Source: Lysobacter auxotrophicus (GTDB taxonomy: Bacteria; Pseudomonadota; Gammaproteobacteria; Xanthomonadales; Xanthomonadaceae). Taken from it: a DNA stretch of 64,000 bases. The DNA lies in contig NZ_AP027041.1 in NCBI RefSeq assembly GCF_027924565.1, positions 3,658,001 through 3,722,000 on the forward strand, read 5' to 3'. Shown piece by piece: positions 1 through 64,000 of this stretch. Under the pieces are notes generated by a model. That model ran no database searches. It worked only from the letters and a program-made list of their open reading frames with translations, and was not told the DNA's origin. Every line of letters begins with the position of its first letter. Positions within the stretch are counted from its first letter, which is position 1. Made by a program: the position numbers and the translations under genes.

Positions 1-2
1 CG

Positions 3-947
3 GTGTCGGACCTGGGCGCGATGGAGTTCCTGCAGCAGCCGGGCAGCTGGCGCATCGCAATGGATTTGACGGGTATCGGGCTGTTCGCCGGCTTCTTCGC
101 GGTGCCGCTGTTCGCGCTGATCCAGAGCCGCACGCCGCGCGAGGAGATCTCGCGCGTGATCGCCGGCATGAACATCCAGAACGCGGGCTTCATCGTGCTG
201 GCGGCGGTACTGGGCATCGTGGTGCAGCGCTTCTTCGGGTGGACGATCCCGCAGGTGTTCCTGGCGCTGGCGATCGCGAATGTGGTCGTGGCGATCTACA
301 TCTTCACGATCGTGCCCGAGTTCATGATGCGCTTCCTGAGCTGGGTGTTCGTGCGCGTGCTGTATCGCATGCGGCCCCACGGCATCGAGCAGCACGTGCC
401 CGACGAAGGCGCGGCGCTGATCGTGTGCAACCACGTGAGCTACATGGATGCACTGATCCTGTCGGCCAGCGTGCCGCGGCCAATACGCTTCGTCATGTAT
501 TACAAGATCTTCCGCATCCCGGTGATGAGCTGGATCTTCCGCACGGCGAAGGCCATCCCGATCGCCGGCGCGAAGGAGGACCCGGAGCTGATGCGCCGTG
601 CATTCGACGAGATCGACGCCGCGCTGGCCGAAGGCGAGCTGGTCGGCATCTTCCCCGAGGGCGCGCTGACGAAGGACGGACAGATCGCGCCGTTCAAGTC
701 GGGCGTGGAGCACATCCTCGAACGCGCCGCCGCGCGCGGGCAGGTTGTGCCCGTGGTGCCGATGGCGCTGCGGAACATGTGGACGAGCATGTGGAGCCGT
801 CGCGACACGCGGCTGGGGCGCATGCGCGTGCCGCGCCGCTTCCGCGCGCCGGTGGAGGTGATCGCGCAGGCGCCCATCGTCGATGCGACGGTGGATGCGG
901 CCACGCTGGAAGCGAAGGTGCGGGCGATGCGCGGCGACGCCGCCTGA
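3..947 (+). CDS. MFS-like membrane segment fused to 1-acylglycerol-3-phosphate acyltransferase (5' partial)
   Basis: The gene enters the window from the left, so its true start is not visible. The first ~115 residues hold three hydrophobic stretches like the last helices of an MFS transporter. The remainder is a PlsC-type acyltransferase with the NHVSYMDA (NHx4D) catalytic motif and the FPEG motif near residues 218-221. Known members of this fused family couple a lysophospholipid flippase-like transporter to an acyltransferase that re-acylates lysophospholipids at the inner membrane. The fusion is visible in the sequence; the substrate is inferred from the family. The stop is followed by a short gap before the next gene on the same strand. 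Confidence 0.85.
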   Translation: MSDLGAMEFLQQPGSWRIAMDLTGIGLFAGFFAVPLFALIQSRTPREEISRVIAGMNIQNAGFIVLAAVLGIVVQRFFGWTIPQVFLALAIANVVVAIYIFTIVPEFMMRFLSWVFVRVLYRMRPHGIEQHVPDEGAALIVCNHVSYMDALILSASVPRPIRFVMYYKIFRIPVMSWIFRTAKAIPIAGAKEDPELMRRAFDEIDAALAEGELVGIFPEGALTKDGQIAPFKSGVEHILERAAARGQVVPVVPMALRNMWTSMWSRRDTRLGRMRVPRRFRAPVEVIAQAPIVDATVDAATLEAKVRAMRGDAA

Positions 948-1021
948 GCCGTCACCACGGCGGGATGACGCGCTGCTAGGATCGGGTCGCCGCGGCGTCG
1001 CGGCGCACCCGAAGGATCGCC

Positions 1022-1378
1022 ATGAACGTGCCGCCCCCCATCCCGCCGTCGCCGTCGCCGCTGGCGACGCGCATTCCGAACTACATGATCTGGGCGATCC
1101 TGATCACCATCGCCTCGGTGCTGTTCTGCTGCATCGTCGGCACGATCCCGGGCGTCATCGCGATCGTGTTCGCCGCGCAGGTCAACACGAAGCTGGCCGC
1201 GGGCGATGAAGCCGGCGCATGGGTGGCCTCGCGTCGCGCGAAGCTGTGGTGCTGGATCACGACCGGCCTGACGATCCTCGGCCTGTGCTGGACGATCTGG
1301 TTCATCAGCGCCGGCGGCATGGCGCAGTACCAGCAGATGCTGCAGGAACTGGAAAACGCGCAGCGCGTCCAGCAATGA
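1022..1378 (+). CDS. CD225/dispanin-like small membrane protein
   Basis: This 118-residue protein has a proline-rich N-terminus (residues 2-12), then a hydrophobic segment with a Cys-Cys pair, the short GxIPGVIAIVFAAQV-type loop, and a second hydrophobic segment near residues 75-98. That layout matches bacterial CD225/dispanin proteins, whose function is unknown. The ATG follows an 'aaggatcgcc' stretch that can serve as ribosome binding site. The stop codon overlaps the ATG of the next gene (ATGA), so the two are probably translated together. Confidence 0.75.
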   Translation: MNVPPPIPPSPSPLATRIPNYMIWAILITIASVLFCCIVGTIPGVIAIVFAAQVNTKLAAGDEAGAWVASRRAKLWCWITTGLTILGLCWTIWFISAGGMAQYQQMLQELENAQRVQQ

Positions 1379-1794
1379 ACGCCGTCGCGTCCCGCGCCTC
1401 GACCTTCGACATGCGCACCGTCGTGGTGGGCGCCGCGGCGGTAAGCGCGCTTTCCGGCGCGGCGTTGTTGCGGGCGGTCGAGCCGGGTGCGCTTTGGCCC
1501 TGCGCGTTCCATGCGATCACCGGATTGCACTGCCCCGGCTGCGGTCTCACGCGCATGCTGCATGCGCTGGTGCACGGCGACATGGCGCGCGCGTGGTCGA
1601 TGAATCCGCTGGCGATGATCGCGCTGCCGCTATTGGCGATGATGCTGATGCAGTGGTGGCTGGCGCGCCCGTTGGTGCCTGCGCGCCTGAATCGCGTCGT
1701 GCACGATGGGCGCGTCTGGATTGTCGCGATGGTGCTGTTCGGCGTGCTGCGGAATCTTCCGTTCGCGCCGTTGGCGTGGATGGCGCCGGGCTGA
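1375..1794 (+). CDS. DUF2752-like membrane protein
   Basis: The 139-residue product contains the cysteine motif HCPGCGLTR near residues 51-59, which is the signature of DUF2752 membrane proteins, and three to four hydrophobic helices. No function is established for the family. The start is chosen at the ATG of the ATGA overlap with the upstream dispanin-like gene; a longer reading of this frame upstream is only a shadow of that gene. The stop lies just before the inverted repeat at 1806-1880. Confidence 0.75.
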   Translation: MNAVASRASTFDMRTVVVGAAAVSALSGAALLRAVEPGALWPCAFHAITGLHCPGCGLTRMLHALVHGDMARAWSMNPLAMIALPLLAMMLMQWWLARPLVPARLNRVVHDGRVWIVAMVLFGVLRNLPFAPLAWMAPG

Positions 1795-1805
1795 GATTGT
1801 GCTGT

Positions 1806-1880
1806 TGTAGCCCGGGTAAGCGAAGCGCACCCGGGGCTGTCACGCGTGATCCCGGGTGCGCTTCGCTTACCCGGGCTACA
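1806..1880. repeat. Perfect 30-bp inverted repeat (REP-like hairpin)
   Basis: Two perfectly complementary 30-bp arms (1806-1835 and 1851-1880) flank a 15-nt loop. The arms begin TGTAGCCCGGGTAAGCG. The element sits between two convergent genes (the DUF2752-like gene and the ampE-like gene), where it could act as a bidirectional terminator. Similar GTAGCCCGGGT-type palindromes are dispersed in xanthomonad and lysobacter genomes, so it is probably a REP-type repeat. No second copy was seen in this window. Confidence 0.85.
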
Positions 1881-1890
1881 AGAGCTACGG

Positions 1891-2835
1891 TCAGCTCACC
1901 CAGCCGGCGATCACGAACAGCGCCAGCACCGCCAGCCACACCAGCAGGCTGCGCCAGACCAGACTCATCGCGTCGCGCAGTTCGGGCACTTCGCCGGAGA
2001 AGGCCGGAATCGGCGCGGGCGGCGGCGTGAGGCCGGCGTCACCGGCTTCCACGCCGATGGTCGCGTCGTCGTAATCGGCCGCTTCGTCGGCGAGTTCGCA
2101 CTTCACGCTCGCGCGCGCGACGGCACCGAGAAACGGACGGCGCACGTCGAACGAGGCGCCACCCGCATCGCGCCACGCGCCGAGCACGGTGTCGAAGTTG
2201 CCGACCAGCGCGAGCGACAGGGTCATGAGCTGCGCGACGGGCCAGTCGAGGATCGCGAAGAAATAGCGCGCGCCCTCGCGTGTCTGCACCGGCAACGCGG
2301 TCGCGGCCTCGCCTTCGGCCGAGATGGCGGTGAGTCGATAGAGCAGCGCGCCGAACGGACCGAGCAGCAGGAACCAGAACAGCACGCCGAACCAGCGGTG
2401 CTGCGCGTTGCGGAAGACCGCTTCGACGAGACTGCCGCCGTCGAGCACCGCCGGCATGCCGCCTTCGGGCCACAGGCGCATCGCGGCGGTGCGTCGCGAT
2501 GCAGCGTCGGGGGCGTCGGCGACCGCGTCGACATCGACGTCCAGATCGCGCGGTCCCCAGGCGTAGAACAGCACCGCCACGCCGAAGATGAGGCTTGCCA
2601 GTCCGAAGAAGGCATCGTGCAGCGCGAGCTGGAACAGCGTGACCAGTAGGGAGATCGGCGCGAGCGCCAGCACCAGGCCCCATCGCCCGTGCCAGAAGCT
2701 GCCTTCCGGAAAGCGCGAATCCAGCCAGCGCAGCCAGTCGCGATACCAGCCGTAATGCCGCACCGACGCGGCGAACGACGGCGCCATGTGCCCGAGCACC
2801 AAAGCAACGACGACGGCGATCAGCGTGGCGGACAT
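1891..2835 (-). CDS. AmpE-like / CobD-related integral membrane protein
   Basis: A 314-residue protein with an N-terminal hydrophobic helix, a pair of helices near residues 55-90, a segment near 148-166 containing the GPFGALLYRL motif and a C-terminal helix. That motif and architecture are typical of the AmpE/CobD-like family. AmpE in enterobacteria is an inner-membrane protein next to ampD and linked to beta-lactamase induction; here there is no ampD neighbour, so a role in that pathway is inference. The gene converges with the DUF2752-like gene across the inverted repeat and lies just downstream of nudC on the same strand, about 110 bp away. Confidence 0.75.
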   Translation of the reverse strand: MSATLIAVVVALVLGHMAPSFAASVRHYGWYRDWLRWLDSRFPEGSFWHGRWGLVLALAPISLLVTLFQLALHDAFFGLASLIFGVAVLFYAWGPRDLDVDVDAVADAPDAASRRTAAMRLWPEGGMPAVLDGGSLVEAVFRNAQHRWFGVLFWFLLLGPFGALLYRLTAISAEGEAATALPVQTREGARYFFAILDWPVAQLMTLSLALVGNFDTVLGAWRDAGGASFDVRRPFLGAVARASVKCELADEAADYDDATIGVEAGDAGLTPPPAPIPAFSGEVPELRDAMSLVWRSLLVWLAVLALFVIAGWVS

Positions 2836-2946
2836 GTGCGCGGCGGGCTCCGGATCGCGGGGGCTGCGGGGATTCTAGCGCCTTGGGTTTGCGGTGATTC
2901 CGGTGGGAGTGGAGCTGGGTGCGCCGGATGCGTAAGCGCTAGTCGC

Positions 2947-3891
2947 TTACGCGCCCTGCCCCGCCAGCCACTGCTCGATCAACCAGCGCGAGATCGAAAT
3001 GCTCGGCGACAACACCGGGCCTTCGCCATCGTCCTGCGTGCTGCCCCATTCGCCGCGCTGGCGTGCGCGACGCACCTCGTCCGCGGTGAACCAGCGCGCC
3101 TCTTCCAGTTCGTCGCCTACCTGGGGCGCGTCGGGTTCGGCTTCCGCGTAAAAACCGAGCATCAGCGATCCCGGGAACGGCCACGGCTGCGACGCGAGGT
3201 AACGGCAACGCCGCACGCGCACGCCGGATTCTTCCAACACTTCGCGCGCGACGGTCTGCTCCAGCGATTCGCCGGGTTCGACGAATCCGGCGAGCACCGA
3301 ATAACGGCGCGCCGGCCAGCCCGCCTGGCGACCGAGCAGCAGACGCGAGCCGTCGGTGACGGCGACGATCACGGCCGGGTCGGTGCGCGGATAATGTTCG
3401 GCGCCGCACTGGACGCACTTGCCCTGCCAGCCCGCGCGCGACAAAGCGACCTCGCCGCCGCACACGCCGCAGAAGCGATGGCGGCTTCGCCAGTGCTGCA
3501 GCGCGCGCGCCTGCGCGAACACGCTGGCATCGAACGCCGGCCACAGCGACGCCGCACTGCGCAGGTCGACGCGACGCGGCGCATCGAGCGCGGTCAGCGC
3601 ACCTTCCAGCGCGAACCACGCGATGTCGTGCGGATCCAGTCCCAGGAACACCGACGCGCCCACGCCGCCGGGGCCGTCGCTGATGTCGCGGCCGGTCGCC
3701 GCGAACAGGCGGCCTTGATCGTCGGCGTAGGCGTTGCCCTTCTCGTCGAGCAGGATCACTCGCGAGGTGGGCCAGCGGGCTTTGAGTGCGTCGGGGTCGT
3801 CGCGCAGGGCGTCGGCGCGATCGAGCGCGCCGCGGCAGGCCGCATCGACGCCGGCCTCGACGAACGCGAAGGGTGCCGGCGTGTCGCTCAC
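2947..3891 (-). CDS. nudC: NAD(+)/NADH pyrophosphatase (Nudix)
   Basis: NudC cleaves NADH to NMNH and AMP and can decap NAD-capped RNA. The sequence shows two zinc-binding Cys pairs (FCGVCGG and CVQCG), the Nudix box [20 protein letters not shown] and the family-specific [11 protein letters not shown] motif just after it. The start is taken as a GTG at 3891 that overlaps the erpA stop codon (GTGA), giving 314 residues; the frame stays open further upstream but there it only shadows erpA. Coupling to erpA is therefore likely. The stop codon lies inside a 9-bp inverted repeat (2930-2938 / 2944-2952) that may help end the transcript. Confidence 0.9.
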
Positions 3892-4262
3892 ACCGCGAAC
3901 GAGGAACCGCAGCCGCAGGTGGTCTTGGCGTTCGGATTGCGGATCACGAACTGCGCGCCGTGCAGGCTCTCGGTGTAGTCGACTTCGGCGCCCATCAGGT
4001 ACTGCAGGCTCAGCGGGTCGACCAGCAGCGTGACGCCGTCGGTCAGGATGGCGAGGTCGTCCTCGGCCTGCTGCTCGTCGAACTCGAAGCCGTACTGGAA
4101 CCCCGAGCAACCGCCGCCCTGGATGTAGACGCGCAGCTTCAGGGCATCGTTGCCCTCCTCCGCGATCAGCTCGCGCACCTTGGTGGCGGCGGCCGACGAG
4201 AACTGGAGGGGGCGGTCGAGGGACTGGTAGTCCGGCGTGGCGGAGAGGGTCGGCAATTCCAT
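3888..4262 (-). CDS. erpA: Iron-sulfur cluster insertion protein ErpA
   Basis: ErpA is an A-type carrier that delivers [4Fe-4S] clusters to apo-proteins, including the isoprenoid-synthesis enzymes. The 124-residue product has the three conserved cysteines of the family: one in [11 protein letters not shown] and two in the C-terminal CGCGSSF. Length and the [21 protein letters not shown] stretch fit ErpA rather than IscA. It is the fourth gene of the minus-strand run DUF6776 - bactofilin - DUF6776 - erpA - nudC and shares a 4-bp overlap with nudC. Confidence 0.95.
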
Positions 4263-4344
4263 GCGAAAAGGATGGGGCGCGCGGCCGGGTTGTTCAAGGC
4301 GCGAGGCGGGTCGCTGTGTCCTGCGGGCGCCGGATTCCAGGCAT

Positions 4345-5136
4345 TCAGGGGGTTGCGGTCGCCGGCGCGACGTCGCGCGTGGCCTCGGCCCAGGTGAAGG
4401 ACTGCTCGATCGCCGCCCCCGAGCGCGGGGCCAGCCGCACCGCCACGCGGACCGGCGTGAAGCCCGGCGGCAGGAAGACGTCGCCTTCGATCTGCTGGAA
4501 ATACTTGAACGAATAGGTGATGCCCGGCGCGTTCGCCTGCTGCCGCAGCACGGGCCAGGTGAGTTTTTCGAGCTTGCCGCCGCGCGTGCCTTCGATGGCG
4601 AGCGTGAGCTGGCCGGTGCTGACCGCGCCCCGGTTGAGGTTCTGCGTGAGCGTGCCGGTGAAGTGCCACGCGGTGTCGGTCTGCGGCTGCAGTTTCAGCG
4701 AATGCACCGCCAAGCCACGGCGCTGGGCAGTGCTGCCGACCAGACGCTCATAGAAGGCGACGTCGGCGCGCAGGCCGGCGATTTCCTCGTCGCGTTCGGC
4801 CAGCGTGCTCTGCAGGTCGCGGTTGGCATCGCGGCTGATCTGGTCGGAACGACTCAGCGTGGCCACGCGCTGTTCGAGTTGCTCGATCTCGCGCCGCTGG
4901 CCGCGCGTTTCGCGCTCGCTGGTTTCCAGCTGGCCCTGCGGGCTGTCGGGAGCCGGCGCGAACACCCGCCACAGCCCCCACAACCCGAACAGCAGCGACA
5001 GCGCCACCGCGCCGAGCAGCAACGGCGTGCGCCCGCCGACCAGCGCGTCGCGCGCGGCGGAGGGCGCGGCAACCGGCTCCGGCACGTGGCCGGCCGGTCG
5101 GGACGAACCGGGTTGTTCGGGATCGCTCGGGGTCAT
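4345..5136 (-). CDS. DUF6776-like membrane-anchored coiled-coil protein
   Basis: The 263-residue product has a cytoplasmic N-terminus, one transmembrane helix near residues 37-60, a coiled coil near 68-125 ([20 protein letters not shown]) and a C-terminal domain rich in beta strands. It is clearly paralogous to the gene at 5652-6383: both share the [11 protein letters not shown] segment, the FYERLVG motif, TQ(N/S)LN(R/K)GA and a YSF(K/R)YFQQ motif. The function of this family is not established. Linkage to bactofilin suggests an envelope or cell-shape role, which is inference. Confidence 0.7.
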
Positions 5137-5188
5137 GCCGGGGCGCCGTGGAAACCGGCGCCCAGCCTACCGCGACGCGATGTGACCG

Positions 5189-5605
5189 TCAGCGCAGAAT
5201 GGCGGCGGCGTCCAGATCCGCTTCAGTCAGGGCGTGCCCTTCGTGGGCACCGGCGTGGATCAGGCGACCGGTGAGCACCGAGCCGGCCAGCATCTCGACG
5301 ACCTGGTAATGCACGTTGCCCTGCACGCGCGCCTTGGCGGCCAGCTCGACGCGCTCGCTGGCGTAGACGTCGCCATCCAGGCGGCCGTTGAGGATCACCA
5401 CCGGCGCGCGCACCTCGCCCTCGATGCTGCCGTTCTCGGCCAGCGTGATCGTGGCGCGCTGGCCTTCCTCGGCGATCACCTTGCCGACGATGCGGCCTTC
5501 CACGTACAGGCCGCCGCTGAACTTCAGGTCGCCGTGGATGACCACCTGGGCGCCGATGAGGGTATCGACCTGGCCGTCGACGTGGGCGGGTTTGCTCTTG
5601 AACAT
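5189..5605 (-). CDS. Bactofilin (polymer-forming cytoskeletal protein)
   Basis: The 138-residue protein consists of repeating short beta-strand units (VIHGDLKFSGGLYVEGRIVG, then IEGEVRAPVVILNGRLDGDV), the hallmark of the bactofilin beta-helix, flanked by short disordered ends. Bactofilins polymerise without nucleotides and organise cell-wall enzymes or polarity. It lies between two paralogous DUF6776-type membrane proteins, with gaps of about 50 bp on each side on the same strand. The neighbours may anchor the filament to the membrane; that is inference. Confidence 0.9.
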   Translation of the reverse strand: MFKSKPAHVDGQVDTLIGAQVVIHGDLKFSGGLYVEGRIVGKVIAEEGQRATITLAENGSIEGEVRAPVVILNGRLDGDVYASERVELAAKARVQGNVHYQVVEMLAGSVLTGRLIHAGAHEGHALTEADLDAAAILR

Positions 5606-5651
5606 CGGGTACTTCCGGTTGCGCGCCGGCGAACCGGCAAAAGGGATGAGG

Positions 5652-6383
5652 TCAGGTGGCGCCGAGCTGCCAGCCCAGCGTCTGCTCGACGGCCACGTCG
5701 CCGCCTTCCAGCGACACGCGCACGCGCTGCGGCGTGAAATCGGCCGGCAGCATGACGCTGCCGCCCAACTGCTGGAAATAGCGGAACGAGTATTCCTGCG
5801 TGGGGGCGGAGCTGCGCTGATGGAGCTCGTCCCAGCTGATCGTCGCGAGCTTGCCGTGACGCACGCCTTCCACGGTGAAATGCAGGCGGCCGCGGCTGAT
5901 CGCGCCCTTGTTGAGGCTCTGCGTCAGCACGATCTGGTAGCGCCAGCTGCCGCCGGATTCGGCGTCGAAGCGTGCCGAATGCACGCTCAGGCCCTTCGGC
6001 TGGCCGGTGGCGCCGACCAGGCGCTCGTAGAAGGCGAGGTTGGCGCGCAGGTCGGAGATTTCCTCCTCGCGCTCGGCCAGTTCGCTCTGCACTTCCTTGT
6101 TGGCCGCGCGGCTGATCTGGTCGGAACGCGACAGCGTGGCCTCGCGCTGGGCGAGCTGTTCGGCCTGCGAACGCCAGCGGCGCAGCTCGTCCTGCGCGGC
6201 GTCCAGCTGCGCGGTTACCTGCGGCAACTTCGGGGCGGCGTGGCGCTCGGCACCGAGCCACACGCCCGCCAGCGAGCCCAGCCATGCGACGGCGAGCACG
6301 GCCACGATCAGCGGTCGGCGGTCGGGCCGTTGCTGGACGATCGTGAAACGCGGCGGCGGCGCCCTGCGCGGCGTGTTGTTCAT
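5652..6383 (-). CDS. DUF6776-like membrane-anchored coiled-coil protein (paralogue)
   Basis: A 243-residue protein with a basic, proline-rich N-terminus, a transmembrane helix near residues 25-45, a coiled coil near 52-110 and a C-terminal globular domain. It matches the gene at 4345-5136 along its full length ([36 protein letters not shown]), so the two arose by duplication. It is the first gene of the minus-strand operon that continues through bactofilin to nudC and is divergent from the DUF4126 gene. Confidence 0.7.
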   Translation of the reverse strand: MNNTPRRAPPPRFTIVQQRPDRRPLIVAVLAVAWLGSLAGVWLGAERHAAPKLPQVTAQLDAAQDELRRWRSQAEQLAQREATLSRSDQISRAANKEVQSELAEREEEISDLRANLAFYERLVGATGQPKGLSVHSARFDAESGGSWRYQIVLTQSLNKGAISRGRLHFTVEGVRHGKLATISWDELHQRSSAPTQEYSFRYFQQLGGSVMLPADFTPQRVRVSLEGGDVAVEQTLGWQLGAT

Positions 6384-6426
6384 AAGCGTGTTTTCCGGCG
6401 ATGCAGTCGCCGGATTCCCCAGCCCC

Positions 6427-6457
6427 TATACTTCGATGGACAGTCTAGCGAGGGAGC
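6427..6457 (+). promoter_or_regulatory. Possible -10 element and ribosome binding site of the DUF4126 gene
   Basis: A TATACT hexamer at 6427-6432 is a good -10 element, and a 'gagggagcgac' stretch just before the ATG at 6461 is a strong ribosome binding site. I see no convincing -35 element at the expected spacing, so the promoter call is tentative. The divergent DUF6776/bactofilin operon starts about 40 bp upstream. Confidence 0.35.
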
Positions 6458-6460
6458 GAC

Positions 6461-7042
6461 ATGACGGATGCGCACCTGTTCGCAATTGGCGTAGTTCTGG
6501 CCTGGTTGGCCGGCATCCGCGTCTATCTCACGGTTTTCGGCGTCGGGCTGGCCGGCTTCTTCGGCTGGCTGGACCTGCCGGAGGCGCTGCAGGTTACTGC
6601 CTCGCCCTGGGTTCTGGGCGTTTCGGGCCTGCTCGCCGCTGGTGAATTTTTCGCCGACAAGATCCCGGGCGTCGATTCGGGCTGGGACCTGCTCCACACG
6701 CTGTTGCGCGTCCCGGCGGGCGCCTTCCTCGCGGCGGCCACGCTGTCGCCGGACGGCCAGCTGGGCGCCGGTGCGCTGGCGGCCGGCGCGGGCGTCGCGC
6801 TGACCAGCCACGTACTCAAGTCCGGCTCGCGCGCCCTGCTCAACACCTCGCCGGAACCGGTCAGCAACTGGACGGCCTCCATCACCGAAGACGTCGCCAC
6901 GATCGGCGGCCTCGCGCTGGTGTTCGCGCATCCGTGGGTCGCGCTGACCATCGTGGTGCTGATCAGCATCACCGTCGCGCTGCTGCTGTGGTGGGTGTGG
7001 CGGATGCTGTTCCGGCGCGCGCCGAAACCCGGGCCGGTCTGA
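6461..7042 (+). CDS. DUF4126 family membrane protein
   Basis: The 193-residue product is strongly hydrophobic, with about five helices and the conserved GVDSGWDLLHTLLRVPAGA and GSRALLNTSPEPVSNW stretches of the DUF4126 family. The biochemical role is unknown. The start is fixed by a strong GGGAG ribosome binding site. It ends at a bidirectional terminator shared with bacterioferritin. Confidence 0.85.
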   Translation: MTDAHLFAIGVVLAWLAGIRVYLTVFGVGLAGFFGWLDLPEALQVTASPWVLGVSGLLAAGEFFADKIPGVDSGWDLLHTLLRVPAGAFLAAATLSPDGQLGAGALAAGAGVALTSHVLKSGSRALLNTSPEPVSNWTASITEDVATIGGLALVFAHPWVALTIVVLISITVALLLWWVWRMLFRRAPKPGPV

Positions 7043-7057
7043 TGGCTTCGCAATGAA

Positions 7058-7090
7058 AAACGCCGCCGGAATCCGGCGGCGTTTCGTTTG
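7058..7090. terminator. Bidirectional intrinsic terminator
   Basis: A perfect 12-bp stem (7058-7069 with 7073-7084) closes a 3-nt loop, with A-rich and T-rich flanks on the two sides. It sits between the convergent DUF4126 and bfr genes and would work in both directions. Confidence 0.8.
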
Positions 7091-7114
7091 CGCAATTGCG
7101 ATGCGATGCGGCGA

Positions 7115-7585
7115 TCAGTCTTCCAGCTTGGTCAGCAGGTAGTTCTGCTCGCCCAGGCGTTCGATGAGCGACAGCTGCGTTTCGATCCAGTCGATGTGTT
7201 CTTCCTCGGAATCGAGGATGTCGGCGAACAGCTTGCGGCTGACGTAGTCGTTCACCGATTCGCAATAGCGGATGGCATCGCGCAGTAGCGGCAGGCCTTC
7301 CAGTTCGAGTGCGAGGTCGCACGCCAGCACTTCGCGCGGGTTCTCGCCGATGCGCAGCTTGCCCAGCGCCTGGAAGTTCGGAAGCCCTTCGAGGAAGAGG
7401 ATGCGCTCCGACAACTTGTCGGCGTGCTTCATCTCGTCGATGGATTCCTTGTATTCGTGTTCGGCCAGTTCCTTCAGGCCCCAGTTCTTCAGCATCTTGG
7501 CATGCAGGAAGTACTGGTTGATCGCGGTCAGCTCGTTGTAGAGCGCCTTGTTGAGGAATTCGATGACCTTGGCGTCGCCCTTCAT
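7115..7585 (-). CDS. bfr: Bacterioferritin
   Basis: Bacterioferritin stores iron as a ferric mineral in a 24-subunit shell. The 156-residue protein has all the expected metal ligands of the ferroxidase centre (E18, E51, H54, E94, E127, H130) and the haem-binding M52. A 'aggaggc' ribosome binding site precedes the ATG. The bfd gene lies about 130 bp upstream on the same strand, fitting iron storage and release as one function. Confidence 0.95.
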
Positions 7586-7713
7586 GGCCGGCCTCCTGTA
7601 AGCATGGATGCCGGCACTCTAGCCCGTTCAGGCGCGCGATGACGGAACGCGAATCGGGTGCACCCGCGTCCGAGAATCAGTCTCGCTTGGGAGCCAAGTT
7701 CAACGAAGCGGGC

Positions 7714-7917
7714 TCAAGCCGCTTCCTGCATCACCGCGAAGGGCAACTCGCGCACCGCGTGGGCCGATTCGAGCAGCGACGCCGCCATGTCCAGGCAACT
7801 GCCGCAATTGGCGCCGGCGCCGGTACGCATGGTCAGTTCGGTCACGCTGCGGCAGCCGGCCTCGGCGGCCGAGCGGATGTCGTGATCGGTGACCCCATTG
7901 CAGATGCAGACGTACAC
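7714..7917 (-). CDS. bfd: Bacterioferritin-associated ferredoxin
   Basis: Bfd is a [2Fe-2S] protein that reduces bacterioferritin to release iron under starvation. The four cluster cysteines are present in the C-X-C-X31-C-X2-C pattern (C4, C6, C38, C41 counted from the chosen start). The start is uncertain: the GTG at 7917 gives the usual start-YVCICN N-terminus and 67 residues, while a TTG at 7935 would add six residues. A Fur-box-like palindrome lies about 55 bp upstream, consistent with iron repression. Confidence 0.9.
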   Translation of the reverse strand: MYVCICNGVTDHDIRSAAEAGCRSVTELTMRTGAGANCGSCLDMAASLLESAHAVRELPFAVMQEAA

Positions 7918-7972
7918 GGCGGCGGTATCGGGCAAGGCAGCCGGATCGGCTGCAGGGCCATTCCGCCATGAA

Positions 7973-7987
7973 TGAGAATGATTGTCA
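7973..7987 (-). promoter_or_regulatory. Fur box upstream of bfd
   Basis: The 15-bp sequence TGAGAATGATTGTCA differs from the 7-1-7 Fur consensus (TGATAATNATTATCA) at only two positions. It lies just upstream of bfd, so bfd is probably repressed by Fur with iron. Confidence 0.8.
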
Positions 7988-8015
7988 ATTAACGGCAGCT
8001 ATCCGCCGCCCGACA

Positions 8016-8597
8016 TCAGCCTGGCCCGCATCCGGCGCCCCGCCAGCGCGGGCTGCGGCTCCGCCCCGCCGGATCCGCGGCCCGGAATTCCGGCCCCGGC
8101 GTCGGCACGGCCGCGGGACCCGCCACCTGCCGTGCGGCCGGTGCCAGATGGCGCAGAGCGCGCGCGTAGACGGAGCGTTTGAACATCACGACGTGCTCGA
8201 CCGGGTACCAGAAGTCCACCCAGCGCCAGTGGTCGAACTCGGGCTTGTCGGTCAGGTCCAGGCGCAGGTCGGACTCCTGCCCGCACAGCCGCAGGAGGAA
8301 CCACACCTGCTTCTGGCCGATGCAGACCAGGCGGTCGTTGCGGCGGATGGCGCGCTGCGGCAGGCGGTAGCGGAGCCAGCCCGGCGTGGCGCCCAGGACC
8401 TCGACGTGCTCGGGAAGCAGCCCGGTCTCCTCCCGGAGCTCCCGGTACATGGCTTCCAGCGGCGTCTCGTCGCTGTTCATCCCGCCCTGCGGGAACTGCC
8501 AGCCGTCGCGATGCACGCGGCGCGCCCAGAACACGCGCCCGTCCGGGTGCATCAGGACGATGCCGACATTGGGTCGGTAGCCGTCCGGATCGATCAC
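8016..8597 (-). CDS. rppH: RNA pyrophosphohydrolase RppH
   Basis: RppH removes pyrophosphate from the 5' end of mRNA and so starts RNase E-dependent decay. The protein begins with [13 protein letters not shown] after the start residue, as in other RppH proteins, and has the WQFPQGG motif and a Nudix box ([20 protein letters not shown]). The GTG at 8597 is chosen because an AGGAG ribosome binding site lies 8 nt upstream and because it matches the family start; a longer reading to 8693 is possible but unsupported. The C-terminal ~35 residues after RHLAPAARQ are a low-complexity tail. It is a single gene next to tRNA-Met. Confidence 0.9.
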
Positions 8598-8716
8598 GAT
8601 GCGGACTCCTGAATTCACTGCCTCCGACTCTGCCACGGCCTCGCCCGCGACGACAACCCGGTCCGGGGCGATTGACGCGCACCCCTTCGGCATGAATAAT
8701 TCGCGGTTCTTCGCGG

Positions 8717-8793
8717 GGCTATGTAGCTCAGCCGGTTAGAGCACAGCACTCATAATGCTGGGGTCGGTGGTTCGAGTCCACCCATAGCCACCA
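8717..8793 (+). tRNA. tRNA-Met (CAT), elongator type
   Basis: The 77-nt sequence folds as a full tRNA: the acceptor GGCTATG pairs with CATAGCC (8783-8789), followed by A and an encoded CCA. The anticodon stem CAGCA/TGCTG encloses the loop CTCATAA with anticodon CAT at 8751-8753, and the T-loop is TTCGAGT. The G1-C pair and overall sequence resemble elongator tRNA-Met rather than initiator or tRNA-Ile2. It marks the left border of the accessory region. Confidence 0.95.
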
Positions 8794-8803
8794 TCCGCCG
8801 AGA

Positions 8804-8999
8804 TTCGTCACCCCGCAAGGGATTTGGACGACACATCTAACCCCGCGATTTCGCGGGGTTTTTTGTTTCTGGGTATCGCCAATAGGGCACGTTTGTCACC
8901 CCTCTGAGCATTTGGCTCACTTCGCCGTGTGCCGGGCCAAGCCGTCCTCTGGCGGGCAACGTAACCCTCCAGATTTGTCACCCCAGCAACGATTTAGAC
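8804..8999. repeat. Three 26-bp direct repeats between tRNA-Met and the recombinase trio
   Basis: Copies lie at 8804-8829, 8892-8917 and 8974-8999. They share TT(C/T)GTCACCCC, six variable bases, then (G/C)ATTT(G/A)G or AG plus two or three bases. Their spacing is 88 and 82 bp. The first begins 10 bp after the end of tRNA-Met. They are candidate binding sites for the recombinases encoded just downstream. Confidence 0.7.
8839..8866 (+). terminator. Intrinsic terminator of tRNA-Met
   Basis: A perfect 10-bp GC-rich stem (8839-8848 with 8851-8860) and a short loop are followed by a run of T residues. It lies 45 bp after the tRNA. Confidence 0.85.
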
Positions 9000-9065
9000 C
9001 GGGCTCGCTGCCCACCCGACTCGGGGTCATGGACTGGCACCAAGCGTGGCGAACGCGCCTGAGCG

Positions 9066-9106
9066 ATTGACGTAAAACCCTCCCGATTGACGTGCCGCAT
9101 TGACGT
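9066..9106. repeat. Three ATTGACGT short direct repeats
   Basis: Copies of ATTGACGT occur at 9066-9073, 9086-9093 and 9099-9106; the second and third extend to ATTGACGTGCCG. They lie about 100 bp before the first recombinase gene, so they could be operator or recombinase/accessory-factor sites. Confidence 0.6.
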
Positions 9107-9206
9107 GCCGGGGCAATGGCTCCCAAGCCTTCCCGCCAGAAATATTCCCAACACCCCCTCACGCAGGGGGGGTTAGCGTGATCGCACGTGCCGCCGGACG
9201 GCCAAC

Positions 9207-11258
9207 ATGTCCCTCATGGACATGCCCCTCACCCCCATCCTCAAACGCCTGTCGTCGTCAGGACGGCCTTTCGCTGAGACCGACGCCGCCTTCCTGAAGG
9301 GCGCACTGCGCGGACTCATCCGGGTCTGCACAGGCCGCCCCCCGCTCGTGCGGTTGCTAGGCCTTGACGTTGACCATTGCGTGGACGCGTCAGTGGAGGA
9401 GCTGCCCGGAGACCCGCGCGGTCTTGTCATGGGGCGAATGGATGAAGAGCCGGTCCTGTCGATGCTGGTCGTGCTCGCCTGCAGCCCGCCATCTGCACGA
9501 ATCGATCGTCTGGCCGCCGTCCTGATACGAGCATGGCTTCGCGCACCCGACAGCACGGCGGCCGGCGCCGGAACCAAAAACACCGCCGACGCCGGCTTCC
9601 GCTATATCCGCCAGTGGGCAACCGGGTATCGCTCCTTGGGCAGCCTCCGGGATAAAGACAGTCGACCATACGTGCTCGCACTCCAGACCCTTCGCGGCAA
9701 GCGGGAACCTATCCAGCGCATCCGCGGCCAGCGTCAGCCCACGACTGCTCCGGTAACGCCAGAGCCCACCCAAGCGGGCGCCCGCGCCAAGCAGCGCCTT
9801 TGGAGGGGTGTTCGCGCCCGCACTAGGCCGCTAACCCTCCGCCGAATTCTTGGCAGTGGTCGCAGCCACCTGTTTGCTGCCCGGGCACGACACGCCAGCG
9901 GCCATGTCCTTCCGTTCGGGTCGCGATCACTGATCCAGCCCTATGACCGCGCCCGGCTGCGGGAGTACTTGCCTGACGCCCCGCTCAATGACCAGGCCGT
10001 CATCGCAGCAGTGTTGCTTAGTGGTCAGCAGCCCGAGCAGCTCACCGAATTGCGGATCGCTCCCGACGTGAGCGCTGCGACAGCAATGGATTCAGGCGCC
10101 TGTCTCGTGATCGAACCCTTTGGGCTCGTGGTTCCCAATCGCGTCAATGGGGCGCTGCCCAAGCCGAACGGTCATGAGAAGCCTGCAACTCACATTTACC
10201 TTCCACTTCCGTACGCGAAGAGTGGGGTTGCTGAAGCACTGCATAAGCACGCCTCGTCGCGGATCGGGGGTGTGTTGTTCACTGCTGAAGAGGTCGTCCA
10301 GTGCCGTAAGCGTCTGCGTGCCTACGCCTCCTCGGTCAATAGCAGCCTGCGTCTCGAACGCCTGTCCCGTGAACTGCTCGTCGCTGGATTCGATGTCACG
10401 GAGCGACGTGCGTTCGAGTACTACCTGCGGTCGGCGAGATCCATCGAACCGGCGTTCGCTGCGGACCTCCACTACGCGGTGCATGACGGCATTGAGATGC
10501 AGGAAACTTTTGCCAAGGCCCTCGCGTTGGTCGGGGAGCGCTACGGCACCGAACTTTGCCCCGATGTCGTGGCGCCCTGCCCGATCGAAGGCTCCATCGG
10601 CAGCCGCTTCTGTCCTCCGCCCGAAGACATCGCCACGTTCGTCGATGATCTCAAGAAGGCTTTGCCGCCCTTGCGGAGGGGTCGGACGGATCTCGCCGAA
10701 CTCATCAAGTTCCACAACGCGTTTACCCACTATGTCATGGCCATGTTCATGACGGCGTCCGGCATTCGCCCGTTCGCTCTTGGATTCCCTGCCCTCCGGC
10801 CCGTCAACAACACCTGGCTGGTTAACGAGAAACCGCAGGGTGGATCCTCGGCGCGGTTGCTTCCGGTCCCGAAGCTCGCGGTACGTCAATGGCAGCAGTA
10901 TCAGCGCCACCGCGAGTTCGTGATCAAGACGCTCAAACTCAGTAATGCCCCGCTGTGGTTCCAGCTGGAAGGTTCAAGCCCTACGGTTCGGGCAGTCAGT
11001 CCCGCCTCGTGGCGAAAGATCATGGCGCCAGCGGCGGCGAACGCGCTGCGCCATTCGCTTCCTAATGAGTTGCGCCGTCGCGGCGTGCCCGGCGAACGCA
11101 TCGGCTTGCTTATGGGACATCACGCCCAAGGGTGTGAGCCGGGATATCCGTGGAGTGCGATCGAAATCACCTGGAGCGCTGACGAAGTTCAGGCGCTTGA
11201 AGCAGTTTTGGCGGCTGCCGGCTTCGAAGAATGTAAGGGTTATCGCAGTGCGGCTTAA
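9207..11258 (+). CDS. Large tyrosine recombinase-like protein, first gene of a trio
   Basis: The 683-residue protein is much longer than a standard ~350-residue integrase. The last ~150 residues carry a recognisable tyrosine recombinase core: GIRPFALGF (first Arg), NALRHSLPNEL (box II) and GHH followed nine residues later by GY, which fits the catalytic Tyr. In box II the usual His of HxxR is replaced by Asn. The N-terminal ~500 residues match nothing I recognise. The second recombinase starts 11 bp before its stop, so the genes form an operon. Three-gene tyrosine recombinase sets of this type (as in Tn554 TnpABC) move elements together; that role here is inference. No strong ribosome binding site supports the ATG. 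Confidence 0.7.
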   Translation: MSLMDMPLTPILKRLSSSGRPFAETDAAFLKGALRGLIRVCTGRPPLVRLLGLDVDHCVDASVEELPGDPRGLVMGRMDEEPVLSMLVVLACSPPSARIDRLAAVLIRAWLRAPDSTAAGAGTKNTADAGFRYIRQWATGYRSLGSLRDKDSRPYVLALQTLRGKREPIQRIRGQRQPTTAPVTPEPTQAGARAKQRLWRGVRARTRPLTLRRILGSGRSHLFAARARHASGHVLPFGSRSLIQPYDRARLREYLPDAPLNDQAVIAAVLLSGQQPEQLTELRIAPDVSAATAMDSGACLVIEPFGLVVPNRVNGALPKPNGHEKPATHIYLPLPYAKSGVAEALHKHASSRIGGVLFTAEEVVQCRKRLRAYASSVNSSLRLERLSRELLVAGFDVTERRAFEYYLRSARSIEPAFAADLHYAVHDGIEMQETFAKALALVGERYGTELCPDVVAPCPIEGSIGSRFCPPPEDIATFVDDLKKALPPLRRGRTDLAELIKFHNAFTHYVMAMFMTASGIRPFALGFPALRPVNNTWLVNEKPQGGSSARLLPVPKLAVRQWQQYQRHREFVIKTLKLSNAPLWFQLEGSSPTVRAVSPASWRKIMAPAAANALRHSLPNELRRRGVPGERIGLLMGHHAQGCEPGYPWSAIEITWSADEVQALEAVLAAAGFEECKGYRSAA

Positions 11259-13578
11259 ACCTGATGCCAAGCACCCTCCCAAGCGGAAGGCCACTCTCCC
11301 GGAACTCCGCGAAAGGCTCATCACGGCCATATCGGTTCGGGCTGATGCTGGCTTCTCGGCTTGGACGCCAGAGCTTCAAAACCTTACGCTCGAAGACGTA
11401 GGCATCCATGCACTTCCCACGAAGGATCGGAAGTTCGTGTTCAACGAACTTAGCCGACTGCTTGCCGAAGGTGCGCAGGAAGGTTGGTGGACCTACCCGG
11501 AGTTAGACTCCGCGTCCAGCCGGACGCGCCGCGTGCGCCATGCAACACCCGCCCATCGAAGACTGCTTGCTGAAGCTGAGCACCTCCGCGCAGCTATCGC
11601 TGCAGGTTTGGGCGACCTGTTGGCCTCAGAAGATCCCGATGTGCTGATGGGAGGACTGATCCTGAATGCGGCGCTCGTAGGCGCTGTTGTGCACTCGGAC
11701 TTCCTCAGCCAGCTCACCGAACTGCCTCATCGGCGAGAACTACTTCAAGAAGCGGGAGGGAGCGCTTCGATTGCTTTCCAGATCGCCCGCGCCGGATCGC
11801 CAAACCATCGGGGCCGCCGCAAGCAGGCTTCTGAGCAAAGCGACGAACCACCCGCAGAGGAGCCTGCGTCCAACGTTCGCCGCTGGACGCCCGACGACGC
11901 CAGCGCACTCCTTCTAGCCCGGCTCTTCGGGTTTGCGCCGACACGCGAGCGGCCATCCCCGGACCGCTTTCTAAGTGCCGCGTGCGCGCGACTCGGCCGA
12001 ACCGCATTGACCATGAAGCAGGTAGTTCGACATGCGAGCGCCTGGTGGGCGAGCCGCCTGCCGCCGATCCTGTACGAGTACGTCTCAGATCCACGAGTCG
12101 CACCCTCATTGCCCCACTCCGCATGGCAACGGCTGCTAACTGGCCGGCCGGCCTTGGCGGAGGCGCCGAGACCCAGCTCCGTGACTGAAGGATTGCGCAT
12201 TGCGCGCCTCGGCAGCATGTCGCCATCGCAGGCGCCTGCACAGCTCATGGAACAGCAGCGCGCATGTCGAGGCCTGGTTGCCGCGCTGGGCAAGGGCCCA
12301 GACAAGCAAGTGCCTAAGCCCTCCGAGCTGGTCGAGCGATTGGAGAAGTGGCGGCATGAGTTCGGCCACATTGACGGATGGCCAGCCCTATTCGAGTGCT
12401 GGGCACGTCATGTCGTTACTACCGGTAGCGCGATCGGCATGAAATTGCACCGCGCGGGGCTACAGCGTTACCTCCAAGGCTTTGGCGACCGGTGGCTAAA
12501 GGTGCTCCACGATCTCGATCCGTGGTCGATAGTCCAAGATCCGGCACATTTCGCCAATGACATCTCCGACCGACTAGAACAGTTGCGTCACGACTTGAGC
12601 GGCTTGCAGCAAGCCGGCGTTCCTCGAGCTGGCTTGCAGGCATTCTTGGCCTACGTTACCGCCATCGGCGGACCGAGGATTGAGCTCGACAGCGAATGGA
12701 GATCAGTGGTTTCCGTCGGACGAGTTGACGTCAACATCGTCACGCCTGGCGAGTATGAGCAGTTGCTGTGCTGGCTAAGCGAAGTCGCCGGCGCGGATAG
12801 GTTCGGAGCGCTGCGAAACCAGGTGCTAACTATCCTGGCGTACCGCATAGGACCCCGCTGGGAGGAGTTGCAGACCCGGCAGCGCCGCGATCTGATGCTC
12901 ACCACGAACCCCGACGGCAGCCTGTGCGGAATCCTGGATATCCGCGTCAACCGCTGGTTTGCAGGCAAGACATCCAAAGCGCTCAGGCGACTGCCGCTTG
13001 AGCAGTTCCTGACGCCCGATGAAATGCGTGTGCTGCAGGAGTACCTGGCGTTGCTTGACCGGGACGATGTTCGTCCCGCCGAATTGCTTTTTGCAAATCG
13101 TGAAACTGGAGGTACACCGCCAAACGTCCGCGATACGCACGACGTCATACAGAGGGGAATGCGCCTGCTCTCTGGCGACGGGAGTCTAGTGTTTCACCAC
13201 CTACGCCATTCAGCCGCCTCCTTCATTTCCCTCCGCATCTTCACGGACGAGATCGAAGACCCCAGCGCACTTGAATGGATCAATGGGTACGCGCGCATTA
13301 GTGCTCGTGGACTCGGCGTAGCGGAGAAGCCGTACGCCGAAATCCTGTCCGGACGCCGGGCCGAACATGGCTCGCGCTCCCAGTTAGTCCGTGCACTGCT
13401 GGGCCATATCGACCCAACGACGTCGATGCATAGTTATGTGCACTTCATGGACGTGATCCTCGCCCAGTACGCCAAGCGGTTGGCGCCCGCCATCCCCATC
13501 GCAGTTCGCGCTCGGCTGGACGGTATCAAGCGAAAGTCCGTCGTCCGCCGCGACATCCGTGCGCGCCAGCGCGCTTGA
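11248..13578 (+). CDS. Large tyrosine recombinase, second gene of a trio
   Basis: The 776-residue protein has a complete C-terminal tyrosine recombinase catalytic set: YRIGPRWEELQ (Arg I), VFHHLRHSAAS (HxxR box), ALLGHIDPTTSMHSYVHF (LGH and the catalytic Tyr). The first ~550 residues form a long unrecognised region with a Cys-poor, helical look. The GTG at 11248 is chosen because it overlaps the stop of the first recombinase; the frame remains open upstream but there it only shadows that gene. It is the most convincing active member of the trio. Confidence 0.75.
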   Translation: MRLKPDAKHPPKRKATLPELRERLITAISVRADAGFSAWTPELQNLTLEDVGIHALPTKDRKFVFNELSRLLAEGAQEGWWTYPELDSASSRTRRVRHATPAHRRLLAEAEHLRAAIAAGLGDLLASEDPDVLMGGLILNAALVGAVVHSDFLSQLTELPHRRELLQEAGGSASIAFQIARAGSPNHRGRRKQASEQSDEPPAEEPASNVRRWTPDDASALLLARLFGFAPTRERPSPDRFLSAACARLGRTALTMKQVVRHASAWWASRLPPILYEYVSDPRVAPSLPHSAWQRLLTGRPALAEAPRPSSVTEGLRIARLGSMSPSQAPAQLMEQQRACRGLVAALGKGPDKQVPKPSELVERLEKWRHEFGHIDGWPALFECWARHVVTTGSAIGMKLHRAGLQRYLQGFGDRWLKVLHDLDPWSIVQDPAHFANDISDRLEQLRHDLSGLQQAGVPRAGLQAFLAYVTAIGGPRIELDSEWRSVVSVGRVDVNIVTPGEYEQLLCWLSEVAGADRFGALRNQVLTILAYRIGPRWEELQTRQRRDLMLTTNPDGSLCGILDIRVNRWFAGKTSKALRRLPLEQFLTPDEMRVLQEYLALLDRDDVRPAELLFANRETGGTPPNVRDTHDVIQRGMRLLSGDGSLVFHHLRHSAASFISLRIFTDEIEDPSALEWINGYARISARGLGVAEKPYAEILSGRRAEHGSRSQLVRALLGHIDPTTSMHSYVHFMDVILAQYAKRLAPAIPIAVRARLDGIKRKSVVRRDIRARQRA

Positions 13579-13590
13579 GTCGCCAACCGC

Positions 13591-14190
13591 ATGGACAAGG
13601 CAGTGAGCCGCGCGAAGGGGGCCTTGGCCACGATAGCTTCGCGCGCTCCCATGTCGCGCCGGCGAAAGTCGCACTCGCCCGCCGCACGCACACCAGCTCC
13701 TGCCGAGACTTTGGAGTCAGATGCAGACGGATCCATGGGGAGCGATGACTATCGCGCCGGCGAAGTCGACCAGCTAGAAGCCATGCTTGTGGCGCAGGCG
13801 CCAAGCGACGCCTCAGTCGCCCGGGCGCTTACGGCATACCGGGCGATGCCTTCTGCACCTAAGGCAATCCTCTCGGAGCTATACCGGGATCTGCGGCTTT
13901 TTTTCTCCAACCCTGCAAGTCCTGCCGAGCGGGAGTCGGTTGAGAAGCTCATTCATTCGATGAAAGTGTTCAGGGCTGCCAAACGCGACTGGACAGAGAG
14001 CGAAGCTAGAACTGTGCTTCTTGCAGTCCAGGGTGCGGGTTCAGGTGTTACGTTCAAAGTTGCGAGCCACGACGGCTGCCGAAAGGTTCAATGGTTAGCC
14101 AAGGGTCGGAAGAACGAGATAGGCCGCTGGCTGCCGCTATTGATAGTCATCTGCCGTCCGCGAAGCGATGCACGCGATGCAGATCCCTGA
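13591..14190 (+). CDS. Small third protein of the recombinase trio (unknown)
   Basis: A 199-residue protein starting 12 bp after the second recombinase. The N-terminus is basic and low complexity (residues 1-40), followed by a predicted helical region (DQLEAMLVAQAPSDASVARA) and a stretch RDLRLFFSNPASPAERESVE. I see no catalytic motif. Position and size match the small accessory gene (TnpC-like) of three-gene recombinase modules, but sequence alone does not show homology. Confidence 0.55.
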   Translation: MDKAVSRAKGALATIASRAPMSRRRKSHSPAARTPAPAETLESDADGSMGSDDYRAGEVDQLEAMLVAQAPSDASVARALTAYRAMPSAPKAILSELYRDLRLFFSNPASPAERESVEKLIHSMKVFRAAKRDWTESEARTVLLAVQGAGSGVTFKVASHDGCRKVQWLAKGRKNEIGRWLPLLIVICRPRSDARDADP

Positions 14191-14321
14191 TGTGCCAGTG
14201 ATCCGACGGCAAATATTCCAAAAGAGCAAGGTTGACCTCGTGCGGATAACTTTGGAATCGAGCTCCCCATGAGATCAAGGAAGGACGCGAAGCGACGTGC
14301 TTCGCCTCACCGGGAATTCGA

Positions 14322-15377
14322 ATGAAAGTAGACGTTACGTGGAACATGGCCTTGCCCGCCTCAGGTTCGATCGATTGGCAGCCACAGCCTGCAACTTCCC
14401 TACCCTCGCTGACGCACCCGCCAATGACGCAGACCCCGACCTTTGAAGAGTTCTTCCACGAATGGCGAATGGAGAAATTGCCTGAGTGGCGCCGCCTGCA
14501 TATCCAGGGGGTGAATGACATTGCAAGTAAGCACCTGCTCCCCTGGTTCGGGGCAATGCAGCTGAGTCGGATCGGCCGCGCGGACGTCATGAAGTTCAGA
14601 GCCCACTTGGCGAAGCTGCCAGGCCACCGTGGGCGCACTTTGTCGGCGTCCCGCATCAACAAGATCCTCGTCATCCTTGGCCAGGCAATGGGAGAGGCGG
14701 CCAACCGCCATGGTTTCCAGAGCCCACTTGCAGGGATTAGGAAGCTTAAGTCTCAGAGGCCGGAGGTTCAGCCGTTTACTCTGGAAGAAGTGCGCCGCCT
14801 TTGCGACGAGGTGCGTCCGGACTACCGCGACTACCTTGTTTGTCGCTTCTTCACCGGAATGCGGACCGGCGAGATCAACGGGCTTAAGTGGGGCCGCGTG
14901 GATCTCGAGCGCAACGTCGTACTGGTTAGGGAAACGTTCTCGGCGGGAGAAACGGAGGAGAACGCAAAGAGCGAGCACTCCATTCGTGACATTCCGATGC
15001 TGCCTCCTGTCAGGGAGGTGTTGCTTGAGCGTCATGCCGTCGCACGACCTCTGGGTACGGACTATGTCTTCGCGTCTCCGCGCGGAGGCCCGATTGATGC
15101 AAAGAACTTCACCAATCGCGTTTTCTACCCGTTGCTTGATCGCCTCGGAATCGCCCGTCGCCGTCCTTACCAGACCCGGCACACGACTGCGACCGTCTTG
15201 CTGGCAGCCGGCGAGAACCCGGAATGGATCGCCCGATTCCTTGGCCATGTGAACACTGAGATGTTGTTCACTGTGTACTCGCGCTACGTTCCGAACTTGA
15301 CCCGGCGCGATGGCGCAGCGGTGTCAGCGTTGTTGGCGAGGAGTTCAACTGACCCCGAAAGTAAGGAGCAATTCTGA
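14322..15377 (+). CDS. Tyrosine recombinase / phage-type integrase
   Basis: The 351-residue protein is a normal-size integrase. It has an N-terminal SAM-like core-binding domain (FEEFFHEWRMEKLPEWRRLH, residues ~40-60), and a catalytic domain with GMRTGEINGLKWG (Arg I), QTRHTTATVLL (box II), RFLGH and the VYSRYVP Tyr. The Q in place of the usual H of box II is common in this integrase type. A later ATG at 14424 is possible as start. It is separate from the recombinase trio and probably belongs to a second element whose cargo lies to its right. Its stop overlaps a 45-residue ORF (ATGA). Confidence 0.85.
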   Translation: MKVDVTWNMALPASGSIDWQPQPATSLPSLTHPPMTQTPTFEEFFHEWRMEKLPEWRRLHIQGVNDIASKHLLPWFGAMQLSRIGRADVMKFRAHLAKLPGHRGRTLSASRINKILVILGQAMGEAANRHGFQSPLAGIRKLKSQRPEVQPFTLEEVRRLCDEVRPDYRDYLVCRFFTGMRTGEINGLKWGRVDLERNVVLVRETFSAGETEENAKSEHSIRDIPMLPPVREVLLERHAVARPLGTDYVFASPRGGPIDAKNFTNRVFYPLLDRLGIARRRPYQTRHTTATVLLAAGENPEWIARFLGHVNTEMLFTVYSRYVPNLTRRDGAAVSALLARSSTDPESKEQF

Positions 15378-15514
15378 TGACGGACTGGATCTCATCACAC
15401 CTGGCTGAGATCGTCTTTGAGCAGATCGTGTGCGCGCTCCTTCGGCGATGTTTGTGTCGGGTAGCTCCGTCATTGCGGCACGGCTTTACCCGCCTCCAGC
15501 GACTATCGAGGTAG
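15377..15514 (+). CDS. Small ORF coupled to the integrase (45 aa, hypothetical)
   Basis: The ATG overlaps the integrase stop codon in an ATGA arrangement and the frame runs for 45 codons to TAG. The product begins MTDWISSHLAEIVFEQ and is otherwise unremarkable. Only the coupling supports it as a gene. Confidence 0.3.
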   Translation: MTDWISSHLAEIVFEQIVCALLRRCLCRVAPSLRHGFTRLQRLSR

Positions 15515-15842
15515 GAGCTCTCGCTCGGGCCTTCCTTCTGAAGGCCCTCTGGGTACCACAGTGCGGTGAGCCTGCCTGGCTCGCGACGACCAGTGCCCCA
15601 CCAGCAACCGCATTACAACGGTAAGCGATTGACTACGTTGATTTTCTAAAGAGATTTTCGACGGCCTGACTCACAACTTGGTCCACTTTTTGGTTGGCTG
15701 GAGCCGCACCAACCCGGACCACACCGGACAACCTCACCTTCGCTTTCGCGCTTGCTGCTGCGCGGGCGCGCTGGTTCACCCTGGACTGTTGGCTCGGAGC
15801 ACGGCGCTATCATAACAACCCCAAACTCGCGATCAGCGGGCC
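15515..15842. other. Intergenic stretch without recognisable gene
   Basis: Short open frames here have no motif, no good ribosome binding site and mixed composition. I see no terminator or clear promoter. It may contain the promoter for the following hypothetical gene. Confidence 0.4.
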
Positions 15843-16982
15843 ATGCTCCACGACGTTGAGTTTAGACAGGGCGCGAGGGAACAGAGATCTCTGCGAGAGT
15901 GGGAGCAGCGGCTGAACATCCCCGCCAGATCGCTGTTGCACCACGCGTCACAAGGGCGGCTGAAACTCCTTGTCCAGCCACCACCCAAGGCCGTGGAGTA
16001 CGCGCTGTTTCGCGTCGATGAAGACGCGATGCCTCTGACCCAAGGACCGTTAATCCGGCTACCCAAAGGCGAGCTCGTCGGTTTTGTCCCAGACGCCCCA
16101 ACTCTGGAAGCGCTTCTTAGCAGCAACCCCGTTGAAATCGAGTCCTTCGATACAGTCATCTGCAACAACCTGAGCTGGGATTGCTTCCGCGGACTTTTTC
16201 CGAGCACGTCCGGCCACACGTTCCGGCCTGTGGGCTGGCGTGCCGGGATATTCCGAATCCTTGATGGGTATGACGCCTCGGACGAGGCAAACGCGGCCGA
16301 TTTGCTTTCAATCGACGGCCGCAGCGTCATACAGGCCAGCTTCGTCGTTCGTCCCGATCACGTTTGCATCCGGGACGCCGATGCAAAAAGGTTCCTCGTC
16401 AACCTGACGTCCTACAGCTTCATTTCAGATCTTTTTGACGGCGGAACGTTCAAAGAAGAACTCCCGCCCTACATCTCCGGAAAGCTGAAAGAGATGATCG
16501 AGGCAAACCAGGTCCTTTGGCGCAAGCACGAGGGGCTGGGAACCGACGAGCGTGTCCGAAAAAGGGCGTTCACCGTCGAGTACTTGAACGATAAATTCCG
16601 TTCGTTCTGTAAAAAGGGCACAAATCCGAATTCCCTCGTAAAGTTTGCGGCTGATGCCTGCGATCCCTCCAGCTTGGCTAAATCGAGGAAGTTGGAGTCG
16701 TCAGTGACGCCGGACATGCTTGCTTTAGTCACTGCCGCCAAGTTGTTTTGGTCCCCCATCAACGTCCAGAACGACAAGCCTGAGACGCACCCAACTCGGG
16801 ACGAAATAGTTGCGTTCCTTCAGTTTATGGGCCTTACCGGAACGAATGCAGCGAGCCATGGCGTAACAATCATCCGGCCCGAGAAGGCGGCCGCCGGGAA
16901 AGTGGGCGAAAGACCTCCGCTTTTCAGTCCCCCCCTCAGACGTTCCCCTCTTATGAGGGCTGGAAGAGCGCCTTTGAAGTGA
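15843..16982 (+). CDS. Hypothetical island protein (379 aa)
   Basis: A soluble protein without a motif I recognise. The N-terminal segment REWEQRLNIPARSLLHHASQ resembles a short helix-turn-helix-like stretch; the middle contains FDTVICNNLSWDCFRGLFP and a later DVCIRDADAKRF-like segment. Because it precedes the AlpA-like gene with a 4-bp overlap (GTGA at 16979) and follows an integrase, it is probably an integrated-element gene expressed with the AlpA-like and DUF3987 genes. Function unknown. Confidence 0.55.
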   Translation: MLHDVEFRQGAREQRSLREWEQRLNIPARSLLHHASQGRLKLLVQPPPKAVEYALFRVDEDAMPLTQGPLIRLPKGELVGFVPDAPTLEALLSSNPVEIESFDTVICNNLSWDCFRGLFPSTSGHTFRPVGWRAGIFRILDGYDASDEANAADLLSIDGRSVIQASFVVRPDHVCIRDADAKRFLVNLTSYSFISDLFDGGTFKEELPPYISGKLKEMIEANQVLWRKHEGLGTDERVRKRAFTVEYLNDKFRSFCKKGTNPNSLVKFAADACDPSSLAKSRKLESSVTPDMLALVTAAKLFWSPINVQNDKPETHPTRDEIVAFLQFMGLTGTNAASHGVTIIRPEKAAAGKVGERPPLFSPPLRRSPLMRAGRAPLK

Positions 16983-17521
16983 AGAACGCGGCCTGCCTGA
17001 AGCAGGCGAACATGTCAAGCGTCACGTTCATAACGGACGACGACGGTCCGAGAACTTCCGACGATGGCCACGCTGCAATGTGCAGCGTCATCTACGAGGT
17101 TTATATGCGTCGCTCCGCCGTAACTGCCCTGGCACCTTACCGGGCCACCCCGCCGAAGTGCGGTGAATCCTCCCTCACTCGGGATGCGCACTACGAAAAC
17201 TTGCGCTGGCTGATCGAAGAACAGGTGCTTGCTCGCCTGGAGGCGATCTTCGAAGGGGTCAAAGCCTTGAAGTCCCGCGAATGCGGGCCTGCGCCGAATC
17301 AGGGCCACGCCATCCGATTGCCCGAAGTTCTGCAGATTCTGGGTATTTCCAAGAGCTGCCTCTACGACCGCCTCAACCCCAAGTCGGCCTCGTACGACCC
17401 GGCTATGCCGCGCCCTTTTAAGTTGGGCACGACCGAGCGTTCGCCGTCGGTGTGGTGGGACTCCTCCGTGATGGCGTACCTGACGTCTCGCGCCCAGCTG
17501 CATCACGGGAACGGAGGCTAA
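16979..17521 (+). CDS. AlpA-like helix-turn-helix regulator
   Basis: The C-terminal part contains an AlpA/MerR-type winged HTH: AIRLPEVLQILGISKSCLYD, then the beta wing region with PFKLG and the VWWDSSVMAYL segment. AlpA-type proteins control excision and integrase expression in P4-like elements. The N-terminal ~100 residues are an unrecognised extension. The start is taken as GTG at 16979 (overlap with the previous stop); an ATG at 17012 is an alternative. It precedes two more genes on the same strand. Confidence 0.7.
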   Translation: MKNAACLKQANMSSVTFITDDDGPRTSDDGHAAMCSVIYEVYMRRSAVTALAPYRATPPKCGESSLTRDAHYENLRWLIEEQVLARLEAIFEGVKALKSRECGPAPNQGHAIRLPEVLQILGISKSCLYDRLNPKSASYDPAMPRPFKLGTTERSPSVWWDSSVMAYLTSRAQLHHGNGG

Positions 17522-17525
17522 GAGC

Positions 17526-17960
17526 ATGACGCACAACAACAACTTCCCGGCCGCAGAAGGCCTTCGGGCTCCGGAGGCCCCTGTCGAAAGGGCCGGCGTG
17601 CAAGCGCTCCAGGACAAGCTCGACCGCCTGCTGGCGAAGGCCAAGCCCTCGAAGCGCGAGCTCGCCCAGCAGTACGTCCGGGACCTTTATCCGAAGCTCG
17701 AGGCCCATCTCGCCAACGGCAAGCTCCTGAAGGACATCCTGGCGGCCTTCAACGAACTGGTCCAAGCCAAGGTCTGCGCCCGCAAGTTCAACGAAATGCT
17801 CGAGCGGGAGCGTGCCCGCCGGGACGCCAGTGGCGAGCCCGTCTGTTGCGTCGCCTGTGGTCACCGTCTGACCTCGGCGGAGCCCAACGACCCCGCCCGC
17901 CCCCACACCAACGGCCCCGTGCGCGAGTCCGCCGACCACTTTCTGGCCCATTCGGAGTAA
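17526..17960 (+). CDS. Hypothetical protein with C-terminal CCxxCGH motif
   Basis: The 144-residue protein has a helical central region (KRELAQQYVRDLYPKLEAHL; KLLKDILAAFNELVQAKVCA) and a short C-terminal CCVACGH motif that might bind a metal. The helical part is vaguely like TraK/MobC-type accessory relaxosome proteins, but this is a weak resemblance. It sits between the AlpA-like gene (4 bp gap) and the DUF3987 gene (5 bp gap), so it is part of the same operon. Confidence 0.55.
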   Translation: MTHNNNFPAAEGLRAPEAPVERAGVQALQDKLDRLLAKAKPSKRELAQQYVRDLYPKLEAHLANGKLLKDILAAFNELVQAKVCARKFNEMLERERARRDASGEPVCCVACGHRLTSAEPNDPARPHTNGPVRESADHFLAHSE

Positions 17961-17965
17961 CCGAC

Positions 17966-19459
17966 ATGTTCATCCTCAACCAGTCTTCCTATCCCACCCA
18001 TGCCTTCCCGCCGCGCATCCAACGCGCGGCGGAAGAGCTGGCCAAGAACGTCCAAGTCACCGACATCATTGCGGGCACGTCCTGTCTGACTGCACTTTCG
18101 ATTGCGCTGAGTCCCCTTGTCGACTGGCGGCATCCGTTGTCCGGGCAGATCCGCCCGTGCGTTCTCTATCAGGCGATTGCTGCGATTTCCGGGGATCGCA
18201 AGTCCTCGGCCGAAGCCGAGCTCTGTGCCCCGCTTTACGCCCACGACATCGAGGTCATCGAACAGGAAGACGACCACGAGGACGCATACAAGAAGGCGTA
18301 CGCACGTTGGGCTGCCCTCCACAAGCGGGTGCTCGGTCAGTACGCGAAACTGGTCGAAGCGGGCGAGGTCGCCGAGGCGGAGGCCCGTCTTTCGGCGATC
18401 GAAGCTCAGGAGCCTGCCCGGAACAGGGCGCACCGCTTCATCTACACCGATGTCAACAAGCGCTCCATCTTTGAGGCGCTCGACGGCAACGGAAAGGCCA
18501 TGGCCCTTTTGACGGACGAAGGGCAGACCCTGCTTTCCAGCACAGTGATGCGCCACTACGGCTTCCTCAATAGTGCCTGGGATGGCAAGAAGCTGCTGTC
18601 GCTCGATCGCGCCGAGCACAAACATCTCGTCGCCCGAGATTCGCGACTGACCATCAGCTTCATGATCCAGCCGGACGTGCTGGCGGAGTTCTTCGCTAAG
18701 CGAGGCAAGATCGTGCAGTCCTCCGGCTTCTGCGCCCGCTTCTTGTTCTCGCGGTCTCCCTCGATCCAAGGGCGCCGCGAGCCGAAGCTCAACCAGCCGC
18801 TTGAGCACCTTCTGCCCTTCCATGCGCGTTTTCGCGAGCTGCTCCTGGCCTATAAGGAGATGCTCCAGTCCGGACGCGTGAGCCGGGACGTCCTTGAGTT
18901 TGATGAGCAGGCGAAGGTTCTGTGGCTTCAGATCGCCGGCAACGTCGAGGCCAGCTTCCAGCCTGGCCAGTTTCTCCACGACATCAGCGACTTCGGCAAC
19001 AAGTACATGGACATCGTCGGCCGCATTGCCTGCCTCCTGCACTACTTCGAGCTCGACACCTCCCGCCTCCCGGCTGACCCCGAGGCTCGTGCCCGTGCTA
19101 TTGGCTCCATTTCCCGCGACACCCTCTCCCGGGCAGAAACGATCGCTGGGTGGCACATGAACGAGTACAAGCAGCTCTTTTCGCCGCCGCTGCAGCGCGC
19201 TCCCGAGGAGATGGACGCCGACAGCGTCTACGCCTATCTGTATCGGACCTTCTATCTTCGGGGGGTTGGAGAAGTACCGAAGAACCACGTTCGCCAGTAC
19301 TGCGGCGTGCGCAACAGCAGCCGGCTCCATAGCGCCCTCCAGATTCTGGCGGGACGCAAGGCAGTGTGGGTCAGGCCGGTGGTGTACGGGGACAGCAAGA
19401 AGCCGAAGGACTCCATTGCGCTCAACATGCAGTACTTCAATTCCTGCCCGATCTGCTGA
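17966..19459 (+). CDS. DUF3987 (YfjI-like) protein
   Basis: The 497-residue protein matches the DUF3987 family often found in prophage-like elements beside AlpA regulators: an N-terminal ISGDRKSS nucleotide-binding-like loop, a YTDVNKRSIFEALDGNGKAM segment, LLTDEGQTLL, LLSLDRAEHKHLVARDSRL and SFMIQPDVLAEFF. The family is thought to be primase/helicase-like, but no activity is proven. The ATG at 17966 lies just after the previous stop; an upstream open frame is only a shadow. The gene ends at a strong terminator. Confidence 0.8.
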   Translation: MFILNQSSYPTHAFPPRIQRAAEELAKNVQVTDIIAGTSCLTALSIALSPLVDWRHPLSGQIRPCVLYQAIAAISGDRKSSAEAELCAPLYAHDIEVIEQEDDHEDAYKKAYARWAALHKRVLGQYAKLVEAGEVAEAEARLSAIEAQEPARNRAHRFIYTDVNKRSIFEALDGNGKAMALLTDEGQTLLSSTVMRHYGFLNSAWDGKKLLSLDRAEHKHLVARDSRLTISFMIQPDVLAEFFAKRGKIVQSSGFCARFLFSRSPSIQGRREPKLNQPLEHLLPFHARFRELLLAYKEMLQSGRVSRDVLEFDEQAKVLWLQIAGNVEASFQPGQFLHDISDFGNKYMDIVGRIACLLHYFELDTSRLPADPEARARAIGSISRDTLSRAETIAGWHMNEYKQLFSPPLQRAPEEMDADSVYAYLYRTFYLRGVGEVPKNHVRQYCGVRNSSRLHSALQILAGRKAVWVRPVVYGDSKKPKDSIALNMQYFNSCPIC

Positions 19460-19481
19460 TCGAACCGCCAGTCCACGACCC

Positions 19482-19520
19482 AGCCCGCCGGCCCGCAAGA
19501 ACCGGCGGGCTTTCTCGTTT
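19482..19520 (+). terminator. Intrinsic terminator after DUF3987 gene
   Basis: A 10-bp perfect GC-rich stem (19482-19491 with 19502-19511) is followed by TTCTCGTTT. It ends the plus-strand run 15843-19459. Confidence 0.75.
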
Positions 19521-19699
19521 CAGGGTCGCAGACGACCTTGAAGATTTTGAACGATCTTCCCACTCGGACGGGGGAATTGATGACACGACCATCGAGCGAA
19601 CCGCTTACCGCCTCGCGGTCTCTCGGCCCCTATTCCGCCAATTTTCGCCCTCTCCTGAAAGCTGCACGCGACGACGGGGCAATCGTTGACGGTTTCAAC

Positions 19700-20920
19700 C
19701 TATTGCTGCCGTTCCAGCACCAAGCGGGTGAATGCGTCGACATCGAACAACCATTGCCGCTGCTCAGCGTTATAAGTGTCGTGCAGACCACGGGGCAGAA
19801 CTAGCTGCAGATGTTTGGCCTGCATTTCGCTGGTCTGGTTGACGCTGATTGCGGTTTCCAGAGTGAGCAGATGCTTTTCTTCGATCCGGTCGGCCTCAGC
19901 CAGCACTTGCCGCCAGCGATCCTTGCAGGTGCTCTTGACCGCGAGCATGGAAAGGCGCAAAGGATCAAATCCGCTGTCGTGGTATTCGTTCTGCCCCGGG
20001 AAGAGGAAATCAGGTTTGGATCTGTTTTCGGTAATGGCCGTGCGCTTGTACCGGATTCCCAGCGAGGCCAGGACAACCTCCATGTGATTTTCCAGGGCCA
20101 GACCGACCCGACTTTTGCGCCGGTTCTGCACAGACAGGGAGAACTGGATGAAGTCCTCGATCTGGTCGCCACTGAAACCCTGCGCCAGCCTCTCTCCAAT
20201 CAGATGGCGTTCCAGAGTGCGGAACAGGATTTCCTCGCGCTCCATCCAGGCCATGAGCGCCGCGTCCGGGTCGTCACGTGGATCGATCTCCGCGAGTGTC
20301 TCCCGTGCGTAAGCTGAGAAATCCAGCGTCTTGGGGAACCTTCCGCCGAAGCGCGCCAGCATGGTTTCGAGATAGCTTTCTTCCCGCTGCTCCACCTCGA
20401 TACCAATGCTTTCGAGAATGATGGTTGCTGCGAAACCAACCTTGTCGTTCTCGCCTTCGAGTTCGGAACGCACGGAAAAATTTAGAAGCCCCTCATCGTC
20501 GAAACCGAATAGCCATTCGATCTGGTTCACCGCGCTCGAACCGTTGGCGGCAATCACGACCAGCAGCCCCTCATCACGTCGCTTCGCTATAAGCAGCAGA
20601 TCCCCTTCACCGCCCTTCTCTGAAACTGTAGTGGTCGGAAAATAGAAGCGGTACTCGGCAGAACGGAGAGGCTGGTTCTCGCGGCTGTCGTACAGCGTCA
20701 GGAAAGCGTCCTCAATGATCGGTTCGTCACTCTGGTCGTCCAGGTAGATGAACCGCGCAGGCAATCGGGTACGCCCGGATGGGCGTCCCATGAAAGCCAG
20801 CATGTCCTTCGTGGCGTTGTATTCGTGCTGGTTCGATCGCGTCGTATCGGCCTCGACGGCCGACAATCGCTTGACCGCCACGCCTTCAAAATACTCTGAC
20901 AGGTAGCCGCGCTTCACCAC
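19700..20920 (-). CDS. EcoRII-type type II restriction endonuclease
   Basis: The C-terminal half of this 406-residue protein shows the EcoRII catalytic domain: NRRKSRVGLALENHMEVVL, KPDFLFPG, YHD and AVKSTCKDRWRQVL, including the Lys and Arg of the active site. The cognate methylase and Vsr next to it fit a CCWGG-like target. The first ~190 residues differ from the EcoRII effector-binding domain; that domain is instead encoded as a separate protein at 24372-24797. This is the last gene of the minus-strand operon and follows vsr without a gap. Confidence 0.85.
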   Translation of the reverse strand: MVKRGYLSEYFEGVAVKRLSAVEADTTRSNQHEYNATKDMLAFMGRPSGRTRLPARFIYLDDQSDEPIIEDAFLTLYDSRENQPLRSAEYRFYFPTTTVSEKGGEGDLLLIAKRRDEGLLVVIAANGSSAVNQIEWLFGFDDEGLLNFSVRSELEGENDKVGFAATIILESIGIEVEQREESYLETMLARFGGRFPKTLDFSAYARETLAEIDPRDDPDAALMAWMEREEILFRTLERHLIGERLAQGFSGDQIEDFIQFSLSVQNRRKSRVGLALENHMEVVLASLGIRYKRTAITENRSKPDFLFPGQNEYHDSGFDPLRLSMLAVKSTCKDRWRQVLAEADRIEEKHLLTLETAISVNQTSEMQAKHLQLVLPRGLHDTYNAEQRQWLFDVDAFTRLVLERQQ

Positions 20921-21355
20921 TTAGCTCTTTATCTCGCAGAGTTCATCATTGGACCGGAGCCATTCTGACAATCGCTGCACGGCGACGGCGGGATCCGTCC
21001 GAATGGCGCACTCCCAAACCGTACCCACGCGCCAGCCCGCCTCGAGCAGCGCAGCCAGATGCTTTTGGTCGTTCTCACGATTGCGGCCGATCTTGGTTCG
21101 CCAGAACTCCTGCCGGGTCCCAGGCTGTTTGAAAAGCCGGCAGTCATGGCCGTGCCAGAAACAGCCGTGCACGAACACTACCGCACCGTATCGCGGCAAC
21201 ACGACATCCGGGTTGCCCGGCAGCCTTCGTTGATGGAGCCTGTAGCGGAAGCCGAGCGCATGCAGCCCGCGGCGGACGGCAAGCTCCGGCTTCGTATCCT
21301 TGCCACGGATGCCGGACATCATCCGGCTGCGCGTGGCCTGGTCCACGATGTCCAT
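20921..21355 (-). CDS. vsr: Very short patch repair endonuclease Vsr
   Basis: Vsr nicks next to T:G mismatches that arise when 5-methylcytosine deaminates in Dcm-type sites. The 144-residue protein contains the family core (MSGIRGKDTKPELAVRRGLH, then NPDVVLPRYGAVVFVHGCFW and HGHDC) with the catalytic Asp and zinc-binding Cys/His residues. It lies 5 bp after the cytosine methylase and directly before the endonuclease. Confidence 0.95.
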   Translation of the reverse strand: MDIVDQATRSRMMSGIRGKDTKPELAVRRGLHALGFRYRLHQRRLPGNPDVVLPRYGAVVFVHGCFWHGHDCRLFKQPGTRQEFWRTKIGRNRENDQKHLAALLEAGWRVGTVWECAIRTDPAVAVQRLSEWLRSNDELCEIKS

Positions 21356-21360
21356 GCGGC

Positions 21361-22599
21361 TCAGGCGGCCAGCAGCGACTTCTGCCGGGCCAGCTCGGGA
21401 TCGATCAGTTCCATGATGCGCGGCTTCATCACACGGGCAACCTCGCGCATGACCGGCATGACCACGCTGTTGCCGAACTGCTTGTAGGCCTGCGTGTCGC
21501 TGACCGGAATGATGAAATCTTCAGGGAAGCCCATCAGACGGGCGCACTCGCGCGGTGTCAGCCGACGTGGGCGCTTGCGTGGACCTTGGGACACGAGGAT
21601 CTCCGAGCCGTCCTTGTAGTAGCGGGCCGACAGCGTGCGCGACACGCTGTCCGGGCCGACCAGCCCGAACCCGAAACCGTTGCCGGCGGCGCGGTGCTTC
21701 TCCGCGTAGGCCTGCAAATAGGCCCAGAGCTTCGGGGTGAGCGTGTAGCGGTCGTCGACCTTGGCCTTCGGCCCGACGGTGTAATGCCCCTCCGGTTCCT
21801 CGCTTCCGTCCTGCGGGTGCAGGATGCCCTTCATCCTCGGCTTGTGCTCCGGCAAATACATGTCGTCGAAGGTGAAATCGGTCTTGTCGCGGAAGCCGAC
21901 GATCAGGATGCGCTCGCGGTGCTGCGGCACGAAGTGCGCGCCATCCACAACCTTGCAGGTGATGTGGTAGCCAAGCTCCTCCTCCAGGACCTTCTTGATG
22001 ACCCGGAAGGTGTTGCCTTTGTCGTGGCTGACGAGATTCTTGACGTTCTCCAGCAGGAACGCCGCCGGACGCTTGGCTGCAATGATGCGAGCCACGTCGA
22101 AGAAGAGGGTGCCTTGGGTCTCGTCGGCAAATCCGTGGGCGCGGCCCAGCGCGTTCTTCTTTGATACGCCAGCGATGCTGAAAGGCTGGCAGGGGAAGCC
22201 AGCTAGCAGCACGTCATGAGCCGGAATGTCGCGCTCGTCCACCTTGGTGATATCGCCCTCCAGGGCGTGGGCCGACTCCGGGAAGTTGGCCAGGTAGGTC
22301 TTCTGCGCGTAGGAGTTCCACTCGCTGGTGAACATGCAGCGCCCGCCGTGAGCCTCGAAGGCCATGCGGATGCCCCCGATACCTGCAAACAGGTCAATGA
22401 AGCGGAAGTCGCAGTCTCCCGACTCATTGGCCAAGGGCAACAGGCGCTGGCGGATCGCGTCAGCAGCATATGGCGGCGGGTCGGTCTCCCCGACCTCCCA
22501 GCGCCGCAGGGTTCGGGTCGTGATGCCTAAGGCCTGGGCCAACTCTGTCTGGTTGTAGCGACCCCGGAGGGCAGTCAGAAGCTGGCGGGCGTCTTGCAT
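21361..22599 (-). CDS. DNA cytosine-5 methyltransferase, Dcm/EcoRII type with N-terminal HTH
   Basis: The 412-residue enzyme has motif I FAGIGG (71-76), the catalytic PCQPFS with C137, ENV (184-186) and the [11 protein letters not shown] motif. Residues 5-40 form an Xre-like HTH ([20 protein letters not shown]), as in several EcoRII-type methylases that repress their own gene. Its pairing with Vsr and the EcoRII-type endonuclease suggests C5 methylation in a CCWGG-like site. A gap of about 90 bp separates it from the sigma-like gene upstream on the same strand, so an internal promoter is possible. Confidence 0.92.
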
Positions 22600-22691
22600 G
22601 GGCGACCTCGGCGGCGGGACGGAATGCGGACAGTATGTCCGATTTTCATCTCACACGCTGCGAATCAGCCCGCCCGCTGGGGTAAGGGCAG

Positions 22692-24368
22692 TCAGTGGAC
22701 GCTTCGGAAACCCCGGAGCCTTATGAGACCAGGCGCAGAGGACTGAGAGATGCTCGAAGGGACGACTTGGGGCCGAGCCTTCCTTCCCGACCGCCGGCCG
22801 CCGGGGTACTCGTCCAGCACAGCCCACAGGATTTCAGTTCCAACGCCGCTGGATGGAAGCGGGATGCCCCACTTCAGAGAAGTCTGTACCTGGAAGCTGC
22901 CGAAGCTTCCGTGGCTGCTGGCGTAGAAATCAGCAGCCTCTCGCCAGTAGCGAAGGAAATTTGGCTGAAGCAAGGCTTTGGCCGTTGAGAAATCCCCATC
23001 CACAAGCTGGTCGTTGAGAGCGGTCAACATGATCGACTCTTCACGTTTGACCGACGGACCATAGGTGCCGAGCGCGAGGGCAGTCTGCTCCAGCGTGGGC
23101 CGTGATGCCCTGAGCACAGCTATCCGCATTCTGAAAATGTCGGCAGCACGCGCGGTAATGCTGTTCGCACGAATGATTTTCTCGACGATTAGAGGCAATG
23201 CCTCTACAAATTCCTCGGCCGAATCCGGGTCATGCTCCGGAAGAATCTCCAGATTCATCGCCTTCGCGTAGGCGAAAAAATCGATCGATCCATCGATGGA
23301 AATGGATGCTCTTAGAAGAGAAGCCACCTTCCGAAGATTTTTTCCGGAGCGTGTATGAGGTGACGGGCCCGCGCCGCTCCTGAAGGAATCCCAGAGGTCG
23401 CCCAAGGTCGTCAGGCCGTGGTTCGCCAGATCCGTAGCTGGTTCGCCCAGTGGAATCGAATGAAGCGGAACCGACCGGAGATGCTGGCTCAGCGGCAAGA
23501 AGAGGCCAGGGTCGAGCTTCATCTGGGCACGCAAGACCTCCGGAATGGAAGCCTTGCTGGTAAGGATGGTCAAGATAAGCGGCAAATGGGGAAAGAGGAG
23601 TTCTGCCGGGACATCCCATGCGGTCTGAAGTCCGTCCAGGAAATCGGGAAAATTGATCTCCTCCTTTGCGCCAAACCACTCGGATGCACGCTTCCAATAG
23701 CCTGTAAAGCTTGTCCGCAGCGAGATGCCAAGCTTGCGTTGCCGACCGAGTACGAAGGCCGAAAGTAGCAACTGGATGAGCTTTGCTTCCTTTTGCCGGA
23801 TTCTTTCGCGTGTTACCTGGACAGGAGACGCGGTCGCCACCTGCTCCAGCGTCATGCGCTCTTCCGGGAACCGGAGGATCCGCCCAGTAAGGATCAACCT
23901 GTCCGTCTCGGATCCTCGTGTCTCAAGGATCGCTTTGATGACTTCAGGGATTGACGAAACAAATTCCTCTCCATTGGTCACATCGCACTTTGGAAAAAGA
24001 GGACCAAAGGGCGACTGTGGCGCAACGGGGCCAACGAAAGGCTCATCCGTGCTGCTCGCCGAATCTGGGCCTTCGCCAACTGGAGAGATCGGCGGAAGCC
24101 CATTGAACTCACTCCAGTCAACAAAGCCATAGTCATCAACCATGAGCGAAAGCGCATCCAGCCTTCGCTGAATGACATCGGCGTCATCACGCCGAAGCCC
24201 CACGATCATCCTGAGTGTGCGAGGCTCGATTTCAAGCCTTCCAAGCAGCGAACCAAGCGTTCCGAGTCCTACGCTCTGCAGGACCTCTGCCAGATCGCCA
24301 ATCCCAATCTTGGACACAGGGAGGGAATGAAGCGAATTATCCAGCCGATAGAAGAGCGAATGACTCAT
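22692..24368 (-). CDS. Protein with duplicated sigma region 4-like and alpha-CTD-like domains
   Basis: The 558-residue protein is built from two similar halves. Each begins with a helix-hairpin-helix segment like the RNA polymerase alpha C-terminal domain (VGLGTLGSLL near 33-42; HGLTTLGDL in the second half). Each then has EEFV(S/E) followed by a sigma-region-4-like helix-turn-helix: MTLEQVATASPVQVTRERIR in the first half and a more degenerate PTLEQTALALGTYGPSVKRE in the second. Both copies end with a (G/R)YW(K/R)(R/E)A(S/A)(E/D)(W/F) motif. This suggests DNA binding, perhaps recognition of DNA by the defence operon or a transcription role. Function is inference. It is 3 bp downstream of the EcoRII-N gene. 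Confidence 0.65.
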   Translation of the reverse strand: MSHSLFYRLDNSLHSLPVSKIGIGDLAEVLQSVGLGTLGSLLGRLEIEPRTLRMIVGLRRDDADVIQRRLDALSLMVDDYGFVDWSEFNGLPPISPVGEGPDSASSTDEPFVGPVAPQSPFGPLFPKCDVTNGEEFVSSIPEVIKAILETRGSETDRLILTGRILRFPEERMTLEQVATASPVQVTRERIRQKEAKLIQLLLSAFVLGRQRKLGISLRTSFTGYWKRASEWFGAKEEINFPDFLDGLQTAWDVPAELLFPHLPLILTILTSKASIPEVLRAQMKLDPGLFLPLSQHLRSVPLHSIPLGEPATDLANHGLTTLGDLWDSFRSGAGPSPHTRSGKNLRKVASLLRASISIDGSIDFFAYAKAMNLEILPEHDPDSAEEFVEALPLIVEKIIRANSITARAADIFRMRIAVLRASRPTLEQTALALGTYGPSVKREESIMLTALNDQLVDGDFSTAKALLQPNFLRYWREAADFYASSHGSFGSFQVQTSLKWGIPLPSSGVGTEILWAVLDEYPGGRRSGRKARPQVVPSSISQSSAPGLIRLRGFRSVH

Positions 24369-24371
24369 GAC

Positions 24372-24797
24372 TCAATGCACCCGGCGCCATCCCTGAAGAA
24401 CAATCACACCTGGCGGCGAGTCTTCGGCAGGTAACTCTTTTCGCTTCAGAGAAATACGGTATTTGCCGACTTCGTTTGTCGTGGAAAAGAGGAGACTGTC
24501 CCCGGCTTTCGCTCCCATCCTCTTGAAGAATTTCGTCAGATACGTAAGGCGATACTCGTTCCGGGTCCCATGCTCGGCATGGAGACGGTTGTTGTAGTAG
24601 ACATAGCGAAATTTCCACTCATCCCCGAACTCGTCGATGCAAATGATCCAGGCATCCGGGTTTAATATGGCTGGATCCAGCACCGGAAAGAACGCCATCA
24701 ACTCCTTGTCAGCCTTTGGAACAAGGATGCCCGCCTGGTGGCTGCCAGTTGCGCCCACATCGTTTGCGCTGAGTGTTTTGGCGAAAGTTGCTTTCAT
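24372..24797 (-). CDS. Stand-alone EcoRII N-terminal (B3-like) DNA-binding protein
   Basis: The 141-residue product resembles only the effector-binding domain of EcoRII: KTLSANDVGATGSHQAGILV aligns with the EcoRII segment KRLSANDTGATGGHQVGLYI, and WKFRYVYYNNR and LTYLTKFF follow the same order. In EcoRII this domain reads CCWGG. Here it is encoded apart from the nuclease, within the SNF2/HNH/MORC block. It overlaps the SNF2 gene by 4 bp. Confidence 0.75.
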   Translation of the reverse strand: MKATFAKTLSANDVGATGSHQAGILVPKADKELMAFFPVLDPAILNPDAWIICIDEFGDEWKFRYVYYNNRLHAEHGTRNEYRLTYLTKFFKRMGAKAGDSLLFSTTNEVGKYRISLKRKELPAEDSPPGVIVLQGWRRVH

Positions 24798-26623
24798 TTG
24801 CTGACAGGAGAGATGGAAAGTGCGCGACTGAGGTCAGCTGCATCGTCGGCACTGGTCGGAACTGCCTCGGCTCCCAGTTCACGCCTCATCTGAGATCTGT
24901 CCATCATTACCTGCTCGACGGTATCGGCATAGTAGAGGTGATAGACGGTGACTGGATTTTTCTGGCCTCGCCGATGTGCCCGGGCGCTGGCCTGAGCTTC
25001 GAGTGCAGGGTTCCACACCTGGGTGTAGTGGATGACCACGGTTGCAGCGGTAATGTTGAGCCCGGCGCCAGCCGCCCTGGGATTGAGAACTAGAACTGCG
25101 TCCCCGTCGTGTTTCTCGAATTCGTCAACGATTCGCTGTCGATCTTCCTGGGGAGTGGAGCCATTTATGGCGCCCCAGTAGACCGATGCAGGAAGATGCA
25201 TAGCGGACCGGACAATGGGACCGCATGCGTTGAAGTTGGCGAATATCAAAACTTTTCGGTTGTTTGCAAATGACTCCATAACCAGCTCGATAGTGCGCAA
25301 CAGTTTCGGCGTCATTCGCACTGAGCCGGAGCGGCCTCGAAGACTTACAAGCTCCTCCCATTCATCCGACTCCATTCCCCCGCTCACAAGCGCCGGATGC
25401 GCACAAAAAATCTGGAGCTGCCCTGTTGCGACCAATGAACCTGCTTTCGGATACTTGTGGAGGGTCTCTAGCCGCACAGACTCATATTCGCTGGCCAAGT
25501 CAGCATCGAGTTCCAGCGGAACAAGAACATCGGTCCTTTCCGGCAAATCCTGGGCTACGTCTTTCACGCGCCGCTTGAGGATTATTGGCGATGTAATTCT
25601 CGCCAGGGTGCGAGCCGAATCGTCGGTGTCGGAGTAAGAGGCCTCGAAAACGTCCCGTGTACCGAGCAGTCCCGGAATCGCAATATCGGCTAGCGACCAC
25701 AAGTCGAGCAACCTCGTTTCAACTGGCGTACCCGTGACCGGAATGGTGCGTTTCCTGGGAATGTCACTGACGGACTGTCGCCGCTGCGAATCAGGATTCT
25801 TCAGGGCTTGCGCCTCATCGCAAATCAGCCATGACCACTCGACGGCCTTAAACAGGACTAGGTCGTTGACGACCGTGTCGTAGGTAGTGATTACGATCTG
25901 CGCACCAAGCAGGTGGCGCGGGAGCGTGCCCCTTCCGCTGCCGCGATGGATCATCACGGTCAGCGATGGAGAAAATTTTCCGAATTCGCGAACCCAGTTG
26001 GCGATCAGCGTAGTCGGACAAATGACCAATGCAGGAGAGGTTGAATCTGGCGGGTCAAGCAGGAGAAGAGAAATGATCTGCAAGGTCTTTCCCAAGCCCA
26101 TCTCGTCGGCAAGGATGACCCCACCCGTTTTCGACAGGGCATTCCGCATCCATGAAACGCCCTTGTTCTGATATGGATAAAGATTGGCTTGCAGGTTCGG
26201 AACAACTAGAGGCGCGGTCTCACGATCGGCCGCGTCATTGGCGGAAACCAGAACGCTTTCGTCAAGTTCGACCTGGATCTCATCTTTGGCCGTTTGCTGC
26301 AGCTTGAGAACTTCAGGAAACGAAAGCGATTCTGAGTTTGCTCCCGCCAGCACTCTATTGATGACAGGCTGGACATCTTTGGGTAACGGATAGATCAGCC
26401 CATTCCCACATACCCAATTGAATTCGGGCGATGGCGCGGTAAGGAACTGGGTACCGGCGCGCCGCACAAGGCGTGCGCCCAAATTTACGACATAGCCATT
26501 GTTCTCCCGCACGATGGAGAGGACCGGGTCGAGTACGGTAGTGAAAAGGATCCAGCCATCAGGCGGATCCTTTTCAAGAACCGAAAATTCGCGTGGCCAT
26601 GTTTTCGGATCAGGAGCGAGCAT
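24794..26623 (-). CDS. SNF2-family DNA helicase/translocase
   Basis: The 609-residue protein has a full SNF2 motor: Walker A ILADEMGLGKT (~170-180), the DEAQ box (269-272), VTGTPVETRLLDLWSL (motif III) and the C-terminal ARAHRRGQ motif VI. The N-terminal ~145 residues are an unrecognised domain. In bacteria such ATPases move along DNA in defence systems. It overlaps both the HNH gene (14 bp) and the EcoRII-N gene (4 bp), so it is co-translated with them. Confidence 0.92.
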   Translation of the reverse strand: MLAPDPKTWPREFSVLEKDPPDGWILFTTVLDPVLSIVRENNGYVVNLGARLVRRAGTQFLTAPSPEFNWVCGNGLIYPLPKDVQPVINRVLAGANSESLSFPEVLKLQQTAKDEIQVELDESVLVSANDAADRETAPLVVPNLQANLYPYQNKGVSWMRNALSKTGGVILADEMGLGKTLQIISLLLLDPPDSTSPALVICPTTLIANWVREFGKFSPSLTVMIHRGSGRGTLPRHLLGAQIVITTYDTVVNDLVLFKAVEWSWLICDEAQALKNPDSQRRQSVSDIPRKRTIPVTGTPVETRLLDLWSLADIAIPGLLGTRDVFEASYSDTDDSARTLARITSPIILKRRVKDVAQDLPERTDVLVPLELDADLASEYESVRLETLHKYPKAGSLVATGQLQIFCAHPALVSGGMESDEWEELVSLRGRSGSVRMTPKLLRTIELVMESFANNRKVLIFANFNACGPIVRSAMHLPASVYWGAINGSTPQEDRQRIVDEFEKHDGDAVLVLNPRAAGAGLNITAATVVIHYTQVWNPALEAQASARAHRRGQKNPVTVYHLYYADTVEQVMMDRSQMRRELGAEAVPTSADDAADLSRALSISPVSK

Positions 26624-27425
26624 CGACCAGCAGTTCCTTCAGCTCATCAGGCGAAAAGGGGACGGGCTTCCTGGTGTGTATCAGCCGATGGCAGTTAGGA
26701 CACAGGGGGATCAAATCGGAGACAGGATCGTATTGCCTCGGCATTTCGAGCAGGGAAACCGGCTCGAGGTGGTGGACCTCGATGATGTTTCCGCTTTCGC
26801 CAAACGCCTCCAGCGGGCTGAACCCGCAGGCGGCACACTTGTTGCCATGAATGGATAGACAGAGATAGCGGTTTCGGCGGCTTCTTTCGCGCTTCCGTAT
26901 CAGCGTCTCTGTCACTTCACCTTCGATGTCCGGGACTTTGTCAGTCCACTCGTCATAGCCGATGAGTTCGGCCATCGCGGCCATCAAGGGCACCATGATG
27001 GTCTTTGCAGTGTCTGCAACCGCATTGGCACTGTCGTGCTCATCAACATTTCTGACGGTTACTTCGATATTGAAGTCACCGCCGCTGACCACCCAGTCAT
27101 CCAAGCCGTAGCCCGGATTGATTCTCAGGTCATGGGATCGGGCAATTTGCTTCAGCAAGCCACGTGCGGTGGCCTGCTGCTCGTAGTTCGCTGCTTGCAT
27201 TTGCCGGATGCACGGCGTGGAAAAGTCTCCGAATTTCAGGAGAACCAGATGGCGCCGGAGCCCGGAGGGTCTGACAGTGACAATCGGGCCATTGTTTGGC
27301 TCCAGATCGGAGAAATGAGCACGCAGTCCAGTTCTCAAGCCGGCCCTGTCCAGCTTGACTTCAATTCCAGCTCCAATTCCTAGTTCGAGAACCTGCTTGA
27401 GCAGGTTCACCCTGTCCCCTGTCAC
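26610..27425 (-). CDS. HNH endonuclease (McrA-like C-terminus)
   Basis: The last ~75 residues form an HNH module with zinc-binding Cys pairs C197/C200 and C242/C245, the catalytic HH at 218-219 (IIEVHHLEPVSLL) and H246/H250. The first ~180 residues are an unrecognised domain, likely for DNA or partner binding. The GTG start overlaps the MORC gene stop (GTGA). As the only obvious nuclease among the four upstream genes, it is the best candidate to cut DNA for the MORC/SNF2 machine. Confidence 0.88.
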   Translation of the reverse strand: MTGDRVNLLKQVLELGIGAGIEVKLDRAGLRTGLRAHFSDLEPNNGPIVTVRPSGLRRHLVLLKFGDFSTPCIRQMQAANYEQQATARGLLKQIARSHDLRINPGYGLDDWVVSGGDFNIEVTVRNVDEHDSANAVADTAKTIMVPLMAAMAELIGYDEWTDKVPDIEGEVTETLIRKRERSRRNRYLCLSIHGNKCAACGFSPLEAFGESGNIIEVHHLEPVSLLEMPRQYDPVSDLIPLCPNCHRLIHTRKPVPFSPDELKELLVDARS

Positions 27426-29077
27426 TGCTCAGCACCGGCTTGGGCAGGCAACAACTCCTCGATGTCATCCTCGCTCGCCGCCGGAGTGTCTCTCAGAAGC
27501 TTTCGCAGGTTCGACGAAATTTCATCTCGCAGGTCCTCGAATACCGCAGCCAGCTCCGGATTTGAGTTGTTGATTTCCGCGGCGGCAAAAGCCCAGAGGA
27601 GATAGTCGATGCCGTCAACTGTGTAGCCTTGCGAACCGGCCCGGAGGTACACCTTCTGGAAGAAGTCGTGATGCTTGTTGATTCGAACACTCACATGATG
27701 CCCGGACTGGTTCGGACTCCTTACGGCAGGCTCCCAAAGCAGGCCACTGGTCATGTCATCAACGGTCTCGACGTAAATCGACTTCACGTTGACGTTGTTT
27801 TCGACAGGAATATGAAGCTTGATGCCCTGACCAAGCCGGTTGTTGACGGTCGCAGTCTGAGTGGCGATGTCAACAGCCGATACTGAGGCCGTCTGGGTAT
27901 TTGATGCGGCGATGGTCTTGTTGGCGCTCTGATGATTGATAACCGTTTCCGCCGCAATGGTCCTTTCCTTGCGGCGATAGCGATTGTTGGCTTCATTCCT
28001 GAAAGGAGTGAGGATCTTGTCCAGCACTTCTTCCAAAGCTGGGTCAAACAGGACCTTCGACTTCTTCACGTCAATCTTGAAGGCCTCATCCAGCAGGTGG
28101 TCGAAATCGAATTCGACCCGGATGAGGGAGAAGTGGGGTTCGAGGTCGAACAGGCCGAGCCAGCCGCCCCAGTGGATCACTCGTCCTTCGCGGTATACGT
28201 AAAACCCCTGAGCCCGATTGGAGATCTTCGCAATCTTGTTTTCCTCATCGGTAAGGGTTTTCCGATGAGGAAGAATCCACGCCGCCAGCTTGGCTTCGTG
28301 GACTGATCCGTCTTCAACTTGGATTTTCAGGGCCCGCGCATGGGGCGGCAAAACCTGCTCGGACTTCTCTGGATAAAAAGGATTCCATGCCTGAACGGCC
28401 GTGCCATCGAGAGTGATCGAAACGTTCCGTTCACGCTTGTCCGTGGGATCAATAAAGCGATGAAACACCAGAGCGAGGTGATCGCGGAGCTTATTGACGC
28501 GTGTCCGGATCGCATTCTTTTCCTTGGTGCCGCCCGCTTCTTCGTAGTCCTTGTCGAGTAGCCTGTCGCACTTCGACCAGATGACCAGCGTGCCCTTGTC
28601 GCCGCACAGTTCGGAAAAATAAAAGTCGTCCGTTGGAGTGATTGGCTCCTTCAGCATTTCCCACTTGTTCTCCAACTCCACATGCTCCAGGTCCCAAGCA
28701 AGCTTTTCGAGCGGAGCCGAAGCGTCCTTGCGCGTAATGATCGTAAATTTCTTGCCGATGGAACTGGAGGCAGTTTTCAGGCCGAGTCCGAACTTGCCCA
28801 GACTTTTCAGATTTTGCCGTTTGGGAGCGCCATAGCGCATGGCATGAAACAGTTCGGATGAACTCATGCCAGAACCGTTGTCGCCGAAATAGACGAACTT
28901 CCGCCCGTCTTTTTCCAAGGTGACCCTGATGTTCACCTCGGTTGCGCCAGCTGCAATCGAATTGTCGACAATGTCGGCCGCTGCAGTGTTGAAGTCGTAG
29001 CCGGTATCCCTGAGCCCGTAGATCAGGCGTGACGGATCCGGAAGATTGGTCAAGTCCTGTGCTTCCGCGTGGCTCAT
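27422..29077 (-). CDS. MORC-type GHKL ATPase
   Basis: The 551-residue protein has a GHKL ATP-binding fold: the N box ADIVDNSIAAGA (residues ~35-46), DNGSGM (66-71) and GKFGLGLKTAS (94-104). After it comes an S5-like region and an Arg/Lys-rich C-terminal part. Prokaryotic MORC/MutL-like ATPases are known from restriction-modification neighbourhoods (Iyer, Abhiman and Aravind, 2008). The ATG at 29077 is chosen for its GGGGGAG ribosome binding site; a 22-residue longer form has none. It is the first gene of the eight-gene operon. Confidence 0.88.
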   Translation of the reverse strand: MSHAEAQDLTNLPDPSRLIYGLRDTGYDFNTAAADIVDNSIAAGATEVNIRVTLEKDGRKFVYFGDNGSGMSSSELFHAMRYGAPKRQNLKSLGKFGLGLKTASSSIGKKFTIITRKDASAPLEKLAWDLEHVELENKWEMLKEPITPTDDFYFSELCGDKGTLVIWSKCDRLLDKDYEEAGGTKEKNAIRTRVNKLRDHLALVFHRFIDPTDKRERNVSITLDGTAVQAWNPFYPEKSEQVLPPHARALKIQVEDGSVHEAKLAAWILPHRKTLTDEENKIAKISNRAQGFYVYREGRVIHWGGWLGLFDLEPHFSLIRVEFDFDHLLDEAFKIDVKKSKVLFDPALEEVLDKILTPFRNEANNRYRRKERTIAAETVINHQSANKTIAASNTQTASVSAVDIATQTATVNNRLGQGIKLHIPVENNVNVKSIYVETVDDMTSGLLWEPAVRSPNQSGHHVSVRINKHHDFFQKVYLRAGSQGYTVDGIDYLLWAFAAAEINNSNPELAAVFEDLRDEISSNLRKLLRDTPAASEDDIEELLPAQAGAEQ

Positions 29078-29771
29078 CTGGACACTCCCCCTTTGGCAGT
29101 TTGAATCGGACGATAACGTCGCGGCCAAGCGAAAGGCCGACACCGGATCGTCTCGGCGCTAACCGGCAAGCGCCTCCCCAGCCGATCCTCCCGAGGTTGT
29201 CGTCCGCGGTTCCAAGCGATATTACAGACAGGCGTCTCGAAAGTTGAGATGCCCGGTGTTGAGCCCACCTGGTGCGGTCAGGGGGATGGGTTAGCGGTTT
29301 GCGGCCTGATTGGCCCGCGCTTGGTTCCGAGTTACCCGAAGGGAGGGTTTTGGTCGAGGCTCACCGCAGCGGCGTTGTCGCGCATGGCCTCACGGTTCAC
29401 CTCGCACGGCTGCACCTCTGCACCGCCACAGCGTTGCGGAACAGGCCTTCACTGCGATGACCCGATTCCGGGTATCAAGTCACATGGCACTTTTCATGGT
29501 CAACGCGCCCATCCGCATGCGCAAATGTTGCTGGCGTCGCAGGGGTAGCAGCTGTCACCTTCGAGGCCGCACTCACTGATCGGCGAACGATTGAATCCCA
29601 GGTCTGCTCTGTCTGCATGTTGGTTAAAAAATACTGGTGTAACGGTACGTTATGGGAAGCAGATTCGTTGAACTAGTTGCACGACAGATGCGCGCCATTG
29701 CCAGTCGAGGTAGTAGGGGCAAAGCCGACGTGCACTAACCGTTTCCCATAGACATCGCCAAACCCACACCG
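29078..29771. other. Intergenic region between the MORC operon and the relaxase
   Basis: About 690 bp without a convincing gene: short open frames have no motif. It must hold the promoter of the minus-strand MORC operon. Eight-base inverted sequences TATGGGAA (29651-29658) and TTCCCATA (29743-29750) lie in the relaxase-proximal part and could belong to an origin of transfer, but this is weak. Confidence 0.4.
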
Positions 29772-29804
29772 AGCCGGCGAGGCCACCCTCGCTGGCTTTT
29801 TTTA
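29772..29804 (+). terminator. Terminator-like hairpin upstream of the relaxase
   Basis: A 10-bp stem with one G-T pair (29772-29781 with 29788-29797) is followed by seven T residues. It would end or attenuate plus-strand transcripts about 20 bp before the relaxase ATG. Confidence 0.6.
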
Positions 29805-29825
29805 TTACCAAGAGAGAATCAACCC

Positions 29826-30518
29826 ATGGAATCCCTGCACTTCGGCATCCGCAGCGGCAAGCGCGGTACTGCGACCGACCACCTGAACTACATCACCCGC
29901 GAAGGGTCCTACGCGGCCCGCAATGATCTGGTGGCAACGGGTCGCGGCAACATGCCGTCATTCGCGCTGGACCAGCCAATGCTGCTCTGGCAGGCATCCG
30001 ACCGGAACGAGCGAAAGAACGGATCGACCTTCCGCTCATTCACGATTTCCCTGCCCAACGTCCTGACGATCGAACAACTGACCGAACTGGCATGGCGGGA
30101 AGCCCGACGGCTGGCCGGGCCCAAGCCCTTCCAGTTCGCGCTGCACATGTCGCGCTCCTCGCTGCGGGACGAGCTCCACCCCCACGTGCATATCGTGATT
30201 TGCGACCGTGTACCGGACGGGATCGAGCGTTCACCAGAGCATATGTTCAAGCGTTACAACCGGAAGCATCCGGAAAAAGGCGGTCGCCGCAAGGACAGCG
30301 GCGGCAAGACACCGCAGGCGCTGCACAGTCATTTGACTGCGCAGCGCAAGGCTGCCGCCGAGGAGATCAACGCCGCCCTGGCCAAGTACGGACACGACCC
30401 CCGGGTCGACCATCGGACCCTACGGGAACGTGGCATCCACCGGGCACCTGAGCGCTATCTGGGTCCAGCACGGATCCGCACAATGACGACGGAAGAACGC
30501 GCGTCCTACGCTCGGTAG
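29826..30518 (+). CDS. Small MobA/MobL-like relaxase
   Basis: The 230-residue protein resembles the nicking domain of MobA/MobL-type relaxases: an N-terminal segment with the HLNYITREGSY motif and the catalytic metal-binding HPHVHIVICDR (HxH), followed by RYNRKHPEKGG. Full relaxases are often longer and carry a helicase or primase; this is only the relaxase part. An 'aagagagaa' ribosome binding site precedes the ATG. No coupling protein or mating-pair genes are in the window, so the element would be mobilisable rather than self-transmissible. Confidence 0.8.
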   Translation: MESLHFGIRSGKRGTATDHLNYITREGSYAARNDLVATGRGNMPSFALDQPMLLWQASDRNERKNGSTFRSFTISLPNVLTIEQLTELAWREARRLAGPKPFQFALHMSRSSLRDELHPHVHIVICDRVPDGIERSPEHMFKRYNRKHPEKGGRRKDSGGKTPQALHSHLTAQRKAAAEEINAALAKYGHDPRVDHRTLRERGIHRAPERYLGPARIRTMTTEERASYAR

Positions 30519-30843
30519 ACAATGCGCGGAAACTTTGAACCGGATGGCGATCCCATGCGCTGTTGCGACCCACTCTAGTCCTTGGGCCCGCTCAAGAAGG
30601 GGACGGCCTGCTGACCGGAATTCAGGACAGCGGGCCGCCAATGGCAGTGCTATTCGTGCCACGAATGGCAGGAATAGCAAGTTTTCAACCGCAGGGGCCA
30701 AAAAAACAGGACACGCGCCCTGACCGGGTGAGCGCCGTGGCGCTCACCCGGTCAAAGCCGCCAATCCCTCCAGTCGCTCCATCGTCCCCCCACCGTCTTT
30801 TGGCAATAGTTCGGGTGTCGCGTCTGTGTTGGACGAACAACGG
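30519..30843. other. Intergenic region with perfect palindrome
   Basis: This 325-bp stretch holds no gene I can support. Its notable feature is the perfect palindrome listed separately at 30721-30754. Confidence 0.5.
30721..30754. repeat. Perfect 34-bp palindrome between relaxase and radC-like gene
   Basis: Two 16-bp arms (30721-30736 and 30739-30754) are exactly complementary and are separated by only two bases. The left arm begins TGACCGGGTGAGCGCC. It lies between the convergent relaxase and RadC-like genes. It lacks a T-run, so it may be an origin-of-transfer, replication or protein-binding site as well as a terminator. Confidence 0.75.
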
Positions 30844-31341
30844 CTAGACCCAGCCCCTCGCCGCCATGCTGAGGCTCTGATGGCCGCCGACGATGACATG
30901 GTCGAGCAGGCGGATGTCCACCAGCGCCAAGGCCTGCTTCAGCCGTGCGGTCACCGCCCGGTCCGCCGCGGAAGGTTCGATCTCGCCCGAAGGATGGTTG
31001 TGGGCGACGATGACCGCCGCGGCATTGTGGCGCAGGGCTTGCTTGACGACCTCTCGCGGATGGACTTCCGCGCCATCCACGGTGCCGAGGAAGAGCTCGG
31101 CGTACTCGATCAGTCGATGCCGGGTGTCCAGCACGGCCGCGACGAATACCTCCCGTTCCCGGCCGCCCAGCTTGTCCCGAAAGAAGGCGCAGGCCACGTT
31201 GGGATCCTTGAACGACGTGCCGCGCTGCATGCGTGCATCCACGATCGAGTGCGCGGCTTCCAGGACCTGATCTGGCTGGGCCGGTTCATAACGGCGCGTC
31301 CGGCAGCGCACGTACAACGCTGGAGTCGACTGCATCATCAT
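30844..31341 (-). CDS. RadC-family JAB-domain protein
   Basis: The JAB/MPN metal-binding motif HNHPSGEIEPSAAD is complete, preceded by LGTVDGAEVHPREVVKQALR. RadC-like JAB proteins are common on plasmids and integrative elements; the activity is unproven. The start lies in a run of three ATG codons behind a GAGGAG ribosome binding site; the first (31341) gives 165 residues, but the second or third would be better spaced. Confidence 0.85.
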   Translation of the reverse strand: MMMQSTPALYVRCRTRRYEPAQPDQVLEAAHSIVDARMQRGTSFKDPNVACAFFRDKLGGREREVFVAAVLDTRHRLIEYAELFLGTVDGAEVHPREVVKQALRHNAAAVIVAHNHPSGEIEPSAADRAVTARLKQALALVDIRLLDHVIVGGHQSLSMAARGWV

Positions 31342-31364
31342 TTCTCCTCTTCGTGCTCCACAAC

Positions 31365-31395
31365 GCAGGAGGGGCGCTTGCGCGCCCCTTCCTGC
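31365..31395 (-). other. Hairpin upstream of the RadC-like gene
   Basis: A 13-bp stem with one bulged base (31365-31377 with 31382-31395) separates the small membrane-protein gene from the RadC-like gene. It has no T-run and may attenuate transcription or stabilise mRNA. Confidence 0.45.
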
Positions 31396-31423
31396 CACCG
31401 CCACTAGGACGTCACCTTTGCTA

Positions 31424-31627
31424 TCAGCCGACAGCGCGCGCGCCATCGGATGAGCCCGGCGACGACACCCGCTCGCCAACGATCTCTGCGCCGGAGCCTT
31501 CCGTCCCCACTACCTGTGCGGCATCGGCCGGGGCTACTACTGCTTTCGATTTGGTCCGGTCCAGATAGATCACCAGGCCATACAGCGCAAAACCGCATAC
31601 GACGGCACCACCAATTAGCTTCAACAT
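31424..31627 (-). CDS. Small single-helix membrane protein (67 aa)
   Basis: Residues 4-22 form a hydrophobic helix (LIGGAVVCGFALYGLVIYLD), followed by a polar tail. It lies in the same direction between the RadC-like gene and the coupled genes upstream. No family is recognised; position within the conserved element module supports it. Confidence 0.45.
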   Translation of the reverse strand: MLKLIGGAVVCGFALYGLVIYLDRTKSKAVVAPADAAQVVGTEGSGAEIVGERVSSPGSSDGARAVG

Positions 31628-31648
31628 CTTTGGTTTCCTCGTTGTTGA

Positions 31649-31768
31649 CTATCCGTTGCCGATGCGGGCGACCTTGTCCTGCAGCCGGTCACTGAGCCTG
31701 TCCGATCGGTCCTTCGCGTCGGTGGCCTGGGTCGTGGTCCCTGCTTCGGGATAGAACTCCTCTGTCAC
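31649..31768 (-). CDS. Small coupled ORF (39 aa, hypothetical)
   Basis: A GTG at 31768 overlaps the TGA stop of the next gene upstream (GTGA) and the frame runs 39 codons to TAG. The product is polar and helical, ending DRLSDRLQDKVARIGNG. The same 4-bp overlap pattern is used elsewhere in the window, which gives it modest support. Confidence 0.4.
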   Translation of the reverse strand: MTEEFYPEAGTTTQATDAKDRSDRLSDRLQDKVARIGNG

Positions 31769-32547
31769 CGCCGCACATCCTCATCCAGCTCCTCGAATGC
31801 GCCATTGGCGAAACCGCGCCTGGCCGCTTCATCCAGTGCCTCCTGGTCAAACCCGCTGCCCTTGCGCTGCGCGTCCTTTGCGTGGGCCTCGGCAATCGCC
31901 TGCTCCAACGTCATGCCGGTTCGCACCACCAGATCGACGTAGTAGATCGCCGCGCGATGGCTCATTGCCGTGCTTTTCCCCCGGAGCTTGAGCTCCAGTG
32001 GCATGCACGCCAGCCGCCCTCCGGAGACCGCGCTGAAGTACTGCAACCTGGCAGCGAGGGTCCGGATCGTGTTGAACGACGTGGTCCGCAACACGAAACT
32101 GCCCAAGGCATCCTCCTCGCCGTCGCCGACCACCGTGTTGAACCGGGCGTAGGCCTTGCACTCGCCGCCAGCGAATCGGCACAGGTCCGGCCCGAGGCAT
32201 GGCAGGGTTTCGATGCCCTCCTCTCCACCGCGTCGCCGGCAGCTTTCGCCGTTGCCTACGCACATCGGCCGGCCGGTGCTGCGGTCGAAGAGGGAGTAGT
32301 CGGCCCGCAGATTCAGCGATGGATCGTTGAACAGTAGGCGGACGGGGATGGACCGGAGCTTTCCGGCGCCATCCCGGCGCAGGAGCTCGTCCAGCGGGTG
32401 CAGCACCCAGCCATCCCGGTTCTGCATCTGGCTGGTCAGGGTGAACTGGTCGTCCTTCTCCGGCAGCCGCTTGCCGTTGCGCTCCACCACGCGCCCAATG
32501 GAAATCCGCCCGACCACCGGCGGCGTAATCGAAAGACCTTTCAGCAT
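31765..32547 (-). CDS. Plasmid/ICE 'hydrolase or metal-binding' protein
   Basis: The 260-residue protein contains a cysteine-rich centre: CVGNGESCRRRG, then LPCLGPDLCRFAGGECKAYA, likely a zinc or Fe-S site, then a SFNTIRTLAARLQYFSA helix. It belongs to a family annotated as hydrolase or metal-binding on plasmids and integrative elements, usually next to YqaJ, DUF932 and RadC genes as here. Its function is not known, though recombination directionality factor-like proteins share the general layout. It overlaps the YqaJ gene by 7 bp. Confidence 0.75.
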   Translation of the reverse strand: MLKGLSITPPVVGRISIGRVVERNGKRLPEKDDQFTLTSQMQNRDGWVLHPLDELLRRDGAGKLRSIPVRLLFNDPSLNLRADYSLFDRSTGRPMCVGNGESCRRRGGEEGIETLPCLGPDLCRFAGGECKAYARFNTVVGDGEEDALGSFVLRTTSFNTIRTLAARLQYFSAVSGGRLACMPLELKLRGKSTAMSHRAAIYYVDLVVRTGMTLEQAIAEAHAKDAQRKGSGFDQEALDEAARRGFANGAFEELDEDVRR

Positions 32548-33536
32548 GTCGCACTCCTTTCCGTTGATTCGACCTGGCGAGACAGCAGGAACCGGCGCGA
32601 GCCGGTAGTGGGCACGGTGTATCGGGCCGCAATGTCGGGGTGGTTTTCGGCCAGCTTTTTCGTATCGAGACGCGATCCGTCCTTGGCCCGCTTGAACGTC
32701 ACCAGGCCGTTAGCGAACGCCGCCTTGGAGGCGTCCCCCATGGCCTGCTGGATGAGCTGCTTCAGGCGCTCGGCTTCTCGCTCCTTGGCGGCGAGATCCC
32801 CCTCCAATTCCGCCAATGCATCGAACGCTTTGCCGAGCTCCACATCCGCGGTGAAGTCCACGGTAGTGTCGTTGCCTCGGTACAGGTGGCGTAGAGCACG
32901 GGCGGCGGACTCACTGCCGTCCGCAGGCGGCGGCGTGTCAGACTCGACGTAGCTCCAGAAATGACTCTCCAACACCATCAAGCGGGCGATGATTTCGTCG
33001 TCCCGCTCGATACGGTGGACCTCCAACTTCTGACCACAGAGCAGGACAGCGACGTCCGCCGCCGCCTTACCGGTCACCGCAAGCTGGTGGTGCACCTGGA
33101 GCTGGATGTACTCCGGCACCCCGTCTTTCCAGAGCCTCGAGCCGAACTCTCCGGCCGTCTTGCACTCCAGGATCTGCACATCGGGGCTTCCGACTACTTC
33201 CCGGTCGATGTTGGCCAACATGAAGGGCAGCGTCGGATGCTGGAGCACGGCGTTGAGCTTCCTGACCTTCCGGTTGGTCTTCTGCTGGTAGGCCACCGCC
33301 ACATACGGCTCCAGCAAGGTGCCCCAGAACCGGGGGTCGTCCATGCCCTGATGTTCGCCCGATGACACCTCCCGGCCGGTCTTTTCCAGCCACAGTTCCA
33401 GTTGGCTCTTGTACGGGTTCAAGCCGATGGCCGCGGCGGCGTCGGAACTGCCGATTCCGCCCTTGCGGACTTCCAGCCACTGCTCACGATCAAGCGCCCG
33501 GGTGTCAGCCAGGCGTAATGCACTTTGGGTCTTCAT
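32541..33536 (-). CDS. YqaJ-type viral recombinase / exonuclease
   Basis: The 331-residue protein has the lambda exonuclease-like PD-(D/E)XK core: GIGSSDAAAAIGLNPYKS, GTLLEPYVA, the ILECKTA motif (E-x-K) and YIQLQVHHQLAVTG. Such 5'-3' exonucleases feed single-strand annealing recombination on mobile elements. C-terminal residues ~230-290 are a coiled coil. It is upstream of the metal-binding protein in the same operon. Confidence 0.88.
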   Translation of the reverse strand: MKTQSALRLADTRALDREQWLEVRKGGIGSSDAAAAIGLNPYKSQLELWLEKTGREVSSGEHQGMDDPRFWGTLLEPYVAVAYQQKTNRKVRKLNAVLQHPTLPFMLANIDREVVGSPDVQILECKTAGEFGSRLWKDGVPEYIQLQVHHQLAVTGKAAADVAVLLCGQKLEVHRIERDDEIIARLMVLESHFWSYVESDTPPPADGSESAARALRHLYRGNDTTVDFTADVELGKAFDALAELEGDLAAKEREAERLKQLIQQAMGDASKAAFANGLVTFKRAKDGSRLDTKKLAENHPDIAARYTVPTTGSRRFLLSRQVESTERSATC

Positions 33537-33554
33537 CTCAATCCTCCAAAAGCA

Positions 33555-33580
33555 GACGCCCGCCCGTGGGGCCGGGCGTC
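33555..33580 (-). other. Hairpin between yqaJ-like and DUF932 genes
   Basis: Arms 33555-33562 and 33573-33580 (GACGCCCG and its complement) form an 8-bp stem. It may reduce transcript reading through from DUF932 into the YqaJ gene. Confidence 0.4.
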
Positions 33581-33604
33581 ATGGCGCGTTGATCAGTGGG
33601 GACT

Positions 33605-34561
33605 TCAGGACACCAGCTCGAGAGCCTCTTCCCAAGCCCTCTGCTTGATCTGCGCCCCTTGCCCAAACCACGCCGCGTCCCGACGGTGGTCGTCGCTGCG
33701 GGCCCTGCGGTGGTGATCCACGAACTCGGTGACGCTGTTGAGCAAACCCCACGCTGTTCCGCGGCTGGAAGCCAACATCGCGCCACGACCACCGCCGTCG
33801 TACAGCGCACGGACATTCGCCAGCGCCTGTTCGTTGACCACGCCCGCCTTCCCCTCCTGGACCTGGTAGGTCAGGACACGTCGCAACAGACCTTCGACAG
33901 TGTCGGGGTCGACCGGGCACTCCGCCAGCGCCTTCATCCGTGCTACGAAGCCATCCCACGACGAAACCGTGATCCCGAGCTGGCGTTTGACCGTGTCGGC
34001 ATCGAAGCGGCTACGGTGCGGCACCTTGATCGCACCGCTCGCACCAGTCAGAGCAACACGCAACGTGTTGTTGCAGACCACGCGAACGGACGTGAACTGG
34101 GCCGTGGTGGCCAACGACCCATCGCAGGCGGTGGCGAGAAGCAGATACCCATCCACCCGGTCTCGACCCTTGAGCACGATGCTCTGCCCCGTCCGAGCCA
34201 GTGCCCAGAACTTGCGCCCCTCGCGCAGGACGCCGGCGGTCTCCAGCTCGAATCCACTGTGGGCGGTCAGGTCGCGGTAAAACTCGAGCACCTCTCCGGG
34301 CTGGACAACCTTGAAGCGCTTACTGACGACGGCCAAGGGAGCCTTTGTGTCCGACCGATACAACACCTTCTGCTCTGGAAAAGCATTGATGACCCCGACA
34401 TTGTTGCTGCCCGAGATGTAGCGGACCTCTGCTTCTTCGATCGCCCAGTCCATGCCGGCCTGTTCCTTCCACACCTCGACCGGTTGCTGCGCAGCCAGTT
34501 TGTTGCCAAGGCCGTGCCACGGTTTCTCACCGGCATAGGCCATCGTTTGAACCAAGTGCAT
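33605..34561 (-). CDS. DUF932 (plasmid/phage-like) protein
   Basis: The 318-residue product shows the DUF932 signature: KPWHGLGNKL near the start, then RFKVVQPGEVLEFYRDL, LLLATACDGSLATTAQFTSV and RVVCNNTLR. The family is common on plasmids and ICEs beside YqaJ and RadC and may take part in recombination, which is not proven. The ATG at 34561 is chosen for its GAGGAAG ribosome binding site; an ATG 24 bp upstream is the alternative. Confidence 0.85.
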   Translation of the reverse strand: MHLVQTMAYAGEKPWHGLGNKLAAQQPVEVWKEQAGMDWAIEEAEVRYISGSNNVGVINAFPEQKVLYRSDTKAPLAVVSKRFKVVQPGEVLEFYRDLTAHSGFELETAGVLREGRKFWALARTGQSIVLKGRDRVDGYLLLATACDGSLATTAQFTSVRVVCNNTLRVALTGASGAIKVPHRSRFDADTVKRQLGITVSSWDGFVARMKALAECPVDPDTVEGLLRRVLTYQVQEGKAGVVNEQALANVRALYDGGGRGAMLASSRGTAWGLLNSVTEFVDHHRRARSDDHRRDAAWFGQGAQIKQRAWEEALELVS

Positions 34562-34591
34562 GTCGACTTCCTCGAATGGCGGCATAAACGC

Positions 34592-34621
34592 AGAAGGCCC
34601 GCCGATGAGGGCGGGCCTTCT
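34592..34621 (-). terminator. Hairpin upstream of DUF932 gene
   Basis: A 12-bp near-perfect GC-rich stem (34592-34603 with 34610-34621) lies directly before the DUF932 start codon and after the small 32-residue ORF. It may be a terminator for upstream transcription or an attenuator. Confidence 0.5.
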
Positions 34622-34640
34622 GTGATGCCAGCGGACTGGC

Positions 34641-34739
34641 TTAAGGCAGACGAATGTTTCGCTTGGTCAGAAGACCCACCAGAACCACAGTAGCCCACGT
34701 CAGCAGCTGGACAATCGTCTCCCTTGTGTCATTGCGCAT
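34641..34739 (-). CDS. Small hydrophobic ORF (32 aa, hypothetical)
   Basis: The frame reads MRNDTRETIVQLL and continues with a hydrophobic helix ending RNIRLP. It is the first possible gene of the DUF932-YqaJ-RadC run. There is no strong ribosome binding site, so support is weak. Confidence 0.25.
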   Translation of the reverse strand: MRNDTRETIVQLLTWATVVLVGLLTKRNIRLP

Positions 34740-35086
34740 GGCTCTGACCTTGCCGTGAGCGCTTGGGACGCAGCGCTCGGACGTGAAGCGAAGAACTCCT
34801 CCGCTTCAGGTCGGTATTAAGGGCTTGAAATATTTTTGGATCTCGGCGACGCCTGTCAGTGTCCGCCAGAAGCGAAGGCTGGTCGCGCTCTGAATAGATC
34901 TACAGGACGGAAGCGGCCAGCCTTTGTCACCACCGGCTTAGTGCAGCCGACGTCCAACTGTCACTCGACGGAGAAGACTTGTCGATTCATCCAAGCATGT
35001 CTGGGCAGTTGCGACCATCAGTTCGAATTAGACGTTACGGCCCGGAGAGTACTCGGACTTTCGTGCGTTCGGTCTGGACAGGTGCC
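34740..35086. other. Intergenic stretch, no gene seen
   Basis: Between the DUF932 operon and the downstream end of the subtilase gene, 347 bp contain only short open frames without motifs. An AT-rich patch near 34820-34845 could hold the promoter for the DUF932 operon. Confidence 0.4.
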
Positions 35087-37609
35087 TCAGCCAATATCCA
35101 CAGGAACGCCAACAGCCGGAACCGGAATCTGGGCAAGGATGGGCGTGTACAAGTCGACCTCCATGTTCTCTGCCACCTCTAGAGTGACCACCAAGGCGTA
35201 TCGGACGGTCTTATTCGGCTGACCTGCGCCTTTCCAGTCTTTCCACCACCCTCCGACTGGGAATACGGCGATATGGGATTTCTCCGCGAGCTCCGCCGCT
35301 GTCCCCATCCACACGTCCGAATGGATAGAGCCTCGGGATTGGAGCTTCGTTCCAAGGAACCAGCCGGCCGAATCGGGATCCCTAAAGGCCCCGTGCTCAT
35401 CCTCTCCATTCTCGGCGGCCGCCTCCCGCTCAAGGAGGTTGATGCGCTGATTGAACTCCTCGGCCAACTCCGTGGCTCCCTTTACCGCGAATCGAAGCCC
35501 ATGTGACTGGTAGCGGAACTTGCTCTGCCAACCCCGTTGACTAGGATTTGGGTCCACGAAGTGCGAGAGCGTTATGCGCAGTGCGACGGTTGCCTCGCCC
35601 AAGGCTTGCAGCGCGGCGGCCGGCCAAGGAAGCTCGTGCAGATTGATCGTGTTGAGTCTGATGTTGGATCCATCGACACGGTACGGCTTAATGGTCTCCT
35701 GGAGAACCAACGTAGGCCTGGTGGCTGTCGACTCAAGGGAGTTGTCCGGGCTAATGGCGCCAAAACCGTAGCGCTTCAGCAGGTTCAACTTGTGCCGCAT
35801 GAGTCGAACGAGCGGCAGCTGCGCCAACATCGCGGGCGTGTACCGGGCGCCGTGGATGACCAACGCTCGTAGCGTTTCGGGCCAATAGTCTGGGTACCGG
35901 TCCGATAACCTGGCACAAAGCCTGGCCACTTCGGCGGTCGCGGCGCTTGTATCCCCTGTTTCCGTTAGCAACGCCGTCGCCATTTCGTGTGAGGTCGACA
36001 GCAAGCGAAGGTTTTCTGGTCCGACGATTACGTGGATCCCGGCGTCTAAACAGCCGTTTCCGCCCTCGGCGACCACGTCGGGTTTGTACGGCCAGTTGGT
36101 CCTTGGCCACATCAACGATGTCGATGATGAAGGCGACAAGCCTCCGCCGGTGGCGATCGCCTGGAAGGACGGATATTCGTCTTGATCGAAGTCGGTTAGA
36201 TAGGTGCAGGCACCAACCGTAATCGCGTTCCAGGACTGACCTGGATTTTCTACCGGCGACAGATCATTGATTGCCGGATAGTTGTTCCAGTCTGGCCATC
36301 CAACGTTTCCAGAAGACAGGACGAATAAGCGGGGTTTGCTCTGTGCTTCCTCGCTCTCATCATCAACCACCTCGGGCGCACCGAACGCCAATCGGTCAAT
36401 GGTCGCAGACCATTCTGACGGAGAGCCCGTAGTCTTCCCAATGGACGTCGTCATCATCGCGAATGTGCGGCGACGATTGGGATACGGATCCTCTACGGCC
36501 CTTGTCGCCTGTTCTGTAATCCATCCATACAGGTGCGGGGGATTCTCCCCATCTGGCGGCAGAATCTTGACGGATTCCAAGCGATGCGCGATCTGATAGG
36601 CCTGAGTCGATGCCAACGGGTCCACCAGATTGCCGTGCAGCACAAGTCCGGCCATCTGCGTTCCGTGGCCATGATGATCTGTGCGACGCCATGCAGGCTG
36701 CAGCGCATGCAGGTCGTCGTCCGCCAGCCCATGCCTGAGAAGAGGATGTCCGTTATTGACGCCCGTATCGAGCAACGCAACGTACGGGGCCCCCTCGCTC
36801 TCGCCGTGCGTCGTGCGCGCGGCGAGATCATTCACCCACTCGGCTTGCTCAGCAGGATTCAGCTGTGACAAGAAGAACTCGGCCGTGGGTGCGACGCTGC
36901 GGATCTCGGCCACGGCGTCCAACAGCTCGATAGCCTGTTCGAGCATTTCTCGCACCGCGCGTGCTGCAATGACTACGCGACCCGGAAAAGGCACGAAGCC
37001 CGGCTCTACCTCGATACCGAGCTGTTGTGCGAGGCCAGCGAAACGATCGCGAGTAACCAACGGTCCCTCACGCAACTCTCTGAGCCACAACTGAAACCAC
37101 CTGACCTCGCCGGCAGGCGGAGCCTCAGAGACATCTGTCCAGAGCTCGTCGAAGGCAGCCTTCCGAACGTTCTCGATGACATTAACCAGCGCCGCATTTT
37201 TCGGCCTGTTGAATCGTGTGTCTTGCTCCAAGTACTCGGTTATCCGACTGACGAATGCTGTCAGGTGCCCGTCAGGAACAAACACCACCACAAGGTCGGA
37301 GGTATTCCCTTCCGCAACATTGAGAACTTCGATCCCTTCCCGACGCCACTCCAGCTTCTTGTAGTCGAGGAATCCCTTGGGAGAGATTTCGAGCACGATG
37401 GACATGCCCTGCTGGGGCAAATTTCTGTCCGCGCGGAGCTGCGTGAGCTCAGCTTCTCGCCGCGTTAGTTCGGCAAACTGCCGGAGCAGCCTCTGGCCAT
37501 GGGTCGCCCGATCCCTCGGGGGCGGGGGTGGCTGCTGTACTGTCAGGGTCGACCGAAAAGGCCGCGCGTCCGCAGAATCGACGATTCGAAGGTGATCTAA
37601 CTCTGGCAT
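35087..37609 (-). CDS. Subtilisin-like serine protease (IetS-like)
   Basis: The 840-residue protein has a subtilase domain with the catalytic triad in order: D281 (LLDTGVNNGH), H315 (HGHGTQMAG) and S555 (GDTSAATAEVA), plus the oxyanion N435 (LSSGNVG). No signal peptide is visible, so it acts in the cytoplasm. N-terminal ~260 residues and C-terminal ~250 residues are family-specific. It follows an AAA ATPase gene with a 29-bp gap, matching the ietAS arrangement of AAA ATPase plus subtilase known as a plasmid stability and anti-phage pair. That identity is an inference from architecture. Confidence 0.85.
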   Translation of the reverse strand: MPELDHLRIVDSADARPFRSTLTVQQPPPPPRDRATHGQRLLRQFAELTRREAELTQLRADRNLPQQGMSIVLEISPKGFLDYKKLEWRREGIEVLNVAEGNTSDLVVVFVPDGHLTAFVSRITEYLEQDTRFNRPKNAALVNVIENVRKAAFDELWTDVSEAPPAGEVRWFQLWLRELREGPLVTRDRFAGLAQQLGIEVEPGFVPFPGRVVIAARAVREMLEQAIELLDAVAEIRSVAPTAEFFLSQLNPAEQAEWVNDLAARTTHGESEGAPYVALLDTGVNNGHPLLRHGLADDDLHALQPAWRRTDHHGHGTQMAGLVLHGNLVDPLASTQAYQIAHRLESVKILPPDGENPPHLYGWITEQATRAVEDPYPNRRRTFAMMTTSIGKTTGSPSEWSATIDRLAFGAPEVVDDESEEAQSKPRLFVLSSGNVGWPDWNNYPAINDLSPVENPGQSWNAITVGACTYLTDFDQDEYPSFQAIATGGGLSPSSSTSLMWPRTNWPYKPDVVAEGGNGCLDAGIHVIVGPENLRLLSTSHEMATALLTETGDTSAATAEVARLCARLSDRYPDYWPETLRALVIHGARYTPAMLAQLPLVRLMRHKLNLLKRYGFGAISPDNSLESTATRPTLVLQETIKPYRVDGSNIRLNTINLHELPWPAAALQALGEATVALRITLSHFVDPNPSQRGWQSKFRYQSHGLRFAVKGATELAEEFNQRINLLEREAAAENGEDEHGAFRDPDSAGWFLGTKLQSRGSIHSDVWMGTAAELAEKSHIAVFPVGGWWKDWKGAGQPNKTVRYALVVTLEVAENMEVDLYTPILAQIPVPAVGVPVDIG

Positions 37610-37638
37610 GACCCTTACAGGCCATGAGAGCCTGTCCC

Positions 37639-38631
37639 TTAGCTGAGTTTCACCGGGCCAAGGCTAGCAGAACGTTCTGCCAAGTGCTGAAGCACGCTTT
37701 CCTCCGTCGCGTAATCCCGATGCTCCAAGACCGCATCCTTCATGGCGTCCTGGCATGCGCGCACGATGTCGGAGTGAGACAAGCCTCGAGCGGCGGACAC
37801 CATACGCCGGGGATCCAGGACCGGGGGCGTCAGCAGCGCCAGGCTGTTCTTGAGCAGGTGAGCGATCTCATCATCATCGGGCGCGCGGTAGCGAATGACG
37901 TCGTCAAATCGACGAAACAACGCGCTATCCAGGGAGTCGCCGTGGTTCGTCGCTGCCACTATCAAACTTTCTGACGAATCCTGCTCAATGAGCTGCAGAA
38001 ACATGTTGAGCGTACGACGCATCTCTGCGACGTCGTGCTGGGTTCCACGCTGCAATCCGAGCGAATCGAATTCATCGAATAGATATACGCCTCGCGTGGT
38101 CTTCAAGGACTCGAAGACCAGACGAAGCTTGGAGGCGCTTTCGCCCATGAATTTGGTAATCAGGCTGTCAAAGCGCGCAATGAAGAGAGGTAATCTCAGC
38201 TCCGTTGCCAAGACGCTGGCGGTAAGCGTCTTCCCCGTACCCGGAGGCCCCATCAGCAGCAATTTCCGGCGTGGCGACAAGCCGTGGCCGGTAAGTCGTT
38301 CGTGCTGACGCTGCTCATTTAGAACGCGCTCGAGCTTTGCTCGAACCTCGGGCGACACGACCATCTCAGACAAATGATGGCTGGGGTACTGCACGGTAAG
38401 TAGTTCCGCCAGATCGCCCTTTGGTTGGGCCAGCGGAACGGGGCGGGAGCTTGGCTTCGCGAATTGTTTCGCCTTGGCGGCGTCAATGAGCGCGCGCAAT
38501 TCCGCGGCAAGCCGCGTATGTCCGCGCTGCGCCTCATCGGCCGCCATCTGGAGTGCGACCGAGAAGAATTGCGCGTCTTCTTCGCCTGCGTAGGCGCGCA
38601 GAAGCGCTTTGAGTTGGTCTGCACGCGCCAT
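37639..38631 (-). CDS. AAA ATPase (IetA-like)
   Basis: The 330-residue protein has Walker A GPPGTGKT (128-135), Walker B YLFDEFDSL (183-191), a sensor AATNHGDSLD and an Arg finger region FRRFDD. It resembles FtsH/spastin-type AAA proteins, with an N-terminal helical domain. Beside a subtilase gene it fits IetA, which controls the protease. The gene starts 94 bp from a divergent HTH gene, so the two probably share a regulatory region. Confidence 0.87.
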   Translation of the reverse strand: MARADQLKALLRAYAGEEDAQFFSVALQMAADEAQRGHTRLAAELRALIDAAKAKQFAKPSSRPVPLAQPKGDLAELLTVQYPSHHLSEMVVSPEVRAKLERVLNEQRQHERLTGHGLSPRRKLLLMGPPGTGKTLTASVLATELRLPLFIARFDSLITKFMGESASKLRLVFESLKTTRGVYLFDEFDSLGLQRGTQHDVAEMRRTLNMFLQLIEQDSSESLIVAATNHGDSLDSALFRRFDDVIRYRAPDDDEIAHLLKNSLALLTPPVLDPRRMVSAARGLSHSDIVRACQDAMKDAVLEHRDYATEESVLQHLAERSASLGPVKLS

Positions 38632-38702
38632 GGGAGTCTCCTAGGCGAATAGTACGGGAAACCTCCCACAACCCCAGTGGGGTGCGGCTTGTGCTTTTAT
38701 AG

Positions 38703-38714
38703 CACACCTGTGTG
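38703..38714. promoter_or_regulatory. Palindrome in the divergent ietA-like/HTH promoter region
   Basis: CACACCTGTGTG is a perfect 12-bp palindrome 11 bp before the HTH gene ATG, near the TGCTTTTATAGCA segment that could hold -10 and -35 elements. It is a plausible operator for the HTH protein. Confidence 0.4.
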
Positions 38715-38725
38715 ATAGTAGCAAT

Positions 38726-39049
38726 ATGGCTTACGCGTTTCCGACCTCTCAACGAGAACTTCTGATCGCAGCGCGCGGGGGGGCAACCCAAGCGGAGTTT
38801 GCGAAGCGGCTTGGCGTCGACCGTAGCTGCCTGTCTCGCTATGAGACCGAGCAATTGGGAGCGCCGACCTCAGTGTTGAACTACTGCCTTAAAGCCGTCG
38901 CCGAGCTCCATTTGGGCGTCGAAAATGGCTCCGGCGTGCAACTCGCTCTTGCCCATGTCAGAAGGGCCGCCGACACACTGGAACAAGCTGCAAAGAATGA
39001 AGCGCAACGTTTTGCGACAAAGCGCGTTCGGCCTGCTAGTAGGTCCTGA
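38726..39049 (+). CDS. Xre-like HTH regulator
   Basis: The 107-residue protein has an N-terminal helix-turn-helix: TQAEFAKRLGVDRSCLSRYE (~residues 21-40) and a C-terminal helical region. It is divergent from the AAA/subtilase pair and probably represses that operon; this is inferred from position. Confidence 0.75.
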   Translation: MAYAFPTSQRELLIAARGGATQAEFAKRLGVDRSCLSRYETEQLGAPTSVLNYCLKAVAELHLGVENGSGVQLALAHVRRAADTLEQAAKNEAQRFATKRVRPASRS

Positions 39050-39417
39050 AGTGACCCACTTCGGTGAGTTTCGTGCGGCGGGTCGCACAGGTTGCGACTT
39101 GAAAGGTGCTCTGCCTGACGGTTAGGCGCCATTGGCCCATCGTCTTGGACTGGGATTGTGCGGCGCCCTAGGCTGGGCATGTTCGGCGCAGGTAGGGGCG
39201 ACGGCCCGGAGCGGGCAGTCAGTGGTCCGTCAAACTTTCGATCATCGGTTGTATACCTCGGCCTAGAATGGTCGAGGTGCGCCCAGGAGAAAGCCGTTCG
39301 CCTACTTTGCCCCCTTTGTTGCCGCCCTGCGTAGAATCGGACTAGCACAATCACCTCGCCTGAAGCCGCACGTGAACGAACACCTCCCATCGCCGGGTTT
39401 GACCACTATCGCCGGCG
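39050..39417. other. Intergenic stretch, no gene seen
   Basis: A 368-bp segment between the HTH gene and the next plus-strand gene shows only short shadow frames. The part from 39240 to 39290 contains AT-rich bits (TTGTATAC, TAGAAT) that may be promoter elements. Confidence 0.4.
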
Positions 39418-40125
39418 ATGCGCACTGTGTCCCTTGAGAGCATGGGCCCGACGCCGAAGGTCGCGCCCGCCACGGCTAACCCCTTGGCGTCCGCGCTGGA
39501 CGTCTCGGGACAGCTCGCCGCTCTGATCGGTGCGGCGTGGGAGTCGACGTCGGCGTTCACCGACGCCCGGCATCGCGCCGCCCAAGGGCTGTGCGCGATC
39601 TCGTTGCATCACGGCCAGGCCGTGCTGTCGCTGCTGCCCGTGCTGCCGGCTTCTGCCATCGTGTTGATGCGTCCGCAGTACGAAGCCCTGGTGCGCGCCG
39701 TCTGGGCTATGCACGTGGCTCCCGAAACACAGTTGCAGCGCCTGGTCGCCCCGCTGACGCTCGAAAGCCAGCAGGCTGCCAAGAAGCTGCCCGGCGTACC
39801 GGAGATGCTGGAAAAACTGGAGGCCTCGGGACCGCGCGGCGCGGCCACGTTACTCGGACGAGCACGCGAGCGCCTCAACGATGGTCTGAATTCCTTCGTG
39901 CACGGCGGCATTCATCCGTTTGCGCGCCAGCAGGATGGCTACCCGATCGGCCTGCTGATGGACGTGATGAAGAATGGCAATGCGATGGCGATGCTGACGC
40001 TCAACGTGCTGTCAGCGCTTCCGCAACAAGCCGACGCGATAGTGCTGATGCGGGCCTTGTACCAACAGTTCGAAGACGTGCTGCCGACGCTGGAGCCCTC
40101 ACCTGCCACGACCGGAAGCGCCTAA
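39418..40125 (+). CDS. Hypothetical protein, DUF6988-like (235 aa)
   Basis: The product is largely helical, with conserved-looking blocks ALIGAAWESTSAFTDARHR, SLHHGQAVLSLL, LMRPQYEALVRAVWAMH and RLNDGLNSFVHGGIHPF. This pattern is like DUF6988-type proteins, some of which are HEPN-like. The stop overlaps the ATG of the HEPN/Toprim gene (TAATG), so it may be part of the same cassette. The exact start is uncertain. Confidence 0.55.
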   Translation: MRTVSLESMGPTPKVAPATANPLASALDVSGQLAALIGAAWESTSAFTDARHRAAQGLCAISLHHGQAVLSLLPVLPASAIVLMRPQYEALVRAVWAMHVAPETQLQRLVAPLTLESQQAAKKLPGVPEMLEKLEASGPRGAATLLGRARERLNDGLNSFVHGGIHPFARQQDGYPIGLLMDVMKNGNAMAMLTLNVLSALPQQADAIVLMRALYQQFEDVLPTLEPSPATTGSA

Positions 40126-41399
40126 TGGGCACGATGATTTGCCTTGCCCTAGGCAAGCTCGAGGTCGACTGGGGAAAGAACAACTTTTTCTCCGACCACG
40201 GCGCGCTTTTCCAGCCGAGCGATCTCAAGCAAATCCCTACGTACGACGAGGACGAGGACGAGGAGGATCCGGAAGGGGAGCCACTCGTCTTGATGGACCA
40301 AGGGTTTGGCAAACCCTTGCGCCACGTGCGCGATCGGCTGGAGCTGATGGGCTACACGTTGCGCGCCGTAGAGCATCACTACGAGCGCCTGCACCGCATG
40401 CATGGGATGTCGGACAAGCCGATCCCCTTCACTACATTGCGCCGCGCCCTAGCAAAGGTCGATGTCACCAAGGTCAGCGGCAACTACAGCGAGGACTATG
40501 ACCCGGGCGAGTTCGTGCGCAAGGAAATCCTCAAGCGTTTGGCACTGGCCTCGGAACGCCATCACTACTACCAGACAGGCTCGCGACCGGATCACTGGGA
40601 AATCGACCTGCTGCTTGAGAACTTCGGCGCCAACGGCGCGCTGCGGCTGCTCGCTGAAAACCCGGCGAACCTGGATCTGGACGTTACCTGGGATTTCGGA
40701 CCCCTAGTGGATGCAGGGTGGGCAGAGCGCGAGGAGTTTCAGCCGGGGCCGACACCCGAGCAGCGCTTCCTGATCGTCACCGAGGGCAGCTCGGACGCGA
40801 AGATCCTTCAGAAGGCGCTGCAGCTATTGCGCCCTCATATCGCCGACTTCTTCCGCTTCGTGGACATGGAAGAGGGCTATCCCTTCGCCGGCACGGGCAA
40901 CCTGTACCGGTTCACCCAAGGACTGGCTGGCATCGGCATCCTCAACAACACGGTGCTGCTCTACGACAACGATGCCGAAGGCGTCGCCAAGTGGCGCGAC
41001 ACCCAGAAGCTGACGCTGCCGCCGAACATGCGCCCCATGAAGTTGCCGGACCTGAAGGCGCTCAAGCAGGTCATGACGGTGGGGCCGTCAGGGCGTAAGC
41101 GCGCCAACATCAATCAGCGGGCCGCGGCGATCGAGTGCTACCTGGACTTGACGCGACCCGGCTTGCCGGAGCCGGTGGTTCGCTGGGGCCCCTTCAACAA
41201 AGCGTCGGAGACCTATCACGGCGAGCTTGAGCACAAGACGCAGTACATGAAGCATTTCCTCGACCTGCGCGCCGCCGATCCGGCCTACGACGTTTCCAAG
41301 ATCGAGGCCGTGCTGGACGCGATGGTGGCTGAGTGCGTGGCAATCGCCGAACACAACTTCATCGACTCACGAGCCTCGAGATCCGAGCCGTGGAAATAG
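40125..41399 (+). CDS. HEPN/Toprim-associated domain protein
   Basis: The 424-residue protein starts with the ICLALGKLEVDWGKN segment typical of HEPN/Toprim N-terminal domains. The C-terminal half holds a Toprim fold: RFLIVTEGSSDAKIL (the Glu) and VLLYDNDAEG (DxD). Toprim nucleases fused to HEPN-related domains occur in phage-defence systems; activity here is unproven. It begins by a one-base stop/start overlap with the preceding gene. Confidence 0.75.
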   Translation: MGTMICLALGKLEVDWGKNNFFSDHGALFQPSDLKQIPTYDEDEDEEDPEGEPLVLMDQGFGKPLRHVRDRLELMGYTLRAVEHHYERLHRMHGMSDKPIPFTTLRRALAKVDVTKVSGNYSEDYDPGEFVRKEILKRLALASERHHYYQTGSRPDHWEIDLLLENFGANGALRLLAENPANLDLDVTWDFGPLVDAGWAEREEFQPGPTPEQRFLIVTEGSSDAKILQKALQLLRPHIADFFRFVDMEEGYPFAGTGNLYRFTQGLAGIGILNNTVLLYDNDAEGVAKWRDTQKLTLPPNMRPMKLPDLKALKQVMTVGPSGRKRANINQRAAAIECYLDLTRPGLPEPVVRWGPFNKASETYHGELEHKTQYMKHFLDLRAADPAYDVSKIEAVLDAMVAECVAIAEHNFIDSRASRSEPWK

Positions 41400-41509
41400 G
41401 ACATCGGGACGAGCTAACCCGCGAGCAACGGACCGCCTGGGATGCGATGTGCGCTGCCATGGTCCAGGCGATGACCGCTCTGCTCTCCAATCCCTATCCT
41501 GAGACTTAA
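41390..41509 (+). CDS. Small coupled ORF (39 aa, hypothetical)
   Basis: A GTG at 41390 within the end of the HEPN/Toprim gene opens a 39-codon frame ending at TAA. The product contains REQRTAWDAMCAAMVQAM, a short amphipathic helix. It fills the gap before the AbiJ-like gene but has weak support. Confidence 0.3.
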   Translation: MEIGHRDELTREQRTAWDAMCAAMVQAMTALLSNPYPET

Positions 41510-41517
41510 TCCTACCG

Positions 41518-42330
41518 ATGCGGCCCACCCCCTTTTCTCGCCCCACGATCGTTGCCGCCACCGAGCTGCTGGATCGGCACAGCCAGGCGGGCATCAACCG
41601 CGTCGTGATCCGACTCGGGCTGGAAGCCGAGGTCTCATCCAGCAGCGACCTAAGCGTGGGCAAGAAGTGCGCCCTCATCGCCCGTGCAATCGTGCTGCGA
41701 CCCGATCGGGTGCTCGAAACGGTGGATGGGCCGATGACGCTCGGGGAGGCGGTCGTCCGCGAGGCGGTAAAACTCGCGCAGCCGGCCTCGACCGACGACG
41801 CGCATACGGCGTTCCTACGCGGACTGGCGCGCGACGGATTCGTCCTGGTACCTGCCGTCGGCGGGCAGAATGCCTCGATCCGCGCCGCGTTGCCGAACGA
41901 GATCCAGCTGCCGGCCACCGACGACGACGTCCACCACCTACTCCGGCATTTCGGCTTCATCACGCCGCTCGGCCACTTGGACCAGGCGATCGATGCACAC
42001 ACCCGTGGCGACTGGGCCGCCTGCAATGCCCAGCTGCGCTCGTTTCTCGAGGGCTTGTTCGACGACATCGCACGACTCACGTACCCGCAACAGGCCGCCC
42101 AACTAGCGACGTCGGACAATCGGCGCACGTTGCTAGGCAACGAAGGCTTCCTCGACTCGGGCCGAGGCGAGTGGTCGATAGACGGCAAGAACTACGTCAA
42201 CGGTTTGTTCAAGATGCTTCACACCCACGGCTCGCATCCTGGCCTGTCGAACGAGGACCACAGCACCTTCCGCCTACACGTGGTACTGGTGACTGCAGGC
42301 ATGTATCTGCGCCGGTTGTACCGTCCCTGA
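41518..42330 (+). CDS. AbiJ-like protein, possible HEPN C-terminus
   Basis: The 270-residue protein has an N-terminal helical region (VAATELLDRHSQAGINRVVI) and a C-terminal segment with KMLHTHGSHPGLSNEDHSTF, a pattern common in AbiJ-type and related abortive-infection proteins. A role in abortive infection is inference from this and from the neighbours. It lies between the HEPN/Toprim gene and the nuclease-like gene on the same strand. Confidence 0.55.
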   Translation: MRPTPFSRPTIVAATELLDRHSQAGINRVVIRLGLEAEVSSSSDLSVGKKCALIARAIVLRPDRVLETVDGPMTLGEAVVREAVKLAQPASTDDAHTAFLRGLARDGFVLVPAVGGQNASIRAALPNEIQLPATDDDVHHLLRHFGFITPLGHLDQAIDAHTRGDWAACNAQLRSFLEGLFDDIARLTYPQQAAQLATSDNRRTLLGNEGFLDSGRGEWSIDGKNYVNGLFKMLHTHGSHPGLSNEDHSTFRLHVVLVTAGMYLRRLYRP

Positions 42331-42339
42331 CGCAGGCCC

Positions 42340-43578
42340 ATGACCAGCCATCTCAACTTCTTCGTCCCGTTCCAGTCCGCGCCTGCGTGGCACGAGAACC
42401 AGCTCACCCGTGCCCTATTGGTCGTGTTGCGCTACAGCCCGATGGCGCATCAGGCCTGGCTCGAGCGCGTGGCCCCGGGACGCCGGCTGCACGCATTGCC
42501 GCCCGCCGAGTTCGCCACGCAGCGCCAGCGCGTGCTTTCTTCGGGGGAAACGCTGAGGGACGGCGACGCGATCCCGGGCATCAGCGTGTGGCTGGCACCC
42601 GATGCAAAGCAGGTCAACGCCACTCTGGAGGCGTCGGACCGGCAACAGGTGTTGGACGCGATCATCACCTACGGCGGCGAGCTGGTCGTCGTGGTCGAAA
42701 ACAAGATCAGCTGGTGTGATCCGACGGAACAGCCCCATCGTATCAACCTGCACGGGGCCCCAGTCCAATTCGAGGAGCACCCGCGCTCTGTGCCGTGGCA
42801 GGACGTGCTGGCGATGTTCTCCGACTTGGTAGAGCGCGACTTGGTCGCCGGCGCAGAGCGTCTCGTGATCGGAGACTTCCTCGACCTGGTTGAGGCGCAC
42901 TTCCCTACCATCGGTCCGTATTCGACGATCGGCCGCTGCGGCACGAATGCTTTCCGCTTGGAACGGCGCCTGGACGCTGTGCAGGGATTCGCGGTGGCCA
43001 CCGACGAAGGTAAAGCCCAAGGATGGAGAAACATTGATGGCACGCAGAAGATCTTGATGGCCTGGCTCGGCTATCCCAGCGACGTCTCCGCCGTGAGCCT
43101 TCGGATGTATCCGGCTGACACACTTGGACAGGCACGACACTTCTATGCCGATCCGGAGTCCGTGCAAGCCGTGCTCGCGCTTCGGTCGCAGGATTGGCGT
43201 GTCGATCCAAACTTTCATTGGGGCTTCATGGCGCCCGGCTATGCATGGGCGACATCCCCGTGCGCCGTCGAGGACTACTGCGCGTACTGGGTGGAGCACA
43301 TCGGTGGTTCGCGCGAGCTGGCGCGATCTGAGTGGGACAGCTATCTGGCCACGCTGCAGGCCAATCGCATCTTGGACGCATCCGGGAGGGACGCGTTCGA
43401 GCAGGAGTTCGCGGGAAGCCAACGCCAGAAGGCCAGCCCACGGCCGGGTTTGTTCTGTGAGGTCACATGGCCGCTGGCGGAAGCGGCCCGACTGGATGCT
43501 CGAGGGGCCTTTGTAGATGCGGTCAAGCATCGCATCAACCAAATGCTCGCTGCGCTGCGGGCACCACTCCTCGCGTAG
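42340..43578 (+). CDS. Predicted PD-(D/E)XK-type nuclease
   Basis: The 412-residue protein shows a likely PD-(D/E)XK fold: an initial helix WHENQLTRALLVVLRYS with E19 and a core strand ELVVVVENKISW with E120-x-K122. The C-terminal ~200 residues are unrecognised. It starts 9 bp after the AbiJ-like gene, so the three genes read as one cassette. The fold call rests on short motifs and needs structure-based confirmation. Confidence 0.6.
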   Translation: MTSHLNFFVPFQSAPAWHENQLTRALLVVLRYSPMAHQAWLERVAPGRRLHALPPAEFATQRQRVLSSGETLRDGDAIPGISVWLAPDAKQVNATLEASDRQQVLDAIITYGGELVVVVENKISWCDPTEQPHRINLHGAPVQFEEHPRSVPWQDVLAMFSDLVERDLVAGAERLVIGDFLDLVEAHFPTIGPYSTIGRCGTNAFRLERRLDAVQGFAVATDEGKAQGWRNIDGTQKILMAWLGYPSDVSAVSLRMYPADTLGQARHFYADPESVQAVLALRSQDWRVDPNFHWGFMAPGYAWATSPCAVEDYCAYWVEHIGGSRELARSEWDSYLATLQANRILDASGRDAFEQEFAGSQRQKASPRPGLFCEVTWPLAEAARLDARGAFVDAVKHRINQMLAALRAPLLA

Positions 43579-43658
43579 CGATCTCGCGCCGCATCCCAAC
43601 TGGCCGGCGCGAATAGCTCCGCCGATCGACGCGGGCCAAGGAAGGCTCTGCGATGCGC

Positions 43659-44915
43659 TTATGCTGGCACTTGGGCCAGGATTTTGGCGATCGCTGCCTC
43701 GTTCACTGAAGGCCGTCCAAATGCATTGGTCAGTTTGTTAAAGGCTGATGTGAGGAATACTAGCTGCGCCTCTGAGCCCCAATCGCGTGCTTCGCGCGAA
43801 TGCCCCACGTAAGGATCTAGGGCGAGCGTCCGGTCAGATTGGAATTGACCCGGCCAGTACACGCCCTCTAAGCCACCAACTCCAACTTCCACACGGTAGG
43901 GCGATGACGCACCAAAATGCTGATAGAACGCCAAACTGCGCTCCAGCATGGTAGACCAGTCCTTGAGGACGCGCGCATAGCCTAAATAGTTGCGATCGCC
44001 CTCCAAGGATGTAACTCCGGCGTCAAATGCCCATATCTCTCCGGTTTTGTCGAACCACTGCGTTGCCGTATGCGTGATGCCAGGGACGCCTCGCCACAGC
44101 CCGACAGAGACGCTGCCGAGTGCGTTTGCTCCACCATCTCCGTTAGTCCATCGCCCCAAGGGCGACAGACGCACCGGACCTGTCAGGTCGCGTACTTCTT
44201 GCCGCGTAGGCTTCTTACCCGTCCAACCGGCAGGCATCATCCGGAAGTAGCTCCGAGTGGTGCCATGCACCTCAAGAACATGCTCGCCAGACTCGCCGAA
44301 AAAATTCCCGTGTTGAATACGCTCCTCCGGTTGCAACCAAGTCGAAGGATCATCGTTCCGAGATGGGTGGCGCGCGAATTCAACCTGTTGATCGCGGCGC
44401 GACAATGCACTTTGCAAGTTGACCTGCAGCGCCGCTGTCAGATCTGCAACAAGCTGCTCCCTGACTGTGCAAGCGACTTCGTCTCCATCGGTGGTGCGGA
44501 GCCGATAAGTAATGGCGCCGCGTCGGTGCCGAAGATCAAACGGCAAATCTTCCGGCTTACCGCCATATACTGTATTCGCTACAAGAATAATTGGTTCGTG
44601 ACCTAAGACCTTCATTGCATGACCTAGTTCGATCATAACGTTCGGGTTAGGCACCTTCTTTCCTTGTCCTGTTTCAGCTATTGGCGTCACATCAGCAACA
44701 AAAGCGTCGGCGCGCTCAATTTTGTCGAAAATAGTCTTCACGATTTCGACGAGGCCTGCCTCGCCCTTCGTGTCGTGATCCAGCTCGGGCCGATCCGCGG
44801 GCGACAGCGCTAAATCGCTTGCGACCTTGTGCAGAGCATCTTCCAAAGCCGATTGGATGAAGTTCCTCGTGACTGCGACTGGGCGGTCACTTTGCCAAGA
44901 CCAAAAAACTCTCAT
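43659..44915 (-). CDS. TIR-like / nucleotide-binding defence protein
   Basis: The N-terminal ~165 residues start RVFWSWQSD and contain DADAFVADVTPI, PNPNVMIELGHA and LPFDLRHRR, the layout of a large TIR- or deoxyribosyltransferase-like family often found as a defence effector. The C-terminal ~240 residues (TRSYFRMMPAGWTGKK; SLAFYQHFG) are an unrecognised sensing or effector domain. The ATG at 44915 places RVFWSWQSD at the start; the frame stays open upstream without support. It is a single gene, convergent with the nuclease-like gene. Confidence 0.65.
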   Translation of the reverse strand: MRVFWSWQSDRPVAVTRNFIQSALEDALHKVASDLALSPADRPELDHDTKGEAGLVEIVKTIFDKIERADAFVADVTPIAETGQGKKVPNPNVMIELGHAMKVLGHEPIILVANTVYGGKPEDLPFDLRHRRGAITYRLRTTDGDEVACTVREQLVADLTAALQVNLQSALSRRDQQVEFARHPSRNDDPSTWLQPEERIQHGNFFGESGEHVLEVHGTTRSYFRMMPAGWTGKKPTRQEVRDLTGPVRLSPLGRWTNGDGGANALGSVSVGLWRGVPGITHTATQWFDKTGEIWAFDAGVTSLEGDRNYLGYARVLKDWSTMLERSLAFYQHFGASSPYRVEVGVGGLEGVYWPGQFQSDRTLALDPYVGHSREARDWGSEAQLVFLTSAFNKLTNAFGRPSVNEAAIAKILAQVPA

Positions 44916-45152
44916 GCGGGCTCGCTCATCGCCAGATCCATATTCAATTCTAAGCGAATTGCGTGGCCTATCAGTCCACCGCTTAACTTCATTGCAATCG
45001 TTTCTCAGGGACCTTCGAGCGAGCCGCAAATCGATCCGATTGAAAGCTAGGGCTCTTCTCCGGAAACGCAACGTCCGTGCAAGAGGCTACCGAAGCCGTC
45101 ACGCAATCCTGCGCGACGGGCGCCTCGGGTTGTAAGGAGTCGCCGGCATCCT

Positions 45153-46364
45153 TTACTCAGTGCGACGGCGAATTCTCAAGGAGTTGGAATTGAGCCTCAG
45201 ACTGTCCAAGTAGTCCGCCCACGCCTGCATCATCTTCGTGCGCTCTGCCAGGTGCGCTGTGCGGTTGTAGGCGCGCCCAAGCGGGTCTCTAACTGCGTGC
45301 GCAAGCTGATGCTCGATGTAGTCCGGCCGAAAGCCTAGGACTTCGTCGAGGACAGTGCGAGCCATTGCCCTAAAACCGTGTCCGGTGATGGTATTGCCAT
45401 CAAAGCCCAAGTAACGCAATGCCGCATTGATCGTGTTTTCGCTCATGGGCCGCTTCGCGCTTCTGACGCCCGGGAAGATAAACTCGCTTCGCTTGGTGAG
45501 AGGCCGGAGTTCCTCAAGAACCTCCTTCGCCTGTGTTGCGAGCGGGACGATGTGCGGAGTTCCCGTCTTACTGGCGGTAAAGCGCCATTCGGCGGCATCC
45601 AGGTCGATGTCTGCCCAACGCGCCTTCCGAAGCTCCCCTGGTCGGACGAACAACATGGGGGCCAACTTCAGCGCCGCCTGCGTGACAGGCGAACCGCTAT
45701 AGGAATACATGGCGCGCAGCAGGTCCCCGATCTTATCGGGGTCGGTCACGCTGGCGAGGTGTTTGACCTGCGGCTGCTCAAGCGCGCCCACCAAGTCATT
45801 CGCCGGATTGTTCTGCGCGCGGCCCGTGGCGATGGCGTACCTGAAGACGCGACCTGCGAAGGACCGGGCTCGATGAGCGGTCTCGACCACACCACGCTTC
45901 TCCAGCTTGCGCAACGCCGCCAACAACAGTGGCGCCGTCACGTCCGTGATGGGTAGCCCGCCGATGGCGGCCATGTCCTTCTCGATCAGTCGACGTTCGC
46001 GTTTCACCGACCCTGGGCTAAGCCCTTCCTTGGCCCGCTTATTCAGGAACTCAATCGCAATCGCTCCAAAGGTCGTCTCCGCCCGTTCGGCCTTCGTGGC
46101 CCGCTCGACCCTGGCGGCATTGGCGGGACTACCACCCCCCTTAACCAGGGCGCGAAGGCGATCCCGTTCGGCACGTGCCTCTGCCAGACCCATCGCCGGG
46201 TACTCCGCCATCGTGATGATGCTCGGCTTGCCGGCGTAGCGATATCGATATCGCCAGACCTTGGCGCCGCTCGGGCGCACTTCGATGCAAAGGCCATTGG
46301 TGTCAGCGAGGCGGTAGGCCCTCGTTCGTGGCTTGAGTGTGCGCAGCTTCGTGTCGGTGAACAT
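45153..46364 (-). CDS. P4-type tyrosine integrase
   Basis: The 403-residue protein starts FTDTKLRTLKPRTRAYRLAD and has the N-terminal DUF4102-type arm-binding domain. The catalytic domain has LFVRPGELRKARW (Arg I), GHGFRAMART (HxxR box), EHQLAHAV (in place of LGH) and RAYNRTAHL (Tyr). P4 integrases recombine at tRNA 3' ends; a tRNA-end-like sequence lies 180 bp upstream at 46543-46565. An ATG 15 bp upstream is the alternative start. Confidence 0.9.
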   Translation of the reverse strand: MFTDTKLRTLKPRTRAYRLADTNGLCIEVRPSGAKVWRYRYRYAGKPSIITMAEYPAMGLAEARAERDRLRALVKGGGSPANAARVERATKAERAETTFGAIAIEFLNKRAKEGLSPGSVKRERRLIEKDMAAIGGLPITDVTAPLLLAALRKLEKRGVVETAHRARSFAGRVFRYAIATGRAQNNPANDLVGALEQPQVKHLASVTDPDKIGDLLRAMYSYSGSPVTQAALKLAPMLFVRPGELRKARWADIDLDAAEWRFTASKTGTPHIVPLATQAKEVLEELRPLTKRSEFIFPGVRSAKRPMSENTINAALRYLGFDGNTITGHGFRAMARTVLDEVLGFRPDYIEHQLAHAVRDPLGRAYNRTAHLAERTKMMQAWADYLDSLRLNSNSLRIRRRTE

Positions 46365-46473
46365 GTGTGAGTCAACCAATTGTGAGTCAGCGCCCCCTTG
46401 CCGGCCGCATGACTCACAGCCTGACTCACTTTTTTTCCGGATTCAAGCGGACACGCGTGGACCATGGCGCACA

Positions 46474-46500
46474 AAAAACCCCGCTATTTGCGGGGTTTTT
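46474..46500. terminator. Bidirectional intrinsic terminator
   Basis: A perfect 11-bp stem (46474-46484 with 46490-46500) with a 5-nt loop has an A-run on one side and a T-run on the other. It lies between the P4-type integrase and the tRNA-like fragment. Confidence 0.75.
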
Positions 46501-46542
46501 CGCTGCATCATGGACTGCCCCGGAGAACCTTGGACACTTATG

Positions 46543-46565
46543 TGGTGGGCCCACCAGGATTCGAA
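46543..46565 (-). repeat. tRNA 3'-end-like sequence, candidate attachment site
   Basis: Read on the minus strand, this 23-bp stretch has the T-loop TTCGAAT, a T-stem arm CCTGG, a 7-nt acceptor arm TGGGCCC and A-CCA, exactly the order of a tRNA 3' end. Sequence upstream of the T-loop does not form a tRNA (the invariant G before the loop is A), so only the 3' end is present. Beside a P4-type integrase this is best read as one att site. TGGTGGGCCCACCA within it is also a 14-bp palindrome. Confidence 0.55.
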
Positions 46566-46865
46566 TCCAGAGCCAATGGATCGCTGCCACAAGCGCCTGC
46601 TCGCCCGCTGCCGACCCCAGCACCCGCGATGCTGCGCTCAGCCCGACCCGCAACAGGTGTCGCAGTTCATGCGACGGGCGCGCGTAGGATGGCAACAGAC
46701 CAAGAATTGCCTTCGACTGGTGTCAGTGCTCGCCTGGGCTTTCAGACCACCGCTAAGCAGCGAAGGACATCCCTTCTTTCGCGCCATGGGAACCAACGAA
46801 CTGGCCGGTAGTCGATTTTCGACTCAGCTCTTCGACTATCACGCGCGCGCTTCGCTATGGATTAC
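46566..46865. other. Intergenic stretch after the tRNA-like fragment
   Basis: About 300 bp with only shadow frames and no motif. It probably represents the chromosomal flank or debris of the integrated element. Confidence 0.35.
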
Positions 46866-47208
46866 ATGATGCGAACACCTTTTCCTCGATTTCGATGGCA
46901 CCCTACACCCGACGTGGGTCTTCGAGGAGAAGGCCGACAGGGTCATTGCGAAGGCCTACGAAGGCCCGTGGTGCATCGAAGCATCAACCTTAGAGCGCAT
47001 ACCGAGTCCACATATTGAGCGATTCGAAATCGTCATCTCCAGCTGGTGGGCGTATCGGCACCCTCTAGAGCAGGTGTGCTCAATGCTGCCGGCAGGTTTA
47101 GCGCAGCACGTGACTGACTCGATTTGGCTATGGACGCAGCCGAATCTGATGGAGCAATGGGAGGCACTCTATGAGTGCCTTGCCCGCGGCTTCTGGTCAC
47201 GCCTCTAG
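46866..47208 (+). pseudogene. HAD-domain protein, frameshifted and truncated
   Basis: Translation gives MMRT from the ATG at 46866, then needs skipping one base (extra C at about 46878) to continue LFLDFDGTLHPTWVFEE, the HAD motif I. The frame then runs through VISSWWAYRHPLEQV and DSIWL to a TAG at 47206, shorter than related HAD proteins and divergent at the C-terminus. Either this is a decayed gene or the extra C is a sequencing error; the C-terminal divergence favours decay. Confidence 0.65.
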
Positions 47209-47469
47209 ACGGCATCAAGCCCCACTTTCATAAGAAGGGCATTGCTGAGCACATATCGGCGTTGGAGACTGACCCTTTCGCCCGCTGCAAGATGGGATCG
47301 CACCGTCACGTACCTCTGACCGACGGAGAGCGCGACGAGACCGACAGCGACATCTTGCTTAGGATCCAAGCACTGGAAAGACGGGTTAGGCGTCTGAGGT
47401 CGCCTCACGACGTTGCGGACGTTCAGACGGTCACGTTCGTGCGGGACGATCCGTTGCCAGCCACGTGAA

Positions 47470-48060
47470 TCAACAGATGTCCGTCGGAAGAGGCCCTGCC
47501 GCTGGCGCAGCGCTGTCCGCCAATTCGATCCTTGTAAGCTCGGCGTAAAGCAGGCGCCTGCCGGCCTTGGATCCCAACAGCATGGCCGGTGTCGCCCCCA
47601 AGAGGGGGTGGTTGGCCATTAGCCAAAGCGCCGCGCTGTCCGCGCCGCCGAACACTTCCTCCGCCTTGCCGACGACGACGTTCAAGGCTCGCGACCCCTG
47701 CCGTGGGAGACGCGTATGCGCTTGGCCGGCAATCAACTGCCAATACTCATCGGCTGCATCGAGTAGGCGGAAGCCTTCGGGCACCGCAGCCCCGTAGCGC
47801 GCTTCGAAGACGTAGCGCGCGTCATCGTCGTAGCCAGGCTCTGCGTCAAGTACATAGAGACGGCCGCTATGAGTTCTTGCCGTCGCGGTGCTCGGATCAA
47901 ACGCGACTACAGGCGTGCTCAGGCGGCCGCACCCCTTCGCCAAATCCCAGCCGCTAAGGACGTCCCAATACTGATCGCCCAGGACGAACCGGTACACCTG
48001 CCACCTGGCCAGCTGCACACTGGGTTGTCTCCGGACTGACGGCATCGCCCAAACACTCAT
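47470..48060 (-). CDS. Hypothetical protein with MbcA/ParS-like (DUF2384) C-terminus
   Basis: The 196-residue protein ends with KAEEVFGGADSAALWLMANH followed by PLLGATPAMLLGSKAGRRLL, which matches the toxin-binding DUF2384 pattern (VFG... aWL..p...L.G..P...l....G). The N-terminal ~120 residues (QVYRFVLGDQYWDVLSGWDL; AEPGYDDDARYVFEARYG) are unrecognised. It is downstream of a second Xre/MbcA-type gene on the same strand. No RES toxin is evident nearby. Confidence 0.5.
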   Translation of the reverse strand: MSVWAMPSVRRQPSVQLARWQVYRFVLGDQYWDVLSGWDLAKGCGRLSTPVVAFDPSTATARTHSGRLYVLDAEPGYDDDARYVFEARYGAAVPEGFRLLDAADEYWQLIAGQAHTRLPRQGSRALNVVVGKAEEVFGGADSAALWLMANHPLLGATPAMLLGSKAGRRLLYAELTRIELADSAAPAAGPLPTDIC

Positions 48061-48289
48061 ATCGCGCCCCTGCTTCGCTGTGTGGACGGGAGAGCCTATG
48101 CAGCTCGAATCTCACGCGCTGCGATAGCGCGTCCGCACTGCCTGGCGGGCTGCGTGCTAGGGAGCTCCCAGGGGATCTCAGCGGCATGCCGGGGCGACCG
48201 GATTCGTCGTGATGCGCCACGCGATGCCCGACGCGCGGGAGAGACGCTTCACCAGGTTGGCTGCTTAACTTTGTGGCTTCGATTCGAGA

Positions 48290-48679
48290 TCAGGCGTACA
48301 ACTGCGCGTCGAGGTATTGGCGCACCAGCGCCAAATCGGCGAATTGGCCGCTCACCATCCGATCCAGAGCCCGTGCCCCACCGAAAAGCGGAGCCGAGTT
48401 CGGCTGCTTGATCCAGGCGTCGGCGCGCTCTGGGATTGGCAGAAGCACCTGCAGCGCCGAATAGATCGCGAAGATGTGGGATAGGCGTGCCGTCGTCGCG
48501 TCGTCCAACTTGGCGGTGAGCTCGCCCGCTTCAAACGCCGCGAAGGTAATCTCGTCAACGCCCAACAACATCAGGCGCTCGACCCTGCTAAGCCCCCACG
48601 CTTGGGCGATGCGGAAGAACACCCGCAGCGCCTCCGGGCTCTCCAGGTCAACGACAGGCGAAGCATTCTCGAGGGCCAT
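48290..48679 (-). CDS. Xre/MbcA/ParS-type antitoxin-like protein
   Basis: From the ATG at 48679 the 129-residue product contains an Xre-like segment (VERLMLLGVDEITFAAFEAG) and a C-terminal toxin-binding-like region with ADAWIKQPNSAPLFGGARAL. This is the layout of the MbcA/ParS antitoxins that pair with RES-domain toxins. The frame stays open upstream but without sense. A usual RES toxin directly downstream is not seen; the following gene has only a DUF2384-like C-terminus. Confidence 0.65.
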   Translation of the reverse strand: MALENASPVVDLESPEALRVFFRIAQAWGLSRVERLMLLGVDEITFAAFEAGELTAKLDDATTARLSHIFAIYSALQVLLPIPERADAWIKQPNSAPLFGGARALDRMVSGQFADLALVRQYLDAQLYA

Positions 48680-49178
48680 GGCACAATTCAGAGCGGAGTT
48701 GGGCCAGCAGCAGCTTGGAGATTCCCAGCATAGCGCACCTTCTCGCCAGCCACGGTAGCGGCTTCGATCGACGCTCCGGTGCGCAGCGTATGCAAGCGGC
48801 AGCGTGATCGCGCAGGCGACTACGGCAGGCCTCTGGTCCGCTGCCTCCCGGCCCGGCGCGTGACGTAAATCAAGAGGCGCCCGCCTGCTCATACGCGACT
48901 TGGACCGGGTGGGCCGCCTCGGAAGCCGCCGCCATCGCCTCCGTGAGCGACCCGGGCCTCGATCCCGACATTAGCACCGCTGGCCTGCACGCTTCGAGCC
49001 CGATCTCCATTGGCGGTCCGAAGCAACCGATGGCTCGCCCCCCCCCCGCCCTAACAGCGGCCGCGCGCGGAGGCCCCTCGGTCGGACCGGCCACCACACG
49101 CCCACTTCACAGTCCCGCCACGCTGACATCGCGCGGGCGTCCCACGCTTCTGGTCATGTGCCCCGAGAGATCGCCACC
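48680..49178. other. Region without supported gene, with a 10-C homopolymer
   Basis: Open frames here look like shadows. A run of ten C residues at 49038-49047 interrupts any frame. A decayed gene cannot be excluded. Confidence 0.4.
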
Positions 49179-49982
49179 ATGTCATTCGCAATGCCGCGAC
49201 CTATGCCCACGCTTCTGCTCTGCATCGCTGCGCTCGCGGTGGGCTGCGGAGGCCCTCCCGAGGATCGGTCACCGGATCTGCAACTGCTTGCGACCGACGT
49301 CCATGTTGCCGTTGCGCGGCATACGCTTGTCCTGCCGTTTGTTGCTTTAGCAGATCATGCGGCCGGAGGGATGTCCTTCTCGCTCAATCGGAAAGCCGAT
49401 GCGAGGCACGCGGCCCAGCGAAGCACTGCTCTACTTCAAGAGACTCGCGACCATGGGCGCCAGCTTGCGCTCGACTTGGTCTCGGTCACGGTGCACAACT
49501 ACGGCGCGAGCGACTTCGATGTCCGCCGAAGTCAGCTGTGTCCCCGGTTGTCGCGCCAGTGGGCACGCTCCGTGTGCGACGACTCGCTCGGCTTGATTCG
49601 ACGCGCACTGCCTCCCGGTCGCTTCAAGCTGGTCGATCTGGCCCGGCTGCGGCTCGATGACCCTCGCGGGCCGGCGAACTGCCTCCGCGATCGCAAGCAC
49701 ACCGCCTTGCCCTCCGTTCCCGGGCGCGGCGTCATCGTCTGTCCCGCGCTGGTCTTTGGCGGCGACGAAGATGAGTTTCATACGGCGGTCGTGCGGATCG
49801 ATGGCAACCTGGGTGCAATGTGGACGGTGTGGCGAAATGGGCAGAACGGCGAATCGGCCCAAGCGATGGCTGCGCGAGAGGGCAACGCCATCGCGCTGTT
49901 TGTCGAGACCGCACTGGGCGAACGCGAGGACTATCCGAAGCTTGAGCGGGGCATGTGCCCTTTGATGCGACCCGGCATTTGA
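49179..49982 (+). CDS. Putative lipoprotein
   Basis: From the ATG at 49179 the product starts MSFAMPRPMPTLLLCIAALA followed by VGC, a lipobox, so it is probably exported and lipid-anchored. The mature part (~245 residues) has no motif I recognise; it contains four further Cys residues that may form disulphides (LCPRLSRQWARSVCDDSLG; NCLRD). An ATG 21 bp upstream is a weaker start. Function unknown. Confidence 0.6.
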   Translation: MSFAMPRPMPTLLLCIAALAVGCGGPPEDRSPDLQLLATDVHVAVARHTLVLPFVALADHAAGGMSFSLNRKADARHAAQRSTALLQETRDHGRQLALDLVSVTVHNYGASDFDVRRSQLCPRLSRQWARSVCDDSLGLIRRALPPGRFKLVDLARLRLDDPRGPANCLRDRKHTALPSVPGRGVIVCPALVFGGDEDEFHTAVVRIDGNLGAMWTVWRNGQNGESAQAMAAREGNAIALFVETALGEREDYPKLERGMCPLMRPGI

Positions 49983-50092
49983 CGCCCCATCTGAGTTGCA
50001 CCTACCGGTTCGGGCGCCGATAGCCAAACCGGAGCGTTTGGACGGCGTCGTCCAGAACATTGGACAGAGGTGCCGCAGGGCCAATTCACGAG

Positions 50093-50118
50093 TGTCCGCT
50101 ATCGGCCAGAAGCGGACG
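50093..50118. repeat. Dispersed palindromic repeat, copy 1
   Basis: TGTCCGCT (50093-50100), ATCGGCCAGA-type centre and AGCGGACG (50111-50118; one mismatch from perfect). Same family as the copies at 50574, 50686, 54994, 55343, 55764, 59313 and 59353. Confidence 0.8.
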
Positions 50119-50146
50119 TTCGCGGCAGGCGTAATGAGATCGACGG

Positions 50147-50560
50147 TCAGACCGAGCGCGTCCTGTGCGACCTGCCGAAGCGCTTTCCCGGACAGCCAAC
50201 GTACCCGTCAACAGATCGGCGTCCGTCGGAATCTTCCACGATCACGGAGAAATGCCTGCCAAACACAGGGTCGGTGCCAAATCTTGCAATCATTACCTTG
50301 ATTTTCGCAGCGTCCAGACGGTGCTGTTCGGCGAATTCCGCAAGCCGCTCCGAATAGCGTCGGACGGCTTCGTTGAGATCGGCGGAAACCGGGCTACCGG
50401 AGGTCGAACCTGTCTTGAAGTCCACGGTGATGTGGCCTTCGGGCGACGCCGCAGCTTCTTCGTAGATGTCGACCCAATAGATTCCCACCATGAGGCAAAT
50501 GCCGCTTGCCAGGGAATCGGCGACGTTGTGGCCAAAGGATGCGAGTTCACCGATCTTCAC
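50147..50560 (-). CDS. Hypothetical protein (137 aa)
   Basis: The GTG at 50560 is chosen because a GAGGAAGA ribosome binding site precedes it; the frame further upstream reads into a dispersed repeat (SASDPKRH), so it is not coding. The product has a helical start (KIGELASFGHNVADSLASGI), a central IYWVDIYEEAAASPEGHITV and a C-terminal RHFSVIVEDSDGRRSVDGYV. No family recognised. Confidence 0.5.
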   Translation of the reverse strand: MKIGELASFGHNVADSLASGICLMVGIYWVDIYEEAAASPEGHITVDFKTGSTSGSPVSADLNEAVRRYSERLAEFAEQHRLDAAKIKVMIARFGTDPVFGRHFSVIVEDSDGRRSVDGYVGCPGKRFGRSHRTRSV

Positions 50561-50573
50561 GGCCTCTTCCTCG

Positions 50574-50598
50574 TGTCGCTTTGGGTCCGAAGCGGACA
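50574..50598. repeat. Dispersed palindromic repeat, copy 2 (degenerate)
   Basis: TGTCGCT (one C missing) and AGCGGACA (50591-50598) around TTGGGTCCGA. It lies directly upstream of the GTG start of the hypothetical gene at 50147-50560. Confidence 0.65.
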
Positions 50599-50685
50599 TT
50601 ACCACCGCGCGCGGCCCATCCGGCAAGATGTCGGCAGCCGTGCGCCTACCCGCGATAAATCCGCCTAATCACTACTCCACTCGGT

Positions 50686-50709
50686 TTCCGCTTCTGGCCG
50701 ACAGCAGAC
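50686..50709. repeat. Dispersed palindromic repeat, copy 3 (partial, inverted)
   Basis: The inverted sequence TCCGCTTCTGGCCGACAGC matches the core of the repeat. It touches the 5' end of the truncated HxlR gene. Confidence 0.6.
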
Positions 50710-50710
50710 G

Positions 50711-50980
50711 CAATCCGGCCCCGGCATCCTCGCCGACCGTTTACGCAAACTGGTCGATACCGGCATCCTTGAGATGCGCGATGCCTCAGATGGAACGGCG
50801 TATCAGGAGTACGTGCTGACGACCAAGGGCAAAGGACTCTTCCCCATGGTGGTCCAATGGGGCGAGTCGCATCTGTTCGCCCGTGGCGAACGCCACTCGG
50901 TGCTGATCGACTCGCGCACGCGCGAGCCGGTTCCACGCATGGCACCCAAGGCCAAAGACGGCTCCACGCTGCTGCCATAG
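50711..50980 (+). pseudogene. HxlR-type regulator, N-terminally truncated
   Basis: The frame reads GILADRLRKLVDTGILEMRD, EYVLTTKGKGLFPMVVQWGE, which is the second half of an HxlR winged helix (recognition helix, wing and dimer helix). The first helices are missing and replaced by a dispersed repeat. The frame ends at TAG (50978-50980). Hence a remnant with a break at the repeat. Confidence 0.65.
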
Positions 50981-51117
50981 TTTACCGAAGTGCGGAAGAT
51001 CACGTAGTGCGAAAGCCGCGCCCGTCCGCTATCCGCCAACAGGCGACCTGGTGCCGCGGCCCTCGTGATCCGGCCGAATGACGGGTCGCACCATACCTGC
51101 GACACGGACTGTCGGCG

Positions 51118-51729
51118 TCAGCTCCTCGAGACGATCGCCAGGATGGTGTCGCGCAGTTCGGCACTCGCTTGGTCGCGGGAGATCTCGCCGGCAATAGCCG
51201 CGTCAGACAGGGCATCGGCCGCGCCGAGTATGGCCCAAAATGCTGCGCGCGAAATCCCGTTAGAACGCGCGAACGGCGCGAGGATGTCACCGCACTTCTC
51301 GATGAAGGCATGCTGGTATCTGCGTTTGACCGATGCCAGTTCCGGCGAGCCGTTCAGCGCAGCCAGAACCTCGGGGATCTCGCGCCCCTGTGTGAGGACG
51401 CACTCGACGTAACTGTGCGCGATGACCTGCGCCTTGTCGTCCAGCGTCGGTCCGCTCGCCGCGATCGCCTCGTCGATGAGCGCCGTCTGTCGCGCGTCGT
51501 ACTCTTCGTAGAGCGCCGCAAGCAGACCGTTGCGCGTGCCGAAATGGCTGTAGACGACGGGCTTGGTGACGCCGGCCGCTTCGGCGAGCCGCCCCAGCGT
51601 CAGCGCGTCGGTACCTTCGTCGCGAATCAGCTGCCACGACACCTGGAGCAGCTGGCGCAGGCGCAGCTCCCGCGGCAAGCGCTGGCGCGCGGCATCGGTG
51701 CGTTCATTCTTGCGCGAGTTCTTGGACAC
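51118..51729 (-). CDS. TetR-family regulator
   Basis: The 203-residue protein has an N-terminal TetR HTH (ALTLGRLAEAAGVTKPVVYS, residues ~42-61, then HFGTRNGLLAALYEEY) and a helical ligand domain. It lies 21 bp after the quinone-reductase-like gene on the same strand, and a long inverted repeat upstream of that gene is a likely operator, so it probably represses its own operon. Confidence 0.88.
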   Translation of the reverse strand: MSKNSRKNERTDAARQRLPRELRLRQLLQVSWQLIRDEGTDALTLGRLAEAAGVTKPVVYSHFGTRNGLLAALYEEYDARQTALIDEAIAASGPTLDDKAQVIAHSYVECVLTQGREIPEVLAALNGSPELASVKRRYQHAFIEKCGDILAPFARSNGISRAAFWAILGAADALSDAAIAGEISRDQASAELRDTILAIVSRS

Positions 51730-51750
51730 GGAGCCGCCGGCGATAGCGAG

Positions 51751-52347
51751 TCAGGGATGAGAGGACGAGAAGATGTTCTGGCCGATCGCGTACGCCGTAT
51801 CGATTTGTCCTTCCGGCGTGCGGGCATCGGGCAGGAGCAGTTCGGATGTCGCGACGCGCGCGCCGCAGTAGCCGAAGATGCCGTGGTCGATCTGCGTCTT
51901 CATGGCACCGAAATATCCGTGGCGTGCGTAGGTTCGCGTCGTGGCGCCGGCGTTGGCGACGAGGTGCACGTTGAGCCGTTGCAGCTTCTTGACGAGTTTT
52001 CCGCCGGCGGACTCCTCGTAGGCCCAGCCATTGGTGAAAACACGATCGATCCATCCCTTGAGCAGGCCCGGAAACGACCACCAATAGACCGGGTACACCA
52101 GGACCAGTGCATCAGCACGGTCCAACCTCGCGTGCTCGCGTGCGACGTCGCGCCCCGGGGATCTCTGCTGCAAATGCAATTCGTGGTCGGCTGAGGAGAA
52201 GCGCGGGTCGAAGCCCTCTGCCGCCAGGTCCGCGAACTCGTGAGTGTTCGTGGCATCTGATGCCGCTATGCCGCGCCCCACTTCGACCGCGACAGCGTGC
52301 GTGAAGGACTTTGAGTCAGGGTGTGAGACAACGATCAGGGCGTGCAT
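51751..52347 (-). CDS. NAD(P)H oxidoreductase, flavodoxin-like fold
   Basis: The 198-residue protein begins ALIVVSHPDSKSFTHAVAVE after the start and has VLVYPVYWWSFPGLLKGWID, the family signature of the NQO1/KefF-like FMN-binding quinone reductases. It would reduce quinones or electrophiles in the cytoplasm. ATG at 52347 fits the family start; one at 52362 is possible. It is the first gene of an operon with tetR. Confidence 0.88.
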   Translation of the reverse strand: MHALIVVSHPDSKSFTHAVAVEVGRGIAASDATNTHEFADLAAEGFDPRFSSADHELHLQQRSPGRDVAREHARLDRADALVLVYPVYWWSFPGLLKGWIDRVFTNGWAYEESAGGKLVKKLQRLNVHLVANAGATTRTYARHGYFGAMKTQIDHGIFGYCGARVATSELLLPDARTPEGQIDTAYAIGQNIFSSSHP

Positions 52348-52363
52348 GGGCGTCCGCGCCATT

Positions 52364-52396
52364 AATATACCATCAGTATGTTACCATTGGTATATT
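52364..52396. promoter_or_regulatory. Candidate TetR operator
   Basis: Arms AATATACCA (52364-52372) and TGGTATATT (52388-52396) form an inverted repeat with a 15-bp centre, directly upstream of the oxidoreductase-tetR operon. The region is AT-rich against a GC-rich background, as expected for a promoter-operator. Confidence 0.6.
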
Positions 52397-52445
52397 TACC
52401 GCGCAACCGTCCGTTGGCCGTCTTGCCGCAGGCCTGCTCGATAGC

Positions 52446-53357
52446 TCAGGCGACGGGCCGCCCCTCGAATCGCGCCGCTTCACGCTGGAGCCGCTGGGAC
52501 AGGAACTCGGTCAAAGCCGCGATCCGGCGGACGTGTCGCAGATCCGGATGCGTGATCAGCCACAACGGGACGGCCGCGTCCTCCAGTACCGGCGTGACGC
52601 GCGTGAGCAATGGCTCGCTATCGCCGAGGTAGCACGGCAGCACCGTTGCACCAATACCGGACTTCGCCGCCTGCATGAGGGCTATCAACGAATCGGCGCG
52701 CAGAACGATCTGTGCCAGGGGAACGTGCGCGGCGATCCAGCGGGCGCTGCTCGCGTGCGACAGCGACGCGTCGGGCGCGACCCACGCCTGATCCGACGCG
52801 CTCTTGAACTCCCCCGCCCACGCCGCATCCGCGCGTGCGTACACCGCCGAGGCGACCGTCCCCACTCGCCGCGCAACGAGTTGCTCGGACACCACGGCGC
52901 TCGGCCGGATCGCGATGTCTGCGTCGCGCCTGCTCAGATCGTAGATGGCATTGGCCACAGAAATCTCCACGACGATGCCGGGCTCGATGGCACGAAATTC
53001 GGCGATCATCGGAAACACGACGTGCAGGAGCGTGTCCGTGGTCGTAACGCGCACCACGCCGGACAGGCGCGTGTCCTCGCCCAGCACGCGGCGCTCAAGT
53101 GTCAGCAGCTCGTCGCTGATGCGCTTGGCCGCTTCGATGGCGGCTTCTCCCGCGGGCGTCGGCCGATACCCGTTGCGCGAGCGGTCGAACAGGCGCGCGC
53201 CAATTCGGCGCTCGAGGGCTCCGAGTTTCTTGAATGCGGACGAGTGATCCACGCCGAGTTGCTTCGCAGCGCCGCCCAGATTGCCCGTGCTGGCGATCGC
53301 GAGCAGGAGCTTCAGATCGGAGAGGGCCACGCCATTGGATGTCGTCGTGTTTTGCAT
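52446..53357 (-). CDS. LysR-family regulator
   Basis: From the ATG at 53357 the 303-residue protein shows an N-terminal HTH (LLLAIASTGNLGGAAKQLGV, then DHSSAFKKLGALERRIGARL) and a C-terminal substrate-binding domain. It is divergent from the GST gene across 87 bp, so it probably controls the GST-SMR genes. An upstream open frame is only a shadow of GST. Confidence 0.9.
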   Translation of the reverse strand: MQNTTTSNGVALSDLKLLLAIASTGNLGGAAKQLGVDHSSAFKKLGALERRIGARLFDRSRNGYRPTPAGEAAIEAAKRISDELLTLERRVLGEDTRLSGVVRVTTTDTLLHVVFPMIAEFRAIEPGIVVEISVANAIYDLSRRDADIAIRPSAVVSEQLVARRVGTVASAVYARADAAWAGEFKSASDQAWVAPDASLSHASSARWIAAHVPLAQIVLRADSLIALMQAAKSGIGATVLPCYLGDSEPLLTRVTPVLEDAAVPLWLITHPDLRHVRRIAALTEFLSQRLQREAARFEGRPVA

Positions 53358-53444
53358 CGCGTGCAAGATCGGCTTTCGTGTGGGCCGTATTGGCGCGAGA
53401 ACCATACACCACGAAGCTGGACGCCCCTCCCCAGGAACATCCCC

Positions 53445-54074
53445 GTGAAGCTCTATTACGCATCCAACACCTGCTCGCTGGCCGCGCAGATCGTCGCGCT
53501 CGAAGCAGACATCGAACTCCAGGGGGAAAAGGTCGACATCCACCAGCAGCCGCATGTCCTCGCCGACGGTTCGCCGTTCACGGCCGTCAACCCCAAGGGC
53601 TATGTTCCCGCGTTGGAACTCGACGACGGTCGGCTGCTTACCGAAGGCGTCGCCATCCTCACGTTCCTGTCGGACCTGCGCCCCGATGCCGCGCTGGCGC
53701 CGCGTGATAAAAGCCTGGCGCGTTACGAGTATCTGCAGTGGATGACGTTCATCGCGACCGAGCTGCACAAAAGCTACAGCCCGTGGCTGTTCCACCCGGA
53801 GGTGGGCGCGATGGCGCAGGACGCGGCGCGCCAGAAAATCGGGGAGCGCTTGCCGATCGTCGAGGCGCGTCTGGTCGGTCGCGATCACCTGGTGGGCGAG
53901 CGCTTCACCGCCGTGGACGCGTATGCGTTCACGATCCTGTCCTGGTCCACGTACGCGGGCGTCGCGCTCTCCGGGTTCCCGAAGATCGAACGCTACCTGC
54001 GCGCGATCGCCGCGCGTCCGTCGGTGCGTCAGGCTCGTGTGGCGCACGGCAACCTCATCGGGCAGGAATCCTGA
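53445..54074 (+). CDS. Glutathione S-transferase
   Basis: The 209-residue protein starts KLYYASNTCSLAAQIVALEA after the start, the GST thioredoxin-like domain with the SNTCSLA active-site segment, and has VNPKGYVPALELDDGRLLTE and AYAFTILSWSTYAGV in the C-terminal domain. It conjugates glutathione to electrophiles; substrate unknown. The GTG at 53445 has AGGAA at a spacing of 8. SMR gene follows after 2 bp. Confidence 0.9.
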   Translation: MKLYYASNTCSLAAQIVALEADIELQGEKVDIHQQPHVLADGSPFTAVNPKGYVPALELDDGRLLTEGVAILTFLSDLRPDAALAPRDKSLARYEYLQWMTFIATELHKSYSPWLFHPEVGAMAQDAARQKIGERLPIVEARLVGRDHLVGERFTAVDAYAFTILSWSTYAGVALSGFPKIERYLRAIAARPSVRQARVAHGNLIGQES

Positions 54075-54076
54075 CC

Positions 54077-54403
54077 ATGAAGGCCTCGATGGCGTGGGGC
54101 CTTTTGCTGGCCGCCGGCGTCCTGGACGTGCTGTGGGCGCTTTCCATGAAACAGGCCGAAGGCTATACGCGACCGGGATGGACGCTGGTTTCGGTGGCGT
54201 TGCTGGCGTCGTTCGTCTGGTTGCTGGGCCGCAGCCTGACGGTGCTCCCGGTGGGAACGGCGTACGCCGTCTGGACGGGTATCGGCGCGGCGGGCACGGC
54301 GATCGCGGGAATCTGGCTGTTCGGCGAATCGCTCAGCCTGGCCCGCGTGGCGGGCATCGGACTGATCGTCGCCGGCGTGGGCGTGCTCAAGCTCGCACCC
54401 TGA
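54077..54403 (+). CDS. SMR-family (SugE/Gdx-type) transporter with Glu-to-Asp change
   Basis: The 108-residue protein has four helices and SugE-type motifs (PVGTAYAVWTGIGAAGTAIA, LFGES). SMR proteins export cations such as guanidinium using one essential Glu in helix 1. Here the position aligning with SugE Glu13 is Asp17 (GVLDVLWALSMK). This may change coupling or pKa. It is downstream of GST in the same operon. Confidence 0.88.
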   Translation: MKASMAWGLLLAAGVLDVLWALSMKQAEGYTRPGWTLVSVALLASFVWLLGRSLTVLPVGTAYAVWTGIGAAGTAIAGIWLFGESLSLARVAGIGLIVAGVGVLKLAP

Positions 54404-54499
54404 TCCCTGTCGCGTTTCGCTGCCTTGTCACGTCCAACTGGGAGGAGCGAGTTGTATCGATCCCGCACCGTTGCCCCCTACCTCACACGAGAAACGTAC

Positions 54500-54952
54500 A
54501 TGTCCACTCGAATCAACCTCGGCAAGGCCCTTCCGAACCTGTACCAGGCCGTGGCCGGCCTCGACAAATCCGCGGCGAGCGCCCTCGCCGACGCCGGTGT
54601 CGAGAGCGGCTTCAGCCATCTGATCGCGCTTCGCGTCTCGCAGATCAACCAGTGCGCGTACTGCGTCAGGATGCACACCCGCGATGCGCTGGCCGCCGGC
54701 GAAACGACGGACCGCATCGCCGTGCTCCCTGCATGGCGCGAGAGCGGCTACTTCAGCGACAAGGAACGCGCGGCGTTGGAAATGGTCGAAGCGGTCACGT
54801 TCATCTCCGACGTCCAGTTCGCCGACAAGGCCTACGAGAAGGTCGCCGTACACCTGTCATCAAGTGAGATCGCCGCGATCGCATGGAAGGTGATCGTCGT
54901 CAACGCCTGGAATCGCATCGCGATTTCCAGCCGGTACGAGGTCGGGCCGTGA
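54500..54952 (+). CDS. AhpD-like carboxymuconolactone decarboxylase-family protein
   Basis: The 150-residue protein contains the active-site motif NQCAYCVRMHTRDA (CxxC...H) and the following ALAAGETTDRIAVL segment, as in AhpD-like peroxidase-linked proteins. It probably protects against peroxide. It follows the SMR gene by ~95 bp on the same strand. Confidence 0.9.
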   Translation: MSTRINLGKALPNLYQAVAGLDKSAASALADAGVESGFSHLIALRVSQINQCAYCVRMHTRDALAAGETTDRIAVLPAWRESGYFSDKERAALEMVEAVTFISDVQFADKAYEKVAVHLSSSEIAAIAWKVIVVNAWNRIAISSRYEVGP

Positions 54953-54993
54953 GGGGCTGGATATCCTAGATCGCGGGTCGGCTTGCCGGGTGG

Positions 54994-55021
54994 ATGTCTG
55001 CTATCGGCCAGGAGCGGACAT
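54994..55021. repeat. Dispersed palindromic repeat, copy 4
   Basis: ATGTCTGCT and AGCGGACAT around ATCGGCCAGG, one mismatch from a perfect palindrome. Confidence 0.8.
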
Positions 55022-55026
55022 CACGC

Positions 55027-55335
55027 CTATCTGCCCAACATAGCCAGCTTCGCAAACCCTTCCATGAAGAGCGGCGCTACAAGAGAGCTGCCGAGCGTAA
55101 GGACCGAGCAGTCCGTGTGGAAACGGGCCCGATCGTCCTGCCGGGCGGGCAAGGCCAAGATCACGAGCTGACATAGGCAGAATCCAGCGCCCCACAATAG
55201 GACGGCCAGTAGTGCCGCAATGGCTGCTGGTCCCGTCGCGAGCATCGCGAGCACAGCAAGTACCGCCAACATGGTAGCCGTGTAAGGCAGATACCCACTC
55301 CTGAACTTCTGGGCGACCGTCATCCTTGTATCCAT
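55027..55335 (-). CDS. Small multi-helix membrane protein (102 aa)
   Basis: The sequence has hydrophobic segments TATMLAVLAVLAMLATGPAA, then LLAVLLWGAGFCLCQLVILA and a C-terminal one, so three or four helices. The frame upstream of 55335 runs into a dispersed repeat and is not coding. No family recognised. Confidence 0.5.
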   Translation of the reverse strand: MDTRMTVAQKFRSGYLPYTATMLAVLAVLAMLATGPAAIAALLAVLLWGAGFCLCQLVILALPARQDDRARFHTDCSVLTLGSSLVAPLFMEGFAKLAMLGR

Positions 55336-55342
55336 TGGCGGC

Positions 55343-55367
55343 GTCCACTTCGGGTCGGAAGCGGACA
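55343..55367. repeat. Dispersed palindromic repeat, copy 5 (degenerate)
   Basis: CGTCCACTT and AAGCGGACA around CGGGTCGG. It lies just upstream of the small membrane protein gene. Confidence 0.65.
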
Positions 55368-55401
55368 GTACCAAACCATGTCGCACAAACCGAAGTGAAC
55401 G

Positions 55402-55728
55402 CTATCGGTTCTGGGTCGATACCGGAGGCAAGCGGTCCCTGATGACTCCGCAGTTCTGACATCTCTGGGGTGCGCCCCAGAAGGGTCCCAAGAAACGGTA
55501 CCCGCAATATGGACAGCGGAACAGAATTACGCGGAGGCCCGTGCCCATCATCGTCAGGCCCCATACCATGAACATGCCGTGCCCGACGCTCTCAGAGAGC
55601 TTTCCGGCGAGGATTGCCCCGAACGTCGCAGCGAAGACCATGAAACCGCCAATCCCGATGCCGAAGTGCCATCGCACACGTCGCGAGAAGTCAGCCCAGC
55701 TCATTCTTATCCGCTGACGTTCGTCCAT
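55402..55728 (-). CDS. Membrane protein with zinc-ribbon-like C-terminus (108 aa)
   Basis: Two hydrophobic helices (HFGIGIGGFMVFAATFGAIL; GHGMFMVWGLTMMGTGLRVI) are followed by a four-Cys zinc ribbon (CPYCGYRF; CQNCG). The frame upstream of 55728 reads into a dispersed repeat, so the ATG there is chosen. Function unknown. Confidence 0.55.
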   Translation of the reverse strand: MDERQRIRMSWADFSRRVRWHFGIGIGGFMVFAATFGAILAGKLSESVGHGMFMVWGLTMMGTGLRVILFRCPYCGYRFLGPFWGAPQRCQNCGVIRDRLPPVSTQNR

Positions 55729-55763
55729 AGCGCCCCCATCGCCCCCGTTTCCTTCGCGCATCC

Positions 55764-55795
55764 TAATGTCCGCTATGGGTCGGAAGCGGACATTA
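55764..55795. repeat. Dispersed palindromic repeat, copy 6 (most complete)
   Basis: TAATGTCCGCT (55764-55774) and AGCGGACATTA (55785-55795) are perfect 11-bp arms around a 10-bp centre. This is the best consensus copy. Confidence 0.85.
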
Positions 55796-56083
55796 GCATC
55801 GGCCCCGGCGCAATCAGCGCTCAACACAAGTTGTCGCCATCGGATCGCTCGTTTGAAGCGTGCTTGGCAGGTCGAGATCCAGGCCTTCCAGATGGAAAGC
55901 TAGGGCTTAAGGTGCCCAACATATGAGGTTTGCACGACATGATCGGCCGAACTTGTACGTGATGCGCCGAGTCTCCGAGAGGCGTGCGGCCCAAATCCGC
56001 TGCGATTCGTGGGGTCTGGCAAGATCTCCGCGTGAGCTTGCCGCGCTAGTGGGAGGAGAGGACAGCAGAGCAAGTGCTCGATC

Positions 56084-57004
56084 TCACTTCGCAACCGATG
56101 TAATGGCGTTTATGGCAAATTGCAGCTGTATTAGGAACTGCTTTGGCTGGTCCAGCATCACATAGTGCTTTGAGCGCTGGATCTCCAGTAGACGATCCGC
56201 GGAGAGCCAGGCGTATTGTTGTCGATAGCGACTTCGCATGAACCCAGGTGGCGCACCATTGGGGCTTTGGTCTGCATATATCACGAAGGTAGGCAACCCC
56301 CTAGAAATGCTCAGCCCGCGAAGATCGGCCAGCATGGTGGCGCGATATAAGGATGCATATGTGCGCCGGTCACTGGTTGATGCGACAGAGGCCACTTCGG
56401 CGGCGAGTACGGGGTTGGCAATGGCTCCCGCCAACTGCTCCTGCATTCGTTCGGCAAACTGCCGGGTCGATTCACCTAGCATTCGTTGATACTCGCCATT
56501 TGTCTTGTCGATCAGTGACTGATCAACGAACCGGGCGCCAAAGTTAGCCGCGCTAAAGGGCAAGGTGTCGAGGATCACGAGACCTTTGATCAACCCGGGC
56601 CGGTCGTGAGCTAACTGGAGCGCGGCCAATCCCCCTGCCGAATGGGCGACCACGATCGCGTCGCTTGTACTGGACTCCACGTAAGCCCCGAGCCGCGCAC
56701 TGACATCAGCGATTTCATCTATACATTGGCAAGGGTCTGCCGACTCGCCACCCAGGCCAGGCAGCAAAACGAGGTGTACCCTGTAAGTCTGACCGAGAAC
56801 GATCCGCGTGGCGTTCCATTGGGTCTTAGATGCAGACAACCCTCCCAAGAGAACGATGTCTTGAGTGCCTTTACCCGAGACGATGGAGGGGACTTCCGGA
56901 ATGCGCTGAGATTTGGCGGTTGTTCCTTGTACCACCGGCGCATGCGAGCAAGCGGCGAGATGGGCGCATAGTGTCAGCGTGCAAAGTTGAATGTAAAGAC
57001 GCAT
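56084..57004 (-). CDS. Alpha/beta hydrolase lipoprotein
   Basis: The 306-residue protein has a signal sequence with lipobox LAAC (residues 16-19). The hydrolase core shows IVLLGGLSASKTQWN, LLPGLGG, and AHSAGG nucleophile elbow (Ser), ILDTLPFS and a late His in SKHYVMLDQP. It should be a periplasmic, membrane-anchored esterase-like enzyme; substrate unknown. Confidence 0.82.
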   Translation of the reverse strand: MRLYIQLCTLTLCAHLAACSHAPVVQGTTAKSQRIPEVPSIVSGKGTQDIVLLGGLSASKTQWNATRIVLGQTYRVHLVLLPGLGGESADPCQCIDEIADVSARLGAYVESSTSDAIVVAHSAGGLAALQLAHDRPGLIKGLVILDTLPFSAANFGARFVDQSLIDKTNGEYQRMLGESTRQFAERMQEQLAGAIANPVLAAEVASVASTSDRRTYASLYRATMLADLRGLSISRGLPTFVIYADQSPNGAPPGFMRSRYRQQYAWLSADRLLEIQRSKHYVMLDQPKQFLIQLQFAINAITSVAK

Positions 57005-57097
57005 GGTACTTTCATACCGCGTACGAAGTGAGTTGTAGCTAATAGGGAAAACCTTGCAACGCCCTGACGGCGGAGAGCCCCTCTCCTCCCTTACGGT

Positions 57098-58462
57098 CTA
57101 TCCAACTGCCGGCGCATGCCGCGCTACAGATAGGCGGAAAGTTGCGCCGCCCCCAAGTGTCTCGGTGACGGTGATCGTACCGGCATGGACCTCAGCGATC
57201 CTTCGGGCTATCGCCAACCCCAAGCCCGTTCCCTTCCAATGATTGTCACGACGCCAAAAAGGCTCGAAGACTTGCTCCTGGTCGGCAGGATCCACACCGG
57301 ACCCGTGATCAATCACGCAGATGTTCGCCATGGCCTCGTCCATGGCGAGAGTCACCAGCACGGTCCCACCCAGGGGTTCTGCCCGGATCGCATTATCGAT
57401 CAAGTTGGCAATCGCGGATCGCAGACCATCAGGCTGGCCAAACACCTCCACCCTCGGCGCGTCGACCTCCAAAGCAAGCATTCGGGAGCCGCGTCCGGCG
57501 AGCGGGGCCATGTCCGCAATGAGTTCTCGCAGGAGAGCGACCAGTTCGACCTGTCGCGATAACGACGACGACTGTGTGTGAATGCACGATGCAGCGAGCA
57601 GCTGATCGACCATCAACGACAACCTCTGTGCATCGCTGCGCAACTCTCGCGTGGTCTGATCGTAGGGAAGGGAATCGAGTCTGGCACAGAGGATTGCAAC
57701 GGGCGTCCGCAGCTCGTGCGCCGCATTCCCGACAAGCACCTGCACCAATCCGACCTCTCGCTCAAGGCGTTCCAAAAGTTGGTTGATGGCGCTCACAAAC
57801 GGATGGATTTCCGGCGGCACCGCCGTCGATGAGAGGCGCTGATCGAGTGTCTCGATTCTTATCTTGGCCGCTTTGGCGGCCGCTTGACGAAGGGGCGCCA
57901 GCGCACGTCGAATAGCGAAAGGAATCGCAACAATTGATACCGCAATGGCGGGACCTAGCTGCTTCGCGGCGTGGGAGAGCAGTTCCGCCAGTAGCGTCGG
58001 AACATCATCAATGCCAAAGCGATTGCCAGTGGTCACGACTACCGCACCGAAATCACCGCCGCCGCGGATCTCGTACAGATCTGAGTATCCGAGCTTCCCG
58101 TTCGCCAGCCATATGCGCCCTTTAGGTAACGGCAAGGCTGGCCCGCGCCCTGAGACAGCCTTTGCGAGTGCGGGCGAAGATCCCTCCAACAGCCGACCCT
58201 GCACGTACGCCGCATACATGAACTTAGGACGCCCCCTGCCGTAGGCCATTAAAGGTTCGGATGGGACGATGCGCAGATTCCCGGACGCACCCACCCTGAT
58301 GGATTGAGCGACACGCCTTTGAGCGTTGACGGCCGACACGTCGTCATATGAGACGTGCTGCGAGAACACGAGCCATAAAAGAAACCAGCCAACTATCAGC
58401 GTTGTTTGGGTTGCAATGACGACGAGCGCCAATCGTAGCGACAGTGACCTTCGGTTTAGCAT
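57098..58462 (-). CDS. Sensor histidine kinase
   Basis: The 454-residue protein has an N-terminal helix (residues 9-35), a periplasmic domain (~40-165), a second helix (~167-188), HAMP-like region and kinase core: H box GNAAHELRTPVAIL, N box NLIDNAIRAEPL, DHGSGV and GTGLGLAIARRIAE. The response regulator gene upstream overlaps it by 7 bp. Signal unknown. Confidence 0.92.
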   Translation of the reverse strand: MLNRRSLSLRLALVVIATQTTLIVGWFLLWLVFSQHVSYDDVSAVNAQRRVAQSIRVGASGNLRIVPSEPLMAYGRGRPKFMYAAYVQGRLLEGSSPALAKAVSGRGPALPLPKGRIWLANGKLGYSDLYEIRGGGDFGAVVVTTGNRFGIDDVPTLLAELLSHAAKQLGPAIAVSIVAIPFAIRRALAPLRQAAAKAAKIRIETLDQRLSSTAVPPEIHPFVSAINQLLERLEREVGLVQVLVGNAAHELRTPVAILCARLDSLPYDQTTRELRSDAQRLSLMVDQLLAASCIHTQSSSLSRQVELVALLRELIADMAPLAGRGSRMLALEVDAPRVEVFGQPDGLRSAIANLIDNAIRAEPLGGTVLVTLAMDEAMANICVIDHGSGVDPADQEQVFEPFWRRDNHWKGTGLGLAIARRIAEVHAGTITVTETLGGGATFRLSVARHAPAVG

Positions 58463-59136
58463 TGTCGGTCGTCAATAAAGTAGCCAACGCCGCGGACCGG
58501 GTGCACTACAACGCCAGCAAGATTTGAATCCAGCTTCTTCCTTAGCCTGGAAATATGTGCTTCTAATGTGTTCTGAGAAGGCTCCTCGTCGAATCCGTAC
58601 ACTTCGCGGATCAATGTATCGCGCTGCACGACACGGCGTGCGCGGCGCATTAGAGCCGCCAGCAGCGCCGCCTCACGACGGCGCAGGATAAAGGGGGTGC
58701 CGGAGACGGAGAACTGACGCGATGTAAGATCGAATTCCAACGCGCCGCACCGTACCGGGGCCAACTTCTGAAGTCGTGCGGGCCGCCGAAGCAGGGCCCT
58801 AACGCGCGCGCGCAACTCATCGACGTGGAATGGCTTGCCTATGTAGTCGTCGGCGCCTGCATCTAAGCCCGCTACGCGTTGCGCAACATCGCCGAGCGCA
58901 CTGATGACCAAGACCGAACATTCAGGCTGCTTCGCCCGAATTAGCGGTACTAGGCGCAAACCGTCGCCATCGGGAAGCCGCCGATCGAGCAACAAAATGG
59001 CGTACGTACCCACAAGCAATGCTCCGCTCGCCGCAGTCAACGACGGCACTGCGTCGACGGAAAGTCCCTGTGCTTCCAGCTCTCTGGAAACGAGCATGGC
59101 CAGCTCAGGCTCGTCTTCGACAAGGAGTGCCCGCAT
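58456..59136 (-). CDS. OmpR-type response regulator
   Basis: The 226-residue protein starts MRALLVEDEPELAMLVSREL; receiver acidic residues and the phospho-Asp site in ILLLDRRLPDGDG are present, with Lys in GKPFHVDELRARV. The C-terminal winged helix ends HPVRGVGYFID. The ATG at 59136 fits the family; a longer reading has no support. Phosphorylated by the kinase downstream. Confidence 0.92.
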   Translation of the reverse strand: MRALLVEDEPELAMLVSRELEAQGLSVDAVPSLTAASGALLVGTYAILLLDRRLPDGDGLRLVPLIRAKQPECSVLVISALGDVAQRVAGLDAGADDYIGKPFHVDELRARVRALLRRPARLQKLAPVRCGALEFDLTSRQFSVSGTPFILRRREAALLAALMRRARRVVQRDTLIREVYGFDEEPSQNTLEAHISRLRKKLDSNLAGVVVHPVRGVGYFIDDRQC

Positions 59137-59312
59137 GGTCGTTACGTTGCCCTGAAAGGGAGGTGCAGTTGTCTCATGTACGCGTTCTGCGGGCAACTTT
59201 ACCGTTTGCGATCTGTCAGCACCCTGCAAGCATAGGGAGGGATAGATCAACGGGCGTTAGCAACCCGTGGTACGTAGGCTACGGACGTTGGATGCTGCCG
59301 CCACCGCACCGA

Positions 59313-59325
59313 GAGCGGACATTAG
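59313..59325. repeat. Dispersed palindromic repeat, copy 7 (half)
   Basis: Only AGCGGACATTAGC is present, half of the palindrome. It lies at the downstream end of the proteasome-like pseudogene. Confidence 0.6.
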
Positions 59326-60191
59326 CACCTGAGGGCCGCCCTGCTCCGGTCCGATGTCCGCGATCGGCCAGAAGCGGACATCAAGCCCGCATACCGAGGA
59401 GACTCAATACCCGTGGGCGGCTCGCCGGCCGTAGCCTCGGCATCGGCCATAGCGATGCCCTGTTGCCGCATCAGCATCACGAACTCCGTCCACGTATCCG
59501 CGATCGCGGGCGACGGATCGGAAGGGTTCGGTGGAACGTAATCGAACGTCGCGCCCTCGTGGCTCATGAGGGTCAAAAAGACCCCGTGACTCACCCCGTC
59601 CTTCTGTACGCGCAACGCGAGCGAGGAGAGGTCGCGCAGGGGCACCCGTCCCACACGCAACAGCGCAGTTGGTCGCTCTCCGGGCACTTCAATCGGGATG
59701 ATGCCCACCGAATTCTCTAACACCATCTGCCGATACTCGGCCGCGCCAGCCCCCGACCCAATCTCGATCACACCGAACGGCTCAGTGTTCGTGGTCGGCG
59801 TGAAGGCGGGCGGGCAAAGCTTGTACACCCCGAACATTTTGTACTGTCCCAGTGGAGTTACCAGGACGATGAACTGTGCGGACTCCTTGCCGTCACGGAA
59901 AGAGTTATAGAAATAGCGGATGCTTCGGCGCAGCTGGTCTGCAACGCACTAGGGCTCCTCGAAGAGGCGCTCATCGAGCCGTGCAATAAGCTCACTGCGA
60001 AGTGCGCTAATGACGCCCAGCGCAAGCCTGACTGATCCTGAGCAGGGGATCGCGATCCGTGGGTGTAGGGCATGCACTTTGCGCAGTGCATCCACGTAGA
60101 TCTTGCGTCCGTCGGGATACTCGAGCGTGACTTGGATGTCCGACATTGCCGTTGCGCAGAACATTTCTCTGCAGGCGACTACCCACGTCAT
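59322..60191 (-). pseudogene. Proteasome/Ntn-hydrolase-like gene with in-frame amber codon
   Basis: Two open frames (59949-60191 and 59322-59837) are in the same phase. The intervening codons translate without further stop, interrupted only by TAG at 59949-59951. The joined protein begins MTWVVACREMFCATAMSDIQ, and the SDIQVT and KVHALHPRIAIPCSGSVRLA stretches resemble 20S proteasome-like Ntn hydrolases. The C-terminus runs into a dispersed repeat (MSASGRSRTSDRS), so its original end may be lost. One nonsense mutation or sequencing error would explain it. Confidence 0.6.
59353..59382. repeat. Dispersed palindromic repeat, copy 8
   Basis: GATGTCCGC and AAGCGGACATC around GATCGGCCAG. It overlaps the 3' end of the proteasome-like reading frame. 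Confidence 0.8.
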
Positions 60192-60321
60192 GCAATCTCC
60201 TCAAGTACCAGCGATTGTATCCATGCCGAAATTTAACGGCCGTGACACTTAGATGCGATCGGCGCGCTTCTTGGCTACGTAGTCCCATCACTCGACATGC
60301 CGCACCTCCTAGCTGTTGCGA

Positions 60322-60344
60322 TGCCCCGGCCTTCAGCCGGGGCA
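60322..60344. terminator. Hairpin downstream of the YaaW operon
   Basis: A 9-bp GC-rich stem (60322-60330 with 60336-60344) lies 27 bp beyond the small coupled gene. It has no T-run, so a terminator role is uncertain. Confidence 0.4.
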
Positions 60345-60370
60345 ACGTTGGTTGCATGAACCCACGCGAA

Positions 60371-60517
60371 TCAGTGGGAAGTTCTGCGTGCCTTTGCTTC
60401 ACCTCTGCCGAGCATGAAGTGGCCAAAAGCAGAGACCGCGATGGTGGCTACCACACCCGCCACGAATGACACCGCGAATGACTTGAGGTAATCGGACGGG
60501 TCTGGAACAAACATCAT
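60371..60517 (-). CDS. Small single-helix protein coupled to the YaaW-like gene (48 aa)
   Basis: The ATG at 60517 shares a base with the YaaW-like stop codon (TGATG). The 48-residue product reads MMFVPDPSDYLKSFAVSFVA followed by a hydrophobic helix and a basic tail. Coupled translation and a hydrophobic segment support it. Confidence 0.5.
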   Translation of the reverse strand: MMFVPDPSDYLKSFAVSFVAGVVATIAVSAFGHFMLGRGEAKARRTSH

Positions 60518-61437
60518 CAGGCCTCCTGAGCCGTGCCGCACTCGGAGCAGAACTTGTCCGTCCTCTCGATGGCGGCGTCACAGCTCTTGCAGGATCGGTA
60601 GGTATGCTGGGCAATAAGCTTGCTGCGCATGTAAGCGATCTGCACTACTGCCGGCACCGTCACGCGGTACGCTGGACTGGATAGGTCGGCAAGCGTCCAC
60701 AGGGCAGTCACAGCCCAGCCAATCGGGCCCAGGGCTACGCTCAGGCCCTTCATGAGAGCGCCGGTGGTCGCGAACGTAAGGCCCCGGCCCAGCAGAGCCT
60801 TGGAAACTGCGTGCGCCACCATCGTCGCGAGCTTGTACGTCGCGAAACCACCCAGACGAGCGCCTTGGATCACCGCTGCCAGGGCTGCCGGGCCCATGGG
60901 CTTGCTGCCGAAGCCGAGTACCTTCTCAACTTCTGCACGCTCATCATCCGTCATCTTCTCGACCGCCCGTCCCAAGATGCGGCGCAGGATCGCCTCTTCG
61001 ACGTCCGCCACAGCGGTGTAGCCGGGCAGCTTCACGTCGAGGTGGCTCGCGACATCGCGCACGATCTCGTCGTATTCCACAGTTGCTGCCGCGTTCGGCA
61101 GGATGCTGTCCAGGAGGCCGCCTGCCGGAATTGCCGCGCGAGCCTTACGATAGGCGTTGCCAAGGGTGTTACCGCCGAACTCAAGCACTTCGTGTGCGAT
61201 CAGCGCCCGCTCTGTCGGGCCGTAGTGTTGACCTTCCTTCGCCTTGACCAGGATCGAACAGACGGTGCTGTCCAAGGTCAGGCGGCCTTGGCCACGATCG
61301 GTGATGTAGTCGACCATAATGTCTAGATCAGACGGATCCGCAGAATCCATCAGAACGTTGAGGTCGGGCGTCGCGCGCAGCGCATGGGCATCGAGTGCGA
61401 GGCCAGCGTCGTTGTCTTGGGCAATGATGGCGTTCAT
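60517..61437 (-). CDS. YaaW-like (UPF0174) protein with C-terminal zinc ribbon
   Basis: The 306-residue protein has the YaaW/UPF0174 core: KVLGFGSKPMGPAALAAVIQ, LGGFATYKLATMVAHAVSKA and SVALGPIGWAVTALWTLADL, then a four-Cys zinc ribbon (CKSCDAAIERTDKFCSECG) absent from E. coli YaaW. Function unknown. It is 3 bp downstream of the Xre gene on the same strand. Confidence 0.8.
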   Translation of the reverse strand: MNAIIAQDNDAGLALDAHALRATPDLNVLMDSADPSDLDIMVDYITDRGQGRLTLDSTVCSILVKAKEGQHYGPTERALIAHEVLEFGGNTLGNAYRKARAAIPAGGLLDSILPNAAATVEYDEIVRDVASHLDVKLPGYTAVADVEEAILRRILGRAVEKMTDDERAEVEKVLGFGSKPMGPAALAAVIQGARLGGFATYKLATMVAHAVSKALLGRGLTFATTGALMKGLSVALGPIGWAVTALWTLADLSSPAYRVTVPAVVQIAYMRSKLIAQHTYRSCKSCDAAIERTDKFCSECGTAQEA

Positions 61438-61440
61438 GGG

Positions 61441-62049
61441 TCAGTCTCGGTAGTTGGCGCCCATAGCGGCGCAAAGGGTAAGGAGAAGCGGGACGTACTC
61501 GGTTCGTTGGGCGTGAAGGTGCTGAAGAGGCGGTGTGGCGCAGGTGGCGCCGATTCGGTACGCCTGCGCCTCGAAGTTGCTTGTTGTCAGATCGTCCGTG
61601 CCATCGGGTAGCTTCTGCAGATAGTCGGTGCGCAATGCCAATTCGCGACCATGCTCGACACTGGCCCCCGGGCTGTGGTCCGTACGCTTACGGATTCGTT
61701 CTGCGAGTTCCCGAAACGTCTCGTAGCCGACCAAGCGCTCGTGTTCGAAGATTGCCGTTGCAAGCACTTGCCAGTCGCGATCACGCATCAGCAATAGCGC
61801 GGGCGGCACGCCAAGGCCATCGGCGAGTTGGCAGATTGTCTTCAACGTCGGATTGGCTTCGTCCCCAAGGGCGAGCAGCTTGGCAATTGAGGACCGCGAC
61901 AGGCCGGCATGCTCGGCCAGTTGTTCCTGGCTCACCTTCGAGCGTGCCCCGGAACGATGGATGGTGGGGCGCGCGTTGGACACTCGTCGTACTGCATTGA
62001 CGAATGCATCGGCGACCGACGCATATACGGAGCGTTTCGATGTAGTCAT
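61441..62049 (-). CDS. Xre-like HTH regulator (202 aa)
   Basis: Residues ~38-65 form an Xre helix-turn-helix (SQEQLAEHAGLSRSSIAKLL). The remaining ~130 residues are an unrecognised C-terminal domain. It is the first gene of the Xre-YaaW-small protein operon and may regulate it. Confidence 0.78.
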   Translation of the reverse strand: MTTSKRSVYASVADAFVNAVRRVSNARPTIHRSGARSKVSQEQLAEHAGLSRSSIAKLLALGDEANPTLKTICQLADGLGVPPALLLMRDRDWQVLATAIFEHERLVGYETFRELAERIRKRTDHSPGASVEHGRELALRTDYLQKLPDGTDDLTTSNFEAQAYRIGATCATPPLQHLHAQRTEYVPLLLTLCAAMGANYRD

Positions 62050-62120
62050 CTGTCCCCCTGAACAGTGACGCTAGTCTCTCTAATCAGTCCAGGCATTGCC
62101 ATGGAGCGCTGTCCACTGCA

Positions 62121-62485
62121 ATGGACAATCTCACCAGCCTGCGTACTTGGGTATACAACGAGGGCAGCAGCCAGGGCACCTTCGGTGACTTGGCGGCAGG
62201 CTCCTTGCCAGAGAGCGAGTGGCGCCAGTTTCTTGACGCAGCTCGCATGCCGGACGCGTTTCAGCGCAAGCCAACTGGAATTCTGTTCCTAGGCCGTAGC
62301 GAAGTCACCCGATGGATGCGTCCTGGAGGCCAGCTAAGTTGTGTCTTCGATCTTCTGCTTGAAGCCGCGCAGCCGCAGCGGCTGTTCTGGGTGCCGGTCG
62401 GAACAGCGCACCCCGGGCGTGTAGCTCATCGTGGGGGCGCCACGCTGCACATGGCCCCATCTGGCCTTAGCGTGCTCGCGCGCTT
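62121..62485 (+). CDS. Possible hypothetical ORF upstream of ars genes
   Basis: A frame from ATG at 62121 reads protein-like sequence (SEWRQFLDAARMPDAFQRKP; GILFLGRSEVTRWMRPGG) up to about 62400, then becomes less convincing and runs into the arsR region. It may be a fragment of an unknown gene joined to arsR debris. The end given is the point where arsR begins, not a stop codon. Confidence 0.3.
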
Positions 62486-62806
62486 TTGCTGCAACCGAAT
62501 TCGCACGACGTCTGCACGCGGGTTCCAGATGCTGCTGCGTCTGGAGCAGGTCCGGACGGATTGTCGGTTGGTGACCTTCGCGACCGCTTGGGCCTACCGC
62601 CCGCCACGCTGAGCGCGCAACTCAACATCCTGCGCAATGCCGCGTTGGTCCATGACCAGCGCGAAGGACGCGTCATCCGCGTGCGCGCCAACTACCTGCA
62701 GATGAACGACCTCATCACCTTCCTCACTGAAAACTGCTGCAGCGGCCGGGCCGTCTGCGAGCCCGCCAGCGGCTGCAAGCCGCAGAAGAAAGGAGCCTCG
62801 AAGTGA
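62486..62806 (+). pseudogene. arsR: arsR with scrambled N-terminus (frameshifts)
   Basis: From TTG at 62486 the C-terminal HTH and wing are intact: GPDGLSVGDLRDRLGLPPAT, then LSAQLNILRNAALVHDQREG and RVIRVRAN. Upstream the normal ArsR start is spread over three frames: AFAATEFARRLH in one, FQMLLRLEQ in another, AGPDGL in the annotated frame. At least two small indels are implied. It may be non-functional or start internally. It overlaps arsI (GTGA). Confidence 0.6.
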
Positions 62807-63291
62807 ACCGCTTCCATGTACACCTCAACGTTTCGAACCTCGACGCCAGCATCCGCTTCTACTCGCAGTTGTTTGCCACCGCACCAGCCGTGGTGAAAGG
62901 CGACTACGCGAAGTGGATGCTGGAAGACCCGCGCGTGAACTTTGCCATCTCCACCACGGGCCGCACGCCGGGCATCGACCACCTGGGCATACAGGTCGAC
63001 AACGGCGACGAACTCGTCTCGCTTGGCCAGCGTCTGGACGCTGCCGGCAGCACCGTCGTTCCCGAACCCGACGCGACCTGCTGCTATGCGCGCTCGGACA
63101 AGATGTGGACGGAAGATCCACAGGGCACGCGCTGGGAAACGTTTCATACCTTTGGGGAGGCGGTGACCTACTACGCCGGCGACGATGCGTGCACCGCCGA
63201 TGGCGCTGCATGCAGTGCACCGATGCACCCCGCGCACGCGGCTTCGGCGCGCACGGGCGGATGCTCCACCCCGACGTCCGGCTGCTGCTGA
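62803..63291 (+). CDS. arsI: ArsI/CadI-like vicinal oxygen chelate dioxygenase
   Basis: The 162-residue protein begins NRFHVHLNVSNLDASIRFYS and contains IDHLGIQVD, TCCYARSDKMW (vicinal Cys pair) and WETFHTF, as in ArsI C-As lyases that split organic arsenicals, and CadI. Metal ligands H, H, E are present. The C-terminal Cys/Ala/Ser-rich tail with CSAPMHP and CSTPTSGCC may bind arsenic. Second gene of the ars operon. Confidence 0.85.
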   Translation: MNRFHVHLNVSNLDASIRFYSQLFATAPAVVKGDYAKWMLEDPRVNFAISTTGRTPGIDHLGIQVDNGDELVSLGQRLDAAGSTVVPEPDATCCYARSDKMWTEDPQGTRWETFHTFGEAVTYYAGDDACTADGAACSAPMHPAHAASARTGGCSTPTSGCC

Positions 63292-63298
63292 GGTCCCC

Positions 63299-63739
63299 AT
63301 GAACTTACGGTTGCAGCTTCCCCATGAGCGCGAGGGAGCCCGGTCGCTGCTCGACCGCGCCGCGCTACCTGTCGAAGACCTCGATACTGCCGATGTGCGG
63401 TTCATTGTCGCAATCGAGAACGATGAATTGGTTGGTGTCGTCGGATTGCAACAGTTCGGAAGTGCGGGCCTGCTGCGATCCCTCGCCGTTCGCCAGGATT
63501 TTCGCGGCAGCGGCGTCGGCGGGAGGCTGGTCGATGCGCTGGAATCGCTCGCACGCGAAGGAGGGCTCGATCAGCTGGTACTGCTCACGCAGACCGCTGC
63601 GCCCTTCTTCGCGGCACGCGGCTATCGCGCGATCGAACGCGCTGATGCACCGGCTTCCGTGCATGACAGCGCGGAGTTCCGTTCGCTGTGCCCAGCGACC
63701 GCATCTTGCATGAGCAAGCAGCTGGACGACGACCGATGA
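63299..63739 (+). CDS. arsN2: ArsN2-type N-acetyltransferase
   Basis: The 146-residue GNAT protein has the acetyl-CoA-binding segment VRQDFRGSGVGGRLVDALES and LTQTAAPFFAARGYRAIERA. In ars operons such enzymes are ArsN2 and may detoxify arsenical antibiotics. It starts 7 bp after arsI, and its stop overlaps arsC (ATGA). Confidence 0.82.
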   Translation: MNLRLQLPHEREGARSLLDRAALPVEDLDTADVRFIVAIENDELVGVVGLQQFGSAGLLRSLAVRQDFRGSGVGGRLVDALESLAREGGLDQLVLLTQTAAPFFAARGYRAIERADAPASVHDSAEFRSLCPATASCMSKQLDDDR

Positions 63740-64000
63740 AACGAATCCTGTTCGTGTGCGTGGAAAACTCCAATCGCAGCCAGATGGCCGAAGCGTTCGC
63801 GCACATTCATGGCGGTGGCGGGGTCGAGGCATTGAGTGCCGGGTCGAATCCGTCCGGACAGATCAATCCGAAAGCCGTGCGCTTCATGTCCGAACTGGAC
63901 TATGACCTCAGCAAGCACGAGTCCAAGTCGTTGGATGATATCGACGGCGAATTCGATGCCGTCATCACCATGGGGTGTGGCGACAACTGCCCGTGGATTC
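63736..64000 (+). CDS. arsC: Arsenate reductase ArsC, low-molecular-weight phosphatase type (3' partial)
   Basis: The gene runs off the window. It begins MKRILFVCVENSNRSQMAEA, the phosphatase-like P-loop C-x5-R-S, and has INPKAVRFMSELDYDLSKHE and ITMGCGDNCPW with further redox Cys. This type reduces arsenate with thioredoxin. The ATG overlaps the arsN2 stop. Confidence 0.92.
   Translation, partial: MKRILFVCVENSNRSQMAEAFAHIHGGGGVEALSAGSNPSGQINPKAVRFMSELDYDLSKHESKSLDDIDGEFDAVITMGCGDNCPWI

Follow-up and report, generated by a model that had tools for sequence, protein, structure and literature searches.

Eight genes of Lysobacter auxotrophicus that look like a restriction-modification system driven by ATP, with two restriction arms sharing one methylation mark

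The analysed window (64,000 nucleotides of Lysobacter auxotrophicus assembly GCF_027924565.1, contig NZ_AP027041.1, positions 3,658,001–3,722,000) carries at its positions 19700–29077 a run of eight genes, all of them present, open and located on the minus strand (Table 1). Judging by their predicted products, they look like one anti-invader system, which labels the host's DNA at one short sequence and turns an ATP-driven machine and an ordinary nuclease against unlabelled copies. From MORC to the EcoRII-type nuclease the gene spacings are −4, −14, −4, +3, +92, +5 and 0. The original prediction of a one-strand arrangement with overlaps or tiny gaps is therefore correct for the strand, but not for the 92-bp gap between the sigma-like and Dcm genes. 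The start of MORC predicted at 29077 (ATG after GGGGGAG) was preferred over the longest-ORF start at 29143. Since an operator-like palindrome sits in the 92-bp gap, the run may consist of two transcription units; a promoter scan of the minus strand gave no sigma-70-like site. The grouping of these genes is not a matter of chance, because the four core genes together with Dcm recur in 40 other loci. Attachment sites that would mark the ends of an element were not found, as no stretch of the tRNA-Met region of at least 14 bp is directly repeated elsewhere in the window.

Table 1. Genes and operator-like site of the run, in order from MORC to the EcoRII-type nuclease (positions within the window)
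Feature	Position	Strand	Size or description	Supporting match
Prokaryotic MORC ATPase (GHKL + S5)	27422..29077	-	551 aa	PF13589 9.8e-27
HNH nuclease with N-terminal domain	26610..27425	-	271 aa	PF01844 1.8e-5
SNF2-family SF2 translocase/helicase	24794..26623	-	609 aa	PF00176 5.9e-55, PF00271 6e-16
Stand-alone EcoRII-N (B3-like) protein	24372..24797	-	141 aa	PF09217 9.2e-17; PDB 3hqf (EcoRII) 9.7e-8
Sigma-like protein	22692..24368	-	558 aa; two repeats of an RNAP alpha-CTD-like + sigma-region-4-like unit	
Operator-like palindrome GGACA-N3-TGTCC	22628..22640		GGACATACTGTCC on minus strand; 29-41 bp upstream of dcm	
Dcm-type C5-cytosine methyltransferase	21361..22599	-	412 aa; N-terminal HTH	PF00145 1.6e-84, HTH_3 1.1e-5
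Vsr mismatch endonuclease	20921..21355	-	144 aa	TIGR00632 146.5 bits (cutoff 97.85)
EcoRII-type nuclease	19700..20920	-	406 aa; distantly B3-like N-terminal domain + EcoRII-C	PF09019 1.9e-67

The MORC-specific S5 motif GhXhhpXXRhl (Iyer et al. 2008) was found in 31 of 32 rows, including that of the window, and the only row without it (L030) is a member of the Z1/AIPR clade. Human MORC2 was the best PDB profile match of the window's protein (4.7e-11). In the HNH protein the signature E-x-HH ... C..CH...H is kept in 27 of 28 rows. Its profile matches the HNH domain of EcoKMcrA (6ghc, 5.5e-7), a modification-dependent enzyme, and the sequence likeness to McrA is limited to this part. The AF2 model of the HNH protein has a mean pLDDT of 87, and a fold search with it gave 6ghc as the sole match at E ≤ 0.001, with a TM of 0.19 and nothing that would identify the N-terminal domain. 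In the SNF2 protein no fused nuclease domain was found by Pfam.

The stand-alone EcoRII-N protein is taken as the putative DNA-recognition subunit. It preserves both conserved stretches of EcoRII (K7, L9, N12, D13, G15, H20 and T78, R79, E81, R83), and all ten residues are invariant across 25 rows. The N domain of EcoRII recognises unmethylated CCWGG, and by transfer from this enzyme one can assume that the stand-alone protein may read the same site. The EcoRII-type nuclease encoded at the other end of the run matches EcoRII-C (3hqg) with 2.9e-39. Its N-terminal domain gave no Pfam EcoRII-N match, but hhalign comparison with EcoRII-N (91.6%, E 8.2e-7) is suggestive of a related fold. In or beside the cassettes of loci L077 and L018 this B3-like domain occurs alone, and in L014 the nuclease belongs to the MvaI/BcnI family, of which MvaI is a CCWGG enzyme.

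The methylase corresponds to Dcm-type PDB entry 3lx6 (2.3e-107), its recognition region included, and the recognition signature GNGFG...SARY[YHF]KDG[SA]E of this Dcm is present in all 40 methylases linked to the core, although this signature is perhaps unable to tell CCWGG methylases from those of CCNGG. Upstream of dcm lies the palindrome GGACA-N3-TGTCC, which has the same arms and spacing as the regulatory site of Ecl18kI/SsoII (PMC3695355). Across 1.12 Mb of loci it was registered twice, in the window and in L001, both times before dcm and as an identical 13-mer. About one match is expected there by chance, so that position and identity, rather than the count, speak for the site; the background in the window's own genome is 7 sites in 4.16 Mb. 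Conservation of this palindrome in all loci was rejected, as only the window and L001 have it among 65 sequences scanned.

The sigma-like protein resembles sigma region 4 (1e-7) and the RNAP alpha subunit 3gfk (3.7e-5) at the profile level, and its internal duplication is evident from hhalign (99.9%, E 1.4e-34). Sigma region 2 was not detected by Pfam or profile searches, and for this reason the protein is unlikely to melt promoters as a classical sigma factor. This sigma-4/alpha-CTD assignment comes from sequence profiles; a fold search with the model gave no match at E ≤ 0.001. Wherever the sigma-like gene is present (14 of 14 loci), it directly follows EcoRII-N, and both proteins end with the same tail, LxG[W/F]RxxH, represented in the window by VIVLQGWRRVH in EcoRII-N and LIRLRGFRSVH in the sigma-like protein. 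Among 11,183 ORF ends scanned this motif was found 37 times, and all 37 proteins were EcoRII-N or sigma-like. Recent gene conversion as the source of the tail is not indicated, because the two genes in the window agree at 20 of 36 bases over their final 36 nt; an ancient event of this kind is not excluded. The idea of a widespread general tag was also rejected: the DNA pattern G[W/F]RRVH-stop was found in 4 of 398 genomes versus 8 for the reversed control, and among the four genomic matches are the EcoRII-N of the window itself, a pair that close frames of only 79 and 36 codons, and one that has TGG where the stop was expected. No relative of the sigma-like protein was met at E ≤ 1e-12 in 397 further genomes, with two candidates scored per genome among the rows listed. 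Plasmids gave one record, that of L023, and viral contigs at least one (L090).

Co-occurrence was estimated in related loci gathered mostly by MORC similarity and partly redundant (for instance, L005/L006, L009/L023 and L025/L028), and within this set all four core genes, i.e. MORC, HNH, SNF2 and stand-alone EcoRII-N, are present in 41 of 61 loci. Their order is MORC-HNH-SNF2-EcoRII-N in 27 of the 41 and SNF2-EcoRII-N-MORC-HNH in 13, with one inverted contig end. Dcm lies within 2.5 kb of the core in 40 loci, the single miss (L080) being truncated where its contig ends; Vsr is nearby in 39. A full-length EcoRII nuclease accompanies the core in 8 of the 41 loci, plus the window. Of the 40 Dcm-linked cores, 25 form a cassette that lacks an EcoRII nuclease and is free of gaps longer than 600 bp outside the sigma-like ORF; these nuclease counts cover the cassette neighbourhood, and only a few loci were also checked for nuclease families besides EcoRII. 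Two genomes from even draws (L051 and L052) repeat the set. Thus, the MORC block was found almost never without Dcm and usually without EcoRII, which fits only half of the originally proposed link between this block and a Dcm-EcoRII set.

Protein distances of MORC, HNH, SNF2, EcoRII-N and the sigma-like protein correlate at 0.79–0.98 (0.94–0.98 for the sigma-like protein versus the core), whereas those of Dcm and Vsr correlate with the four core proteins at 0.49–0.68, which suggests a tight machine with an exchangeable but ever-present Dcm. On the 14 sigma-carrying rows this contrast is not sharp, since there the sigma-like protein correlates with Dcm at 0.88 and with Vsr at 0.93. Because most MORC blocks keep Dcm and have no EcoRII nuclease nearby, the block is probably the main, constant restriction arm of the methylase, and the EcoRII nuclease its exchangeable, optional second arm. 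That one methylase licenses both halves, as originally predicted, is probable in view of Dcm standing near 40 of the 41 cores and carrying its recognition signature in all 40.

Based on this data our preferred reading, with a probability of about 0.6, is a restriction-modification system that depends on ATP and in which a single mark governs two restriction arms. The sequence itself shows the gene content and order, the co-occurrence, the domains, the common tail and the palindrome; specificity, methylation, recruitment, cleavage and repression are inferred from it and would be distributed as follows. In host DNA, Dcm would methylate sites of the CCWGG type, and Vsr would repair T:G mismatches arising from deamination of 5-methylcytosine. 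Stand-alone EcoRII-N would read the same site on unmethylated foreign DNA and recruit by its C-terminal tail the MORC clamp ATPase, SNF2 translocase and HNH nuclease, a machine expected to cut or process the recognised DNA. The EcoRII nuclease would independently cut the same unmethylated sites and could be lost or swapped, while Dcm would probably repress its own unit, dcm-vsr-EcoRII, via the palindrome before dcm. The sigma-like protein, with its tandem DNA-binding repeats and the same tail, may be an alternative or helper adaptor of the same machine. A bolder variant, which we put forward only tentatively, is that EcoRII-N and the sigma-like protein are plug-in adaptors docking one partner via LxG[W/F]RxxH, so that the MORC-SNF2-HNH motor would be aimed interchangeably, by one adaptor at the Dcm site and by the other at promoter-like or transcribing DNA; the part given to the tail in docking is conjectural.

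Similarity of its domains to RNAP alpha-CTD and sigma region 4 allows one to regard the sigma-like protein as a transcription factor of the cassette rather than as an adaptor, the more so as MZA systems contain the sigma-like MzaA and 8 of 13 sigma-like members weakly match the MzaA model in region 4. Such a role nevertheless seems rather unlikely, given that region 2 was not detected, the tail common with EcoRII-N and the close correlation of its distances with those of the core. The original prediction gave the EcoRII nuclease the leading part, with the MORC block as a back-up for DNA escaping it. Both arms do have the methylase, and probably the site, in common, and a full-length nuclease does stand beside the core in the loci counted above. 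However, most MORC cores have Dcm without a nearby EcoRII nuclease, the block therefore cannot generally depend on this enzyme, and we find the serial scheme improbable. Equally improbable is a modification-dependent, type IV-like arm, in which the HNH/MORC block attacks foreign-marked DNA and complements the EcoRII arm. It is prompted by EcoKMcrA as the best solved relative of the HNH domain, but the match covers this domain only, the presumed recognition subunit is EcoRII-N, and a block attacking 5-methylcytosine would hardly be expected beside a Dcm, which accompanies the core in 40 of 41 loci. Least probable are two independent modules, a Dcm-Vsr-EcoRII type II system beside a MORC block with its own target: plasmid Dcm-EcoRII sets without MORC block (L062–L067, adjacent Vsr annotated in 4 of 6), the looser histories of Dcm and Vsr and the separate regulation suggested by the palindrome favour them, but Dcm accompanies the core almost always, in 25 cases without a nuclease in the cassette, and stand-alone EcoRII-N belongs to the same family as the recognition domain of EcoRII itself.

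The putative two-arm system has several known relatives. Group 2 of the MORC restriction operons, predicted according to the available text of Iyer, Abhiman and Aravind 2008 (PMC2292703), joins MORC to an SNF2 helicase, a nuclease of HNH or EcoRII-like type, a B3-type (VP1/RAV) protein, a cytosine methylase and Vsr, and the window has the features of this group: S5-motif MORC, SNF2 (SWI2/SNF2) helicase and the nuclease, B3, methylase and Vsr genes. The combination is thus less unusual than had been supposed. In contrast to the window, the word "sigma" is absent from the text proper of that paper, and the common tail and operator were not met in its available part. The open-licence literature, as far as its accessible text goes, contains no account of the sigma-like gene or the tail and no recognisable experimental study of the MORC-SNF2-HNH-EcoRII-N cassette; both the gene and the tail common to two proteins are apparently new here. 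Biochemical work on CglI and NgoAVII, as far as its text is accessible, shows that a restriction system dependent on ATP can be built from a B3 domain, an SF2 ATPase and a C5 methylase (PMC4267653), and that ATP hydrolysis is coupled in it to the cutting of unmethylated sites (PMC4267653, PMC5737866). The window resembles them in these three components, but they have a PLD nuclease fused to B3 and a Z1-domain ATPase, neither found by domain searches in the eight proteins, while in the window B3 is a protein of its own, an HNH protein takes the place of the PLD nuclease and a MORC ATPase comes in addition. Autoregulated methylases SsoII/Ecl18kI (PMC3695355) likewise combine an N-terminal HTH with GGACA-N3-TGTCC before the methylase gene, but in the window the methylase lies at the same-strand end of an eight-gene run and its operator is predicted from sequence. 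Type IIE EcoRII is comparable in its EcoRII-C nuclease and Dcm-type methylase, and perhaps in the B3-like N-terminal domain of the nuclease, and differs by the second, stand-alone EcoRII-N in the MORC block of the window. MZA (MzaABCDE) likewise has a sigma-like protein besides its MORC/MutL-like ATPase; of the Z1, DUF and AIPR proteins MzaC-E, neither Z1 nor AIPR was matched among the eight, and orthology to MzaA and MzaB was rejected (24 versus an NCBIfam cutoff of 800 bits and 186 versus 850, respectively).

The MORC proteins of prokaryotes are related to chromatin silencers of eukaryotes, and since 2008 their role in restriction operons has been a matter of prediction. While the core is of a kind already sketched then, the sigma-like part and the common tail peptide appear undescribed. 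The co-occurrence pattern predicts that Dcm and the four core genes, without a classical nuclease, would restrict unmethylated CCWGG DNA. The common tail provides a concrete handle for finding the docking partner and suggests that a restriction machine has taken over RNAP-like DNA-binding parts as an adaptor.

All eight genes of the operon were confirmed on the minus strand with open frames, and the original prediction had identified their parts correctly. In transcription order (MORC, HNH, SNF2, EcoRII-N, sigma-like, Dcm, Vsr, EcoRII nuclease) the junctions measure −4, −14, −4, +3, +92, +5 and 0 bases. MORC carries HATPase_c_3 and the MORC-specific motif as named by Iyer et al. (2008). The HNH domain of the second protein is nearest to EcoKMcrA by profile search; its N-terminal domain was modelled well by AF2 (mean pLDDT 87), and a fold search gave no convincing match for this domain. 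The SNF2 protein has a helicase core with no fused nuclease domain found by domain search, and EcoRII-N is a B3-like domain standing alone as its own protein. Two copies of one unit (hhalign 99.9%, E 1.4e-34) make up the sigma-like protein, the unit matching, in profile search, the RNAP alpha-CTD at 3.7e-5 and sigma region 4 at 1e-7. Dcm has its catalytic motifs and an N-terminal HTH, Vsr scores over the TIGR00632 cutoff, and the EcoRII nuclease combines an EcoRII-C domain with an N-terminal domain that appears distantly B3-like in profile comparison.

Related loci were taken from genome contigs (21 loci), plasmids, even genome draws and viral contigs. Counts refer to 61 loci scanned with the eight window proteins, leaving out the six MORC-free plasmid sets (L062–L067) and short duplicates of places already covered; these rows are not independent, several being near-identical strains. 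The complete four-gene core (MORC, HNH, SNF2, EcoRII-N) was registered in 41/61 loci, ordered MORC-HNH-SNF2-EcoRII-N in 27/41 and SNF2-EcoRII-N-MORC-HNH in 13/41, while the remaining 20 include more distant MORCs and contig fragments. Outside the core set, L030 carries Dcm-MORC-Z1-PD-(D/E)XK-AIPR with Vsr, and L029 is degenerate in appearance, HNH and EcoRII-N not being found there. Dcm lies within 2,480 bp of the nearest core gene in 40/41 core loci, so that the assumption of a single methylase serving both halves of the operon is probably right. The sole locus without it is L080, where the contig breaks off in an inverted piece of MORC/HNH; Vsr, absent from L080 and L019, was found in 39/41. 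A full-length EcoRII nuclease accompanies just 8/41 core loci, seven detected by BLAST (L020, L025, L027, L028, L092–L094) and one by Pfam (L001, 471 aa), and in L026 it is truncated. Thus the weighting originally proposed, with this nuclease as the main cutting arm and the MORC block acting on escaping DNA, looks reversed: the MORC block appears as the restriction arm that stays constant, the EcoRII nuclease as the one that varies. In 25 of the 40 Dcm-linked core loci there is neither an EcoRII nuclease nor a gap above 600 bp between Dcm, Vsr, core and sigma-like genes, a count that covers the cassette interior and allows for longer sigma-like ORFs.

Other genes were registered in or near these cassettes. 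An MvaI/BcnI-family nuclease (L014:8925–10253, PF15515 2.1e-39) lies between Dcm and Vsr. The B3-like N-terminal domain of the EcoRII nuclease occurs alone, as a free protein, inside one MORC cassette (L077:7139–7543) and just after another (L018:15386–15838), where it may be another recognition adaptor. Other defence-like genes also adjoin MORC cassettes: one for an AIPR protein (L015:11011–13122), and one for a Cap4-type nuclease, whose neighbouring protein weakly matches SMC_N (L017:8824–11658).

In an even draw of 369 genomes of the class, 9 matched the MORC profile at 1e-20: two near full-length (own genome and G180), one as a contig-end fragment (G076) and six over the N-terminal part or less. 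The phylum draw (398 genomes) gave 11 matches to the EcoRII-N profile at 1e-10, of which two stand alone (own genome and G662) and nine lie inside longer ORFs of 245–435 aa, mostly of EcoRII-nuclease size. In both G180 and G662, Dcm and Vsr accompany all four core genes, and the 4.1-kb contig of G076 contains MORC, HNH, EcoRII nuclease and EcoRII-N. At four of the six weaker class loci, which were inspected, a diverged Dcm-like match was present in 4/4, Vsr in 3/4 and other core genes in none.

EcoRII and MvaI target CCWGG. The recognition-region signature GNGFG...SARY[YHF]KDG[SA]E was found in 40/40 core-linked Dcms and in six MORC-free plasmid sets, and equals that of Dcm 3lx6; EcoRII-N rows retain both conserved stretches of the EcoRII N-domain. 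For E. coli Dcm the target CCWGG is given in PMC4924334. CCNGG is a conceivable alternative target of the methylase. A second match to the window Dcm was absent from its own genome (one contig, 4,155,451 bases) at E≤0.001. Pairwise-distance correlations, with pairs not independent, were 0.79–0.98 among MORC, HNH, SNF2, EcoRII-N and sigma-like proteins and 0.49–0.68 for Dcm and Vsr versus the four core proteins. This contrast is not sharp: in the 14 rows with a sigma-like protein, the correlation with that protein is 0.88 for Dcm and 0.93 for Vsr. On the Dcm tree the label "MORC with EcoRII" changes at least 5 times and is no tighter than shuffled (139/500 shuffles as low); MORC-without-EcoRII and MORC-free sets do cluster.

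EcoRII-N and the sigma-like protein share a C-terminal tail, LxG[W/F]RxxH, ending in LQGWRRVH and LRGFRSVH, respectively. Its regular expression, composed after the tails were seen and therefore gauging exclusiveness rather than making a prediction, matched 32/7,478 ORF ends in the window, L001–L021 and L023–L030 and 5/3,705 in L069–L090, all 37 being EcoRII-N or sigma-like proteins. Missed were sigma-like proteins of L009, L010, L012, L023 and L090 as well as EcoRII-N of L007 and L015 and of loci with the second gene order, where just a W[RK]-like ending is left. None of the tail residues L, G, F and H varies across the 13 rows of the sigma-like alignment, and L090 has all four. Conservation rises from linker to tail, from 0.26 to 0.76 in EcoRII-N (21 close rows) and from 0.37 to 0.88, top among the stretches measured, in the sigma-like protein, whose final 36 residues have AF2 pLDDT <50. 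On the simplest reading the tail would be a linear docking peptide common to both proteins. The sigma-like gene belongs to 13/41 core loci, every one of the first gene order, and to the partial locus L090 (SNF2-EcoRII-N-sigma-like-Dcm-Vsr, as in the window); most of these loci were reached via MORC, L023 and L090 by the sigma-like query too. In 14/14 its frame starts at the EcoRII-N stop or shortly ahead of it. A 964-aa version (L021:8701–11595) has additional N-terminal sequence with weak helix-hairpin-helix matches.

The 92-bp gap upstream of dcm contains GGACATACTGTCC. The palindrome GGACA-N3-TGTCC has two matches in 1.12 Mb, in this gap and before dcm of L001, the 13-mer being identical despite about 66–67% identity of the two Dcms. 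Base count predicts about one by chance in 1.12 Mb, and the own genome holds 7 in 4.16 Mb; position and spacer identity are what would count for a putative operator. For Ecl18kI/SsoII a regulatory site GGACAAATTGTCCT, bound by the methylase N-terminal region, is described (PMC3695355). A simple promoter scan gave no minus-strand promoter.

The GC content of the operon in 1-kb steps is 0.54–0.64 versus 0.68–0.71 over the window's initial 7 kb. The tRNA-Met, tyrosine-integrase, AlpA and MobA/MobL genes of the window make a mobile defence island the probable setting of the operon; a search of the window did not reveal the element's ends. A subtilase–AAA ATPase gene pair in the same region is, by its matches, a probable IetAS anti-phage system.

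Coordinates of the operon and of surrounding features in the window
Feature	Position	Strand	Remark
Eight-gene operon	19700–29077	minus	
tRNA-Met	8717–8793		
Tyrosine integrase	10945–13578		weak match
Tyrosine integrase	14322–15377		
AlpA regulator	16979–17521		
Tyrosine integrase	45153–46379		
Integrases and AlpA regulator listed here, with MobA/MobL-domain protein (230 aa), Gp3-like and DUF932 proteins	10945–17521, 29826–30518, 31765–34585, 45153–46379		mobile-element genes around operon
Subtilase gene	35087–37609	minus	PADLOC IetS, best 3.1e-32
AAA ATPase gene	37639–38631	minus	PADLOC IetA, best 7.8e-68

Iyer et al. (2008) described a group of MORC operons in which SWI2/SNF2 helicases, HNH or EcoRII-like nucleases, VP1/RAV (B3) proteins, cytosine methylases and Vsr also occur, with Erythrobacter and Roseovarius species among their figure abbreviations; the core is therefore already known, as a prediction. 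The closest biochemical analogue is CglI/NgoAVII, in which ATP hydrolysis is reported to depend on sites being unmethylated and on a B3-bearing nuclease in complex with the SF2 ATPase (PMC4267653, PMC5737866). In a 2022 study, Z1, PD-(D/E)XK and methylase genes are put forward as a putative defence system, of which one type is MORC-associated and likened to MZA (PMC9523054); the core genes of that system, as presented there, are unlike those considered here. The open-licence literature searched yielded no account of the sigma-like gene or of the tail, and none of the operator or the optional status of the EcoRII nuclease. The window system is, judging by its sequence, a restriction-modification system of known kind in a recurrent and extended form. 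The methylase of these cassettes, swapped over time yet kept throughout, fits what one would expect of a required licence.
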